Shown piece by piece: positions 1 through 47,560 of a DNA stretch of 47,560 nt. The stretch is taken from positions 1-47,560 of the forward strand of contig JASGVX010000056.1 of assembly GCA_030054735.1 (NCBI GenBank), read 5' to 3'. How positions within the stretch are numbered: position 1 is the first letter of the stretch; the number at the start of each line of letters is the position of its first letter. A program made the translations under genes and the position numbers. The DNA comes from Methanobacteriota archaeon (GTDB lineage Archaea > Halobacteriota > Methanosarcinia > Methanosarcinales > Methanosarcinaceae). A model generated the notes under the pieces. The model worked only from the letters and a program-made list of their open reading frames with translations, made no database searches and was not told the origin of the DNA.

Positions 1-286
1 TCATAATTTTTGTTGATGCCGATTTTGAAATAATACATAGTATTTGTACGTAACTTTTAGGTTTACATATGATCAATTAATAATATCTCATACTAAACTT
101 TTATGAAAAAATGATTCAGTATTTATATATGTGGTGATAGTTGAACCACATGTTAAGCAACTTTCAATCTCATTTCTAGCTAGGGGACACCATAAAACGA
201 CATCAAGAAAAATGTTCTGATTTTTAATGTCGACCTGCCGAATCTAGGATGTATTATTTCAAAATCGCCATCAATAGAAATTATGA
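1..286. repeat. Element with 38-bp terminal inverted repeats
   Basis: Bases 1-38 and 249-286 are inverted repeats of each other, matching at 35 of 38 positions. The shared core is GATTTTGAAATAATACAT. They enclose about 210 bp with no convincing reading frame. The layout looks like a non-autonomous (MITE-like) element or an internally deleted insertion sequence. It starts at the window edge, so the left arm may extend further and a target duplication cannot be judged. Confidence 0.6.
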
Positions 287-326
287 GAATTAAATATCGA
301 CCTGCCGAATCTGGGGTTAATTATTT
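230..326 (+). repeat. Direct repeat pair, about 30 bp
   Basis: TCGACCTGCCGAATCT begins at 230 and again at 297, and both copies continue with a similar AT-rich tail ending ATTATTT (230-259 and 297-326). The first copy overlaps the right arm of the 1-286 inverted-repeat element, so it may mark duplicated target or junction sequence. Confidence 0.5.
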
Positions 327-338
327 GCTTTCTCTTTT

Positions 339-405
339 CCAGTAAATCTTTACATATTAATTTGGAAAGAGTCTTCCACTAAATCTTTATATATTAATTT
401 GGAAA
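339..405 (+). repeat. Two-copy tandem repeat, period 37 bp
   Basis: Copies at 339-368 and 376-405 share TAAATCTTTA and ATATTAATTTGGAAA and differ at two positions. There is no reading frame across them. They may be the remains of a longer tandem array. Confidence 0.5.
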
Positions 406-409
406 AAAT

Positions 410-480
410 CAGTTTCACCTGAATAATTACTAAAGTTTTATGTCAATATCGGTAAAACCTAAACTATTCAAGTGAAACTG
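410..480. repeat. Inverted repeat, 16-bp arms
   Basis: CAGTTTCACCTGAATA at 410-425 is complementary to 465-480 with one mismatch, leaving a 39-nt loop. It could be a long-loop hairpin or the ends of a very small mobile element. Confidence 0.5.
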
Positions 481-973
481 AGCGTGCGGCCTGAAGCACC
501 CAATTAAGAGTGAAGTGAACGCACGTAATTTTGTTTTTTAGCTTGCCAAATTCGGGTGCTTTTGGAATATGTTCCCAAAATGGTGACCCCAAATAGAATA
601 CTCATTAATTTTATATGAAACTTTCCAACTATATAAACCTATAAAAACGGTTTATTTAGCATGAAAGTACTTTCCAGCACTTTCATTTCTTTGTGCCTGT
701 TATTCGAAGAATTTCATATGCGTTTTATATATTTTTTATTGAGGAAGACAATTTCACTATTAAAACGCTATGTTCAAATTTTACAGGCATATATTTACAG
801 GCATATAACATGACATAGCGCTATTGTTCTCTTCCAGGAGTTCTGTCCATCCCCTGATGCACGTTTGATCTTTTGGCATTAGAATTCTAAGCACGGTTAT
901 TGAGTTCATTTAAAGTTTTGAGCTTCAGGGTAACCTCTAAAAAAAACAGAAATAAAAAAAGCTTAAGGAGTTT
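481..973. other. Gap downstream of topA
   Basis: No gene is seen here. The stretch has an imperfect pair of GCACCC/GGGTGC arms (about 495-555), repeat copy A at 659-727, and an A-rich tract (about 938-960) just past the topA stop that would give a U-rich end to the minus-strand topA transcript. Confidence 0.5.
659..727 (+). repeat. Interspersed hairpin repeat, copy A
   Basis: First of six copies of a roughly 70-bp intergenic repeat. It has ATGAAAGT and ACTTTCAT arms around a 10-nt loop, then GTGCCTGTTATTCGAAGAAT and TTTCATATGCGTTTT. Other copies lie at 4841, 8507, 15948 (minus), 19909 and 28761 (minus, decayed). This one lies 3' of topA. Confidence 0.85.
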
Positions 974-3229
974 TTAAAGGTCCTCAACCGTGCCTCTGCA
1001 TGAGACCTGCCAGCTTTTAACCTTCTTCACACTGATTTTTATTGTTTTTGCAAGTTCTACAGGGTCTGCTTCGGCCAGGGCTTTTAAACTTGTAATCCCG
1101 GCTTCTTCCAGCTTTCTCGCAGTTGTTTTTCCCACGCCTTCAAGGTCTTTAATGGATTTTGGCCTTTCTTTTTTAGGCAATTGTGCCTGCTCTTCCTGCT
1201 GGGTTTTTTGCCATTCTATGAAATTGCACTGTGGGCAGCCAAGGTCCCAGGTCCGTTTTCCCTGATTGATTATGCGGATGTGGTACAGGCCGTGAGTTTC
1301 GCAGGATTTATCAGTGACTATAATACGGCCGCTCTTTGGAAGGGGCAGGGAGAAAGTGCAGTTAGGGTAATTACTGCAGCCTATGAAGCGGTTTCCTCTT
1401 TTCGAACGGCGGATCATCAGTTCGTTTCCGCATAAGGAACAGTTTCCTATGACTTTATCTTCCCTGAGGCCTGCATGCAGGGACTCTATTATATTATCCC
1501 TGTTTTTGTCAAGCTCCGAAAAGACCTGCTTGAGCATTTCCCTGGACTCTTCAAGGACAGCATCCTCTTTAATCTTGCCCTCTGCAATTTTGTCCATGTT
1601 TTCTTCCAGCAGCTTTGTCATATCCGGCTTCGTAATTGTAGGTGAGTATTTCTCGAGTGTATCCACTACGGCAAAAGACGTGTTTGTGGGCTGAACAGGA
1701 TTTCCGTGGATATAAGCCCTGGAATAAAGCTTGCTTATAATCTCGTGCCTGGTGGCTTTTGTCCCGAGCCCGAGCTCTTCCATTATATTGATAAGCCTGC
1801 CCTGTCCGTAACGGCCTGGAGGCTGGGTTTCTTTATCCAGCATCTCTTTCGCTATCACTTTTAAGGAATCTCCTTCCCTGAGTTCAGGAAGCAGCCTGTC
1901 TTCAGGGGCATTATAGGGATAATACCAGCGCCATCCGGATTCCAGAAGCCTTGCTCCGTTTGATCTGAATTCTTCCCCATTGATATCAAGTTTAAGGCGC
2001 ATAGTTTCCCATATGCTTGGTTCTGCAAAGGTTGCAAAAAAGCGCCTGACTACAAGCTCATAGACTTTCCATTCATCTTCTTTTAAATCGGCTTCCTTTG
2101 CAAGGGAAGCAGGAAAGATAGGTGGGTGGTCTGTAGTTTCTTTTTTCCCGCGAGTGGGGATAAGTTCAGATTTTTCAAGCAGGGTATTTGCATATTCCTT
2201 AAAAGGTCCTTCTTTGAAAATCTCAATTTGAGCCCTCAGGTCCAGAGTATCGGGATAAACCGTATTGTCCGTCCTCGGGTATGAAATGTACCCATTAGTG
2301 TAAAGGGATTCGGCTATGCGCATAGCATTTGCAGGGCTGAGCCCTATTGAGTTTGCCGCATTGATAAAACCTGTAGTGTTAAATGGAGTAGGGGGTTGGT
2401 CGGTCTTAGTTCCTTTTTCTATCTCTTTCAGTTCCGCTTTTTCCCCCAGTTTCTTGAATACCTTTGAGGCTTCCTCTTTGTCAAGGAAACGGCGGGTCGA
2501 GTGCTGGGCTAAAAAAGTATCTCCTGCTGCATCTTCAAGTTCAACGTGGATTTCCCAGTAAGGGGTAGGGACAAAGATGTTCCTTTCTTTTTCCCTATCA
2601 ACTATAAGAGATAAAGTTGGAGACTGCACCCTTCCCACGGAAAGGAACATTTTCCCAAGCCTGCCTGCAGCAAGAGAGATGTATCTTGTAAGGGCAGCCC
2701 CCCATACCAGGTCAATTACCTGCCTGGAGTGACCTGCGTCTGCGAGGTTAAAATCTACATTTGTAGGATTTAAAAATGCGTTTTCAATTGCTTTTGGAGT
2801 TATTGCACTATAACGGACCCTGTCGAAAGGAACTTTTGGGTTAACCTGTTTTATGATGTTCAGGGCTTCTACTCCTATCAACTCTCCTTCCCGGTCATAG
2901 TCAGTTGCAATAGTGACTTTTTCTGCTTCTTTTCCAAGGCTCTTTAAAGCAGTTACTATTTTCCGGTTGATAGGGGTTGTTATAATCTCGGCATCTATCA
3001 GGGCTCTGGCATCAACCTTCTGCCAGTTGTTGTACTCACTTGGAAAATCTATCCCGACAATATGGCCGGAAAGCCCTACTACTGCAGTTTCCTTTCTGCT
3101 TTTGCCGGACCCGCTCTCGTACCGGTATACGTCCACTCCGCTGACTCTTTCCTTTTTTGGACTTTTAGGAGCCAGAATCGCAGCTATCCTCCTTGCTGCT
3201 ATATTTTTTTCCGTTACAATGAGGTGCAT
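974..3229 (-). CDS. topA: DNA topoisomerase I (type IA)
   Basis: This enzyme relaxes negatively supercoiled DNA by cutting one strand through a tyrosyl-5'-phosphate link. The 751-residue protein opens with a Toprim domain whose metal-binding motif is ATDYDREGE (D110, D112, E114). The active-site motif GYISYPRTDN follows, with catalytic Tyr317. The C terminus has a CxxC zinc finger (about residues 610-645), a second, partial Cys-rich unit (about 655-690), and a helix-hairpin-helix segment (about 705-745) that is uncommon in bacterial TopA. The length fits archaeal and bacterial TopA. The ATG at 3229 is preceded by GGAG at a 6-base spacing. The gene appears monocistronic, with gaps on both sides. 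No truncation or missing catalytic residue is seen. Confidence 0.96.
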   Translation of the reverse strand: MHLIVTEKNIAARRIAAILAPKSPKKERVSGVDVYRYESGSGKSRKETAVVGLSGHIVGIDFPSEYNNWQKVDARALIDAEIITTPINRKIVTALKSLGKEAEKVTIATDYDREGELIGVEALNIIKQVNPKVPFDRVRYSAITPKAIENAFLNPTNVDFNLADAGHSRQVIDLVWGAALTRYISLAAGRLGKMFLSVGRVQSPTLSLIVDREKERNIFVPTPYWEIHVELEDAAGDTFLAQHSTRRFLDKEEASKVFKKLGEKAELKEIEKGTKTDQPPTPFNTTGFINAANSIGLSPANAMRIAESLYTNGYISYPRTDNTVYPDTLDLRAQIEIFKEGPFKEYANTLLEKSELIPTRGKKETTDHPPIFPASLAKEADLKEDEWKVYELVVRRFFATFAEPSIWETMRLKLDINGEEFRSNGARLLESGWRWYYPYNAPEDRLLPELREGDSLKVIAKEMLDKETQPPGRYGQGRLINIMEELGLGTKATRHEIISKLYSRAYIHGNPVQPTNTSFAVVDTLEKYSPTITKPDMTKLLEENMDKIAEGKIKEDAVLEESREMLKQVFSELDKNRDNIIESLHAGLREDKVIGNCSLCGNELMIRRSKRGNRFIGCSNYPNCTFSLPLPKSGRIIVTDKSCETHGLYHIRIINQGKRTWDLGCPQCNFIEWQKTQQEEQAQLPKKERPKSIKDLEGVGKTTARKLEEAGITSLKALAEADPVELAKTIKISVKKVKSWQVSCRGTVEDL

Positions 3230-3507
3230 TTAAAACTCCGGTTTAACTTTTTTATATTTTATGGAGAAATACTGGCGTACCCCAAATCTTCTGCCACTCT
3301 AAGTCAAAGCTGCCTCCTACTTCATGAAGTTTCCTTTTGCAATATAAATTTTTGGATCAAATATAGAAATTTCTGCCATCCGTGACTAGAATTAGGGTCA
3401 TATTCTCCTGTTTTATTCTGTTTTTACCTTTTATCAGTATTTTCTCCAAGTTTACTACTCCCAGGTCTCAGAATTTTTAATTTATGATATTTTTCTAATT
3501 CGCGAAT

Positions 3508-3978
3508 CTAACGGTTGCTAATAAGCGCCAGTGCACGTTCTACTGCTTCTCCAGGACTTTTCACCCTTTCTACGCCTTCTATTTCCCATTTACAGTCAAA
3601 AACAAACACAGGCTTTCCCATTTTCAATCCGAGTGCTATTTCCGAAAGGGTCCCATACTCTCCAGAAACAGCAATCAGAGCATCCGAAGATTGGGCTATA
3701 AGGGCATTCCTGGCATGCCCCATTCCGCTGAGAATGGCCACATCTATCCAGGGATTTGCATCTTCTCTGCAGGTTCCGGGCAGAATTCCTATAGTCGTAC
3801 CCCCTTCCAGTTTTGCTCCAAAGGCTGCTGCTTCCATTACGCCTCCCAGCCCTCCGCAGAGAAGGACAGCTCCTTTTTTTGCAATCTCTCTTCCCACAGA
3901 TTCAGCAAGGGCTCTGGTCTCAATGCTGCAGTTTCCGGCTCCTATGACACCTATCTGTTTTCTTACTGATGGTTTCAC
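3508..3978 (-). CDS. LOG-like / TIGR00725-type nucleotide-binding protein
   Basis: This 156-residue Rossmann-type protein belongs to the SLOG superfamily, which includes LOG phosphoribohydrolases and proteins once annotated as lysine decarboxylases. Motifs seen are GVIGAG at the N terminus, CGGLGGVMEAA (residues 41-51), and SGEYGTLSE (105-113), the counterpart of the LOG PGGxGTxxE signature. The first two glycines are replaced here, so hydrolysis of nucleoside 5'-monophosphates is not assured. The length matches the short TIGR00725 branch rather than full LOG (about 190 residues). The start is GTG at 3978 with AAGGAG about 9 bases upstream. It lies between topA and the Tsr3 gene, all on the minus strand but separated by gaps, so an operon is not indicated. 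The cellular role is unknown. Confidence 0.85.
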   Translation of the reverse strand: MKPSVRKQIGVIGAGNCSIETRALAESVGREIAKKGAVLLCGGLGGVMEAAAFGAKLEGGTTIGILPGTCREDANPWIDVAILSGMGHARNALIAQSSDALIAVSGEYGTLSEIALGLKMGKPVFVFDCKWEIEGVERVKSPGEAVERALALISNR

Positions 3979-4176
3979 CGCACCTTACTCCTTTCAGCCA
4001 TGTTACTTCTTTTCAGCCATGTTACTTGAGACTTTTTATTCGAGACCTGGTAAGGTTGCGCGCCTATTCTTCGCTGGATAACTTACCTTTCTCAAATTCA
4101 CTTCAATTTTCTCTGTAGCTACCCCCAGATTAAAATACCGGGGGATTAGCCTTATTGATTCTAAATGCAGCCGTTT

Positions 4177-4698
4177 TCAGATGTAATGACTCTGAATTTC
4201 CACGATTTCTGCACTGTTTTTCGCGGTTGCGTATTCATCAAGCGGTTCCTTATTAAGCTCAAGAAAACTGTGCCCCCAGTTAAACTTGGACATGACTTTT
4301 TCGGCCTGTTCTTTGTATCCTATGATGTACAGGGCTGCTGCGAAAGCCTCAGCAGAATTGAGTTTGAATGGCCTTCCGAAGTTCACAGGATTGCCTGCTA
4401 GCATGTAAGGAAGGGCCCTGTGTTCCAGGTTCAGCTTTTCCAGCTCAGGGAAAACCCTTTCCACATCTTCCCAGGAGCAGTCAAGTACAATAATTCCTTT
4501 CTTTGGGTCATCAGCCGGTGAAAGTGCCTTTTTTGCCATCGGGTCAAGCAAAATCGCTGATCTGGGAAGCCTTGAGACCCTGTCATAAAGGCGGGCAAGC
4601 TCAAAGCGTGCCATTTTTCTTCCTGTGCACTTTTTGGGGTTGCACTGTCCAGCATGATAGATATAAAGGGGAACTTCACTGCTCTTTGTTGGATTCAT
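4177..4698 (-). CDS. Tsr3-type rRNA aminocarboxypropyltransferase (DUF367)
   Basis: The family transfers the 3-amino-3-carboxypropyl group of S-adenosylmethionine onto a hypermodified base of small-subunit rRNA during ribosome maturation. The 173 residues show the expected N-terminal stretch with DPKKCTG-like spacing (here [13 protein letters not shown]), [23 protein letters not shown], the highly conserved [30 protein letters not shown], and [11 protein letters not shown] near the end. Length and motif order are typical for archaeal members. The ATG at 4698 has only a weak upstream purine run. The nearest upstream gene on this strand is remote, so it is probably expressed alone. The family call is firm; activity in this organism is inferred. 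Confidence 0.9.
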
Positions 4699-4840
4699 TA
4701 TTGATTCTCTGGAATGTGGGACTTATATGTCTTGCCTACTTTCCGCACTATTTTTCTCACACATAATTTTTTTAGGAATGGTGGAAATATTTCAATTTTT
4801 AATTCGTTAATTCTTCTGAACATCACGAATACTCATTTAC

Positions 4841-4906
4841 ATGAAAGTGCTTCCAGGTACTTTCATTTTTTGTGCCTGTTATTCGAAGAGTTTCATATGC
4901 GTTTCA
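4841..4906 (+). repeat. Interspersed hairpin repeat, copy B
   Basis: The ATGAAAGT and ACTTTCAT arms are intact around a loop that differs from copy A. GTGCCTGTTATTCGAAGAG and TTTCATATGCGTTTC follow. On the minus strand the 88-residue remnant at 4879-5145 terminates inside this repeat. Confidence 0.85.
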
Positions 4907-5145
4907 TCAACTGGTACGCCAGGAGGAAGGTCTTTGGAAACTCCGTGGAAGGTTATCTGGCTTTCCTTACGTTGGCTGCCGAAATAAAGGTCAATGTGAG
5001 AAATGAAAAGCTCTGATAGAGATCTGCAGACTGCACGAGGAAAGGAATATTCATGCATGAGCTCATTGTAAAGCTGCGTCTGTAACTGGCGATTAAAAGT
5101 GGAGAGATATTCATTTGAGTTTTTCAAGAGCATTAACACCACCAA
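4879..5145 (-). pseudogene. Truncated DUF1670-like protein remnant
   Basis: The 88-residue minus-strand frame reads like the N-terminal part of the DUF1670 proteins that are multicopy in Methanosarcina. It has a QLYNELMHEYSFPRAVCRSL helix region, then ITFHGVSKDLPPGVPVDE. Family members continue for roughly another hundred residues after the PPG motif. Here the frame runs straight into interspersed repeat copy B and stops, with a C terminus (MKLFE) that is encoded by the repeat itself. I read this as a gene cut by the repeat or by a rearrangement at it. The family assignment is from memory of the motif and is tentative. It may still be expressed as a short peptide. Confidence 0.4.
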
Positions 5146-5463
5146 TAAGGGTTTAGTGACAAGAACAGATAAACAATTGGTCAGATGGGAGTATTTTTAA
5201 AGTTAACGTATCTCATTATCCATTTGTAGAAATGATTTGAGTTTTGAGACAGCCTCTAGGATTTGGTTTTTAGGATTCACTTTACTGGCTCAAACTTTTC
5301 TTTTGTCTTAGGATTTACTTTACTGGATCGATCCTTCAAATTTCCCTAATTATAATTCCGAGCCACCTGACTTTATTAACTAGACGATATAGTAAAGCTT
5401 GATTGCAAAATCCCTGGCTTCTCAAATAATTCATACATATAAACTTTGGGGCATTCCTTAAAT

Positions 5464-5475
5464 TATATTATATAC
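5464..5475 (+). promoter_or_regulatory. Candidate TATA box of the PINA gene
   Basis: TATATTATATAC lies about 30 bases before the ATG at 5499. With archaeal TATA-to-start spacing, transcription would begin within a few bases of the ATG. No Shine-Dalgarno motif is present, so the mRNA is probably leaderless. Confidence 0.45.
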
Positions 5476-5498
5476 TTTCTGGCTCTATATCCATTTAT

Positions 5499-7421
5499 AT
5501 GGCTGATGAGAAGCGGATATGGAGAATCGTTCCGGATACAAGCGTGATTATTGACGGGAGGCTTTCGTCCCGAATTAAAAGTGGTGAGTTCGAGAATGCT
5601 GAAATCATTATTCCCGAAGCTGTAGTATCTGAACTTGAAGCTCAGGCAAATAAGGGCAGAGAAATAGGTTTCAAAGGGCTTGAAGAGCTTTCAGGACTTC
5701 GCAAGCTGGCAGACAGGGGGGATATCCAGCTTAAATTCAGTGGGGTTCAACCCAGTTTTGAGGAGATCAAGCTTTCTAAAGAAGGAAGGGTGGATGCCCT
5801 TATCCGGCAGACAGCTCTTGATGTGGGAGGTCTGTTCGTCAGTGGAGACCGCGTACAGGCTCTGATAGCCAGGGCAAAGGGGCTCAATGTCGAGTACATG
5901 CATCCCAAAGTTCTGGACCCCTCGGAGTTAGGTCCTCTCAAAGTAGAACACTTTTTTACTGAGGACACGATGTCCGTACACCTCAAAAATGGGGTTTCTC
6001 CTATGGCCAAGAAAGGTCCTGTTGGACAGGTGCGTTATTTACGGATAAGGGAAGAACCTTCAAGTTCTCAGGAACTTTCCAGAATCTCAAATGAACTTAT
6101 TGAGAGAGCAAGGATTGACCCAGAGTCTTTCATTGAAATATCTTCAAGTGGAGCCACAGTCCTGCAAATCAGAAACATGAGAGTTGCAATCGCACATCCT
6201 CCTTTTTCCGATGATATGGAGATAACTATCGTCAGACCTACAGTTCTTGTTGACCTTGAGCACTACCGCCTGAGCGATAAACTGAAAGAACGCATAATTA
6301 GTCAGCGTGGGATCCTTATTGCAGGTTCTCCCGGAGCCGGTAAGTCAACTTTTGCTGCCGGAGTTGCACGCTATTTGAATGAGCATGGGCAGGTAGTTAA
6401 AACCATGGAATCTCCAAGGGATTTGCAGGTACCTGCTGAGATCACTCAGTATTCTCCCCTGAATGGGAGGATGGAGAACACTGCTGATCTTTTGCTTCTG
6501 GTCAGGCCGGATTATACTATCTACGACGAAGTCCGAAAAACCGGGGACTTCCTGATTTTTGCAGACATGCGGCTTGCAGGGGTCGGAATGATAGGAGTCG
6601 TGCATGCAACCCGGGCAGTTGACGCAATCCAGCGCCTGATAGGAAGGATTGAACTGGGCGTGATCCCTCAGGTAGTTGATACTGTAATTTTCATCGATAA
6701 AGGAGAGGTTGCAAAAGTCCTGGTGCTTGCCTTCACGGTCAAGGTTCCGGATGGGATGACCGAACAGGATCTTGCAAGGCCGGTAATCACAATTGCTGAT
6801 TTTGAAACAGGCAAGGTCGAGTATGAAATTTATACATATGGAGAACAGGTTGTGGTCATGCCAATCGGAGTTCCGCGGGAAAGCCGTAAACCTGCCTGGA
6901 AGCTTGCTGAAGAAGAGATACGGAACGTTATTGGCAGGTATGCAACAGGTCCTGTCGAAGTAGAAGTAACATCAGACGACAGTGCAATCGTAAAGGTTAC
7001 CTCTGAAGATATGAGGAGGGTTATCGGCAAAGGAGGGAATGTAATTGATAGGATTGAGAATATACTTGGTCTTCATATAGATGTGAGAGAGATAGAAGCT
7101 GAAGCTCCAAAAAGAACAAAAGGACTGAAGCATGGGGCTGAAAGTAAAGCTTTTTCAGCCAAAACACGAGAAGCGGCGTCCGAGGCCAGCGCTCCCGTCT
7201 CTTCGGTTCATCCTATCATCGAAATGACTAAAAAACACCTTATCCTTGGGGTTCCAGAGCTTGCAGGAAGGGATGTGGAGATCTTTATTGAAGATGAATA
7301 TCTTTTCAGTGCAACTGTTAGCCGTCATGGCGATGTGAAACTCAGGATAAATTCGGAGCTTGCGATGGATATTTTGGAAGCTCAGGACAGAGGAGATTTT
7401 GTTGAGGTCAGACCTCTCTAA
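5499..7421 (+). CDS. PINA-type PIN domain / ATPase / KH protein
   Basis: The 640-residue protein has an N-terminal PIN nuclease-like domain with acidic residues D13, E46, D99 and D117. A PilT/VirB11-type ATPase core follows, with Walker A GSPGAGKST (276-284) and a Walker B-like region ending YTIYDEV (about 339-345). A KH domain with IGKGGNVID lies near residues 510-520, and a charged linker and small C-terminal domain complete it. Crenarchaeal PINA is a hexameric ATPase that promotes Holliday-junction branch migration, and the architecture here is the same. The gene stands alone behind a long gap, probably on a leaderless transcript. A nuclease role for the PIN domain is not established. The domain call is firm; the repair role is inferred from the family. 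Confidence 0.88.
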   Translation: MADEKRIWRIVPDTSVIIDGRLSSRIKSGEFENAEIIIPEAVVSELEAQANKGREIGFKGLEELSGLRKLADRGDIQLKFSGVQPSFEEIKLSKEGRVDALIRQTALDVGGLFVSGDRVQALIARAKGLNVEYMHPKVLDPSELGPLKVEHFFTEDTMSVHLKNGVSPMAKKGPVGQVRYLRIREEPSSSQELSRISNELIERARIDPESFIEISSSGATVLQIRNMRVAIAHPPFSDDMEITIVRPTVLVDLEHYRLSDKLKERIISQRGILIAGSPGAGKSTFAAGVARYLNEHGQVVKTMESPRDLQVPAEITQYSPLNGRMENTADLLLLVRPDYTIYDEVRKTGDFLIFADMRLAGVGMIGVVHATRAVDAIQRLIGRIELGVIPQVVDTVIFIDKGEVAKVLVLAFTVKVPDGMTEQDLARPVITIADFETGKVEYEIYTYGEQVVVMPIGVPRESRKPAWKLAEEEIRNVIGRYATGPVEVEVTSDDSAIVKVTSEDMRRVIGKGGNVIDRIENILGLHIDVREIEAEAPKRTKGLKHGAESKAFSAKTREAASEASAPVSSVHPIIEMTKKHLILGVPELAGRDVEIFIEDEYLFSATVSRHGDVKLRINSELAMDILEAQDRGDFVEVRPL

Positions 7422-7443
7422 TCTTCCTATTTATTATTTTTTC

Positions 7444-7531
7444 CTAGTGTCGCGTCAGTATTAAGATATCGCATATAATCGACTACAACAATACAAAATC
7501 GTATAATCCTTGATGACTGACACGACACTAG
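7444..7531. repeat. 88-bp MITE-like element, copy 1
   Basis: It is bounded by CTAGTGTCGCGTCAGT (7444-7459) and ACTGACACGACACTAG (7516-7531), inverted repeats matching at 15 of 16 positions. A related 88-bp element lies at 31767-31854. The interior has no reading frame. It resembles a non-autonomous derivative of an insertion sequence with the same ends. Confidence 0.75.
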
Positions 7532-7714
7532 TTTTTTTCAAATACACTTCTTATATCTTTTATACACAGTTTAAAAAATTTACATATATTTCAAATTGAA
7601 TTTGCAGTGAATAGTTTTGAAAAGCGATTGGGGGCTTGAGTGCCGCTTATCTATTGAAATACCAAAAAATTTACAGGCTGGAAAAGCTCATTCAGGAATT
7701 CCTTCATGCTTTTT

Positions 7715-8090
7715 TCAGGAAGTAGTTTCTGCAAAGCTTGCTACAGCTTCTTCAGTCACTCTGGTGGGGCCTTCTATTTCTCCTGAAGCTCCTTTTCCTC
7801 TTGTCAAAACAGTGACCCCGTTAATCTCAGTTCTATTCAAGGATGCGCTTCCCAGTCCTTTAAGAATAAGATTTGCATTTCTAACCGGTTTTCCGTCTTT
7901 ATCTGTTACTTTTACTTCTGCTGATGCTGCAAAGGGTTTCTGTGCGGTAGTGGCACTTACTATTATCGAGGTTTTGGCTGAAGGCCTCTTCACCCAGGTC
8001 ATGTCCTTTCAACGAAGATTAACATTTCCTTTGTAGGAGTTGCTATTGTCGAGATAAGCGTTGCAATATTGCATATATTTTATATATATT
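7715..8090 (-). pseudogene. Broken Ig-like surface protein fragment
   Basis: The minus-strand frame from 8002 to 7715 (95 residues) reads as part of a bacterial Ig-like or carboxypeptidase-regulatory repeat, with AEVKVTDKDGKPVRNANLIL and a following beta-rich segment. Just upstream, in another frame, lies TLISTIATPTKEMLIFVERT, which ends in an ATGA overlap with the 8002 start. The two pieces together look like one coding stretch split by a frameshift. No signal peptide or full N terminus is present, because the sequence beyond about 8070 becomes very AT-rich. I take it as the decayed C-terminal end of an exported protein. A real 95-residue protein from the 8002 ATG cannot be excluded. Confidence 0.4.
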
Positions 8091-8183
8091 GACTTTTCTT
8101 CCTATATATCATCATATATGTTCTCATTCCTTCTTTTTGACTATATGTTTATATAGTTCTTTTATGCATAAATTACTCTAGTA

Positions 8184-8435
8184 TTGAAAAACAACCTTAC
8201 TGACTATAGCGAGGGAAAGAGATTTTTGACTCAAGAATGTTCTGATGAGCCAGGTGAATCGGACCATAGACGGAATCTTTTGTGTTTTTTAGGACTGCAC
8301 GACTGGAAACGAAAAAGTGGAGCACTCTGCTGTCTGCCAAAGGTGCTCGAAAAACGTTACAAATGCGTTCGCTGTGGCAAGCACAAGGTGATTTTTGAGC
8401 AGGAGAAAATTCCCTGTGAACTTTCTGCAGACTGA
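8184..8435 (+). CDS. Small Cys-rich zinc-ribbon protein, DUF1660-like
   Basis: This 83-residue protein begins at a TTG. Its core, LLCFLGLHDWKRK followed by KRYKCVRCGKHK, is the pattern of the small DUF1660 zinc-binding proteins often found on phages: a Cys before GxHxW, then a CxxC pair. The N-terminal 30 residues are acidic and low in structure. No strong Shine-Dalgarno motif is seen. It stands alone between a pseudogene and repeat copy C, so context says nothing about its role. Metal binding is an inference from the Cys/His spacing. Confidence 0.6.
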   Translation: MKNNLTDYSEGKRFLTQECSDEPGESDHRRNLLCFLGLHDWKRKSGALCCLPKVLEKRYKCVRCGKHKVIFEQEKIPCELSAD

Positions 8436-8506
8436 TACTGACCTGAAATTTCCATTTTTATATATTTCAGGTATATTTTTACTCATTTTTCCTTTCTTCA
8501 TATTTG

Positions 8507-8575
8507 GCATGAAAGTGCTTTCAGGTACTTTCATTTCTTTGTGCCTGTTATTCAAAGAATTTCATGTGCGTTTTT
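8507..8575 (+). repeat. Interspersed hairpin repeat, copy C
   Basis: Nearly identical to copy E (19909). The hairpin arms are intact, with TTCAAAGAAT in place of TTCGAAGAAT. It lies between the zinc-ribbon gene and hisH, about 70 bases before the hisH start. Confidence 0.85.
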
Positions 8576-8644
8576 CTATTCTCTTCCTCAATTTGGAATT
8601 CTTCTTCGTAAGCTTAATCTATCTTAAATTTGTTTGTTAAAACT

Positions 8645-9253
8645 ATGAAAAGGATCGTGATTATCGATTACGGGCTTGGAAATCTCAGAAGTGTTCAAAA
8701 GGGGCTTGAACACGTAGGAGCAAGTCCCATAATCTCCGGGAACCCTGACGAGATCCTGGCTGCAGACGGTATTATTCTCCCTGGAGTAGGTGCTTTTATA
8801 GATGCAATGAAATGTCTGCTTCCTCTCAAAGGGACTATTGAGAAATTTGCAGACTCGGGAAAACCAATGCTCGGGATCTGTCTCGGACAACAGGTCCTTA
8901 TGAGCTCTTCTGAAGAAGGCAGGCTGACCGATGGGCTTAACTTTATTAAGGGCAAAGTGCTTCGTTTTCCAAAATCTGAGCTGAAAGTGCCTCACATGGG
9001 CTGGAATAAAATCAGGATAAAACAGGACCACCCTCTGTTTAAAGGTATTCCCGACACTTCTCTCGTATATTTCGTACACTCGTACTATGTAGATACAGCT
9101 GCAGAGAATACTCTTGCGTCATGTGAGTATGGACTGGAATATTCTGCTTCAGTGGTGAATTCGAAAGGTAATGTAATGGGTACCCAGTTCCACCCCGAAA
9201 AAAGTGGATCCACAGGACTGAAGATTTTGAAAAACTTCGTAGAGATGTGTTGA
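8645..9253 (+). CDS. hisH: Imidazole glycerol phosphate synthase, glutaminase subunit
   Basis: HisH releases ammonia from glutamine and passes it to HisF, which forms imidazole glycerol phosphate and AICAR in histidine biosynthesis. The 202-residue class I glutamine amidotransferase shows IDYGLGNLRSV at the N terminus, the nucleophile motif LGICLGQQ (Cys79), and the GTQFHPEKSG motif with His183 and Glu185, so the triad is complete. The frame is open to a TTG at 8630, but the ATG at 8645 places the family's MKRIVIIDYG start correctly. No Shine-Dalgarno motif is visible. No other his gene is adjacent, as is common in methanogens where his genes are scattered. Confidence 0.95.
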   Translation: MKRIVIIDYGLGNLRSVQKGLEHVGASPIISGNPDEILAADGIILPGVGAFIDAMKCLLPLKGTIEKFADSGKPMLGICLGQQVLMSSSEEGRLTDGLNFIKGKVLRFPKSELKVPHMGWNKIRIKQDHPLFKGIPDTSLVYFVHSYYVDTAAENTLASCEYGLEYSASVVNSKGNVMGTQFHPEKSGSTGLKILKNFVEMC

Positions 9254-9465
9254 ATTATAGATATGTTGAAATATTGAAACAAACCTGACAGGGTACTGAG
9301 ATTTTGTGACTGAACCTTTATTCTATCGTTTTTAGGCGCCTAAGTTTGGGTTCCTGGGTATTTCGTATTATTCAAAATTCAATTAAGAAACCGATACTTT
9401 AATTTCGAATTATCCTGTCCTGCACTTTGAAAAGCATCGACAGATACTGCAAAAGGATGGTTAAT

Positions 9466-10794
9466 ATGGATATAGAAGGCTATGCAAAACGGGCTCTTAG
9501 AAAAGACCCTTCAAATGAAAACGGGCTTGAGGCAGAGCTTGCTTCAAGAATACTTGAAATCAAGAACATAAGCTCTGATAGGGCTCGCGAGATTGCGGCT
9601 GCTGTTATTTGTGAAGCAAAAGCAACTCTTCACACTGAGGGAGACGTATTAAATCCCATTATTTCAGGAGTTGCTATGGGAGAGTTCGGAGTAGGCTCAA
9701 GAGGTACAGGGGACTTTTACGTCCATTCCAAGCTCGGGGAAGTCATAGGCAATACCGGTGCTGTAGTTGACAGTTCCCAGCTTGATGACTCGGGCGTTGT
9801 GAAAATAGGTGATGAATACCTGGTAGTTACAATTGATGGCATACATTCCCGCCTCAGTGATTTTCCTTTCCTTTCGGGTTTTCACGTAGCCAGAGCAGCT
9901 CTGCGTGATGTCTACTCAATGGGAGCCCACCCCCTTGCCATGCTTTCAGATATTCATGTAGCAGACGATGGGGACGTGGCAAAAATATTCGATCACATCG
10001 CAGGAATAAGCACGGTTTCCGAGCTTACCGGAATACCTCTTATTACTGGAAGCACTCTCCGTATAGGAGGGGACATGGTCATAGGTGACAGAATGACTGG
10101 CGGCGTTGGTGCTGTTGGTGTTACCTCTTCTCTTACCTCGCGCAACCGGACAAAGGCAGGAGACCTTATCCTTATGACTGAAGGTGCAGGTGGAGGCACG
10201 ATTTCTACAACTGCACTTTATTATGGGATGCATGACGTGGTGGAAGAAACTATTAACATCCGTTTTCTTGAAGCCTGTGAAGCTCTTCTGCAGTCCGGGT
10301 TATACAGGAAAGTCCATTCCATGACCGATGTTACCAATGGCGGAATACGTGGGGATGCACGGGAAATCTCAAAGACTGCAAAATTAAAACTGGTCTTTGA
10401 AGAAGAAAAAATGAGAGCCCTTGTTAACCCAAAGGTGCTTTCCATGCTTGAGCTCCTTAAAATCGATTATCTTGGTGTATCTCTTGATGCACTTCTGGTT
10501 ATCGTCCCCCCTGAATATGCCGATGAGATTCTTGAAACAGTCCGGGCTGTCGGTGTCGAGATTGACATCATAGGTCGTGTAGAAGAAGGAAACGGGGCTG
10601 AAATTTTCGTTAATGGAGAAGTCCGGGACTTTGCACCCAGATTCAGAGAATCTGCCTATACTCCTGTTAAAAAAATCCACGGTGAAGAGAACCCACGTGA
10701 TTTCGAGGAGATGAGAAATGCAATTGATAGGGCGGCTGAAGAAGCTATAAATAAAAAGCAGAGGGTTCTTGAAAAAATAAAGGAAAAAAAATAA
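9466..10794 (+). CDS. AIR synthase-related (PurM/HypE-like) protein
   Basis: This 442-residue protein has the two-domain PurM/HypE/ThiL fold. After a helical N terminus of about 50 residues comes a glycine-rich segment (FGVGSRGTGDF), then VTIDGIHSR, ARAALRDVYSMGAHPLAML and ITGSTLRIGGDMVIGDR, which correspond to the ATP-binding AIRS core. GAGGGTISTTA and MTDVTNGGIRGD belong to the C-terminal domain. It is too long for the usual methanogenesis marker 2 protein and lacks the C-terminal cysteine motif of HypE (its end is a Lys/Glu-rich helix), so the substrate is unknown. The frame extends up to a TTG at 9427, but AAAGGATGG sits 5 bases before the ATG at 9466, so I chose that start. It is monocistronic by spacing. 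Confidence 0.8.
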   Translation: MDIEGYAKRALRKDPSNENGLEAELASRILEIKNISSDRAREIAAAVICEAKATLHTEGDVLNPIISGVAMGEFGVGSRGTGDFYVHSKLGEVIGNTGAVVDSSQLDDSGVVKIGDEYLVVTIDGIHSRLSDFPFLSGFHVARAALRDVYSMGAHPLAMLSDIHVADDGDVAKIFDHIAGISTVSELTGIPLITGSTLRIGGDMVIGDRMTGGVGAVGVTSSLTSRNRTKAGDLILMTEGAGGGTISTTALYYGMHDVVEETINIRFLEACEALLQSGLYRKVHSMTDVTNGGIRGDAREISKTAKLKLVFEEEKMRALVNPKVLSMLELLKIDYLGVSLDALLVIVPPEYADEILETVRAVGVEIDIIGRVEEGNGAEIFVNGEVRDFAPRFRESAYTPVKKIHGEENPRDFEEMRNAIDRAAEEAINKKQRVLEKIKEKK

Positions 10795-10924
10795 AAAGTA
10801 AAACCGGAAAAAGAAATATAACAAGCAAAATCGGTAAAAGAAAGCGAAAAGAGAAACTTTGGAAGATTATCGTTTAAATAGTATATAGCCATAGATTCAG
10901 GAAAGTGGAAAAAAAGTGGGAGTG

Positions 10925-12229
10925 TTAACTTTTCTTTTTTACCAGAAGCACTTCCCTTTCTTTTCCAATTATCTCAACGTCCTGATCAACTCCTATTTCT
11001 TCTTCGGATCTGGCTTTCCAGTACTCTCCTTTATAGCGGACAAACCCTCTTTTTTCAGGGCCTATGGGATCTATGGTTTGCGCAGTATCTCCTGTAATGG
11101 TCCCTATAACTGGTTTTTTCTTCCTTATTTCTGCGACTTTATATATTGCATAGACAAGGAATATCCCGAAAATGATTGTGGGAGTAACAACTGTTAGTAT
11201 CAACAGTTTCCGAAACTCGGGAGTGTAAATATTCTCGCTTCCCATCGGTATAAGTAAGACGCTTCCTATTATCAGGCTGATAAGTCCGGCAAGCCCAAAA
11301 ATCCCAAATCCTGGAGACTTCATTTCGAGGATCAGAAGCCCTATTCCTACAAGGATCAGGAAAAATGCTGCTATATTAATATCGAATCCTGTGCCTATCA
11401 ACCCAAGCACGATTGAAATAATTCCAAAAATTTCTGCTCCTGCTCCAGGGTTTGAAATACCGAAGATAACTCCGTAAAGCCCTATTGTCAGAAGAAGGGA
11501 GGACAGGATCGGGTTTGAAATGAGTATCAGGAAGGAAAGGGAAAGCGGAGCTTCGTAGGTCTCTATTTCTGCATTTGCAGTATGCAGTTCTCTGCCTTTT
11601 ACAATCTCCCCCTCAACCTGGGCAAGCAGGTCAGGAACAGAAGAAGCTCTATATTCAATCACTCCTTCTTCCAGAGCTTCTTCGTCGTTAAGGTTTCGGT
11701 TCTCGGTAATTACTTCTTCTGCAAAAGTCTCGTTTCTTCCGTGTTTTTTTGCCGTTTCAACCGAGAATTTTACGAGGGCATTAATAAACTTGTCATCATC
11801 TATGGGTTTTGTCCCTTCTGCAGACATCTGCACTGGCTGTGCTGATCCTATCACTGTAAAGGGAGCCATTGCAGCAATATCGGTCCCCATAAGGATGAGG
11901 GTCCCCGCAGACCAGGCTTTTCCGCTCTCAGGCACGTACCCTATTACAGGAACGGTTGTGTTCTCAATTGCCTTTATGATTATTTGAGTCTCTTCCAGCC
12001 CCCCTCCCGGAGTGTCCAGAGTAATTATGAGAGCCTCAAAGTTCCCGTTTTCAGCTCTTTCTATTGCGGCAGCTATTAAATTGTCAGATGCAGGAGTAAT
12101 AGCTCCATTTATTTCGAGTACAAGCACTCTGTTTTCAGGCGCTGCCTCTGCAGAAAGTACAAAAACAGCTGTCAGACTGATGCACAGAAATAAAATAAAG
12201 AGGGGATGAAAGACCCTTTTTATTTGCAT
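10925..12229 (-). CDS. NfeD-family membrane serine protease (long form)
   Basis: Long NfeD proteins pair an N-terminal ClpP-like serine protease with a membrane region and a C-terminal OB-fold; archaeal relatives cleave the C terminus of the partner stomatin. Here a signal peptide is followed by the protease fold (LVLEINGAITPASDN, TLDTPGGGLEET, and KAWSAGTLI, with the likely nucleophile Ser). Four or more membrane helices occupy the middle, and a C-terminal OB-like NfeD domain (GFVRYKGEYWKARS) ends the protein. The frame opens at an ATG at 12280. I prefer the ATG at 12229 (434 residues), because AAGGG lies 9 bases upstream and the signal peptide then starts at residue 1. It lies just downstream of the stomatin gene in an evident operon. 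Confidence 0.9.
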   Translation of the reverse strand: MQIKRVFHPLFILFLCISLTAVFVLSAEAAPENRVLVLEINGAITPASDNLIAAAIERAENGNFEALIITLDTPGGGLEETQIIIKAIENTTVPVIGYVPESGKAWSAGTLILMGTDIAAMAPFTVIGSAQPVQMSAEGTKPIDDDKFINALVKFSVETAKKHGRNETFAEEVITENRNLNDEEALEEGVIEYRASSVPDLLAQVEGEIVKGRELHTANAEIETYEAPLSLSFLILISNPILSSLLLTIGLYGVIFGISNPGAGAEIFGIISIVLGLIGTGFDINIAAFFLILVGIGLLILEMKSPGFGIFGLAGLISLIIGSVLLIPMGSENIYTPEFRKLLILTVVTPTIIFGIFLVYAIYKVAEIRKKKPVIGTITGDTAQTIDPIGPEKRGFVRYKGEYWKARSEEEIGVDQDVEIIGKEREVLLVKKKS

Positions 12230-12290
12230 AATTACTGTCCCTTTCTCGCCTTTAGAATCCTTTTCTATTTTTTCTACCATTTAGTCTATT

Positions 12291-13073
12291 TTACCCTTCC
12301 TTCTTTCCGGATATTGCCTGAGAAAGGGCAGCTATATTTCCAATTTCAGGGGTTTGAGTTTGCGTAACCACGATAAGGTTTTTCTCCCTGGCAATCTCGG
12401 CAAGAGTCTGAAGTTCCCTTAACTTGATGGCAGCAGGAAGCCCTTCATAACTATTGGCAGCATCTTTCATCCTCTCTGCAGCCTGGAATTCTCCTTCTGC
12501 AAGGATGATCCTTGCACGCTTTTCCCTTTCGGCTTCAGCCTGTTTTGCGATTGCCCTTTTCATTGTATCAGGCAAAGCTACGTCCCGAATAGTTACTCCT
12601 GTAACCTTGATCCCCCAGGGGTCGGTATAAGCATCCAGCAGTTCCTGAATCTCCTTGTTTATGCTTTCTCTTTCGGAAAGTAACTCATCAAGTTCCATTT
12701 GACCCAGTACGTCTCTAAGCGTTGTCTGGGAAAGAGTTGAAGTTGCAAACATATAGTTTTCAACCTGGGTAATTGCAGCCCCTGGTTCTACTACTTTGTA
12801 ATATACAACGGCATCCACTGCAACTGTAACATTATCTCTTGTGATTACTGCCTGTTTTGGGACATCGATTGCAACGACTCTCAGGTCTATTTTTATGGCT
12901 TTATCAATAATTGGTATGATAAAGAAGATACCCGGCCCCTTTACTCCACTGAGGCGTCCGAGTCTGAAAATAACAACTCGTTCGTATTCATTTACCATTT
13001 TTATTGACTGTGAGATTATTAATATTACAACTATTAATACAGGGAGCAGTGATCCACTGATATAATCAATCAT
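12291..13073 (-). CDS. Stomatin/prohibitin-family (SPFH) membrane protein
   Basis: This 260-residue SPFH protein has one N-terminal membrane helix (about residues 5-25) followed by YERVVIFRLGRLSGVKGPG, the start of the band-7 domain. TRDNVTVAVDAVVYYKV and GQMELDELLSERESIN follow. A long Ala/Glu/Lys-rich coiled coil (about 175-215) and a hydrophobic C-terminal tail complete it. In archaea such p-stomatins form membrane scaffolds and are substrates of the NfeD protease encoded next door. The gene precedes the NfeD gene by a short gap on the same strand. The ATG at 13073 is preceded by GAGGGG. It is intact and of typical length. Confidence 0.93.
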   Translation of the reverse strand: MIDYISGSLLPVLIVVILIISQSIKMVNEYERVVIFRLGRLSGVKGPGIFFIIPIIDKAIKIDLRVVAIDVPKQAVITRDNVTVAVDAVVYYKVVEPGAAITQVENYMFATSTLSQTTLRDVLGQMELDELLSERESINKEIQELLDAYTDPWGIKVTGVTIRDVALPDTMKRAIAKQAEAEREKRARIILAEGEFQAAERMKDAANSYEGLPAAIKLRELQTLAEIAREKNLIVVTQTQTPEIGNIAALSQAISGKKEG

Positions 13074-13384
13074 AATTTTATTCCCCTCTATACGTTTATC
13101 TTAAATTTGAATTTGATACTAATTAAGTGTTTTTTATTTAAGGAATTCTTAATAATTTACATGAAGTATACAGTTATAAATTAAAAATTTTACATTCTAT
13201 CGTCTATATAAAATATCTGTGTAACTATATAAGTCCTCACACCATCCTTCGTTCCGATTTTAATGGATTGCAGTCACTGTCTTTAATCAGATTAATTATC
13301 TGAATATGATAAAAACTGCCTCAGAAACCTGAAAGTTCAGGGTATCTGTAGGCGCTATAGAAAATAGCATGCTTACAAATACTT

Positions 13385-13406
13385 ATATCTTGCATACACA
13401 AGATAT
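13385..13406 (+). promoter_or_regulatory. Palindrome overlapping a candidate promoter
   Basis: ATATCTTG at 13385-13392 and CAAGATAT at 13399-13406 form a perfect 8-bp inverted repeat with a 6-nt centre. The left arm overlaps a TATA-like CTTATATCT. It could be an operator for the RecJ-like gene 260-270 bases downstream, or a hairpin at the 5' end of a long leader. Confidence 0.35.
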
Positions 13407-13514
13407 TGAACAGAAATACAGGATATACGCAGAAAGAGAATGAGCCGGTAGGCACTTATTCCTGGCCGGGAGAAGTCCTTTCAGTTATTAGTAGACTGAG
13501 GGTTGGCACAGAAC

Positions 13515-13587
<73 letters not shown>

Positions 13588-13663
13588 GTGTGCAGAATTC
13601 AAAAGAGGTTTGAATTCCAAAAAATTGTGAGGTTAAGAAAACGCAGGTTCGGGAGAACCACTG

Positions 13664-15808
13664 GTGTTGATATTAATGAGTAAGGAATGTCCAGACTGCC
13701 ACGGGCGTGGCTACGAAGTTATTTCAACTGAAGTTTGCCCTCTCTGCAAGGGAAAGGGCAAGGCAAAATCAGTTGATTTCATGAAAATATCAGAAAAAGA
13801 TCTTAACAGTTTCTTGAAAAATGGTGCAGTATGCGAGAAATGCAAAGGAAAGGGGAGCATTGAAGTTACCAAGCCCTGTGAAGCCTGTGAGGGGCTTGGA
13901 AAAATCTATACCTGCAAGATTTGTGGAGCAAGAATTCACAACCCAGATGACGCAGATGAAGAGATCTGCACTGTCTGTTCCCGTTCCCAGTATGTTTATG
14001 CTCTGGATGAATCCTGTGACCTTAAAGATCTGGAAGCAGGAAAACTGTATCATGGAGCTGTAAGCAGTATTGCCTCTTTTGGGGTCTTTGTAGACCTGAA
14101 CCCTCAAGTGAGAGGGCTTATGCACACCAGTAATATTGGAGTCCAGCCTGAAGTCGGAGAAGCTTTAATCGTCCTGGTGAAAAGTATAAAAGCCGGAGGA
14201 AAACTGGACCTTATCCCTAAAACTCTTAAAAAATACAAGACCATTGAACTTGAAAAAGAGCTCCCGCTTAAAAATTCCTCCCAGATAGACACCAGCATGA
14301 AAGGCAGGCACATAAGGATTGAAGGAGAGGTTATTCAGGTAAAACAGACCAGCGGGCCGACAATCTTCACCATAAGCGACGAAGGAGGCTTTATTCCATG
14401 TGCGGCTTTTGAGAGTGCAGGAAAGCGCTCTTACCCTCACATCGATACAGGAATGATTGTCTCTATCACGGGAGAAGTGAGCCCGAGAGATGAGCAGGTC
14501 CAGATTGAAGTCATGAGTATGAAACGGCTGACAGGAGAAAAAGAAGCTGCTGTCAAGGCCAGGATTGAGAGGGCAATAGAGGAAAAAGCCTCACCTGCTG
14601 ATATTCCTTTTCTGGTTGAAAGCGAGATTATGGAAAAGCTCAGGCCAAGAATGCTCCATGTCGCCAAAGAAATCAAAAAGGCAATCCTCCATTCGACACC
14701 TATTATACTCAGACATCATGCCGATGCCGATGGGATAACTTCTGCAATCGCAATTGAACGTGCAATCCTACCCCTTATCACAGAAATAGGCGGGACGGAT
14801 GCGGAGTACTATTTCTACAAACGGGCTCCTTCAAAGGCTCCTTTTTATGAGCTTGCCGATGTTACAAGGGATATTTCCTTTGCACTTGAAGACTATGCCC
14901 GGCATGGGCAGAAAATGCCTCTTATTATCCAGGTAGACAACGGCTCAACAGAAGAAGATGTGCCTGCAATGCAACAGGCAAAAGTCTACGGCATCGACAT
15001 TCTTGTCATTGACCACCACCACCCGGATGACATTGTTGACCAGTACCTTATAGGTCATGTTAACCCTGCTCATGTAGGAGGAGATTTTGGGGTTACTGCA
15101 GGCATGCTCTGTGTAGAGCTTGCTCGTATGATTAATCCGGGAATCAGTGATACAATAAAGCACCTTCCTGCTGTTTCGGCAGTAGGTGACCGTTCAGAGG
15201 CCCCTGAAGCTGAAAGATATATCTCTCTTGTATCGGACCGATATTCTCTTGAAAAGTTAAAAGACATGGCTCTGGCTCTGGATTATGAACAGTTCTGGCT
15301 TAAGTTTAGCAGTGGAAAAGGCATTATTGACGATATCCTGGATCTGGGAGATCACAAAGTCCATGAAAATCTGGTATCTTTGCTTTGTGAGCAGGCAAAT
15401 GCCATGATAAAAGAACAGCTTGAGACCTGTCTCTTTAATGTCAAGTCCCAGAAACTGGCGAATGGCGCTATTATGAATGTAATAGATGTCGAAAACTATG
15501 CCCAGAAATTTACCTTCCCGCCACCGGGCAAGACCTCCGGGGAAGTGCACGATGTTCTTTCCAAAAAGTATCAGGACAAGCCTGTGGTCACTATTGGTTA
15601 TGGCCCTGACTTTGCTGTCATCCGTTCGAAAGGCGTGCTCATGAATATTCCCAAAATTGTCAGGGAGCTTCGCGAAGAAATGAAAGGCGCCGGAGTCAGT
15701 GGAGGCGGACACCTTGTTGTCGGCAGTATCAAGTTTGTGGAAGGAATGAGAACCGAGGTACTCTCAAGACTTGCAGAAAAGATCGCATCTGTGGAAGTTG
15801 AGTATTAA
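13664..15808 (+). CDS. Archaeal RecJ-like DHH phosphoesterase with zinc finger, S1 and OB domains
   Basis: The 714-residue protein begins with DnaJ-type CxxCxGxG zinc-finger repeats (CPDCHGRG, CPLCKGKG, CEKCKGKG, CEACEGLG), then CKICG...CTVC. An S1 RNA-binding domain follows at about residues 125-185 (YHGAVSSIASFGVFVDL), then an OB-fold at about 210-290. The C-terminal half is a DHH/RecJ nuclease with RHHADADGI, the DHH-type motif VIDHHHPDD, and the DHHA1 motif GVSGGGH near the end. Archaeal RecJ homologues are single-strand exonucleases linked to the replisome or to RNA processing. The S1 and zinc-finger parts suggest RNA binding. The start is GTG at 13664 with GGGAG 8 bases upstream; an ATG at 13676 is the alternative. 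A terminator hairpin follows the stop codon. Confidence 0.88.
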   Translation: MLILMSKECPDCHGRGYEVISTEVCPLCKGKGKAKSVDFMKISEKDLNSFLKNGAVCEKCKGKGSIEVTKPCEACEGLGKIYTCKICGARIHNPDDADEEICTVCSRSQYVYALDESCDLKDLEAGKLYHGAVSSIASFGVFVDLNPQVRGLMHTSNIGVQPEVGEALIVLVKSIKAGGKLDLIPKTLKKYKTIELEKELPLKNSSQIDTSMKGRHIRIEGEVIQVKQTSGPTIFTISDEGGFIPCAAFESAGKRSYPHIDTGMIVSITGEVSPRDEQVQIEVMSMKRLTGEKEAAVKARIERAIEEKASPADIPFLVESEIMEKLRPRMLHVAKEIKKAILHSTPIILRHHADADGITSAIAIERAILPLITEIGGTDAEYYFYKRAPSKAPFYELADVTRDISFALEDYARHGQKMPLIIQVDNGSTEEDVPAMQQAKVYGIDILVIDHHHPDDIVDQYLIGHVNPAHVGGDFGVTAGMLCVELARMINPGISDTIKHLPAVSAVGDRSEAPEAERYISLVSDRYSLEKLKDMALALDYEQFWLKFSSGKGIIDDILDLGDHKVHENLVSLLCEQANAMIKEQLETCLFNVKSQKLANGAIMNVIDVENYAQKFTFPPPGKTSGEVHDVLSKKYQDKPVVTIGYGPDFAVIRSKGVLMNIPKIVRELREEMKGAGVSGGGHLVVGSIKFVEGMRTEVLSRLAEKIASVEVEY

Positions 15809-15840
15809 CAGGTCTTTTCAAGAAACCTGTTAATCTTTAT
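15804..15840 (+). terminator. Terminator-like hairpin after the RecJ-like gene
   Basis: ATTAACAGGT (15804-15813) and ACCTGTTAAT (15825-15834) form a perfect 10-bp stem with an 11-nt loop that includes the stop codon. T-rich sequence follows. Confidence 0.7.
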
Positions 15841-15947
15841 CTTTTGATTCTTTTTCTTTATTCTAGAAATATTAATGCCTGTATTAAAGTAATCATGGTT
15901 TAAAGTAATCCTGGTTTTTAAAGTAACATTTCTTTTAAGTAGTAGTT

Positions 15948-16014
15948 AAAACGCATATGAAATTCTTCGAATAACAGGCACAAAAAATGAAAGTATCTAG
16001 AAGCACTTTCATGC
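15948..16014 (-). repeat. Interspersed hairpin repeat, copy D
   Basis: Inverted copy. Read on the minus strand it shows ATGAAAGT and ACTTTCAT arms around GCTTCTAGAT, then TTTTTTGTGCCTGTTATTCG and the TTTCATATGCGTTTT tail. It sits in the convergent gap between the RecJ-like gene and dapB. Confidence 0.85.
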
Positions 16015-16042
16015 TAGAATTAAAAATAGGGCTGAATGAGCT

Positions 16043-16075
16043 AAACTCAATCAGCTCAGAAACTCAATCAGCTCA
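16043..16075 (+). repeat. 17-bp tandem duplication at the dapB 3' end
   Basis: AAACTCAATCAGCTCAG is repeated at 16043-16059 and 16060-16075. The second unit contains the dapB stop codon, so this looks like a local slippage duplication just beyond the gene. Confidence 0.6.
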
Positions 16076-16864
16076 AAGTCCGAGCACATCGTCCATTGAA
16101 TAAATTCCTGGGTTCTGCCCGCAGACCCATTCGGCTGCACGGACTGCACCCTTAGCAAAGATCTGGCGGGAGTGAGCCATGTGCCGAATTTCAACCCTTT
16201 CGGAATTTCCTACGAAGAGTACAGTATGATCTCCGGTGATGTCTCCACCGCGCACTGCGTGGATGCCGATTTCTTTCCCGCGGGGAGCTATTCCTTCCCT
16301 TCCGTATACGTACTCTTTGCCGGCCAGAGCTTCACTGATCACGTCAGCTGCGCGAAGAGCGGTCCCACTTGGGGCATCTTTTTTCTGGTTGTGATGGGCT
16401 TCGATAATTTCAATATCGTAATCTGAAAGATACTTTGCAGCTTCTCTGACTATCTTGAAAAAGATGTTAACACCTACGGAATAGTTAGGAGATATGACTG
16501 CACGTACCTGGTTTTTCCGGATAGCTTCATCAATTACTGCACGCTGTTCCTGACTCATGCCTGTAGTTCCTATTATAAGGTTTACTCCGCACTTTGCGGC
16601 AAGTGGAGCGTTTACAACTGTTGCCCCAGCCGCAGTAAAATCAATAAGGACATCAACCTGAGTCTTTTTCAGGACTGTTTCTAAGTTTTTGACATCTGAA
16701 ATCTGGACTCCCAGGTTGCCCACATGAGCAAATTCCCCTGCGTCCTTTCCGATATTCCCTATGTCAAAAGCGGCTACAAGCTGCATATTCGTGGAACAGG
16801 TGATGTTTTCTATAATTAAAGAGCCCATCCTGCCACAGGCCCCGAGTACTGCTGCGTTGATCAT
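16073..16864 (-). CDS. dapB: 4-hydroxy-tetrahydrodipicolinate reductase
   Basis: DapB reduces 4-hydroxy-tetrahydrodipicolinate with NAD(P)H in the diaminopimelate route to lysine. The 263 residues start with a nucleotide-binding loop, AVLGACGRMGS. They show VLIDFTAAGA and IGTTGMS, and the catalytic signature EAHHNQKKDAPSGTAL with its two adjacent His and the Lys. Length is normal. The ATG overlaps the end of dapA by 4 bases (ATGA), indicating translational coupling in one operon. A short tandem duplication follows the stop. No irregularity is seen in the protein. Confidence 0.96.
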   Translation of the reverse strand: MINAAVLGACGRMGSLIIENITCSTNMQLVAAFDIGNIGKDAGEFAHVGNLGVQISDVKNLETVLKKTQVDVLIDFTAAGATVVNAPLAAKCGVNLIIGTTGMSQEQRAVIDEAIRKNQVRAVISPNYSVGVNIFFKIVREAAKYLSDYDIEIIEAHHNQKKDAPSGTALRAADVISEALAGKEYVYGREGIAPRGKEIGIHAVRGGDITGDHTVLFVGNSERVEIRHMAHSRQIFAKGAVRAAEWVCGQNPGIYSMDDVLGL

Positions 16865-17736
16865 TCCATTACCCCCAGTTTCCTGAGTTCATTTACAAGC
16901 ATTGCCTGATTTGCATCACTAATTGGAGCAAGCGGAAGCCTCAGGTGCCCGCTTGCAAGCCCGACAAGCTCTGCAGCTTTCTTAACAGGAACCGGGTTTG
17001 TCTCAAGGAAAAGGGCACGGGTCAGCGGGGCTATCTCGAAATGGATCTTTCTTGCAGTCTCGTAATCTCCTTTGAGGGCTGCATTTACCATTCCCGACAT
17101 TTTGTCAGGTACAATATTTGCAACAACCGAAATGACTCCACTGCCTCCCATGGAAATGATTGGAAGAGTCAGTCCGTCCTCGCCTGAGAAAACTACAAAA
17201 TCATCATCTATAGTGTGCTCAAGGATCTGAGAAACTTTAGCAACGCTCCCGCTGGCTTCTTTGATTCCTACGATGTTTTCTACCTTTGCAAGTTTAGTAA
17301 TCACATCTACAGGCATATCCTGCCCTGTCCTGGATGGGACATTGTAGAGGATCATAGGGATATCTACTGCCTCTGCAATTTTCTTGAAATGGGCAAGAAG
17401 ACCTGCAGGATTTGGCTTATTGTAATAGGGAGAAATTAGAAGTACACCGTCAACACCAGCATCTGCAGCGTGTTTTGTGTACCTGAGGGCTTCTTCTGTG
17501 TTGTTTGAACCTGTTCCTGCAATCACAGGGACCTTTGCACACTCCACTACGATGTCTATTAGTTCTTCATGTTCCGCTGCGGAAAGGGTTGCCGATTCTC
17601 CGGTTGTACCACAGGGCACGATTCCTGAAACCCCTCCATCTTCAACAAATGCTATATTTCTTTGCAGGCCTTCCCTATCAATCCTGTCATCTTTTGTAAA
17701 AGGAGTGATCAGGGCAGGCATTGTTCCTTCAAACAT
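16861..17736 (-). CDS. dapA: 4-hydroxy-tetrahydrodipicolinate synthase
   Basis: DapA condenses pyruvate with aspartate semialdehyde, the first committed step of lysine biosynthesis. The 291-residue TIM barrel has GTTGESATLS with Thr44/Thr45, SPYYNKP, Tyr131 in MILYNVPSRTG, and the Schiff-base Lys159 in VGIKEASG, so the active site is complete. The ATG at 17736 has a GGGG motif about 9 bases upstream. It lies 59 bases after the S17e gene on the same strand and overlaps dapB, so S17e-dapA-dapB probably forms one transcript. The genes for aspartokinase and aspartate semialdehyde dehydrogenase are not in the window. Confidence 0.96.
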   Translation of the reverse strand: MFEGTMPALITPFTKDDRIDREGLQRNIAFVEDGGVSGIVPCGTTGESATLSAAEHEELIDIVVECAKVPVIAGTGSNNTEEALRYTKHAADAGVDGVLLISPYYNKPNPAGLLAHFKKIAEAVDIPMILYNVPSRTGQDMPVDVITKLAKVENIVGIKEASGSVAKVSQILEHTIDDDFVVFSGEDGLTLPIISMGGSGVISVVANIVPDKMSGMVNAALKGDYETARKIHFEIAPLTRALFLETNPVPVKKAAELVGLASGHLRLPLAPISDANQAMLVNELRKLGVME

Positions 17737-17795
17737 ATAGATATCCCCGCCTGTTTCCCGGAAATTAGTTCTTCATCATTCATTCAGTATACTTC

Positions 17796-18321
<526 letters not shown>

Positions 18322-18663
18322 TTATTTTCTTTTGAGTCCTGCCTTCTTGCTATTTTTCTTTAACCTGCTGGGTTTAATATAATCAGTTTTTCCCAGGAAA
18401 CGGTCAACTGTTCCTGCAGTTGTGAACACAGTTTCTCTTTCCTCTTTGCGGTTGACAGTAAGCCCTAATAAAACCATGAGCAGACCTATTTCCGGCTTTA
18501 TTTCAATGCTAATCGCCCCTATGAGGACCAGAGAAGAAGCTGCAAGCCCTTTGAGTGCACCTTTCCTGTAAGAAATATAGCCTGTCCTTTTAAAAATTCG
18601 GATATCTCGAACTGTCAGGAAGAGGACTACAAAATAGGCAAGCATTGCGATTTTCAGATACAT
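18322..18663 (-). CDS. Hypothetical small membrane protein
   Basis: I do not recognise this family. The protein has a first membrane helix (YLKIAMLAYFVVLFLTV), a basic loop (RIFKRTGYISYRKGALKG), and two more hydrophobic segments (LAASSLVLIGAISIEI and IGLLMVLLGLTV). A very basic C-terminal tail ends in KKAGLKRK and should lie in the cytoplasm. The ATG at 18675 lacks a Shine-Dalgarno motif, whereas the in-frame ATG at 18663 has GGAG 7 bases upstream, so I chose the latter (113 residues). The nearest neighbours are not close enough for an operon. A function cannot be proposed. Confidence 0.65.
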   Translation of the reverse strand: MYLKIAMLAYFVVLFLTVRDIRIFKRTGYISYRKGALKGLAASSLVLIGAISIEIKPEIGLLMVLLGLTVNRKEERETVFTTAGTVDRFLGKTDYIKPSRLKKNSKKAGLKRK

Positions 18664-18994
18664 TCTTTTCTCCATTTTTTGCTTTTACACATCCTGCTCC
18701 TTTAAAGCTTACTCCTTTAAGCTTATTTTCAGGAGCAGGTGTGAGATCGGTGTCATAATGTGGTTTCTCAGTATTGCGATACAGATACTAATATCACATA
18801 TGGATTAAATTATAAGTGATCAGGGTTATGGATTACAGTATTATAACCGGGTAATATATACAAAGTCAGGTACTCTAAATAGTATATAAAACTAGCTGGT
18901 TTGGTTTTTTTCAGAATTCTCTTTTAGCCAAAAAAGCCGAATAAACTGTAGTTTCCTTTGAAGCTTGATAAACACGCTTCGAAGACAGTTAATT
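18664..18994. other. Gap without a recognised gene
   Basis: About 330 bp. A TATA-like TTTATATACTATT on the minus strand at about 18875-18887 could serve the hypothetical membrane protein gene, though the leader would be long. Nothing else was seen. Confidence 0.35.
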
Positions 18995-19789
18995 TTATTC
19001 TATATAAATTGAGAGCATCCCAGGGTCAAGGAGCCCGCTCAGGAGCAAAAGCCCGAGGAAAAGGGGCTGGTGGATAAAATATATAGAGAGTGAATGTTTT
19101 CCGATACCAGAAAAAAGTTTTTGAAACAGGAATTTGTCGGTTTCAGGGATTTTAAACTGCCTGTTACCATCTTTATAAAGAGAGTTTCCAAGGAAAATCC
19201 CTGTAAGAAGTACTCCAAACCAGGGAAACAGAGGGAAATAATCAAGGGTTACAAAGCCTTCAGGTGTTAAACCCAGCCAGAGAAGAGAATAAAAGCCAAA
19301 AGTCCTGTTTTTGAGGTAGAATCCTATAACCCCAAAAAAGATACCTAGTAGCAGGTTTTCTTTTCCGTATTTCAGGAAAGGATAGGCAAGTAGCGATGAT
19401 ACTCCAAAAAAATGCAGGATACCAAAAAGGATATACTGCCCGGGAAAGAAAATCCTGCTTATTCCTGTGATTATAAGACCCATTGAAAAAAGCCTCAACC
19501 CTCTTCTAAGATATTTGGGGAAATTCCCAATCGGCTTTCCTGATATTCTGCTGCCAGAGTCTCTTAAACGGCTGTCTCTTGAACGGCTTATGGAAAGAGC
19601 GGTGCCTGATATCAGGATGAAAAGAAAAGCTGCACCTCTGCCCATACAGAAAAAAATGCCGGACTTTAACTCGATATCAGCAAGCCCGAAAAAATCGAGG
19701 TCATAGAGAAAGTGATATGCAAGCATTAAAATTACGGCTAAACCCCGCAGGCAATCAATTTCCCAGAAGCGGCTTGAGCGCCTTTCCAT
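18995..19789 (-). CDS. DUF1624 (HGSNAT-like) multi-pass membrane protein
   Basis: The 264-residue protein begins with FWEIDCLRGLAVILMLAYHF, the hallmark of the DUF1624/heparan-alpha-glucosaminide acetyltransferase-like membrane acyltransferase group, and has about seven membrane helices. The conserved Asp, Arg-Gly and His near the N terminus are present. LFILISGTALSISRSR and the late motif SIYFIHQPLF also fit membrane acyltransferases. Transfer of an acyl group to an envelope glycan is plausible but unproven. GGAG stands 8 bases before the ATG. It is downstream of the CPBP protease gene on the same strand, separated by repeat copy E. Confidence 0.8.
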   Translation of the reverse strand: MERRSSRFWEIDCLRGLAVILMLAYHFLYDLDFFGLADIELKSGIFFCMGRGAAFLFILISGTALSISRSRDSRLRDSGSRISGKPIGNFPKYLRRGLRLFSMGLIITGISRIFFPGQYILFGILHFFGVSSLLAYPFLKYGKENLLLGIFFGVIGFYLKNRTFGFYSLLWLGLTPEGFVTLDYFPLFPWFGVLLTGIFLGNSLYKDGNRQFKIPETDKFLFQKLFSGIGKHSLSIYFIHQPLFLGLLLLSGLLDPGMLSIYIE

Positions 19790-20102
19790 AAATCTTTCTC
19801 CACTGCCTGAATCCCTTTAATCAAAATGCTTCAATTTCCTTTAAAGAAAGCCGTATTTTATATAATCTGTGGGACGCAGGTACAAAGAAGGTATTATCTT
19901 TTATTTTGGCATGAAAGTGCTTTCAGGTACTTTCATTTCTTTGTGCCTGTTATTCGAAGAATTTCATGTGCGTTTTTTCTCAATCTTTTACTTTTTCCCA
20001 CCACTGACCTATAAATTCCCTTTCGTGTTTTAACCTCAGTCAACCTGGTTAAGCTATGAACACTGTTCAATAAAGCTTCTTTTGTAATTTTTTAACAGCA
20101 TC
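19790..20102. other. Gap holding repeat copy E
   Basis: About 310 bp between the CPBP and DUF1624 genes. It contains repeat copy E at 19909-19977. No other element or gene was recognised. Confidence 0.5.
19909..19977 (+). repeat. Interspersed hairpin repeat, copy E
   Basis: Nearly identical to copy C over the full length, with GGC before the ATGAAAGT arm, an intact ACTTTCAT arm, and the GTGCCTGTTATTCGAAGAAT and TTTCATGTGCGTTTT parts. Its sequence conservation suggests recent spread or selection. Confidence 0.88.
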
Positions 20103-20909
20103 TCATATCAGGCCCAGCCCCGGCCCCAGGTGCGGAATTAGTCCGAATAAAAATATATTTGTGAAACCGTGAACCATTATTACGAGAGAAAGGCTTTTTG
20201 TTCTGTAAAAGAAATGCCCCAGTATTCCTCCTGCAAGAAAAGTATATGCTATCTCATAAAGAGTGCCATAACTTGAATGCATTAATCCAAAAAGGAGGCT
20301 TGCAAGCAGAACCCCTCCTGCAGGCCCCAGGAACTCTTCCAACCTTGCCTGGATAATTCCTCTAAAGATAAGTTCTTCTATCAGGCTAACTACAAAAATC
20401 ATTATAATTATAAGTTCCAGCAGGTAAACAGGTGAAAGGTTAGGAATAAGCGGCTTGGGCTGGATAATTAAATACTCTGATTCTGCGAAGAGCAGGCCTG
20501 CAAGTACGGAGAAGGGCAGATAGATTTTCATTTTCTTGAGAAAGCCCCTCGTTTTCTCTCTTGGGACTTCATGATGAACTGCTATGATGGTTATTGGAAT
20601 TGTCATAGGCATGTACATGAATATGAAAGAGTACAGATTGGTTTCAAAGAAGATGGGCATTGAAAGATTTACCAAGCGAAGAATTGGAAGGAGTAAAAAT
20701 GCCTGGTAAACCTTGCGTATATCCAGTTTTTTTGAGATTATTATCGAAAATGAAAGGATGATAAGAAGCAGCGTATAGACTGTTGCGGCTTCTTTTATTC
20801 TTCCGCTAAATATTAACAACTCGGCAAAAGCAATAGCAATAACAGGAGCTCCTGCAGAGAATATCTTATGTAAAAAATTGGTTTTTTCATTAGTCTGCGT
20901 TTTGAACAT
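20103..20909 (-). CDS. CPBP-family intramembrane metalloprotease (copy a)
   Basis: CPBP (Abi/CAAX-type) proteases are multi-pass glutamate proteases or metalloproteases of the membrane. The protein has about eight helices and all three family motifs: EELIFRG, then FGLMHSSYGT, then VHGFTNIFLFG. Counted from the upstream TTG, these place Glu184/Glu185, Arg189, His217, His253 and Asn257. The frame opens at that TTG (20927), but AGGAG lies 9 bases before the ATG at 20909, which I prefer (268 residues). It follows the DUF1616 gene by a short gap and is probably co-transcribed with it. A paralogous pair lies at 28.9-31.6 kb. The substrate is unknown. Confidence 0.88.
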   Translation of the reverse strand: MFKTQTNEKTNFLHKIFSAGAPVIAIAFAELLIFSGRIKEAATVYTLLLIILSFSIIISKKLDIRKVYQAFLLLPILRLVNLSMPIFFETNLYSFIFMYMPMTIPITIIAVHHEVPREKTRGFLKKMKIYLPFSVLAGLLFAESEYLIIQPKPLIPNLSPVYLLELIIIMIFVVSLIEELIFRGIIQARLEEFLGPAGGVLLASLLFGLMHSSYGTLYEIAYTFLAGGILGHFFYRTKSLSLVIMVHGFTNIFLFGLIPHLGPGLGLI

Positions 20910-20981
20910 TTTTCCAAACTCCTGCAAAGAGACTTTTCCTGCTTTAAGATACAGAAGATGTATAGTCTGGAGACGCCATCT

Positions 20982-21869
20982 TCAGGTCTCCTTTGTGACG
21001 TTTATCCAGAGGTGCGTGTTCCTGTAGGGTACACTTTTTTCAGTTTCATTAAAAAGCAGAAACTCCAGTTTCATGTTCTTTCCCTCAACTGATGGAGTAA
21101 AAGTTACTGGCTCTTCCCATCTTTCCTTATGGTCAAGGCTAATGTATTTCTGATCTTCCGGAAGAGGCAGGGAGTGGTTTTCAAGCCTGATTTCCATTGT
21201 ATAATCCATAGTTCTATACTCATGGTTCGTAATCCCTACAATGACTGTCCCGCTCTTCCCTGGTGCTAATTCTGTGGGATAGTTTTCAGCCACTTTATCG
21301 GGCCCCAGGATGTAATATTCGGTGAATGACTCTCCTTCTTTGGGATTTCCTATGACATATGCAAGGCTGCCAATAGAAGCCAGTATGGAAATTGTCAGCA
21401 ACAATGCAAAGGCTTTGCTGCCTTTAGGGCCAGTTTCCTCAAGAAGCTCTGTTTTCGAAGTGGAGACAAATGATTTGATTGTGACATTAAAAGCTTCAGT
21501 TTCAGGCAACTGAAGTCTTCTAAAAAATCCCACCATACAGATGAGAAGTGTAAAAGCCGAAAGACCTGCGAGTACAGGAACTTCCCTGATCCCCCAGGAA
21601 GTATAGTTCATTCCAAGCCCCATGAGAGGGGATATTGCAATACTTAATCCAAAGGAGAGCATGGCTCTTTCAATTCCGTCCAGATCTTTTTTTGCAGGAA
21701 GAAGAGCTGCTGTCAGAGCATATCCTGGCAGGAATAGGACCAGAAGAAGTCCAAGGACTGTACGCAGAAAGCTCCCGCTGAGTACGGGCACAAGTACGAA
21801 AATATCAGTAAGGATCACAAGACCGGCTACGATCAGCAGGTCTAGAGGAAGGTGTCTCTTTCCAGCCAT
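20982..21869 (-). CDS. DUF1616 membrane protein (copy a)
   Basis: The protein has four membrane helices in its first 120 residues (including LGLLLVLFLPGYALTAALLP, typical of DUF1616), and a fifth near residues 150-175. A C-terminal extracytoplasmic beta domain of about 120 residues follows (YYILGPDKVAENYPTELAPG, GITNHEYRTMDYTMEI, and a final WINVT). DUF1616 proteins occur in archaeal envelopes, and their function is not established. The frame opens at a GTG at 21878, but alignment with the paralogue at 30691-31578 favours the ATG at 21869 (295 residues). It lies directly upstream of the CPBP protease gene, and this pairing is repeated in copy b. Confidence 0.82.
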   Translation of the reverse strand: MAGKRHLPLDLLIVAGLVILTDIFVLVPVLSGSFLRTVLGLLLVLFLPGYALTAALLPAKKDLDGIERAMLSFGLSIAISPLMGLGMNYTSWGIREVPVLAGLSAFTLLICMVGFFRRLQLPETEAFNVTIKSFVSTSKTELLEETGPKGSKAFALLLTISILASIGSLAYVIGNPKEGESFTEYYILGPDKVAENYPTELAPGKSGTVIVGITNHEYRTMDYTMEIRLENHSLPLPEDQKYISLDHKERWEEPVTFTPSVEGKNMKLEFLLFNETEKSVPYRNTHLWINVTKET

Positions 21870-22487
21870 TTTTATCACTTCTGAAATATTTAGTATACTT
21901 TCCTTCTACAATTTATACTTTTGTGAGCTTTCTGCCAATCCTCTCTAATTCCCTCTCTAATTTCATCTTTTTATATTTATTCATACACATATATTCCATT
22001 TTTTATTATCTTTTCTGCATTTTTTCAATGTACTTACAGTAATTCGTATTCAGATATTACTGCTGCAGAAGAATTGAGAATTAAAAAAGGAAATTTAAAG
22101 AGGTGTTTAACTGTGTTAAAGAAGTATTTTAACTGTTCACATTAATTATTTTACATAGTGAATTCTTATTAAAACGCTAAATAAGCTGCTACTTTGAAAC
22201 TGGTGTTTTGAGAACTTATTAAGTCCCTGAGTTCCATCGAGCTATGTGGAAAAACCCTGCAACAAACTTATATGGAAATCATCTTCTGTTTCATTTTAGA
22301 AACCTGAATCCCAATCTTTTTAATTCTCCTGTAACCCATAAGGTTTCTTCCTATGAAAAATTTTCCCTTCTGAGAAAGCTTCCTTCTGATTTTAATCAAT
22401 TTTTCTATTTCTATTAAATATTTTTAGTTAAGAAATTTCAGGCTTGCATAGAAAATTTTATTTTGTACTTCCCCCTTTTCTCGAAGC
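21870..22487. other. Divergent AT-rich gap
   Basis: About 620 bp between the divergent DUF1616 and epimerase genes. There are no repeats of the families seen elsewhere and no gene. An AATTTTATTTT stretch about 30 bases before the epimerase ATG may be its TATA box, with a leaderless start, because no Shine-Dalgarno motif is present. Confidence 0.4.
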
Positions 22488-23384
22488 ATGAAAGTGCTGA
22501 TTACAGGAGGAGCAGGTTTCATAGGCTCCCATATTGCTGAGTATTTTGCAGAATCAGGGCATAGTGTAAGGATTCTTGACAATCTCACTACCGGTTTTTC
22601 CAGAAATATCCCTCAGTACAGAAATATTGAATTCATTCAGGGGGATATCTGTGATCCCTCTTTGCTCGAAAAGGCGATCTCAGGCGTGGATTGCGTTTTC
22701 AATGAAGCTGCCCTCGTATCAGTGCCGCTTAGCTGTGAAAAGCCAGTCGAGGCTTTCCGGATAAACACTCTCGGAACACTTAATGTATTGCAGGCCTGTG
22801 TCAGGGAAGGAGTAGAAAAGTTTGTAACAGCGTCCTCGGCTGCAGTTTACGGAAACAATCCCGTACTTCCTAAAAGCGAGGGGATGTATCCTGAGCCTGC
22901 TTCGCCTTATGCGATCTCCAAACTTGACGGAGAGTACCTGTCTAGAATGTTTTACGAAGAACATGGACTTCGGACTACCTGTCTGCGTTACTTTAATGTC
23001 TATGGGCCGCGGCAGGACCCAAAGTCTCCATATGCAGCTGTGATCCCTATTTTCCTGGAAAGAGCAAAGGCAGGAAAAGATCTTATAATTTATGGCGACG
23101 GTCTTCAGAGCAGAGACTTTGTGCAAGTCAAAGATGTTGTCAGGGCAAATGTGGCAGCCCTTGAACACGGAGATGGTCAGGTATTCAATGTGGCTATGGG
23201 TAAAAGTGTAACAGTTCTGGAGCTTGCAGAGAACATTATTGAACTGACCGGGTCTTCAAGCAAAATTGTACATGCCGGGTCAAGGGCAGGAGATGTCCGT
23301 GACTCGAGGGCAGATGTTTCAAAAATTTCCGGCTGGTGGAAAGGCGAAATCGAACTGGAAGAAGGACTAATGAGCCTTATTTAA
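22488..23384 (+). CDS. NAD-dependent sugar epimerase/dehydratase (UDP-glucose 4-epimerase-like)
   Basis: This 298-residue extended SDR enzyme has the NAD-binding loop TGGAGFIGS, the ASSAAVYG strand with its catalytic Ser/Thr site, and the YAISK motif with catalytic Tyr and Lys. A substrate-binding region (RYFNVYGPRQDP) and a DFVQVKDVV segment follow. It resembles UDP-glucose/UDP-GlcNAc 4-epimerases and likely supplies an activated sugar for cell-surface glycans. It stands alone, about 10 kb before the main glycan locus, and runs opposite to its envelope-gene neighbours. It is slightly short for the family (usually 305-330). The exact substrate cannot be read from the sequence. Confidence 0.88.
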   Translation: MKVLITGGAGFIGSHIAEYFAESGHSVRILDNLTTGFSRNIPQYRNIEFIQGDICDPSLLEKAISGVDCVFNEAALVSVPLSCEKPVEAFRINTLGTLNVLQACVREGVEKFVTASSAAVYGNNPVLPKSEGMYPEPASPYAISKLDGEYLSRMFYEEHGLRTTCLRYFNVYGPRQDPKSPYAAVIPIFLERAKAGKDLIIYGDGLQSRDFVQVKDVVRANVAALEHGDGQVFNVAMGKSVTVLELAENIIELTGSSSKIVHAGSRAGDVRDSRADVSKISGWWKGEIELEEGLMSLI

Positions 23385-23453
23385 GTATAAAAGAGTTGAT
23401 TTTTAAAACAGAGCACGTTATTAATCATCAGAGTATCTAAAAAATAAAAATTT

Positions 23454-23480
23454 AAACAGGAGAGATTATTCCTCCTGTTT
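23454..23480. terminator. Bidirectional terminator-like hairpin
   Basis: AAACAGGAG (23454-23462) and CTCCTGTTT (23472-23480) form a perfect 9-bp stem with a 9-nt loop. Both sides are A/T-rich, and it lies in the convergent gap between the epimerase and the 950-residue surface-protein gene. Confidence 0.65.
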
Positions 23481-23535
23481 GTGTTTACTTTTTAAAATTC
23501 GCTTCCTCACCTGTTTGTATCCTCATTGTTCTCGT

Positions 23536-26388
23536 TTACTTTTTTCTTTTATACGACCCTATCAGGACGATTACAAGGAAACCTATAAAGAAGCTTGCAG
23601 CTTTTGCCCATGGGCTTCCGTTTTCCTTAGAAGGCACATCAAATCCCACAACTGACCTGTCCTTCTGCTCTGATTCTGGAGAGGACTGGACCTCATTTCC
23701 TGTTTTTCCTTCAATTCCAATTACATTCTTGCTGGCTGTAATTGCAAATGGTGAAAAGCCCGGAGTTTCAGCTTTGAAATTGACGTACTCATCATCTTCG
23801 TCTACTTTTTCAGTTTTAAGAGTAATCCACCGGTCTTCGGTGTAGTGCTGGAGGACTATGGTATCCACATTAATGTGGTTTTCATTTATCCATTCTTTGC
23901 TTACTCTGAAGCCCACTATAGCACTTTTTATATTTTCCGAACTCGAAAACTCCTCGTCTCCGACCTGTATATCGAGATATTTATAAACTACCCCTTCAGG
24001 TTCACCAGTAAGATCTGAGGATATTCCTTCCAATTCCTCAGCAATAGCCGTTATTCGACCTACCTGGGAGTTAAACTCAATATAAGTTACAGGACTGGCT
24101 GCATTTTTGAAATAAAACGTTGCCACTTTGCTATTTGATGCAACGGAGGGATCTTTCTCTGTTCCCCCAGTGCTCCTTGAGCTCATTTTTGCTTCGATCT
24201 TTACAGTTTTCTGAGAAAGCCCCACAAGGCCCTTTTCTGGGATATGTGCACCCACGAGTAGATAATAGCAGCCTGCAGGCAGATCAAATGCAGTAAGAGA
24301 CAGGGTATTCTGGCCAGCTTCTCCTACCGCTATTGTCCCCTTTCCATCTAAAAAGGTCTGGTTATTGTCTAATACATCACTAATGTCCATTCCATTCACT
24401 ATAACGGAAGTTCCGGCTCCAGTACCATCAGAGTTGATTTCTATGTCTGCTTTGTATGCCTCGTCTTTTATAAGTACAGCTCCGTAGGTGTAATCGTCGG
24501 CTGTAGCTCCTTTCAGTGACATGCTTATGTCCAGGTCATTTCCTTTTATTATACACGATGGGGCTGAAATGCACAGTTCGTATTCCGCAACCAAAAAGGC
24601 TGTTGCAGAAAGGACTGTCATACTTTTATCTTTATTCTGACGGACCATAACGACACAGTACGGGCCTGCACCAAGCTCTCCAAGGTTATAGTCTACTATA
24701 TCTCCGCATTCATCAAGTTTAACAGTGTGTTTTTCGTATTCTTCGCCCACGCTGTCCTTAAAGAGAGTATTTATGCTCCCAATATCTCCTGCATCGAAGG
24801 CATCTAAAAGCCCGTATGCACAGTCAGAAGTCAACTTGATCCGGTAGATCTCTACTATTTCGTTTTTAAGCCCCGGCTCTCCGTAGAAAGACATCTTCAC
24901 TTTTTCAGTCGGAAGAAATACGGGATGAGTGGTATAGGACTTAGTTGAAGGGTATGTTATGGTATAAGGGTATGTTGTGGTAGAACTTTCTTCTTCACAT
25001 TTATACAGAGTCCCTGATACTCCACCATACAGAGTCCCTGATACTCCACCATATTCCATGTGTTCAGGTCCATTATATGTGAGTTTTATTGGCTTTGGAA
25101 GTTGAATCCTTGTGCCTTCGTTCAAACATCCCATCACGATCCAGTTCCCGTCTGTCGGGCTGCTGGTGTGATCCAGGAAATAGACCACTTTATCAGTAAA
25201 GTTTAAATTAGCAATTTTCTTTTCGATATTTTTCTCAGGCTTGGTACAGTCTCCTTTATCTTTCTTATCATCAATTTTTGAGCTCTTTTCTTCGATCTTT
25301 ACAGTTTTCTGAGAAAGCCCTACAAGGCCCTTTTCTGGGTTATATGCACCCACAAGGAGGTAATAGCAACCAGCAGGAAGATCAAATGCACTAAGAGACA
25401 GAGTATTCTGGCCAGCTTCTCCTATCGCTATTGCCACCTTTCCATCTAAAAAGGTCTGGTTATTGTCTAATACATCTATAATGTCCATTCCATTCACTAT
25501 AACGGAAGTTCCAGCTTCAGTACCATCAGAGTTGATTTCTATGTCTGCTTTGTATGCCTCATCTTTTATGAGTACAGCTCCGTAGGTGTAATCGTCGGCT
25601 GTAGCTCCTTTCAGTGACGTGCTTATGTCCAGGTCATTTCCTTTTGTTATACACGATGGTGCTGAAATGCACAGTTCATGTTCCACAACCATAAAGGCTG
25701 TTGCAGAAAGGACTGTAATACTATTATCTTCATTCTGAGAGACCATTACGATACAGTACTGGCCTGCATCAAGCGGTCCAAGGTTATAGTTTGATATATC
25801 TCCGCATTCATCAAGTTTAACAATGTGTTTTTTGGATTCTACGCCCACGTTGCCCTTAAAGGCATTTATGCTCCCAATATCTTCTCCCTCGGAGGCACCA
25901 AAAAGCCCGTAAGAGCTTGGAAGCCCGTAAGAGTCAGAAAACAAGTTGATCAGGTAGATCTCGACTTCTTCGTTTTTAAGCCCTGGCTCTCCGTAGAAAG
26001 ACATCTTCACATCTTCATTCGGAAGAAATACCGGATGAGTGGTATAGGACTTGGTTGAAGGGTAGGTTATGGTATAACTTTCTTCTTCACATTTATACAG
26101 AGTCCCTGATACTCCATCGTATTCTATGTGTTTAGGTCCATTATATGTGAGTTTTATTGGCTTTGGAAGTTGAATCCTTGTGCCTTCTTTCGGGTTTCCC
26201 ATCACGATCCAGTTCCCGTCTGTCGGGCTACTGGTGTGATCCAGAAAATAGACTACTTCATCAGTAAAGTTTAAACAAGCTATTGGCTTAGCTATTGGCT
26301 TTGCATCTGTTTTTTCGCAACACGCCATTGCTGGTGCAGAGGTTAATATAAACACTGCTAATATTAGTATCAATAAACTTTTTCTCAA
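23536..26388 (-). CDS. Large secreted surface protein with duplicated module and PGF-pre-PGF domain
   Basis: The 950-residue exported protein has a signal peptide (residues 1-23). Two tandem modules of about 340 residues follow, each starting LNFTD-VVYFLDHTSSPTDG and ending LPAGCYYLLVGA...LSQKTVKIE (about 38-375 and 392-738). Next is a PGF-pre-PGF domain (about 745-900, with a typical GFSPFAI end), then one membrane helix and a KRKK tail. The modules resemble methanogen extracellular TIGR04279-type proteins. The start is TTG at 26388, supported by GGAGGT 6 bases upstream. Module 2 carries extra small in-frame duplications (25003-25050). It probably sits on the cell surface; its partner is unknown. 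The 375-residue surface protein gene is just upstream on the same strand. Confidence 0.85.
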   Translation of the reverse strand: MRKSLLILILAVFILTSAPAMACCEKTDAKPIAKPIACLNFTDEVVYFLDHTSSPTDGNWIVMGNPKEGTRIQLPKPIKLTYNGPKHIEYDGVSGTLYKCEEESYTITYPSTKSYTTHPVFLPNEDVKMSFYGEPGLKNEEVEIYLINLFSDSYGLPSSYGLFGASEGEDIGSINAFKGNVGVESKKHIVKLDECGDISNYNLGPLDAGQYCIVMVSQNEDNSITVLSATAFMVVEHELCISAPSCITKGNDLDISTSLKGATADDYTYGAVLIKDEAYKADIEINSDGTEAGTSVIVNGMDIIDVLDNNQTFLDGKVAIAIGEAGQNTLSLSAFDLPAGCYYLLVGAYNPEKGLVGLSQKTVKIEEKSSKIDDKKDKGDCTKPEKNIEKKIANLNFTDKVVYFLDHTSSPTDGNWIVMGCLNEGTRIQLPKPIKLTYNGPEHMEYGGVSGTLYGGVSGTLYKCEEESSTTTYPYTITYPSTKSYTTHPVFLPTEKVKMSFYGEPGLKNEIVEIYRIKLTSDCAYGLLDAFDAGDIGSINTLFKDSVGEEYEKHTVKLDECGDIVDYNLGELGAGPYCVVMVRQNKDKSMTVLSATAFLVAEYELCISAPSCIIKGNDLDISMSLKGATADDYTYGAVLIKDEAYKADIEINSDGTGAGTSVIVNGMDISDVLDNNQTFLDGKGTIAVGEAGQNTLSLTAFDLPAGCYYLLVGAHIPEKGLVGLSQKTVKIEAKMSSRSTGGTEKDPSVASNSKVATFYFKNAASPVTYIEFNSQVGRITAIAEELEGISSDLTGEPEGVVYKYLDIQVGDEEFSSSENIKSAIVGFRVSKEWINENHINVDTIVLQHYTEDRWITLKTEKVDEDDEYVNFKAETPGFSPFAITASKNVIGIEGKTGNEVQSSPESEQKDRSVVGFDVPSKENGSPWAKAASFFIGFLVIVLIGSYKRKK

Positions 26389-26471
26389 TTACATACCTCC
26401 CCATTGATTTTTTTGAATAAGCCGCTGGATAGAATTATTTTCTCCCCCCCGGCTAAATTATTATTTTTATT

Positions 26472-27581
26472 TCATTTTCTTTTTGAATACAGAATAAGGA
26501 TTAGAACTGCTGCTACCATTCCCCCCAGCATGTAAACCAGATCCACGGGTAACCCTGCTTTTTTAAAAGGTAGGAGTGCCTGAACTTCTTTGTTTTCTCC
26601 CCGTTTGTTTTCTCCCTGTTTATTGCTTTGATCTGGATTCAAGATTGCTTCTGCATTTTTTACAGCTTCTGCTTTTTTCTCAGCTTCTGCTTTTTTCTCA
26701 GCTTCTTCTTTTTTCTCAGCTTCTGCTTTTTTCTCAGCTTCTGCTTTTTTTACAGCTTCTGCATTTTTTACGGCTTCTTCTTTTTTCTCAGCTTCTTCTT
26801 TTTTTACAGCTTCTGCATTTTTTATAGCTTCTTCTTTTTTCTCAGCTTCTGCATTTTTTATAGCTTCTTCTTTTTTCTCAGCTTCTTTCTGTGATTCTGA
26901 GATATCCTGTTCCTTTGGGGTTTCTTTTTCCTGTGGCGAATAACCTGGGGTCGTAGCTGAAGTTTCTCCTTGCTGAAGGGCTATATTTTTCGTAATGCCT
27001 CCAACACTTACTTCAAAGTCTCCAGGGGGAACAGCTTTTGTATTATAAGAGTAACTGAAGTTACCGTTTGAATCTGCTTTCACCTGTTGAACAGCTGTTA
27101 TTTTCAGGTCCACAGTTGAAGATCCCCCAGCATCTCCATCCATCTTTATCTGGTAGGTCCCAGGAGGGACACCCGATTGCGTTACAGTTGCCGTGTTTCC
27201 GGAAGCTTCTGAACTCTTAGTCAACCAGATTAGCATTCTTACCCTGACATTGAGGTTTCTGACGTCATTTGCCCGGACCGTAAAGCGGTTATTGACCCCT
27301 TCAGGGATTTTCACGTCATCGAGTATGTACTCGTACTTTCCTCCTGATGCCTGAACTACTTTTTCAAAAGTTACCTCTATTGGAACCTCCTCCTCCGGAG
27401 ATGCGCTTCCTTTAATTTGAAGGGTGTCTCCATGGGCGAGGTTTTCAGGAGATAATTCCCAGCTACTAACTGCTGCAGCTGCAGGTGAAATTGTTAGTAG
27501 AGCCAGAATCAGAACCGAAAGAGAAGTAATTATAAGGGCATGTTCTTTTCGCCTTTTATGTAGATGAGTGGATTTTATCAA
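26472..27581 (-). CDS. Membrane-anchored surface protein with Lys/Glu/Ala repeat stalk
   Basis: This exported protein has a signal peptide (basic start, then LSVLILALLTISPAAAA) and two beta-rich regions (WELSPENLAHGDTLQIKG onward). A stalk of about 90 residues consists of imperfect KKEEA/KKAEA/KNAEA units (about residues 235-325), followed by one membrane helix and a KRK end. The stalk should form a long charged coiled coil or helix. The frame opens at a TTG at 27599, but that TTG overlaps an AAAGGAG motif. The next in-frame TTG (27581) is 8 bases after that motif and aligns with the GTG start of the paralogous leader at 30170, so I chose it (369 residues). It is upstream of the 950-residue surface protein gene. 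No enzyme motif was seen. Confidence 0.8.
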   Translation of the reverse strand: MIKSTHLHKRRKEHALIITSLSVLILALLTISPAAAAVSSWELSPENLAHGDTLQIKGSASPEEEVPIEVTFEKVVQASGGKYEYILDDVKIPEGVNNRFTVRANDVRNLNVRVRMLIWLTKSSEASGNTATVTQSGVPPGTYQIKMDGDAGGSSTVDLKITAVQQVKADSNGNFSYSYNTKAVPPGDFEVSVGGITKNIALQQGETSATTPGYSPQEKETPKEQDISESQKEAEKKEEAIKNAEAEKKEEAIKNAEAVKKEEAEKKEEAVKNAEAVKKAEAEKKAEAEKKEEAEKKAEAEKKAEAVKNAEAILNPDQSNKQGENKRGENKEVQALLPFKKAGLPVDLVYMLGGMVAAVLILILYSKRK

Positions 27582-27599
27582 GGGAACTGCTCCTTTCAA

Positions 27600-28243
27600 C
27601 TAGGATATGCTTATTATTTTTATCATGTATCTATTTAAATTTTTTTGAAGAAATTGGCAAAATATAAATTTAATGGTAATGCCAATAATTTGCATTTTCA
27701 TGAATTTATCTCATGCAAATTACATAAATTTTTATTAACAGTATGTTTAGTTATGCAGATATTAATTATAAATTTTTTGTTTTTTGTTTTGTTATTATGA
27801 CATACCCTGAATTCTACTGACTTTTCTATTTTTTTATTTGAGTGAATTGCCATTTTTCTGCTTTAACTTCCTATTATTTTTTAGTAAATGTATTAGTAAT
27901 GTAATTTGATGTTTATAATCTTTTCTCGATTTTTTTCTACAGATATTTATTATTTTTTGACTAATATATCGTTATTTAATTCTATAACTCATTGTACTCA
28001 TGTTGTTTCTTTTTCATCCCTCTTTTATTTTCATTAAATTTATTTAATCTTTTTATTGTTAGTAATAACTATATATCTTATTCTATCTGTTTAATGTCTG
28101 TGGAAACTTTTTTATAGTATCCGGTCTTTTATACGAATAATTTCACAAAAAATTGTGTGAAACTAAATAATTATTTATGGGAGGTATGAACCACGTTATT
28201 AAGCATAATTTCATCAAGTGCAATTTCCGCAAGTGCAATTTCT
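27600..28243. other. AT-rich divergent gap
   Basis: About 640 bp of very AT-rich sequence with long T runs and no credible gene. The right end (28177-28243) contains GGAGGT and an in-frame extension that may belong to the small membrane protein that follows. Confidence 0.4.
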
Positions 28244-28441
28244 ATGGTTACAAGTCCTGGGCTTCCACCACTCGGAGTTGCGGTAGTTATTGGGCTGATA
28301 GCTCTCCTTTGTTTAAAGGAGATTCTTTCAGCATCCGAACACTGGAACAAATCCCTGGAAAGTACCTTTAATGTGACAATTCTGCCTTTACTCTTCAGTT
28401 TTGCTGCAATTGTCGCTTTTAAGGTTGTAGAGGTCATTTAA
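28244..28441 (+). CDS. Small hydrophobic membrane protein, start uncertain
   Basis: The 65 residues from the ATG at 28244 hold two membrane helices (LGVAVVIGLIALLCLKEIL and ILPLLFSFAAIVAFKVVEV) separated by a short polar loop. The same frame is open upstream to a stop at 28187 and reads a Ser/Ile/Ala-rich stretch that looks coding but has no ATG, GTG or TTG. GGAGGT at 28179-28184 serves a different frame. Either the protein starts at 28244 without a Shine-Dalgarno motif, or a frameshift has separated it from its original start. A perfect hairpin follows the stop. I know no function. It sits between the surface-protein genes and the second CPBP gene. Confidence 0.6.
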   Translation: MVTSPGLPPLGVAVVIGLIALLCLKEILSASEHWNKSLESTFNVTILPLLFSFAAIVAFKVVEVI

Positions 28442-28477
28442 ATTCCGGTTTTTCCGGAATAATTCCTCCTTTTTTTG
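28442..28477 (+). terminator. Terminator-like hairpin after the small membrane protein
   Basis: ATTCCGG (28442-28448) and CCGGAAT (28454-28460) form a 7-bp stem with a T5 loop. A T7 run begins at about 28471. Confidence 0.65.
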
Positions 28478-28952
28478 CACCAATAGAAAAAGTTTAATGC
28501 ATTTGCATTATTATTTTTTTAAATGATTTTTATTTTTTTAGCCTTAATTTCATGTTTCTTAAATTGCCCTGGCTCTCTGCGGATATTTGTTCTGGTTCTT
28601 CTCAGAATTTTCAAGAATTCCAGGACTATATGCAGTTGGGGAGTAAAATCAGGAATAGTATAGACTCGTCAACATCAGTCTAATTTATACAGTTAAGTCT
28701 TTTCCGCTTATGGTTTTAGTTCAACTGCGTAAGTCCTAAATTCTTCAAGCATTCTCAAAAAGCACACATGAACTCTTCGAACAAAGATACAAAAAATGAA
28801 AGTGCTTTTCAAATCACGCATTCATCCAAGGAATAAAAAGAAAAAAAGTTTGGAAAAAGAAATCAGACTTTAAAAAATGAAAAAATTTCGGAATCTGAAA
28901 CTGCAGGAAAGTTTTCTTGAAAGAAAATTTCACGATTTCTTTTAATGTAGTT
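28478..28952. other. Gap with a decayed repeat copy
   Basis: About 475 bp without a gene. Copy F of the interspersed hairpin repeat, strongly diverged, lies at about 28761-28825 on the minus strand. Confidence 0.45.
28761..28825 (-). repeat. Interspersed hairpin repeat, copy F (decayed)
   Basis: Read on the minus strand, ATGAATGCG...GAAAAGCACTTTCAT replaces the intact hairpin, and TTTTTTGTATCTTTGTTCGA and GTTCATGTGTGC follow. The order of blocks is that of copies A-E, but the left arm is lost. Confidence 0.5.
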
Positions 28953-30170
28953 TCAGAAACCAGGCCACATATTTAGCTGGTGAGGCAGGATTCCGAAAAG
29001 GAAAACGTTGACAAAACCGTGAAGGACAGCAACAAATGGCAGACTCCTTGTTTTGTAGAAAGCAAGGCCCATAATAAGTCCTACAAAGCCCGTATAGAGA
29101 ATTTCCTGTAAAGTGCCGTACCCCGAGTGCATAAACCCGAACATAAGACTTGTGATTAACAGGGCTTCCCACACACTGAGGGCTTTCTCAAGCCTGGTCT
29201 GCAGGATTGTCCTGAAGATCAGTTCTTCTACAAGCCCTACAAAAAAGACCATTACAATGGTAAGCTTGAGCAGATTTACAAAAGTCAGGTCAGGGATCAG
29301 GTAGCCTGCCTGGATGGTAAGGTATTCCCCTAGTCCCAGTAGAAAGCCAAGAGGCACAGAAATAATCATATACGGTACGATATTTTCCATGGTTATTCCT
29401 ATCTCTTCAAGAGAATCCCGCTGGTGAAATATGATGACTGCAACAGGGATTGCAAGGGGGCCGTAGACAAAGATGAAGGTATAAAGGGTAGTATCAAAAA
29501 AGATAGGCATTGAAAGATTTATCAGCCTGAGCACAGGTAGTAGCATAAAGGCCTGGTAAATTCTATGTATCTCCGGATCTTTTAAGAATATATCTGAAAG
29601 AGAGAGGGCAATGATAACTCCTATATGTATCCAGACAGCTGTCCCCATCCTGCCTGAAAAGATAAGAAGTTCTGCAGCAGTTATGCTCAGGATAGGGATT
29701 GCGGTAAGGAGCCTTATCCTTCTGGCTTCAAATTTTTCCAGATCAACTTCTTCAGGCCCTGGTGGCTCCCATACTTTGAGCCAGCGGAGGTCTTTTACAG
29801 ACTTTTTTGCAAACGCCAGGTCTCCAGAAGTTATGTGCGAATATCCGAAAAAAATCAAAATTCCTGCAACCATTCCTAATAATACACTATATATGATAAC
29901 CACATATCGCTCGGTTTTTTGGGGTGAATCTGGTTCTTTATATGGGACTGGTGCAGCTCCGGAAGCTTCTTCTCCCGATACTTCTTCTCCCGATACTTCC
30001 ACATGTGTCCATTCCAAAAGATGTCCATCCTCTCTAGAAGAAGATAACTCCAGGTTGCTAGTTGACACGGCTTCTGAAGTGATTGCCATTAAGGCCAGAA
30101 TCAGGACTGAAACAATAATCCGAAAATTCAGTCCTTTTTGCCTTTTATGATAATTGACTGTTTTTTTCAC
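28953..30170 (-). CDS. CPBP-family intramembrane metalloprotease with secreted-type N-terminal leader (copy b)
   Basis: Residues about 155-405 are paralogous to the CPBP protein at 20103-20909. They carry the complete motifs EELIFRT (Glu315/Glu316, Arg320), FGFMHSGYGT (His348) and LHGFVNVFLFG (His384, Asn388). Unlike copy a, there is a roughly 150-residue N-terminal extension: a signal-peptide-like leader (RIIVSVLILALMAI), a short acidic stalk with a repeated VSGEE unit, and a membrane helix (about 88-110). The GTG start at 30170 has GGAG about 9 bases upstream. The leader and its 5' flank resemble those of the surface protein gene at 26472-27581, suggesting gene fusion. The DUF1616 gene (copy b) lies upstream, but a 520-bp gap separates them. 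Confidence 0.87.
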   Translation of the reverse strand: MKKTVNYHKRQKGLNFRIIVSVLILALMAITSEAVSTSNLELSSSREDGHLLEWTHVEVSGEEVSGEEASGAAPVPYKEPDSPQKTERYVVIIYSVLLGMVAGILIFFGYSHITSGDLAFAKKSVKDLRWLKVWEPPGPEEVDLEKFEARRIRLLTAIPILSITAAELLIFSGRMGTAVWIHIGVIIALSLSDIFLKDPEIHRIYQAFMLLPVLRLINLSMPIFFDTTLYTFIFVYGPLAIPVAVIIFHQRDSLEEIGITMENIVPYMIISVPLGFLLGLGEYLTIQAGYLIPDLTFVNLLKLTIVMVFFVGLVEELIFRTILQTRLEKALSVWEALLITSLMFGFMHSGYGTLQEILYTGFVGLIMGLAFYKTRSLPFVAVLHGFVNVFLFGILPHQLNMWPGF

Positions 30171-30690
30171 GAAAATTGCTCCTCTTTCTAACAGGACATG
30201 TCCAGGTTTATTTCGTAGTCATCTCATTAAATGTTTTTCATTTGTTTTCTATAATTAAATCCTGTGGATGACATGCAACTGTTCTATTACACAAGCTTTT
30301 ATTGTAATTAGTGTATAAAGTTTTATCGATAGTTAAGTACTTTCAATGATTAACTTCAACTTATGTAAAACTTAAAAAGGATTTATAGGCAAACTTTCAA
30401 TCGTACTCACTGGCACCTGTTTTGAGTCAAAATTTTAATTCAAAAGCAAAAAAGCTGGCAAATTTATAGATACATGACAAACACATTTCCTATAAGGGTC
30501 ATGAAGGAATGATTAGCTTTCTTTAATGTAGGGGTAATTATCTTTCTTAATAAATAACTCCGGCAAGCGGCAACTTAAGCTTAAATCAGCAGCTTAAGCT
30601 TTAATCTGACATTCTAATTTTAAGGGGAAGCCTGTGGATAAAGTCCCGGCTTCAAGGTTCATTTTTTGAAGTGTCGGGATTTTTGCAGCC
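30171..30690. other. Gap between the DUF1616 and CPBP genes, copy b
   Basis: About 520 bp without a gene. Near the DUF1616 stop, TCCCG-CTTCAA (30644-30655) and TTGAAG-CGGGA (30666-30679) can pair as an imperfect hairpin. In copy a the corresponding gap is only about 70 bp. Confidence 0.45.
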
Positions 30691-31578
30691 TCAACTCTCT
30701 GTTGAGTTTACATTAATCCATAGGTGAAGGTCTCTGTAGGGGGTGTTTTTATCAGTTTCGTTGAAGAGCAGGAACTCAAGTTTCATATTCCTTCCCTCAT
30801 CCGGAGGGGTGAGTGTCAGGGGCTTTTCCCAGGTCTCGTTGTGGGCAAGTGACACATACCGAATATTTTCAGGTAGAGGAAGGGGTTTATTTTCAAGCTT
30901 CACTTCCATTGTGTAGTTTACAGTCCTGTATTCATGGTTTACTACCCCAACAATTACTTCCCTGCTTTCTCCAAGTGTGTAGTTTGTCGGGTAATTGTCA
31001 GCCATTCCTTCAGGCCCGAGAATATAAAACTCTGTGAAGTGCTCCCCTTCTTTAGGGGTAATTATCACATAGACAAGGGTTGCAACAGAAAGGAGAATGG
31101 AAATAACAAGAATGACTGTGAGAGCCCTGTCGAGCCCAGGCTCAGGTTTTTCCAGAATTTCTGCTTTAAGTTCGAGCGCTGTTTTCGTAAAGGAAATCCC
31201 AAAGGCGTCGTCTTCGGGAAGTTTTGCCCGCCTCAGGTATGCAATCCCGCACATTACAAGTGTTAACACTGATAGGCTTATCAGGATTGGCAGAAGCCTT
31301 ATCCCCCAGGGGGTATAGTTAAGCCCAAGCCCGATAAGAGGCACTACTGCAATACTCAGCCCAAAGGAAAGTGCTGTCCTTTCAATGCCGTCAAGGTCTG
31401 ATTTTGCGGGAAAGAGCGCAGCAATCAGGGCATAACCTGGCAGGAAAAGTACAAGGGGCAGGCCGAGGATATTGCGGAACACAGTTTCACTTAATCCGGG
31501 CGTGAGTGCAAAGATATCGGCAAGGAGCACAAACCCTGTAACAGTCAACAGGTCTGAAGGAACTTTTTTTCCGGTCAT
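30691..31578 (-). CDS. DUF1616 membrane protein (copy b)
   Basis: This 295-residue paralogue of the protein at 20982-21869 has the same layout. Four N-terminal helices with LGLPLVLFLPGYALIAALFP come first, then a fifth helix at about 150-170, and an extracytoplasmic beta domain starting FYILGPEGMADNYPTNYTLG and ending LWINV. The two copies align over the whole length without large gaps. It is intact, with the ATG at 31578. The next gene on the strand is the second CPBP protease, so the DUF1616-CPBP order is conserved between copies. That supports a functional link, though the activity of DUF1616 is unknown. Confidence 0.82.
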   Translation of the reverse strand: MTGKKVPSDLLTVTGFVLLADIFALTPGLSETVFRNILGLPLVLFLPGYALIAALFPAKSDLDGIERTALSFGLSIAVVPLIGLGLNYTPWGIRLLPILISLSVLTLVMCGIAYLRRAKLPEDDAFGISFTKTALELKAEILEKPEPGLDRALTVILVISILLSVATLVYVIITPKEGEHFTEFYILGPEGMADNYPTNYTLGESREVIVGVVNHEYRTVNYTMEVKLENKPLPLPENIRYVSLAHNETWEKPLTLTPPDEGRNMKLEFLLFNETDKNTPYRDLHLWINVNSTES

Positions 31579-32628
31579 TCAGGTCATCCGGTGTAAAATT
31601 TTAAAAAAATTATTATATTTTTTCAGTATTTTTCAGGAAAGTAACTATTTTTCCTCATACATTTTATTCTTTCGCTCTTTTTCATATTGTAGAGTAATTT
31701 AAATATAACTCTTAGTTTTTAGTTTGAGGACCAATCTATAAATCCCATTTCCTCCAACAAGCATTCCTAATGTCTCGTCAGCGTTAATATGCCGTATTTA
31801 ATCAATTAGAACGATTCAAAATCGTATTGTCCTTGATGACTGACACGACACCAGTAACAAAATCCCTTGATATATTCTTGAACCGTCCCTATATTAATCA
31901 GTGATTTTTTCCGTTTTATCTTTATTTTCACAGTATTATTTCTTCTATTATGTCGTCTATTATTTCTTTGATTATTTTTTATTCCAGTCAGGAAGTTTAT
32001 TATTTTCTTTCTATGTATATTTTTTGATTCAAGTCATTTAATTTTTAATTTGTTTTTTAATACGCTCTTATTCTACAGGGCCTGGAAAACACCCTTCACT
32101 TATTTTCCTTAATTTTTACTGTTTAAATTTTCTCTTACTCAGTAAATGCGGTAAGTGGCAAGTATTGTTTATTTAAGCTCTAATCTTTTAAATCCCTGGA
32201 ACAGTTATTGAGAATGCTTGAGGAGCTGTGCCGTATGAGTGCAAAAGTTTAAAGTTCTCACGATGTTATTTTTTCAAAATCGGTTTTTTACTTTTAATTA
32301 TTCATTTTTTAAACCACCTTGTTTTTTTCCTATTGTTTGTAGGGTTGAATCTCAATCGTATAACATTATATTTCTGAAACCAACTGTTCGCCCGCATATA
32401 TTATTACTTATTAATTATTATATCATTGTGAATATGTCAATAAATTTATATAGTCGTGCCTCTGATTACTCTCTAAAAAATTAAAATATATCTTGGACTC
32501 AGACAGTCTTTAAATCAACCCAAATAAGCTTGATGCAATATGTATTTAATGACGTTTGAGCTTCTTTTATTACCTTTACTGTGCAATATAAATTACAAAG
32601 GGGTCATACAATTAAAGGGGTTATACAA
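31579..32628. other. Long AT-rich gap before the glycan locus
   Basis: About 1050 bp. It holds the second 88-bp MITE-like element (31767-31854). The rest is T-rich with no credible gene; a short frame at 32239-32484 has no ribosome-binding site and no family resemblance. The promoter for the GT2 genes must be near its right end. Confidence 0.45.
31767..31854. repeat. 88-bp MITE-like element, copy 2
   Basis: Same length and same interior landmarks as 7444-7531, with AAAATCGTAT, TCCTTGATGACTGACACGAC and similar ends. The left arm has diverged (CTAATGTCTCGTCAGC). It marks a second insertion of the same family. Confidence 0.7.
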
Positions 32629-33600
32629 ATGAGCAATGAGCTTCTTATGTGCAACAGTACTCAGTACCCGGCTCATAAAGAACACAAGCGTTTCAGGGGG
32701 TCTCTTTCTCAAAATATAATTGTAGTCATTTCAGCCTATAATGAAGAAGTTTCAATCGGAAGCATAGTCATTCTCACCAAAGCATATGCCGACAACGTAA
32801 TTGTTGTCGATGACGGAAGCACTGACCGCACAGCTGAAGTTGCCAGGAAAGCAGGAGCCAGGGTTATTCTCCAGGAAAGCAGCAAAGGAAAAGCTGAATC
32901 CCTCAAAACCGGATTTATGGCCGCAAACGATCTGGGTGCAGATATTATAGTAACCATGTACCCGGACGGCCAGCACAACCCTGCCGATATCCCAAAGCTC
33001 GTTGCACCCATAATCAAAGGCGAAGCTGAAATGGTAAATGGCAGCCGCTATCTTAGTCATCCAGGCAAAAACGCACCTGTTTACCGCCTCATCGTCCAGA
33101 CTATCCAGAACACAACTGCAAAAATGAACTTTAACCTAAAAATAACTGATGTTCAGAGCGGTTTCCGTGCATATGCAGCCTCTACAAAGAATATTTTCCG
33201 TTTCAGCGGCAAAAAAGCAGCTATAGAAAATGAAATGCTTGCCGAAGCAGACAGATCAGGTATCCGTATTACAGAAGTCGAGATCGAGGGATATAATAAC
33301 CCTGGAACTTCTATCAGAAACCCGGCAAAGTACATCCTTGGAGTCCTTAAAACCGTGGCCGCAGGTATAGAGGCAAACGAGCCTCTGTACTTCTACTCCG
33401 TTCCAGGCTTTGCCCTTGCAACCTGCGGGTTCTACATGGGTTTCAAATTAATGGAAGCTTTCTTCCTCGGCAGTACAAGCCTCAACTTCGGGCCTACTTT
33501 CTTGATGGTCTTCCTTGCAATTACAGGTGCATACATGACACTCAGGGGGATAATCGAGCACTCAATGGCAGGAGCGGCCAAGAAGACCGAGTCGGCTTGA
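32629..33600 (+). CDS. GT2 membrane glycosyltransferase with altered DxD motif
   Basis: This 323-residue protein has an N-terminal GT-A domain (NIIVVISAYNEE, VVDDGSTDRTAE) and two C-terminal membrane helices, as in dolichyl-phosphate sugar transferases. The metal-binding segment reads MYPDGQHNPADIP. The expected first Asp of DxD is Tyr111; the neighbouring paralogue has Asp there. The later RYDVDGS-like segment is also lost (EGYNNPGTS). Metal-dependent transfer is therefore doubtful, and it may be a degenerating or regulatory copy. The frame is open to a GTG at 32581, but the ATG at 32629 has GGGG 8-9 bases upstream and aligns with the paralogue's start. It heads the glycan locus. Confidence 0.85.
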   Translation: MSNELLMCNSTQYPAHKEHKRFRGSLSQNIIVVISAYNEEVSIGSIVILTKAYADNVIVVDDGSTDRTAEVARKAGARVILQESSKGKAESLKTGFMAANDLGADIIVTMYPDGQHNPADIPKLVAPIIKGEAEMVNGSRYLSHPGKNAPVYRLIVQTIQNTTAKMNFNLKITDVQSGFRAYAASTKNIFRFSGKKAAIENEMLAEADRSGIRITEVEIEGYNNPGTSIRNPAKYILGVLKTVAAGIEANEPLYFYSVPGFALATCGFYMGFKLMEAFFLGSTSLNFGPTFLMVFLAITGAYMTLRGIIEHSMAGAAKKTESA

Positions 33601-33836
33601 TCTTTGTTTATATTAATGGCAATTTAATTCAACAAAAAGTTAATCCAACTCACCCGCTTCAATGACAAAAAAACCAATAGCTATCCAGGCACAGAACCTC
33701 AAAACAAGCAGATTTTGTTTTTGGTTCCCCTGTTTCCTGAATAGTTATTCTTAATTTAAATATTTATTACTTAATCTATATTGTCAAACCTTAATGATCA
33801 TTGAATTTCTGGACCTATTACTCTGGAGTTAATCGG

Positions 33837-34805
33837 ATGAATAATGAATTGATGGTGGGAAATATCCAGCAAACAACAAAAAAAGAGGAAAATCCAGATC
33901 TAAGAGGAACATCCCCTCAAAATATAACCGTGGTCCTCCCTGCCTTTAATGAGGAAGTCTCAATAGGCAGCATGGTCTTCCTTACAAAGTCCTACTGCGA
34001 CAACGTAATCGTGGTCGACGACGGCAGCTCTGACCGCACAGAAGAAATCGCCAGAAATGCAGGAGCCCACGTAATCGTCCACGAGGTAAACAAAGGCAAA
34101 GGAGCGGCCCTCGAGACCGGCTTTACAGCCGCAGTCGGCATTGGTGCAGATATTATTGTCACAATGGACTCAGACGGCCAGCACAACCCGGCTGATATCC
34201 CCAGAATAGTAGCCCCAATCATCGACGGCACTGCCGAGATGGTAAACGGCAGCCGCTACCTGAGCCGTTCGGACAAGAATACCCCAGCCTACCGCCGAAT
34301 CGGCCAGAAAGTCCTGGATACTGCCACAAATATAAACTCCGGCCTGAAGGTCACAGATTCCCAGAGCGGCTTCCGCGCATTCGCGGCTTCAACAAAAAAC
34401 GTTTTCCGGTTCAACGCACAGGGCATGGCAATTGAAAGCGAAATGCTTGCCGATGCCGGCAGGTCAGGGCTGCGGATCAAGGAAGTTGAAATCGGTGTCA
34501 GGTACGATGTTGACGGCTCAACAATAAGCCCGATAAAACATGGTTTAGGCGTCCTTGTTATGGTTTTAAAGGATGCCGAATTTAACAGGCCTCTATATTA
34601 CTTCACAGTTCCTGGTTTTGCCCTCTGGTTAGTGGGGCTGTTTATGGGTTTAAACTTCTTGTATGGGTTTATGCTCGGCAAGGGTTTATACTTCGGGCCT
34701 ACGATGGTTATGATTCTGTTTATAATTATAGGGATATTTATGACATTGACAGGAATTTTGCTGCATTCGATAGCTGAGGTGGCAAGGAAAACAGAAACGG
34801 CTTGA
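33837..34805 (+). CDS. GT2 membrane glycosyltransferase (dolichyl-phosphate sugar transferase-like)
   Basis: This 322-residue paralogue of the preceding gene has intact catalytic features: NITVVLPAFNEE, VVDDGSSDRTEE, KGKGAALETGF, and the DxD motif in TMDSDGQHNP (Asp111, Asp113). GVRYDVDGST and two membrane helices at the C terminus follow. Such enzymes move a sugar from a nucleotide donor to a polyprenyl phosphate at the inner face of the membrane, feeding S-layer or polysaccharide glycosylation. The ATG at 33837 follows GGAG by 7 bases; an upstream in-frame TTG (33801) is unsupported. Tandem duplication with the gene at 32629 is evident. Confidence 0.88.
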   Translation: MNNELMVGNIQQTTKKEENPDLRGTSPQNITVVLPAFNEEVSIGSMVFLTKSYCDNVIVVDDGSSDRTEEIARNAGAHVIVHEVNKGKGAALETGFTAAVGIGADIIVTMDSDGQHNPADIPRIVAPIIDGTAEMVNGSRYLSRSDKNTPAYRRIGQKVLDTATNINSGLKVTDSQSGFRAFAASTKNVFRFNAQGMAIESEMLADAGRSGLRIKEVEIGVRYDVDGSTISPIKHGLGVLVMVLKDAEFNRPLYYFTVPGFALWLVGLFMGLNFLYGFMLGKGLYFGPTMVMILFIIIGIFMTLTGILLHSIAEVARKTETA

Positions 34806-35007
34806 GTTTATAGCTAAATTTTCAGGCAGCGGGCAAATTCAGGGCATTGTATGATTTTTATATGGTTTCCTGAAAGGGACTCTGTGCTTAATTAAGTCTT
34901 AAGGTACTTTTGATCCTGCTTGCTCACATAAATTATTGATTCATATTAATCAAGTCGTATTTGCAGTGTGAATAGTGAATATTTAGTAATATAATGGTGT
35001 AACAAAA

Positions 35008-36081
35008 ATGATCGGTATTATCCTTGGTACTCGTCCAGAAATTATAAAAATGTCTCCTGTTATAACAGAATGCGAAAAGCAAGGTCTGGATTATTTTATC
35101 CTTCATACTGGTCAACATTATTCTTATGAAATGGATCGTATCTTTTTTGAAATGTTAAATCTCCCCCAGCCAGACTACAACTTAGATGTAGGTTCTGGAA
35201 CTCATGCTTCTCAAACCGGTAAAATTATGCTGGGTATTGAAAACATTCTTTTCAAGGAGCAGCCTGATGTTGTTCTTGTACAGGGGGATACCAATACAGT
35301 TCTTTCTGGAAGCCTTGCATCGGCTAAATTACATATAAAAATTGGTCACGTTGAGGCTGGCCTCAGAAGCTTTGACCGTAGTATGCCAGAAGAAATTAAT
35401 CGTATTGTTTCAGATCATGTTTCAGACTATCTTTTTGCTCCAACTGAAACTTCCTATAGACAATTAGTAAAAGAGGGAATTGATCCTGAAAAAATTTTTG
35501 TCACAGGAAACACAGTTGTTGATGCAGTGTATCAAAATATTGAAATTGCAAAAAATAAGGTAAATATACTGAAAGATTTAGGTTTATCTTCAAAAAAATA
35601 TATTCTTGTTACTTTCCACCGAGCCGAAAATGTAGACATTAAAGAAAGGCTAGAGGGGATTATAACAGGATTAAAATTAATTAAAGACTATTTTTCACTT
35701 CCAGTCGTTTTTCCAATTCATCCAAGAACGGAAAAAATGATTGAAAAGTTTGGCTTTTCTCTTGAGGGAATAAATGTTGTTCCGCCGCAAGGATTTCTTG
35801 AATTTCTTCAGCTGGAAGCAAATGCCAAATTTGTGTTAACAGATTCTGGGGGCTTACAGGAAGAAACCTGTATATTGGGAGTACCTTGCATCACATTAAG
35901 GGATAATACTGAACGTCTGGAAACTCTTGAGGTAGGGTCAAATGTTCTGGCAGGTGTAAATCCATCTTCAATGCTCAGTCATGCTAAAAATGCAGTTGTT
36001 GATAAAAGTTGGAATAATCCCTATGGTGATGGAACTGCAGCAAAAATAATAGTAGATGTTTGCAGGGAAGTGTCTAAATAA
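35008..36081 (+). CDS. wecB: UDP-N-acetylglucosamine 2-epimerase
   Basis: WecB-type enzymes convert UDP-GlcNAc to UDP-ManNAc, a precursor of N-acetylmannosamine-containing glycans. The 357 residues show GTRPEIIKMSPV at the N terminus, LHTGQHYSYEMD, VQGDTNT, the strongly conserved HVEAGLRSFDRSMPEEINR, VTFHRAEN, and LTDSGGLQEE. All signature residues are there, and the length is normal. The ATG at 35008 has GGTG 8 bases upstream. It is followed within about 55 bases by an SDR gene on the same strand and starts the sugar-supply part of the glycan locus. Confidence 0.94.
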   Translation: MIGIILGTRPEIIKMSPVITECEKQGLDYFILHTGQHYSYEMDRIFFEMLNLPQPDYNLDVGSGTHASQTGKIMLGIENILFKEQPDVVLVQGDTNTVLSGSLASAKLHIKIGHVEAGLRSFDRSMPEEINRIVSDHVSDYLFAPTETSYRQLVKEGIDPEKIFVTGNTVVDAVYQNIEIAKNKVNILKDLGLSSKKYILVTFHRAENVDIKERLEGIITGLKLIKDYFSLPVVFPIHPRTEKMIEKFGFSLEGINVVPPQGFLEFLQLEANAKFVLTDSGGLQEETCILGVPCITLRDNTERLETLEVGSNVLAGVNPSSMLSHAKNAVVDKSWNNPYGDGTAAKIIVDVCREVSK

Positions 36082-36133
36082 TATAAGGATGTATGTAATA
36101 TACAAGTTACTTTTAATAATACGAGGATACAGC

Positions 36134-37075
36134 ATGGAGACCCAGAAAATATTAGTTACTGGTGGAGCAGGTTTCATCGGTACAAATCTTGTCAATGAAT
36201 TAAAAAGCAGAGGTCATGAAGTAGTTGCTGCTGACCTCTATAATACTAGACGTGATAATTATATTAGAGCTGATGTTAGAAACTACAGGCAGATTGAAAG
36301 AATTTTCGAACAATCCAAGTTTGATTATGTATATCACCTGGCTGCTGAATATGGCCGATGGAACGGAGAGGACTACTACGAAAATCTCTGGCAGACCAAT
36401 GTGATCGGTACCAAAAATATGCTCCGGCTTCAGGAGAAACTTAAGTTCCGTATGATTTTCTTTTCCAGTGCAGAAGTATATGGTGATTATGACGGGATTA
36501 TGACAGAAGATGTGATGGAAAATAACCCTATTAAAGACACCTATCAGATGAATGACTATGCCATCACTAAATGGGCTGGAGAGCTTATGTGTATGAACTC
36601 GGCAAAAATGTTTGGGACAGAAACTGTAAGGGTCCGTCCCGTAAACTGTTACGGCCCCTATGAGCATTACACGCCATACAGAGGTTTCATTCCAAAGTTC
36701 ATCTATCTCGCTCTTAATGATAAACCATATAAAGTATTCAAAGGTCACAAAAGAATAATCGACTTTGTTGAAGATTCCTGTCGTACCTGGGCGAACATTG
36801 TCGATAACTTTATTCCCGGCGAAGCCTACAATGTGGCAGGAAAACCCGAATGGGAGAAGGATATTAAGGAGTACTCTGACCTTGTTCTGAAAGCTGTAGG
36901 TATAGATGACTCTAATGTCAGTTATGAAGAAGCAGAAGCATTTACAACGAAAGTAAAAACTATTGATTGTTCTAAAGCTATCAGGGACCTCAAACACAAT
37001 CCTAAAGTCTCTCCCAAAGAAGGAATAAAAAGAACAGTCGAATGGATGAGGGACTACTACAGAATTGGTGAATAA
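36134..37075 (+). CDS. NAD-dependent sugar epimerase/dehydratase
   Basis: This 313-residue extended SDR has LVTGGAGFIGTN (NAD loop), the FFSSAEVYGD strand, and YAITKWAGE (catalytic Tyr/Lys). RPVNCYGPYEHYTPYRGFIP lies in the substrate domain. The family covers nucleotide-sugar 4-epimerases and 4,6-dehydratases, and the substrate is not determinable here. The open frame extends to 36056, overlapping wecB, but the ATG at 36134 has GAGG 7 bases upstream and places the NAD motif at the usual distance. One base separates its stop from the start of the next SDR gene, so the two are co-translated. Confidence 0.88.
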   Translation: METQKILVTGGAGFIGTNLVNELKSRGHEVVAADLYNTRRDNYIRADVRNYRQIERIFEQSKFDYVYHLAAEYGRWNGEDYYENLWQTNVIGTKNMLRLQEKLKFRMIFFSSAEVYGDYDGIMTEDVMENNPIKDTYQMNDYAITKWAGELMCMNSAKMFGTETVRVRPVNCYGPYEHYTPYRGFIPKFIYLALNDKPYKVFKGHKRIIDFVEDSCRTWANIVDNFIPGEAYNVAGKPEWEKDIKEYSDLVLKAVGIDDSNVSYEEAEAFTTKVKTIDCSKAIRDLKHNPKVSPKEGIKRTVEWMRDYYRIGE

Positions 37076-37076
37076 A

Positions 37077-38075
37077 ATGAGAGACTATACAGATGATTAT
37101 GAAGGGAAAACCATACTGGTTACCGGTGGGGCTGGTGCTATTGGTGGTAATCTCTGCCGAAAACTCTCTGAAATGGATGCAAAGAAAGTAGTTATATTAG
37201 ACGATCTGTCATCTTCTTACGAGTGGAACATACCGAAAGCAGATAATATTTCTTTTGTTGAAGGCAGCATCCTTAATGATGAAATGCTTAAGCGTGTTTT
37301 CAAGGAAAAGCCTGATTACGTTTTCCACCTCGCTGCCCATTTTGCAAACCAGAATTCTGTTGACAATCCAGAAAAAGACCTTATGATTAATGGAATCGGG
37401 ATTCTTAAAGTTCTTCAATATGCTCAACTTGTTGATGTAAAACGTTTTGTTTATTCTTCTTCCGGGTGTGGAGTATACGGCCTTGATTCCAAAATGCCGT
37501 TTGAAGAACATGATATCTCGATAAGTCTTCACACACCTTACCAGGTAACTAAACTCCTTGGTGAACTCTATACTAATTACTTCCATAACCTCTATAATAT
37601 GCCAATTGCAAATGCCCGCTTCTTTAACTCTTATGGACCAGGAGAGGTTCCAGGAAAATATAGAAACGTAATTCCTAACTTTTTCTACTGGGCAATGAAA
37701 GAAACTCCACTTCCAATTACGGGTGAAGGGACGGAAACAAGAGATTGGACTTACGTTGGTGATATTGTTAATGGTCTTGTTGCCATGGGTATAGAAGAAG
37801 AGGCTATTGGCGAAGCTTTTAACCTTGGTTCAGGAACTGAGCATCAGGTTATTGAAATGGCAACTATCGTGAACAGATTAACAAGTAACGAGGCATCAGT
37901 TGTCTTTAAAGAACGCAGAGACTGGGACGTAAAAACAAAGCTTCTTTCCTGCGTTGATAAAGCGAACAGGGTACTTGGCTATAAACCTCAGATGAAATTT
38001 GAGGATGGCCTGAAAAACGTACATAACTGGTTTGAAGAAAACTGGGAAAATATTGAGAAAAGTGCCGAATTCTGA
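37077..38075 (+). CDS. NAD-dependent sugar epimerase/dehydratase
   Basis: This second extended SDR (332 residues) has ILVTGGAGAIGGN, SSSGCGVYG, YQVTKLLGE with catalytic Tyr and Lys, NARFFNSYGPGEVPG, and TRDWTYVGDIV. It is distinct from the neighbour at 36134, with low overall similarity, so the two probably act on different steps in making one activated sugar. The ATG at 37077 follows the previous stop by one base, with GGTG in the preceding codons as the ribosome-binding site; a TTG at 37065 also lies in frame. A UDP-GlcNAc/UDP-glucose-type substrate is likely from the family, but not proven. Confidence 0.88.
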   Translation: MRDYTDDYEGKTILVTGGAGAIGGNLCRKLSEMDAKKVVILDDLSSSYEWNIPKADNISFVEGSILNDEMLKRVFKEKPDYVFHLAAHFANQNSVDNPEKDLMINGIGILKVLQYAQLVDVKRFVYSSSGCGVYGLDSKMPFEEHDISISLHTPYQVTKLLGELYTNYFHNLYNMPIANARFFNSYGPGEVPGKYRNVIPNFFYWAMKETPLPITGEGTETRDWTYVGDIVNGLVAMGIEEEAIGEAFNLGSGTEHQVIEMATIVNRLTSNEASVVFKERRDWDVKTKLLSCVDKANRVLGYKPQMKFEDGLKNVHNWFEENWENIEKSAEF

Positions 38076-38086
38076 TGTGATGCTGA

Positions 38087-39268
38087 ATGAACATTTTATT
38101 GCTCCAGGAGACTGATTGGATTAAAAGAGGGCCTCACCAGCAGCACCATTTAATGGATAGAATGGCGTTGAGAGGACACCAAATAAGAGTAATTGATTAC
38201 GAATATCTCTGGAAAGAAGATAAAGAAAGAAAAGTGCTTACTGGTCGGGAGGAAATCAAAGGAGCATACAAAATATTCAAAGAAGCTAACATCACTCTAA
38301 TAAGGCCGGGGATGATCAAAGTCCCATTTCTTGATATGGCATCAATCCTTTATTTTCATGCGAAAGAGATCAAAAGGCAGATTCAGGAATTTAAGCCGGA
38401 CGTAATAATTGCATTTGGTATCCTTAATGCATATATTGGTATGCAACAGGCTAAAAAACATGATATTCCTTTTGTGTACTATCTTATAGATCATTTACAT
38501 AAACTGCTTCCGAACGAACTTACAAGGAAAACTGCAGAGCAATTCGAAAAACAGACCCTCAAAGATGCGGATAAGATCTTTGTTATTAATAAAGGGTTAA
38601 AAGATTATGCTGTTGAAATGGGTGGAGATATAAATAAGGTATCTATAATCCCAGCAGGTGTGGATCTCGAAAAATTCAATCCTCAAGTAGATGGGTCGTC
38701 TATCAGAGAAAAATATGGAATTAAAAAAGATGATCTCTTATTGTTCTTCATGGGATGGATATACGACTTCTCAGGCATGAAGGAAGTTGCAGAAAGCCTT
38801 TGTAACACTAATAATGAAAAAATTAAACTAATGATAGTCGGTGATGGGGATCTTTATAAGCCGTTACTTAAAATGAGGTCTGAACAACATCTTGAGGATA
38901 AATTAATACTAACAGGTAAAATCCCATTCGAAGAAGTTCCTCAACACGTTGCTGCTGCTGATATATGTCTTTTGCCAGCTTACAAAAATGAAATCATGAT
39001 GAATATCGTTCCTATTAAGATATATGAATATATGGCTATGGGAAAGCCGGTTATAGCCACAAACCTTCCTGGTATTCAAAAAGAGTTTGGGTCGGATAGT
39101 GGAATTAATTATATTGAAAACTCAGATGACACGCTCGAAAAAGCAGCCTGGCTTTGCAAGAATAATATAATGGATGTTGAAGGTGAAAAAGCATATTCTT
39201 ATGTTCATGATTTAAGTTGGGATAATATTACTGGTCAGTTTGAAGATCTACTAAGTGCGAAGGAATAA
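38087..39268 (+). CDS. GT4-family glycosyltransferase
   Basis: This 393-residue GT-B fold enzyme has an N-terminal acceptor domain (WIKRGPHQQHHLMDRMALRG) and a C-terminal donor domain: VSIIPAGVDLEKFNP, then LFFMGWIYDFSGMKEVAE, GDGDLYKPLL, and KIYEYMAMGKPVIATNLPG. The last carries the Glu of the EX7E-type motif region. It likely adds one sugar to a lipid-linked glycan in the cytoplasm. It begins 11 bases after the upstream SDR gene and is followed 2 bases later by the chimeric methyltransferase-like gene. The N-terminal GPHQQHH stretch is typical of a subgroup whose acceptor is unknown. Confidence 0.87.
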   Translation: MNILLLQETDWIKRGPHQQHHLMDRMALRGHQIRVIDYEYLWKEDKERKVLTGREEIKGAYKIFKEANITLIRPGMIKVPFLDMASILYFHAKEIKRQIQEFKPDVIIAFGILNAYIGMQQAKKHDIPFVYYLIDHLHKLLPNELTRKTAEQFEKQTLKDADKIFVINKGLKDYAVEMGGDINKVSIIPAGVDLEKFNPQVDGSSIREKYGIKKDDLLLFFMGWIYDFSGMKEVAESLCNTNNEKIKLMIVGDGDLYKPLLKMRSEQHLEDKLILTGKIPFEEVPQHVAAADICLLPAYKNEIMMNIVPIKIYEYMAMGKPVIATNLPGIQKEFGSDSGINYIENSDDTLEKAAWLCKNNIMDVEGEKAYSYVHDLSWDNITGQFEDLLSAKE

Positions 39269-39270
39269 TT

Positions 39271-39852
39271 ATGATAAATAACGAAAAATTTCTGGCTCGA
39301 TTTAGGAGTTATGGAATTGAATCATTGAAGCTTTTTGGATATCATACTTCAAGAAGTAGGGAGTATGATTTCATAATGAACAACGTATCTCAAAACAAAT
39401 CTGTGATTTTGGATATGGGGTCTGTAGGTTCTCTTCTTCCACTTAAATTAGCCAAAAAAGGGCATAAAGTCTATACTGTTGACACAAGAGAATACCATGA
39501 AAAACATCCACTCATTACTAGTATAAATAATGATATTAATGGCATTGATTCCCCTGAAATTCATGCTGATGAGATCACCTGCGTATCTAAATTAGAGCAT
39601 ATAGGAGTGTTAGCTTATGGAGCCTGTATAGTTTCACAGCCATATAAATGGATTAAAGAGTGGTTTGAGGTTGTAAAAGAGCTTATTGTAGTCAATAGTG
39701 AAGATGAAGCTGTAGAAACTTATGAATGGTTATTGTCCTCAGATGAAGAAAGGCTGAAAATTGGTGAGAGGGATAGGCAGAGGATTTTAAAACAGCATAC
39801 TTTCAGGCATAGTGCTGAAACTATTGTCTCAATGGCAGGTAGATTTAATTGA
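39271..39852 (+). CDS. Chimera: methyltransferase-like N terminus joined to a CgeB-type glycosyltransferase C terminus
   Basis: Residues 1 to about 117 look like the first part of a class I SAM methyltransferase: a strand-and-loop VILDMGSVGSLLPLKLAKKG, then ADEITCVSKLEHIGVLAYG. That last stretch is the usual post-IV region just before the catalytic half. From about 117 the sequence changes to the C-terminal end of CgeB/DUF3880-like glycosyltransferases (ACIVSQPYKWIKEWFE, VVNSEDEAVETYEWLLSSDE, HTFRHSAETI). Both parents appear incomplete: the methyltransferase lacks its C-terminal half and the glycosyltransferase lacks its N-terminal domains. The likely origin is an in-frame deletion fusing adjacent genes. 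The SAM-loop glycines are also reduced. It is co-translated with the next gene by a TTGA overlap. Confidence 0.7.
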   Translation: MINNEKFLARFRSYGIESLKLFGYHTSRSREYDFIMNNVSQNKSVILDMGSVGSLLPLKLAKKGHKVYTVDTREYHEKHPLITSINNDINGIDSPEIHADEITCVSKLEHIGVLAYGACIVSQPYKWIKEWFEVVKELIVVNSEDEAVETYEWLLSSDEERLKIGERDRQRILKQHTFRHSAETIVSMAGRFN

Positions 39853-40976
39853 ATATATTATATTTTCATCCTCATTTTACTTATCCTGGAGGAGCAGGAA
39901 AATTTGTACTAGAAACGGGTGAAAGGCTTGCAAAAATGGGGCATAATGTAACAATTTTAGCACAAAGTGGTGATCCTGAGATAATAAAAAATTACTCTAG
40001 CATTAAATTCAAATTTATTGGAGGCCCACTTCCAAATACGATTTCTCATTGGGTTCAATTTCCCTTATTGATGAAACGGGTATTTGAAGCTACGAAATAT
40101 ATGGACATTGATGTAATTTTTCCTCAAGTGTTTCCCGCAAACTACTGGGGATTTTTATTTAAAAAAAAATACTCTGGTATTCCATGCGTTTGGTTCTGCC
40201 ACGAACCGAGCGCTTTTGTCCATAATTATGAGGTTATTTATGGACTAAATGAACCTATGAAAACTTTAGCTTTAGTCTCAAATCCTATAATGAAACAGAT
40301 TGATAAATTTCTTATGAATTCTTCTGATAAAATTTTAACAAATAGTCTATTTTCTTCTCATAATATAAAAAGAGTATACAATAGAGATTCAATCGTAATA
40401 TACCCTGGTGTAGACATTTCTAAGTTTAAACCAGTAGAAAGAAAAGAAAACTATATATTTTCTATTGGGAGATTAACAAAATTTAAAAGAATGGATTTGC
40501 TTCTAAAATCAATGGTACATTTGAAAGATAAAAATTTGCATCTCTACATTGGTGGCGATGGGGAAGAGAAAAATAATTTAATTTTAATGTCTAAAGAACT
40601 TGGAATCTCTGATAGTGTCACCTTTCTTGGGAAAATTCCCGAATCTCAGCTGAATTCTTACTATTCTAAAGCAAAGGCTGTTATTTTTCCTACCATTGGA
40701 GAACCTTTTGGTATTGTGCCAATCGAAGCAATGGCTTCGGGAACTCCTGTAATAGCAGGTATATGTGGCGGAGTTGTTGAATCTGTAAAAGATGGTGTAA
40801 CTGGTTATTTAGTAGATCCAACAGATACAGAAAGTTTAGTTCTGAAGATTAATGACCTGATTACAAATCCTGATTTATGTAGCCAAATGTCTAATAATTC
40901 GAGAGCACATATTGAAAAAAATTTTACATGGGACATAACCGCAAAAAAGATCCATGAATTCTTTTATTCTCTGTGA
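39849..40976 (+). CDS. GT4-family glycosyltransferase
   Basis: This 375-residue GT-B enzyme has an N-terminal FHPHFTYPGGAGKFVLETGE acceptor domain and the family motifs IVIYPGVDISKFKP, FSIGRLTKFKRMDLLLKSM, GGDGEEKNNL and FLGKIPESQL. GEPFGIVPIEAMASGTPVIA contains the EX7E donor-binding glutamates. The TTG start overlaps the previous stop (TTGA), a standard coupled arrangement. Downstream, another GT4 gene follows within 15 bases. It acts on a lipid-linked or nascent glycan at the cytoplasmic membrane; the sugar is unknown. Confidence 0.9.
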   Translation: MNILYFHPHFTYPGGAGKFVLETGERLAKMGHNVTILAQSGDPEIIKNYSSIKFKFIGGPLPNTISHWVQFPLLMKRVFEATKYMDIDVIFPQVFPANYWGFLFKKKYSGIPCVWFCHEPSAFVHNYEVIYGLNEPMKTLALVSNPIMKQIDKFLMNSSDKILTNSLFSSHNIKRVYNRDSIVIYPGVDISKFKPVERKENYIFSIGRLTKFKRMDLLLKSMVHLKDKNLHLYIGGDGEEKNNLILMSKELGISDSVTFLGKIPESQLNSYYSKAKAVIFPTIGEPFGIVPIEAMASGTPVIAGICGGVVESVKDGVTGYLVDPTDTESLVLKINDLITNPDLCSQMSNNSRAHIEKNFTWDITAKKIHEFFYSL

Positions 40977-40989
40977 AGAGTGAGAGTTA

Positions 40990-42159
40990 ATGAGAATAGC
41001 ATTTGTAACATTTGAATATCCTCCATTTATTATTGGTGGAGCAGGTGTATACGCTTTAAATATTACGCGTGAACTTGCGAAATTGGGACATCAAGTGGTT
41101 GTTTTTACTCCTGATAGTTCGGAAAATGCACCTGAATCTGATTTGTCCAATTTAATAATTCAAAAAGTATCGGTTAATAAAAAATTGCCATTTAAAGCCT
41201 TACAATTCTGGTTAAGACTCCCGTCTGAAATTAAAAAATTTGAAAAAAAGACACCATTTGATATCTTGCATTTTAATGGTATTTCATATTGGTTTTTAAA
41301 AAAGAGACTTTCAAAAGCAAAGCATATTGTTACAGTTCATCATTTGGTTAAAGATGCAATAATAAATAATAATTTAAGTTTTATTTCAAGGATGAAAGAC
41401 ATTAGTGGTGAAAACAGTTTTTTCATGTCTTTTCTTGAAAAAAAATGCATCAAATCTTCAGATAAATTAGTTGCTGTAAGTAACTTTACAAAAAATCAAA
41501 TTATTGACCTTTATAACGTCGATCCAGATAATATTGAAGTAATTTATAATGGAACAGATTTGAGTGGCTACTCATTTACTGAACATGAAATCATTAAAAC
41601 CAAAAAGCAGTTTGGAATTAATGAAAATCCAGTCATTCTTTTTGTAGGCAGAGTAGATGACCCGAGAAAGGGATTGGATCTCTTGCTAAAGGCTACAAAA
41701 AAAGTTTTAGAAAAAATGAATATAACTTTGTTAGTAGTGGGTAAAGGAGATCAGACTAAGGTAAGAGAATTTATCGATCATCTCGGAATCTCCAAGAATG
41801 TTATTTTTACAGGTTTTATTGACGAACATTATCTTAAAAAATGTTATTCTTTATGTTCTATATATGTTTGTCCTTCGAAGTTAGAGGGATTTGGTTTAAC
41901 TATAATTGAAGCAATGGCCGCTGAAAAACCAATTATTGCTACTAATGTTGGAGCGATACCTGAAATACTTCGCGGTTATGGTTATTTATTGAACTCAAAT
42001 GACGAGGAGAAGATGAGTGAAGCTATTGTAAGCATATTAAGTAGTTATAAACAGCCCATAAAGAAAAGTACACTCTATTCTAATGTTTATGAGTTTTCGT
42101 GGAAGAATAGCTCAAAGAAGTTGATTAAATTTTACCAGTTAGTGCAAGAAAATTGTTGA
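40990..42159 (+). CDS. GT4-family glycosyltransferase
   Basis: A third GT4 enzyme of the locus, 389 residues, with TFEYPPFIIGGAGVYALNIT at the N terminus. The donor-domain motifs are VIYNGTDLSGY, FVGRVDDPRKGLDLLLKA, VGKGDQTKVREF and FTGFIDEHYL. SKLEGFGLTIIEAMAAEKPI is complete, with both Glu of the EX7E motif. The sequence is AT-rich with many Asn and Lys codons, like its neighbours, in contrast to the first 20 kb of the window. It overlaps the next gene by a few bases. Confidence 0.9.
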   Translation: MRIAFVTFEYPPFIIGGAGVYALNITRELAKLGHQVVVFTPDSSENAPESDLSNLIIQKVSVNKKLPFKALQFWLRLPSEIKKFEKKTPFDILHFNGISYWFLKKRLSKAKHIVTVHHLVKDAIINNNLSFISRMKDISGENSFFMSFLEKKCIKSSDKLVAVSNFTKNQIIDLYNVDPDNIEVIYNGTDLSGYSFTEHEIIKTKKQFGINENPVILFVGRVDDPRKGLDLLLKATKKVLEKMNITLLVVGKGDQTKVREFIDHLGISKNVIFTGFIDEHYLKKCYSLCSIYVCPSKLEGFGLTIIEAMAAEKPIIATNVGAIPEILRGYGYLLNSNDEEKMSEAIVSILSSYKQPIKKSTLYSNVYEFSWKNSSKKLIKFYQLVQENC

Positions 42160-43781
42160 TAAAAATGCAAGGCCGTAAATTTCACTTTATACTGTTAATT
42201 TTCATGTCCTCTATTTTGGGATCTTTATTATTTATATCCACGAGAGTGGATTCTTTCTTTATCCCAAATAGCTGGAGTGCAGGAATTGATTGGGGTAGGT
42301 ATTATATCCTCAATTCTGGATTTATTTATAAACAAACTGAATTCTCTAAATTGACATGGCAATCTAATCTTATAGATTATGGTAGTGTAGATGTACTTCC
42401 TAATATTTATTTTGCAATAATAAATTTAATTACTGGAACAATTACTTTCCCTTTTGATTATCAATTTCATTTTATAAATCCTTGGCTTGGAACTGTATTT
42501 TTGCCCATATTAATAATTTATTGGTATTCCTTTTTATGCAAAAAAGAACAAAAAGTAATTGACTATCCTGATCTTTTTTTGATTTCTCTATTTAGTATGT
42601 TCCCATTAGGGTCTGTTTTATCCGTTTTAAGTGGTAACACTAATGGAAGTGGTATGTCGAGGATTATTTTCCTTTTAATTTTGATTCTGTTAATAATTAC
42701 ATTTGACGAGGAAAAAAAGAATCCAGAAAGAGTCTTCATTCTTATGATGCTTTTTTTTGTTTTATTTCTATCTTATCATACTTGGTCATACTATTTAGTT
42801 ATCTATCTCAGCGTTATTAGCATTTTAACATTCTCAAATAAAAATTATAGATATATGACTAGTTTATGCGCCTTTGGAATTATAGTTTTTTTGGCATTTT
42901 ATATTTATTACAGTACACAGAATTTTAATAAAACTATATATATAGTAAAACATATACCAAATATTCTTGATAATTTTATTTCTTTATCTAAAACCTCACT
43001 AATTAATCCTACGTATATTAATATTTACTCAGGAAGTCGTATCTATATATATGCTCGAATCTTAAATGCAATCTTAATTTTTGCCCTATGTATTGCTTAT
43101 TTATATGTAAACAGGATTCACATGAGGAAAAATTCAACTTCTTATGATAAAATGCTATTTTATATGTTTCTATCCCAAATTTTTGTAGGTTTTGGTTTGT
43201 TCATATGGGATGGATTTATGGGATTCTATTCGAGGATATTTGAATGTGCAGTATATTTGTCAATGTTGCTTTCTGCTTTTCTTCTAATAAAATGTACAGG
43301 AAAGTTAAAAAATTTTATCCGTTTAATCTTATTATGTGCAGTGTTTTTATCTATTACAACTTACTTGCATTATGTTGAACCTGTGGGTAGTTACGAAGAG
43401 TATAAAGGCATACAATTCACAGGTATTCATGTTCCCCCTACATCTTATATATTTTCAGATTTTAGAGGCACTTCTTTAATATATTTCAACCAGTCTGGGA
43501 TTGTGACGATTGACAGTGTGAATAATGATCCTCAGTTCACAAATGAAGTGTTAGAGAAGTGTTTTTATAATGTTTCCGATCCAGAAGTTATTCTGGATCA
43601 GAAAATGGGCTCAAGATATTACTTTTTCGCTTCATCTTCTCAATCGCAAAAAGGTCTTATGGATCCTTCTTTGATAGCTTTGAATCCAGCTTCTAGAGAT
43701 TTTCAATATAAATGGTCCAATTTGAAGAAATTTAATAAACTATATTCTTCTAGATATTTCGATTTATATAATAGAGTTTAA
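42153..43781 (+). CDS. Multi-pass membrane protein, GT-C-like
   Basis: The 542-residue protein has about ten to twelve membrane helices and a C-terminal soluble domain of about 120 residues, after residue about 415. An early outer loop (IPNSWSAGIDWGRYYILNSG) contains an acidic/aromatic cluster as in GT-C enzymes such as PMT or AglB relatives, but no full motif is recognised. It could be a lipid-sugar-dependent glycosyltransferase or a Wzy-like polymerase. The start is either TTG at 42153, overlapping the previous stop, or ATG at 42165. An AAGGAGGAG motif immediately follows its stop and belongs to the next gene. Confidence 0.65.
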   Translation: MLIKMQGRKFHFILLIFMSSILGSLLFISTRVDSFFIPNSWSAGIDWGRYYILNSGFIYKQTEFSKLTWQSNLIDYGSVDVLPNIYFAIINLITGTITFPFDYQFHFINPWLGTVFLPILIIYWYSFLCKKEQKVIDYPDLFLISLFSMFPLGSVLSVLSGNTNGSGMSRIIFLLILILLIITFDEEKKNPERVFILMMLFFVLFLSYHTWSYYLVIYLSVISILTFSNKNYRYMTSLCAFGIIVFLAFYIYYSTQNFNKTIYIVKHIPNILDNFISLSKTSLINPTYINIYSGSRIYIYARILNAILIFALCIAYLYVNRIHMRKNSTSYDKMLFYMFLSQIFVGFGLFIWDGFMGFYSRIFECAVYLSMLLSAFLLIKCTGKLKNFIRLILLCAVFLSITTYLHYVEPVGSYEEYKGIQFTGIHVPPTSYIFSDFRGTSLIYFNQSGIVTIDSVNNDPQFTNEVLEKCFYNVSDPEVILDQKMGSRYYFFASSSQSQKGLMDPSLIALNPASRDFQYKWSNLKKFNKLYSSRYFDLYNRV

Positions 43782-43795
43782 AGGAGGAGTTTAAA

Positions 43796-45340
43796 ATAGG
43801 ACATAATGAAAAACTGGTTACAGAGGCAGAATTTAAGTCCGTATTCTCTCATAAAATAGTATATAAGTTATTATCTTCGGATATTTCACTATATCCACTT
43901 GTATACTATTTTATGAATTATTTTCTTTATAATAAATCTTACGAAAAAGTAGAAGATTATGATCAATTATTATATAATAGTCAAAACTTCAAATTTAAAA
44001 GCATTACTTCTATTTTATATAATATCAGTTTTTTATTAAAACATTCTCTTAATAATATTATCAAAAGCTTCAATCAATTGGACATTCTTTTTATTTCTCG
44101 GACTCGAGTTTTAACAACTAATTTTGCTGGAAGAAATATAAAAGGTGACTATTTGTTTGGTAATATTATAAACTCTTTAATAAATGAATATTCGATATCT
44201 AATATTCTTCTTGTTAGTACAGACTTTGGTCCTACCTCTGATACAGACAACTACAAAACCCAAAGTTTATTCGAGTATGTTACGTTTTATACTCTTGTAA
44301 AATCTTTTGTAAAATGGACTAAAATTTATTGTATATGGATGTTGAACAAAAAAGAAATACAACGTCACTTATCTAAAACAGGATGTGTTCATTTTTCTTT
44401 ATTGTTTAATCATTTTTTTAGTTTTAATGCCCTTTTTTCTTGTATCTTATCAGATTATTGTTTTGAAAATATTCTATATTCTTTTGCTCCTAAAGTAATT
44501 GTTGCAAATGATGATGTTATGCGTCTAAAGCCAAATGCCTCTCTAAATACAAAATTTATTATTATGCAATCTGCATTAATAAGTCCTATTAGAGAACAGT
44601 TTATTAGGATGTTCATCAATATTTTCTCTTTGTTTAAATATAAAGTAGATTCTTTTTTGGTAGTGGGTGAAAAATTTTACAAAGCAAAAATGATAGCTGA
44701 AGATTCTAAAAAATTAATTATAACAGGCCAACCGAGGTATGACGTGCTTTTTTCTATGAATAAAATTTACAATAAACAACTATTTATAAAAAAATATAAT
44801 ATTGACCCTTCTCATAAGCTTGTACTTTGGACAACTCAATGTCATGGAATGAGTATCGATGAAAATAAGCGAAATCTGGAGACCGTGTTTGATAATTGCA
44901 AGTTACTAAATAATATTACACTAATTATAAAGCAACATCCAGATGAGAATTTGATTTATACCAAAATAATATATGAATACATTAATAAATACAATATAAA
45001 TGTATTTTTCCCTCAAAGAGACTTTGATATTTATGAATTATTATTTACTTGTGACTTATTAATTACAAAAAATTCTACAACTGCAATGGAATTTATAGCT
45101 CTTGGAAAACCCGTAATTGTCCTAAATTTAAGTGAAGAGCCAGATATTATAGATTACGTGGATGAGGGTGTAGCAGTTGGAGTTTATGATAAATTGTCAT
45201 TCAAAATTGCGGTTGAACAATTATTAAAGGATGATACGAGATTGGCAAAAAATAGAGAGTCCTATATAAGGAATAATATTTATAAAATAGATGGCAAAGC
45301 CACCAAAAGAGTCACACAAATTATATTAGGCATGTTATAA
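43796..45340 (+). CDS. GT-B polysaccharide transferase-like protein with apparent ATA start
   Basis: The C-terminal half resembles CDP-glycerol-type or surface-polysaccharide GT-B transferases (LVLWTTQCHGM, LIIKQHPDEN, LLITKNSTTAMEFIALGKPV). The first ATG of the frame is at 43913, with no ribosome-binding site. Upstream, the same frame stays open to 43775 and reads a natural-looking sequence (GHNEKLVTEAEFKSVFSHK). A perfect AAGGAGGAG lies at 43781-43789, placing its best start at ATA 43796, 6 bases away; no ATG, GTG or TTG exists in that stretch. I therefore annotate an ATA start (514 residues). The alternatives are a mutated ATG, or a 475-residue protein from 43913. Neighbours are glycan genes. 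Confidence 0.65.
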   Translation: MGHNEKLVTEAEFKSVFSHKIVYKLLSSDISLYPLVYYFMNYFLYNKSYEKVEDYDQLLYNSQNFKFKSITSILYNISFLLKHSLNNIIKSFNQLDILFISRTRVLTTNFAGRNIKGDYLFGNIINSLINEYSISNILLVSTDFGPTSDTDNYKTQSLFEYVTFYTLVKSFVKWTKIYCIWMLNKKEIQRHLSKTGCVHFSLLFNHFFSFNALFSCILSDYCFENILYSFAPKVIVANDDVMRLKPNASLNTKFIIMQSALISPIREQFIRMFINIFSLFKYKVDSFLVVGEKFYKAKMIAEDSKKLIITGQPRYDVLFSMNKIYNKQLFIKKYNIDPSHKLVLWTTQCHGMSIDENKRNLETVFDNCKLLNNITLIIKQHPDENLIYTKIIYEYINKYNINVFFPQRDFDIYELLFTCDLLITKNSTTAMEFIALGKPVIVLNLSEEPDIIDYVDEGVAVGVYDKLSFKIAVEQLLKDDTRLAKNRESYIRNNIYKIDGKATKRVTQIILGML

Positions 45341-45667
45341 TCTAAAAGATAAAGAGTTGATCCCAAGATTTAAAGTTGTTTCTACGAATTGTTCAAATTA
45401 TCAACCGGTTTTTGATCTCAGGAGTTTATCTTACAACTCATGACGCTAAGAATTGCCATGGTCGATGGATAATTAGGATTATATTTTTTGAAAAAATCAC
45501 TAGAAAAATGAGGTCGTGTCCATGAGTTATTGATCTATTCCAAAAAAAGGATTACAACTCCCGTATTTGAGATAAATTTAGAGAGTTTCTTATGCTTGCG
45601 GTTTTCAATAACTCATGCCCATTACCAAAAATGATTTTATGAGTATATAACAAGGATCCGATGAAAA
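45341..45667. other. Gap before the flippase gene
   Basis: This 327-bp gap contains an inverted repeat (CATGAGTTATTGA at 45521-45533 and its complement at 45605-45617) and ends in an AAGGAT motif about 10 bases before the flippase ATG. No gene was recognised. Confidence 0.5.
45521..45617. repeat. Perfect 13-bp inverted repeat, 97-bp span
   Basis: CATGAGTTATTGA (45521-45533) is exactly complementary to TCAATAACTCATG (45605-45617). It may be a hairpin or the ends of a very small element within the glycan locus. Confidence 0.55.
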
Positions 45668-47113
45668 ATGGCTGAATACAAGATTTTTCTTCAGAGAGTT
45701 GGACTAATAGGTGTTGTTCAACTGCTCACAAGTTTAAATGGAATTATTTTACTTCCAATACTCACAAAAAACATCTCTATAGAAGAATATGGGATATGGG
45801 CACAGACCATGGTTACGATCGGTATATTCCCAGGACTTGTGATGCTTGGGCTACCTTATACGATGGTTAGGTTTTTGCCCGCTTTGAAGAAAAAGATAGA
45901 TATCCAGGAAATATTTTATTCAATATTTTTTTTTGTTGTCTTCACGAGTGGAATCGCATCATTGTTGTTTTACATATTTTCTGACACAATCGCTTCAATG
46001 TTGTTTGACAATAATATTTTCGTAGTCAAGACGATATCTTTAATTGTTTTTTTTGAGTGCATCATCTCTCTATTCATAAATTATTTAAGGGCGAGACAAC
46101 AAATTAAAAGGTATTCTTTAAGTATTTTACTCAAAACAATCCTTGAAATCTCAATAGTAAGCTTTTTTGTATTAATTGGAAGAGGAGTCAATGGAGCAAT
46201 TACTGGAATAGTAGTAATTGACATTATAATATTTATTTTTCTATCTTATTCAGTAATATCAGAAATTGGGATTAGAATACCTGAATTCAAAGATTTAAGA
46301 GAGTACCTCCATTTCGGAATACCTACAGTGCCAGGTAATTTTTCAAGATGGATTGTGAATTCTAGCGATCGTTATGTCATTGGAATACTATTGGGTACTG
46401 CTTCAGTCGGATTTTACTCCCCAGGGTATGCATTGGGCAGTTTAATAGGCATGTTTTTTGCTCCCCTTTCTTTTTTGCTCCCTGCAACCCTATCTAAAAG
46501 TTATGATGAGAATGATTTGGAAGAAGTAAAAAAAGTTCTAAGTTATTCTTTCAAATACTTAATGATCATAGCTATCCCTGCAACTTTTGGAATCTCTTTT
46601 CTGTCGAAACCTATTTTAAGTATATTATCCACTCCAGAAATTGCATCTCAGGGATACCTAATAACACCTTTTACAGCACTAAGTACTCTTTTATTAGGGA
46701 TTTATGGTATAATAGTGCAAGTACTAGTTTTAGAAAAAAGAACAATAATAACAGGTAAAATATGGCTTATTGCAGCGACATTAAATCTTGTATTAAATTT
46801 TGTGTTTATCCCTTATTTTGGGATTGTAGGAGCAGCTATTACAACATTAATTGTTTTCGCTATAGCTCTTATTTTAACAATGTGTTATTCTACTAATTCC
46901 TTAAAGTTTGATTTGAATTTAAAATTGATATTAAAAAGTGTTGTTTCTTCAATATTGATGTCTTTTATGATTCATATATTGAAGCCAGAAGGATTTATAT
47001 CCGTTTTACTAACAATAATGATTTGTGCATTATTTTATTTTACACTGTTATATATTTTAAAAGGATTTAATATAAATGAACTTAAGTTATTATATAATTT
47101 GATAAAAAAGTAA
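45668..47113 (+). CDS. Polysaccharide flippase (Wzx/MATE-like)
   Basis: This 481-residue membrane protein has about 14 helices and belongs to the oligosaccharide flippase (Wzx) branch of the MOP superfamily. It moves lipid-linked oligosaccharides across the membrane. The N terminus reads LQRVGLIGVVQLLTSLNGII, and EEYGIWAQTMVTIGIFPGLV, GIPTVPGNFSRWIVNSSDRY and SVGFYSPGYALGSLIG are typical. It closes the glycan locus, fitting export of a lipid-linked unit built by the upstream transferases. The ATG at 45668 is preceded by AAGGAT. Length is normal, and no break is seen. Confidence 0.92.
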   Translation: MAEYKIFLQRVGLIGVVQLLTSLNGIILLPILTKNISIEEYGIWAQTMVTIGIFPGLVMLGLPYTMVRFLPALKKKIDIQEIFYSIFFFVVFTSGIASLLFYIFSDTIASMLFDNNIFVVKTISLIVFFECIISLFINYLRARQQIKRYSLSILLKTILEISIVSFFVLIGRGVNGAITGIVVIDIIIFIFLSYSVISEIGIRIPEFKDLREYLHFGIPTVPGNFSRWIVNSSDRYVIGILLGTASVGFYSPGYALGSLIGMFFAPLSFLLPATLSKSYDENDLEEVKKVLSYSFKYLMIIAIPATFGISFLSKPILSILSTPEIASQGYLITPFTALSTLLLGIYGIIVQVLVLEKRTIITGKIWLIAATLNLVLNFVFIPYFGIVGAAITTLIVFAIALILTMCYSTNSLKFDLNLKLILKSVVSSILMSFMIHILKPEGFISVLLTIMICALFYFTLLYILKGFNINELKLLYNLIKK

Positions 47114-47245
47114 GGTTGGATCAATAAATCTGAACTGTATCTTTTTTCTTGCAATATACAATAATGGTAGTGTGACTAATTTCAGTTTACTTTACCAATA
47201 CAATTATTCATCTGGTCGACATTTAATTTTAGATGTTTCTTATGG
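47114..47245. other. Short gap with a repeat-like segment
   Basis: No gene. The last part (47214-47249) shares GGTCGACATT and TTATGGTGTC with the reverse complement of 186-234, suggesting one older repeat family at both ends of the window. Confidence 0.4.
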
Positions 47246-47560
47246 TGTCAATGCCGGTGTATAATTCCCCACTTTGGCCGGATTAAAATTCCCCAATTTC
47301 CAATCCTTGAGAAAGTTTGAGGTTTGGAAATAATGTTGACAGTGGAGGAATTGCTATTGATACAGATTTGTATTCACAAGGCTTTTGCATTAGTGAAATC
47401 GCCCGACAAACCGGTTTTGACAGGAAAACTGTGAGGAAACATCTTCAGCTGAAAACCTTACCTGAACCCCAGAAACGTCCTGGTAGAAAGAGCAAGCTTG
47501 ATCCTTTCAAGCCTTACATTCTTGAAAAACTCAAAGAAGGTCCCTATACTGCTGCTCGCC
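47246..47560 (+). mobile_element. IS21-like insertion sequence, left end (incomplete)
   Basis: The element appears to begin at TGTCAATGCCGGTGTATAAT, followed by two ATTCCCCA-type blocks (47263 and 47288) of the kind seen in IS21-family terminal regions, and then the IstA gene. The right end is beyond the window. The left border is approximate, because TGTC may also be host sequence. Confidence 0.75.
47333..47560 (+). CDS. istA: IS21-family transposase IstA, 5' part (apparent frameshift)
   Basis: A DNA-binding N terminus is readable: DLYSQGFCISEIARQTGFDR, then KTVRKHL, PEPQKRPGRKSKLDPF and LEKLKEGPYTAAR at the window end. This is the helix-turn-helix start of IstA. The ATG at 47333 reads MLTVEELLLI, the usual IstA opening, but in a different frame from the HTH part. 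The frames connect only if one base is missing near 47358. Otherwise the protein would begin at a TTG at 47317, which lacks a ribosome-binding site. The copy may therefore be inactive. The rest, including the catalytic DDE domain and IstB, lies outside the window. Confidence 0.7.

Follow-up and report, generated by a model that had tools for sequence, protein, structure and literature searches.

Two gene pairs, each encoding a DUF1616 membrane protein and a CPBP protein, bracket a group of surface-protein genes in the 47,560-nucleotide stretch of Methanosarcinaceae DNA analysed here (the window), and the question they raise is whether they form a membrane system that processes or anchors the exported proteins beside them, as a sequence-only reading of the locus had suggested. 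DUF1616 proteins are widespread in archaea and have no known role, a single paper in the literature that we searched naming them; the ties to a CPBP subfamily, a small membrane protein and exosortase loci described below provide a first testable role for them.

Two ancient cassettes around surface-protein genes

Both pairs lie on the minus strand in the same order, DUF1616 then CPBP, at 20103-21878 and 28953-31578. Copy A consists of a DUF1616 gene (30691-31578; PF07760, E 2.3e-107, 359.2 bits), a 520-bp intergenic gap characteristic of this copy (30171-30690) and a gene for a CPBP/Rce1-like predicted glutamic intramembrane protease with a fused N-terminal stalk-protein remnant (28953-30170; PF02517, E 2.9e-19). 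Copy B comprises a DUF1616 gene (20982-21878; E 1.1e-95, 320.8 bits) and a gene for a second predicted intramembrane protease of the same type (20103-20927; E 2.1e-19), whose probable start is the ATG at 20909 with AGGAG in front. Both DUF1616 proteins cover the PF07760 profile at full length (positions 1-307), and the two CPBP proteins score 70 and 69.6 bits against a curated PF02517 cut-off of 22.4. The three genes previously noted between the pairs are likewise in place: a large PGF-pre-PGF surface protein (23536-26388, minus strand; TIGR04279, E 2.8e-177 over two regions; TIGR04213, E 4.3e-46), a stalk protein (26472-27599, minus strand; A3 profile, E 1e-67) and a small two-transmembrane (2-TM) protein on the plus strand (28193/28244-28441), tail-to-tail with the CPBP of copy A. 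An NAD-dependent sugar epimerase gene that the sequence-only reading had passed over (22488-23384, plus strand; PF01370, E 1.7e-66) also lies between the cassettes, divergent from copy B, and is conserved at the copy-B site across the genus.

The two pairs are not identical units. Their DUF1616 proteins share 58% identity, the gap between DUF1616 and CPBP is 520 bp in copy A versus 54 bp in copy B (and ranges from 90 to 1134 bp across the copy-A class), and the CPBP of copy A carries an extra N-terminal segment of ~130 aa. A tree places the divergence of copies A, B and C at the base of Methanosarcina, which rules out a recent duplication: the window pairs belong to a set of three old paralogous cassettes, all of them retained in parallel throughout the genus.

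Linkage, a small companion and a stalk fusion

A search of this genome returned four DUF1616 loci and five PF02517 loci, three of each being paired. The pairing is not a matter of chance: of the 20 DUF1616 genes in seven complete or near-complete Methanosarcina genomes, 17 have a CPBP gene within 2.5 kb, against 0.16 expected. Throughout Methanosarcinaceae a co-directional CPBP gene follows 60 of 74 DUF1616 genes and abuts or overlaps 48 of the 74 (gap ≤4 bp), and we judge the pair to be an operon from this arrangement. Across the phylum, DUF1616 is present in 69 of 100 sampled genomes, often standing alone, and most families outside Methanosarcinaceae have it without CPBP; in Methanothrix it occurs together with the stalk domain, CPBP being absent. 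All 23 sampled genomes of the phylum with the CPBP subfamily encode DUF1616, as do 47 of 78 others (Fisher p 7e-5, a value that ignores the relatedness of the genomes). The expectation that the two genes would be generally linked is thus borne out for Methanosarcinaceae but not for the rest of the phylum, where DUF1616 is mostly found without a linked CPBP.

The most constant CPBP neighbour, whether DUF1616 is near or not, is the small 2-TM protein. We define this family here by its two TM segments, an invariant K-E ... P ... K-E pattern (alignment A7) and its position beside CPBP; no Pfam or NCBIfam family matches it above a curated cut-off. The listed open reading frame in the window starts at ATG 28244, and homology reaches back to an ACG at 28193 behind GGAGGT. 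In complete genomes the gene stands tail-to-tail with the CPBP subfamily in 17 of 19 cases, against 0.09 expected, and it stays with CPBP even where the latter is separated from DUF1616. Such constancy could also mark the 2-TM protein as a substrate, in a scheme where CPBP degrades or sheds membrane proteins (for example this one, or orphan archaeosortase anchors) as a signalling or clean-up activity and not for sorting. The occurrence of CPBPs next to exosortases, where cut anchors would need to be cleared, would agree with such quality control; yet the invariant charged residues and tail-to-tail placement suggest a partner over a consumable substrate, and the cassette has no recurrent regulator gene, so that we regard this explanation as very unlikely.

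The stalk protein defines a second family of this analysis, with a signal peptide, an all-beta domain of ~170 aa and a C-terminal anchor. In the window protein the conserved domain spans aa 42-213 and is followed by an EKKAEA low-complexity stalk and a C-terminal TM segment with SKRK; an A3 profile search found no second gene for the domain in the genome. Its structural model is all-beta (pLDDT 90.5), and a fold search returned no close PDB fold, the best query-normalised TM-score being ~0.37. Residues ~1-115 of the copy-A CPBP are a remnant of such a protein, with signal peptide, stalk and TM segment: against stalk proteins the N-terminus reaches a score of 82 (controls ≤44) and the TM segment one of 49 (controls ≤34), with scores in relatives of up to 113 and 80, respectively. 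Since it is fused to CPBP in copy A, the stalk is more suggestive of a subunit than of a substrate, and a role as a released substrate is disfavoured.

Protease motifs and sorting-enzyme relatives

The EExxxR, FxxxH and HxxxN motifs are complete in both window CPBPs (E184, E185, R189, F213, H217, H253 and N257 in copy B), whose sequences identify them as members of the CPBP (Rce1-like) family and predicted glutamic proteases. All 82 cassette CPBPs keep the Glu pair, Arg, Phe and Asn, and 69 have the full motif set; H217 or H253 is lost in the other 13, which include the third cassette of this genome. These losses, with the fold-defining residues kept in all, would suit a non-proteolytic scaffold, in which the CPBP fold would be a subunit for assembling or chaperoning surface glycoproteins, a role of the kind ascribed to APH-1 or SpdC/LnsB, with DUF1616, 2-TM and stalk proteins as its partners. 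Non-catalytic CPBPs have precedents (PMC7387801), and the stalk fused to CPBP resembles a permanent subunit. We nevertheless consider a scaffold role doubtful in view of the complete motifs in most cassette CPBPs, both window copies among them, the universal Glu pair and Arg, and the sorting proteases that sister CPBPs accompany.

Indeed, CPBPs that stand beside exosortase and EpsI-like/PEP-CTERM genes (in L115, L118, L133, L242 and L245-L249) are sister to the DUF1616-linked CPBPs, and in L242 the CPBP and exosortase genes are joined by those for DUF1616, stalk and small 2-TM protein. In the genome under study, the gene for an 803-aa DUF1616 paralogue is flanked by that for archaeosortase C (TIGR03762, E 1e-129) on one side and a PEF-CTERM protein gene on the other. 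DUF1616 and CPBP are thus each linked to exosortase/archaeosortase systems, and a role in surface-protein processing or anchoring fits for this reason. Like the XrtA/PEP-CTERM, archaeosortase C/PEF-CTERM and archaeosortase A/PGF-CTERM systems, whose genomic company includes sister CPBPs, DUF1616-domain proteins, the stalk domain and the 2-TM protein, the cassettes neighbour exported proteins with a C-terminal TM segment. Unlike them, the window cassettes lack an exosortase (no cassette gene matches the exosortase families), and their candidate enzyme is a predicted glutamic protease rather than a cysteine enzyme. Archaeosortases A and C are encoded away from the cassettes, at C91 and C137, respectively; archaeosortase A is present in this genome and in 39 of 40 relatives, which excludes CPBP as its replacement.

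A CPBP has been demonstrated to act as a sorting enzyme (PMC11980579). The myxosortases MrtX, MrtJ and MrtS belong to the CPBP proteases and cleave MYXO-CTERM, JDVT-CTERM and Synerg-CTERM proteins; they share with the window proteins the CPBP fold, the motif series EExxxR ... FxxxH ... HxxxN and tight linkage to exported proteins with a C-terminal TM segment. The similarity is nonetheless weak (20-42 bits) and far below the NCBIfam cut-offs (MrtS 41.7 of 130, MrtJ 39.9 of 75 and Mrt_core 28.2 of 100 bits), the putative clients here have no invariant Cys before the C-terminal TM segment, and the DUF1616, 2-TM and stalk partners are absent from the account of the myxosortase systems in PMC11980579. 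Fusions of EpsH with a CAAX protease (PMC1569441) are a further published precedent and tie CPBP to exosortase function; here the two are separate proteins, and the fusion that we find is that of stalk and CPBP.

Surface-protein maturation as a possible role

The gene neighbourhood could also be read as that of a glycan module, with the cassette forming part of the adjoining cluster for N-glycan or surface polysaccharide; it might then handle lipid-linked sugars, for example, and be unconnected with protein cleavage. A glycan cluster begins at 32581, 16 of 17 DUF1616 loci in Methanosarcina have a GT2, epimerase or GT4 gene within 5 kb, and the divergent neighbour of DUF1616 in this genus is usually a GT2 or an epimerase gene. 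The sugar linkage is, however, largely confined to Methanosarcina: beyond it, sugar genes accompany 2 of 13 DUF1616 loci and exported anchored proteins 11 of 13, the latter recurring as neighbours across genera. As the fusion of stalk to CPBP and the link with exosortases also indicate proteins, we find a glycan function unlikely.

For DUF1616, the model of copy A (pLDDT 84) has helices at residues 8-173 and a beta domain at 182-291; a fold search matched the latter to the CARDB structure 3idu and gave no match for the membrane part, so that the C-terminal domain alone is informative. Sequence searches gave no solved homologue for either DUF1616 or the CPBP subfamily. As modelled, DUF1616 comprises a helical membrane part and a CARDB-like beta domain. 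Haloferax HVO_2173 is N-glycosylated (PMC8241124) in the domain that is homologous by alignment, which supports an extracellular position.

The cassette probably trims or mounts cell-surface proteins. More specifically, we tentatively propose an undescribed CPBP-based membrane module for the maturation of exported surface proteins, related to C-terminal sorting systems. We infer that its proteins form a physical complex in which CPBP, as an intramembrane glutamic endopeptidase, would cut an exported client at or in its membrane segment; the membrane partner of the protease, DUF1616, would present clients through the extracellular CARDB-like domain, the 2-TM protein would be a constant small companion of the protease, and the stalk protein may be an extracellular subunit or a dedicated client. 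Elsewhere, CPBP and DUF1616 parts go with exosortases and archaeosortases; the module would be a branch of these that works here without an exosortase gene of its own. If correct, it would add a protease-based route of surface-protein maturation in genetically tractable methanogens and give a hint of the way in which membrane-protease complexes are put together from separable components. The 2-TM family, the stalk-CPBP fusion, the sister CPBPs and the DUF1616 paralogue beside exosortases or archaeosortases extend the sequence-only reading, of which the genuine pairing, the recurrent anchored neighbours and the proximity of both families to sorting systems speak for processing or anchoring, whereas the stalk fusion, the lost His residues, the presence of archaeosortase A, the occurrence of DUF1616 without CPBP in other families and the dissimilar C-termini of the neighbours speak against it.

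The cast also bears a suggestive likeness to gamma-secretase (APH-1 of CPBP fold, small PEN-2 and single-pass nicastrin), with a CPBP-fold membrane subunit, a small 2-TM protein and a single-pass protein with a large ectodomain. By analogy, the cassette could encode a multi-subunit archaeal intramembrane protease with a CPBP core, a 2-TM subunit, a client-gating single-pass glycoprotein (in copy A fused with the core) and a glycosylated DUF1616 protein as fourth subunit, that is, an exosortase-free maturation route built from exosortase accessory parts. We view this elaboration as quite unlikely; the likeness is an analogy only, as presenilin has no counterpart here, CPBP itself bears the protease motifs, and no sequence relation is claimed for the small and stalk proteins.

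As for putative clients, the large surface protein combines two TIGR04279 regions and a PGF-pre-PGF domain with a C-terminal TM segment, and both window surface proteins end in a TM segment and basic tail without PEP, PEF or PGF motifs, the PGF motif being absent even from the C-terminus of the PGF-pre-PGF protein. Neither has Cys in its last 40 residues, and a search for a new C-terminal sorting tag shared by the neighbours found none, a conserved Cys being absent from the stalk and the TIGR04279 sets alike; some stalk proteins, moreover, lack the C-terminal TM segment. Stalk proteins end in GLPVDxVYMLGGM-like sequences in part of the genus and TIGR04279 proteins in SFFxGFLxV-like ones, neither signature being universal, and the Methanohalophilus orthologues of the TIGR04279 protein carry ordinary PGF-CTERM signals.

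Two unequal DUF1616-CPBP pairs and their neighbors

The window, contig C56 of a 2.88-Mb Methanosarcina genome in 149 contigs, carries two minus-strand pairs of a DUF1616 membrane protein and a CPBP (predicted glutamic intramembrane protease). In copy A, DUF1616 (30691-31578) and CPBP (28953-30170) are separated by a 520-bp gap, and copy B comprises DUF1616 at 20982-21878 and CPBP at 20103-20927. Mechanical gene calling places between them, on the minus strand, a stalk protein (26472-27599) and a TIGR04279/PGF-pre-PGF surface protein (23536-26388) and, on the plus strand, a small two-TM protein (28193/28244-28441) and a sugar epimerase (22488-23384). The sequence-only reading of one gene order duplicated around surface genes holds as a description, but it omitted the epimerase, and copies A and B are not identical units. 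In relatives, CPBP copy B begins 2 bp past DUF1616 (20907-20980); the window's ATG at that position reaches a stop after 11 codons, and the gene now probably starts at ATG 20909, preceded by AGGAG.

Upstream of copy A, a plus-strand glycan cluster (32581-45340) opens with a pair of GT2 genes, of which the first is AglJ-like, and also holds a UDP-GlcNAc 2-epimerase, two NAD-dependent epimerase/dehydratase genes, several GT4 genes and one Glyphos_transf-family gene. In many Methanosarcina genomes, as here (18322-19789), an HGSNAT-like acyltransferase (PF07786) and a 117-aa three-TM protein stand after copy B and before dapA.

Linkage and descent of the cassette

Of the four DUF1616 and five PF02517 loci in the window's own genome, three of each are paired (twice in the window, once on contig C144), and the two unpaired CPBPs belong to another subfamily (EE[FL]GWRGY). 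Since loci had partly been selected via DUF1616, CPBP and small-protein linkage counts were redone by genome-wide searches. In seven complete or near-complete relatives a CPBP lies within 2.5 kb of 17 of 20 DUF1616 genes against a random expectation of 0.16; the pairing is not due to chance. Among 74 testable DUF1616 genes in named genomes (Methanosarcina, Methanolobus, Methanococcoides, Methanohalophilus, Methanomethylovorans and others; all counts ignore relatedness), 60 are followed at no more than 3 kb by a co-directional CPBP, which in 48 cases abuts or overlaps the DUF1616 gene. The co-occurrence anticipated by the sequence-only reading is thus borne out in this sample but not beyond the order, where DUF1616 mostly lacks an adjoining CPBP, so that the pairing is lineage-limited. 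The converse holds more strictly: DUF1616 occurs in 23/23 of the phylum's sampled genomes with a clear CPBP-subfamily member (E < 1e-25) versus 47/78 others (101 genomes; Fisher p = 7e-5, relatedness ignored). In other classes (loci L068, L070, L071, L074, L080, L082, L084 and L087), DUF1616 sits near a MoxR ATPase/DUF58/DUF4350 set rather than a CPBP. Contigs labeled as a Bacteroidales MAG (L191, L192) bear Methanosarcinales-type DUF1616 genes, most likely through binning contamination.

Copies A and B and the third copy, C, are old paralogues: a tree built from 82 DUF1616 proteins with a paired CPBP places them inside a 100/100 Methanosarcina clade, and each was passed down through the genus after the split. 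Their long retention argues for distinct uses. Copy C (C144, locus L100: 9483-10379 and 10382-11224) has Asn in place of the CPBP motif His (FGLMN). C144 terminates just past copy C and contig C65 just past a small two-TM gene, and these ends may belong together. In the relatives G015 (C1:2037468-2038122) and G021 (C1:1674379-1675033) the cassette is in decay, a DUF1616 gene with several stops lying ~1 kb from an intact CPBP.

Companion proteins and a stalk-CPBP fusion

The small two-TM protein, with invariant K-E, P and K-E, matches nothing above curated cut-offs in Pfam or NCBIfam. A genome-wide search of 40 relatives gave 80 matches to it at or above 48 bits; 54 have a CPBP no more than 2.5 kb away, in 48 cases tail-to-tail, and in complete genomes the figure is 17/19 versus 0.09 expected. 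The protein also accompanies CPBPs separated from DUF1616 (G002, G003, G014, G022, G013) as well as exosortase-linked ones. In the window (28178-28246) its gene reads ACG where relatives read ATG, with a good GGAGGT upstream; either a non-standard start is used, or the start codon was lost and ATG 28244 serves instead.

The stalk domain, ~170 aa and all-beta (model pLDDT 90.5), finds no good match among PDB folds. Its one gene in this genome is 26472-27599; elsewhere the domain is repeatedly found next to DUF1616, whether or not a CPBP is present, overlapping DUF1616 by 4 bp in a Methanothrix locus that has no CPBP (L215), and other families show weakly similar domains next to DUF1616. Stalk length and sequence vary freely, given EKKAEA/EKKEEA repeats at 26570-26930 and NEDSSS repeats at the same place in L108. 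CPBP copy A begins with ~115 residues that match the stalk proteins at the signal peptide (score 82 for the window and as high as 113 among relatives, versus 51 or less for other exported proteins used as controls) and, for most copies, at the TM segment (49 for the window and as high as 80, versus 37 or less for controls), the beta domain being missing. This is a fusion of stalk and CPBP common to the copy-A class, and it gives the stalk protein the look of a subunit. TIGR04279 proteins recur near cassettes, and stalk and TIGR04279 genes co-locate even apart from them (16/16 within 5 kb). In G002, three stalk-domain and two TIGR04279 genes form a cluster of their own (L237, 4605-14246) remote from any DUF1616-CPBP pair.

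In DUF1616 itself, the modeled membrane part is helical (helices 8-173), and fold comparison shows the C-terminal domain to be CARDB-like. The N-glycosylated Haloferax DUF1616 protein HVO_2173 yields one glycopeptide, LVRGEPASLVLGVGNQE (PMC8241124), which maps to this domain in the DUF1616 alignment and thereby places it outside the cell.

Proposed role and relation to sorting enzymes

Sugar genes neighbor 16/17 Methanosarcina loci versus 2/13 in other genera, and exported anchored proteins 10/17 and 11/13, counts that fit a protein role better than one in glycan handling. Together with linkage, fusion, motifs and phylogeny, these neighborhoods best support a CPBP-based module for maturing surface proteins that also includes DUF1616, the small two-TM companion and the stalk protein; it may form a complex and would cleave exported clients. 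We found no description of the cassette in a literature search largely confined to non-subscription papers, in which no paper named TIGR04279 and a single one named DUF1616.

The earlier idea that neighbors are processed or anchored draws support from these exported proteins and from exosortase-linked relatives, but the putative clients (stalk, TIGR04279) share no C-terminal motif or conserved cysteine. A simple sortase model is further opposed by the fusion, by archaeosortase A in the genome and by histidine losses: among 82 cassette CPBPs, H217 is missing in 6 and H253 in 7, the Glu pair, Arg, Phe and Asn being invariant and the motifs complete in both window copies. Some stalk proteins end without a TM segment, and in Methanohalophilus the TIGR04279 proteins terminate in ordinary PGF-CTERM signals.

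In the best-supported reading, the module is related through its parts to exosortase and archaeosortase loci. The nearest CPBPs in other lineages adjoin an exosortase and EpsI-like partner, often with a PEP-CTERM-like protein (L242, L245, L246, L247, L248, L249, L133, L118, L115); in L242, DUF1616, a stalk-domain protein, a small two-TM protein, CPBP and exosortase all lie within about 8 kb. In the CPBP tree these, with some unlinked members, are sister to the DUF1616-linked group (monophyletic in 70% of bootstrap trees), both far from Methanosarcina's other CPBPs. Precedents have been published: EpsH-CAAX protease fusions (PMC1569441) and the surface-protein-sorting CPBP myxosortase (PMC11980579). 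Because the cassette lacks defining features of both myxosortase and exosortase systems, we assign it to neither. Independently of this, the genome's fourth DUF1616 gene (803 aa; C137, locus L101: 9469-11880) lies between archaeosortase C (6994-7842; TIGR03762, E 1e-129) and a PEF-CTERM protein (12450-12980; TIGR03024), and a long DUF1616 gene lies near an archaeosortase in four other Methanosarcina (L129-L132).
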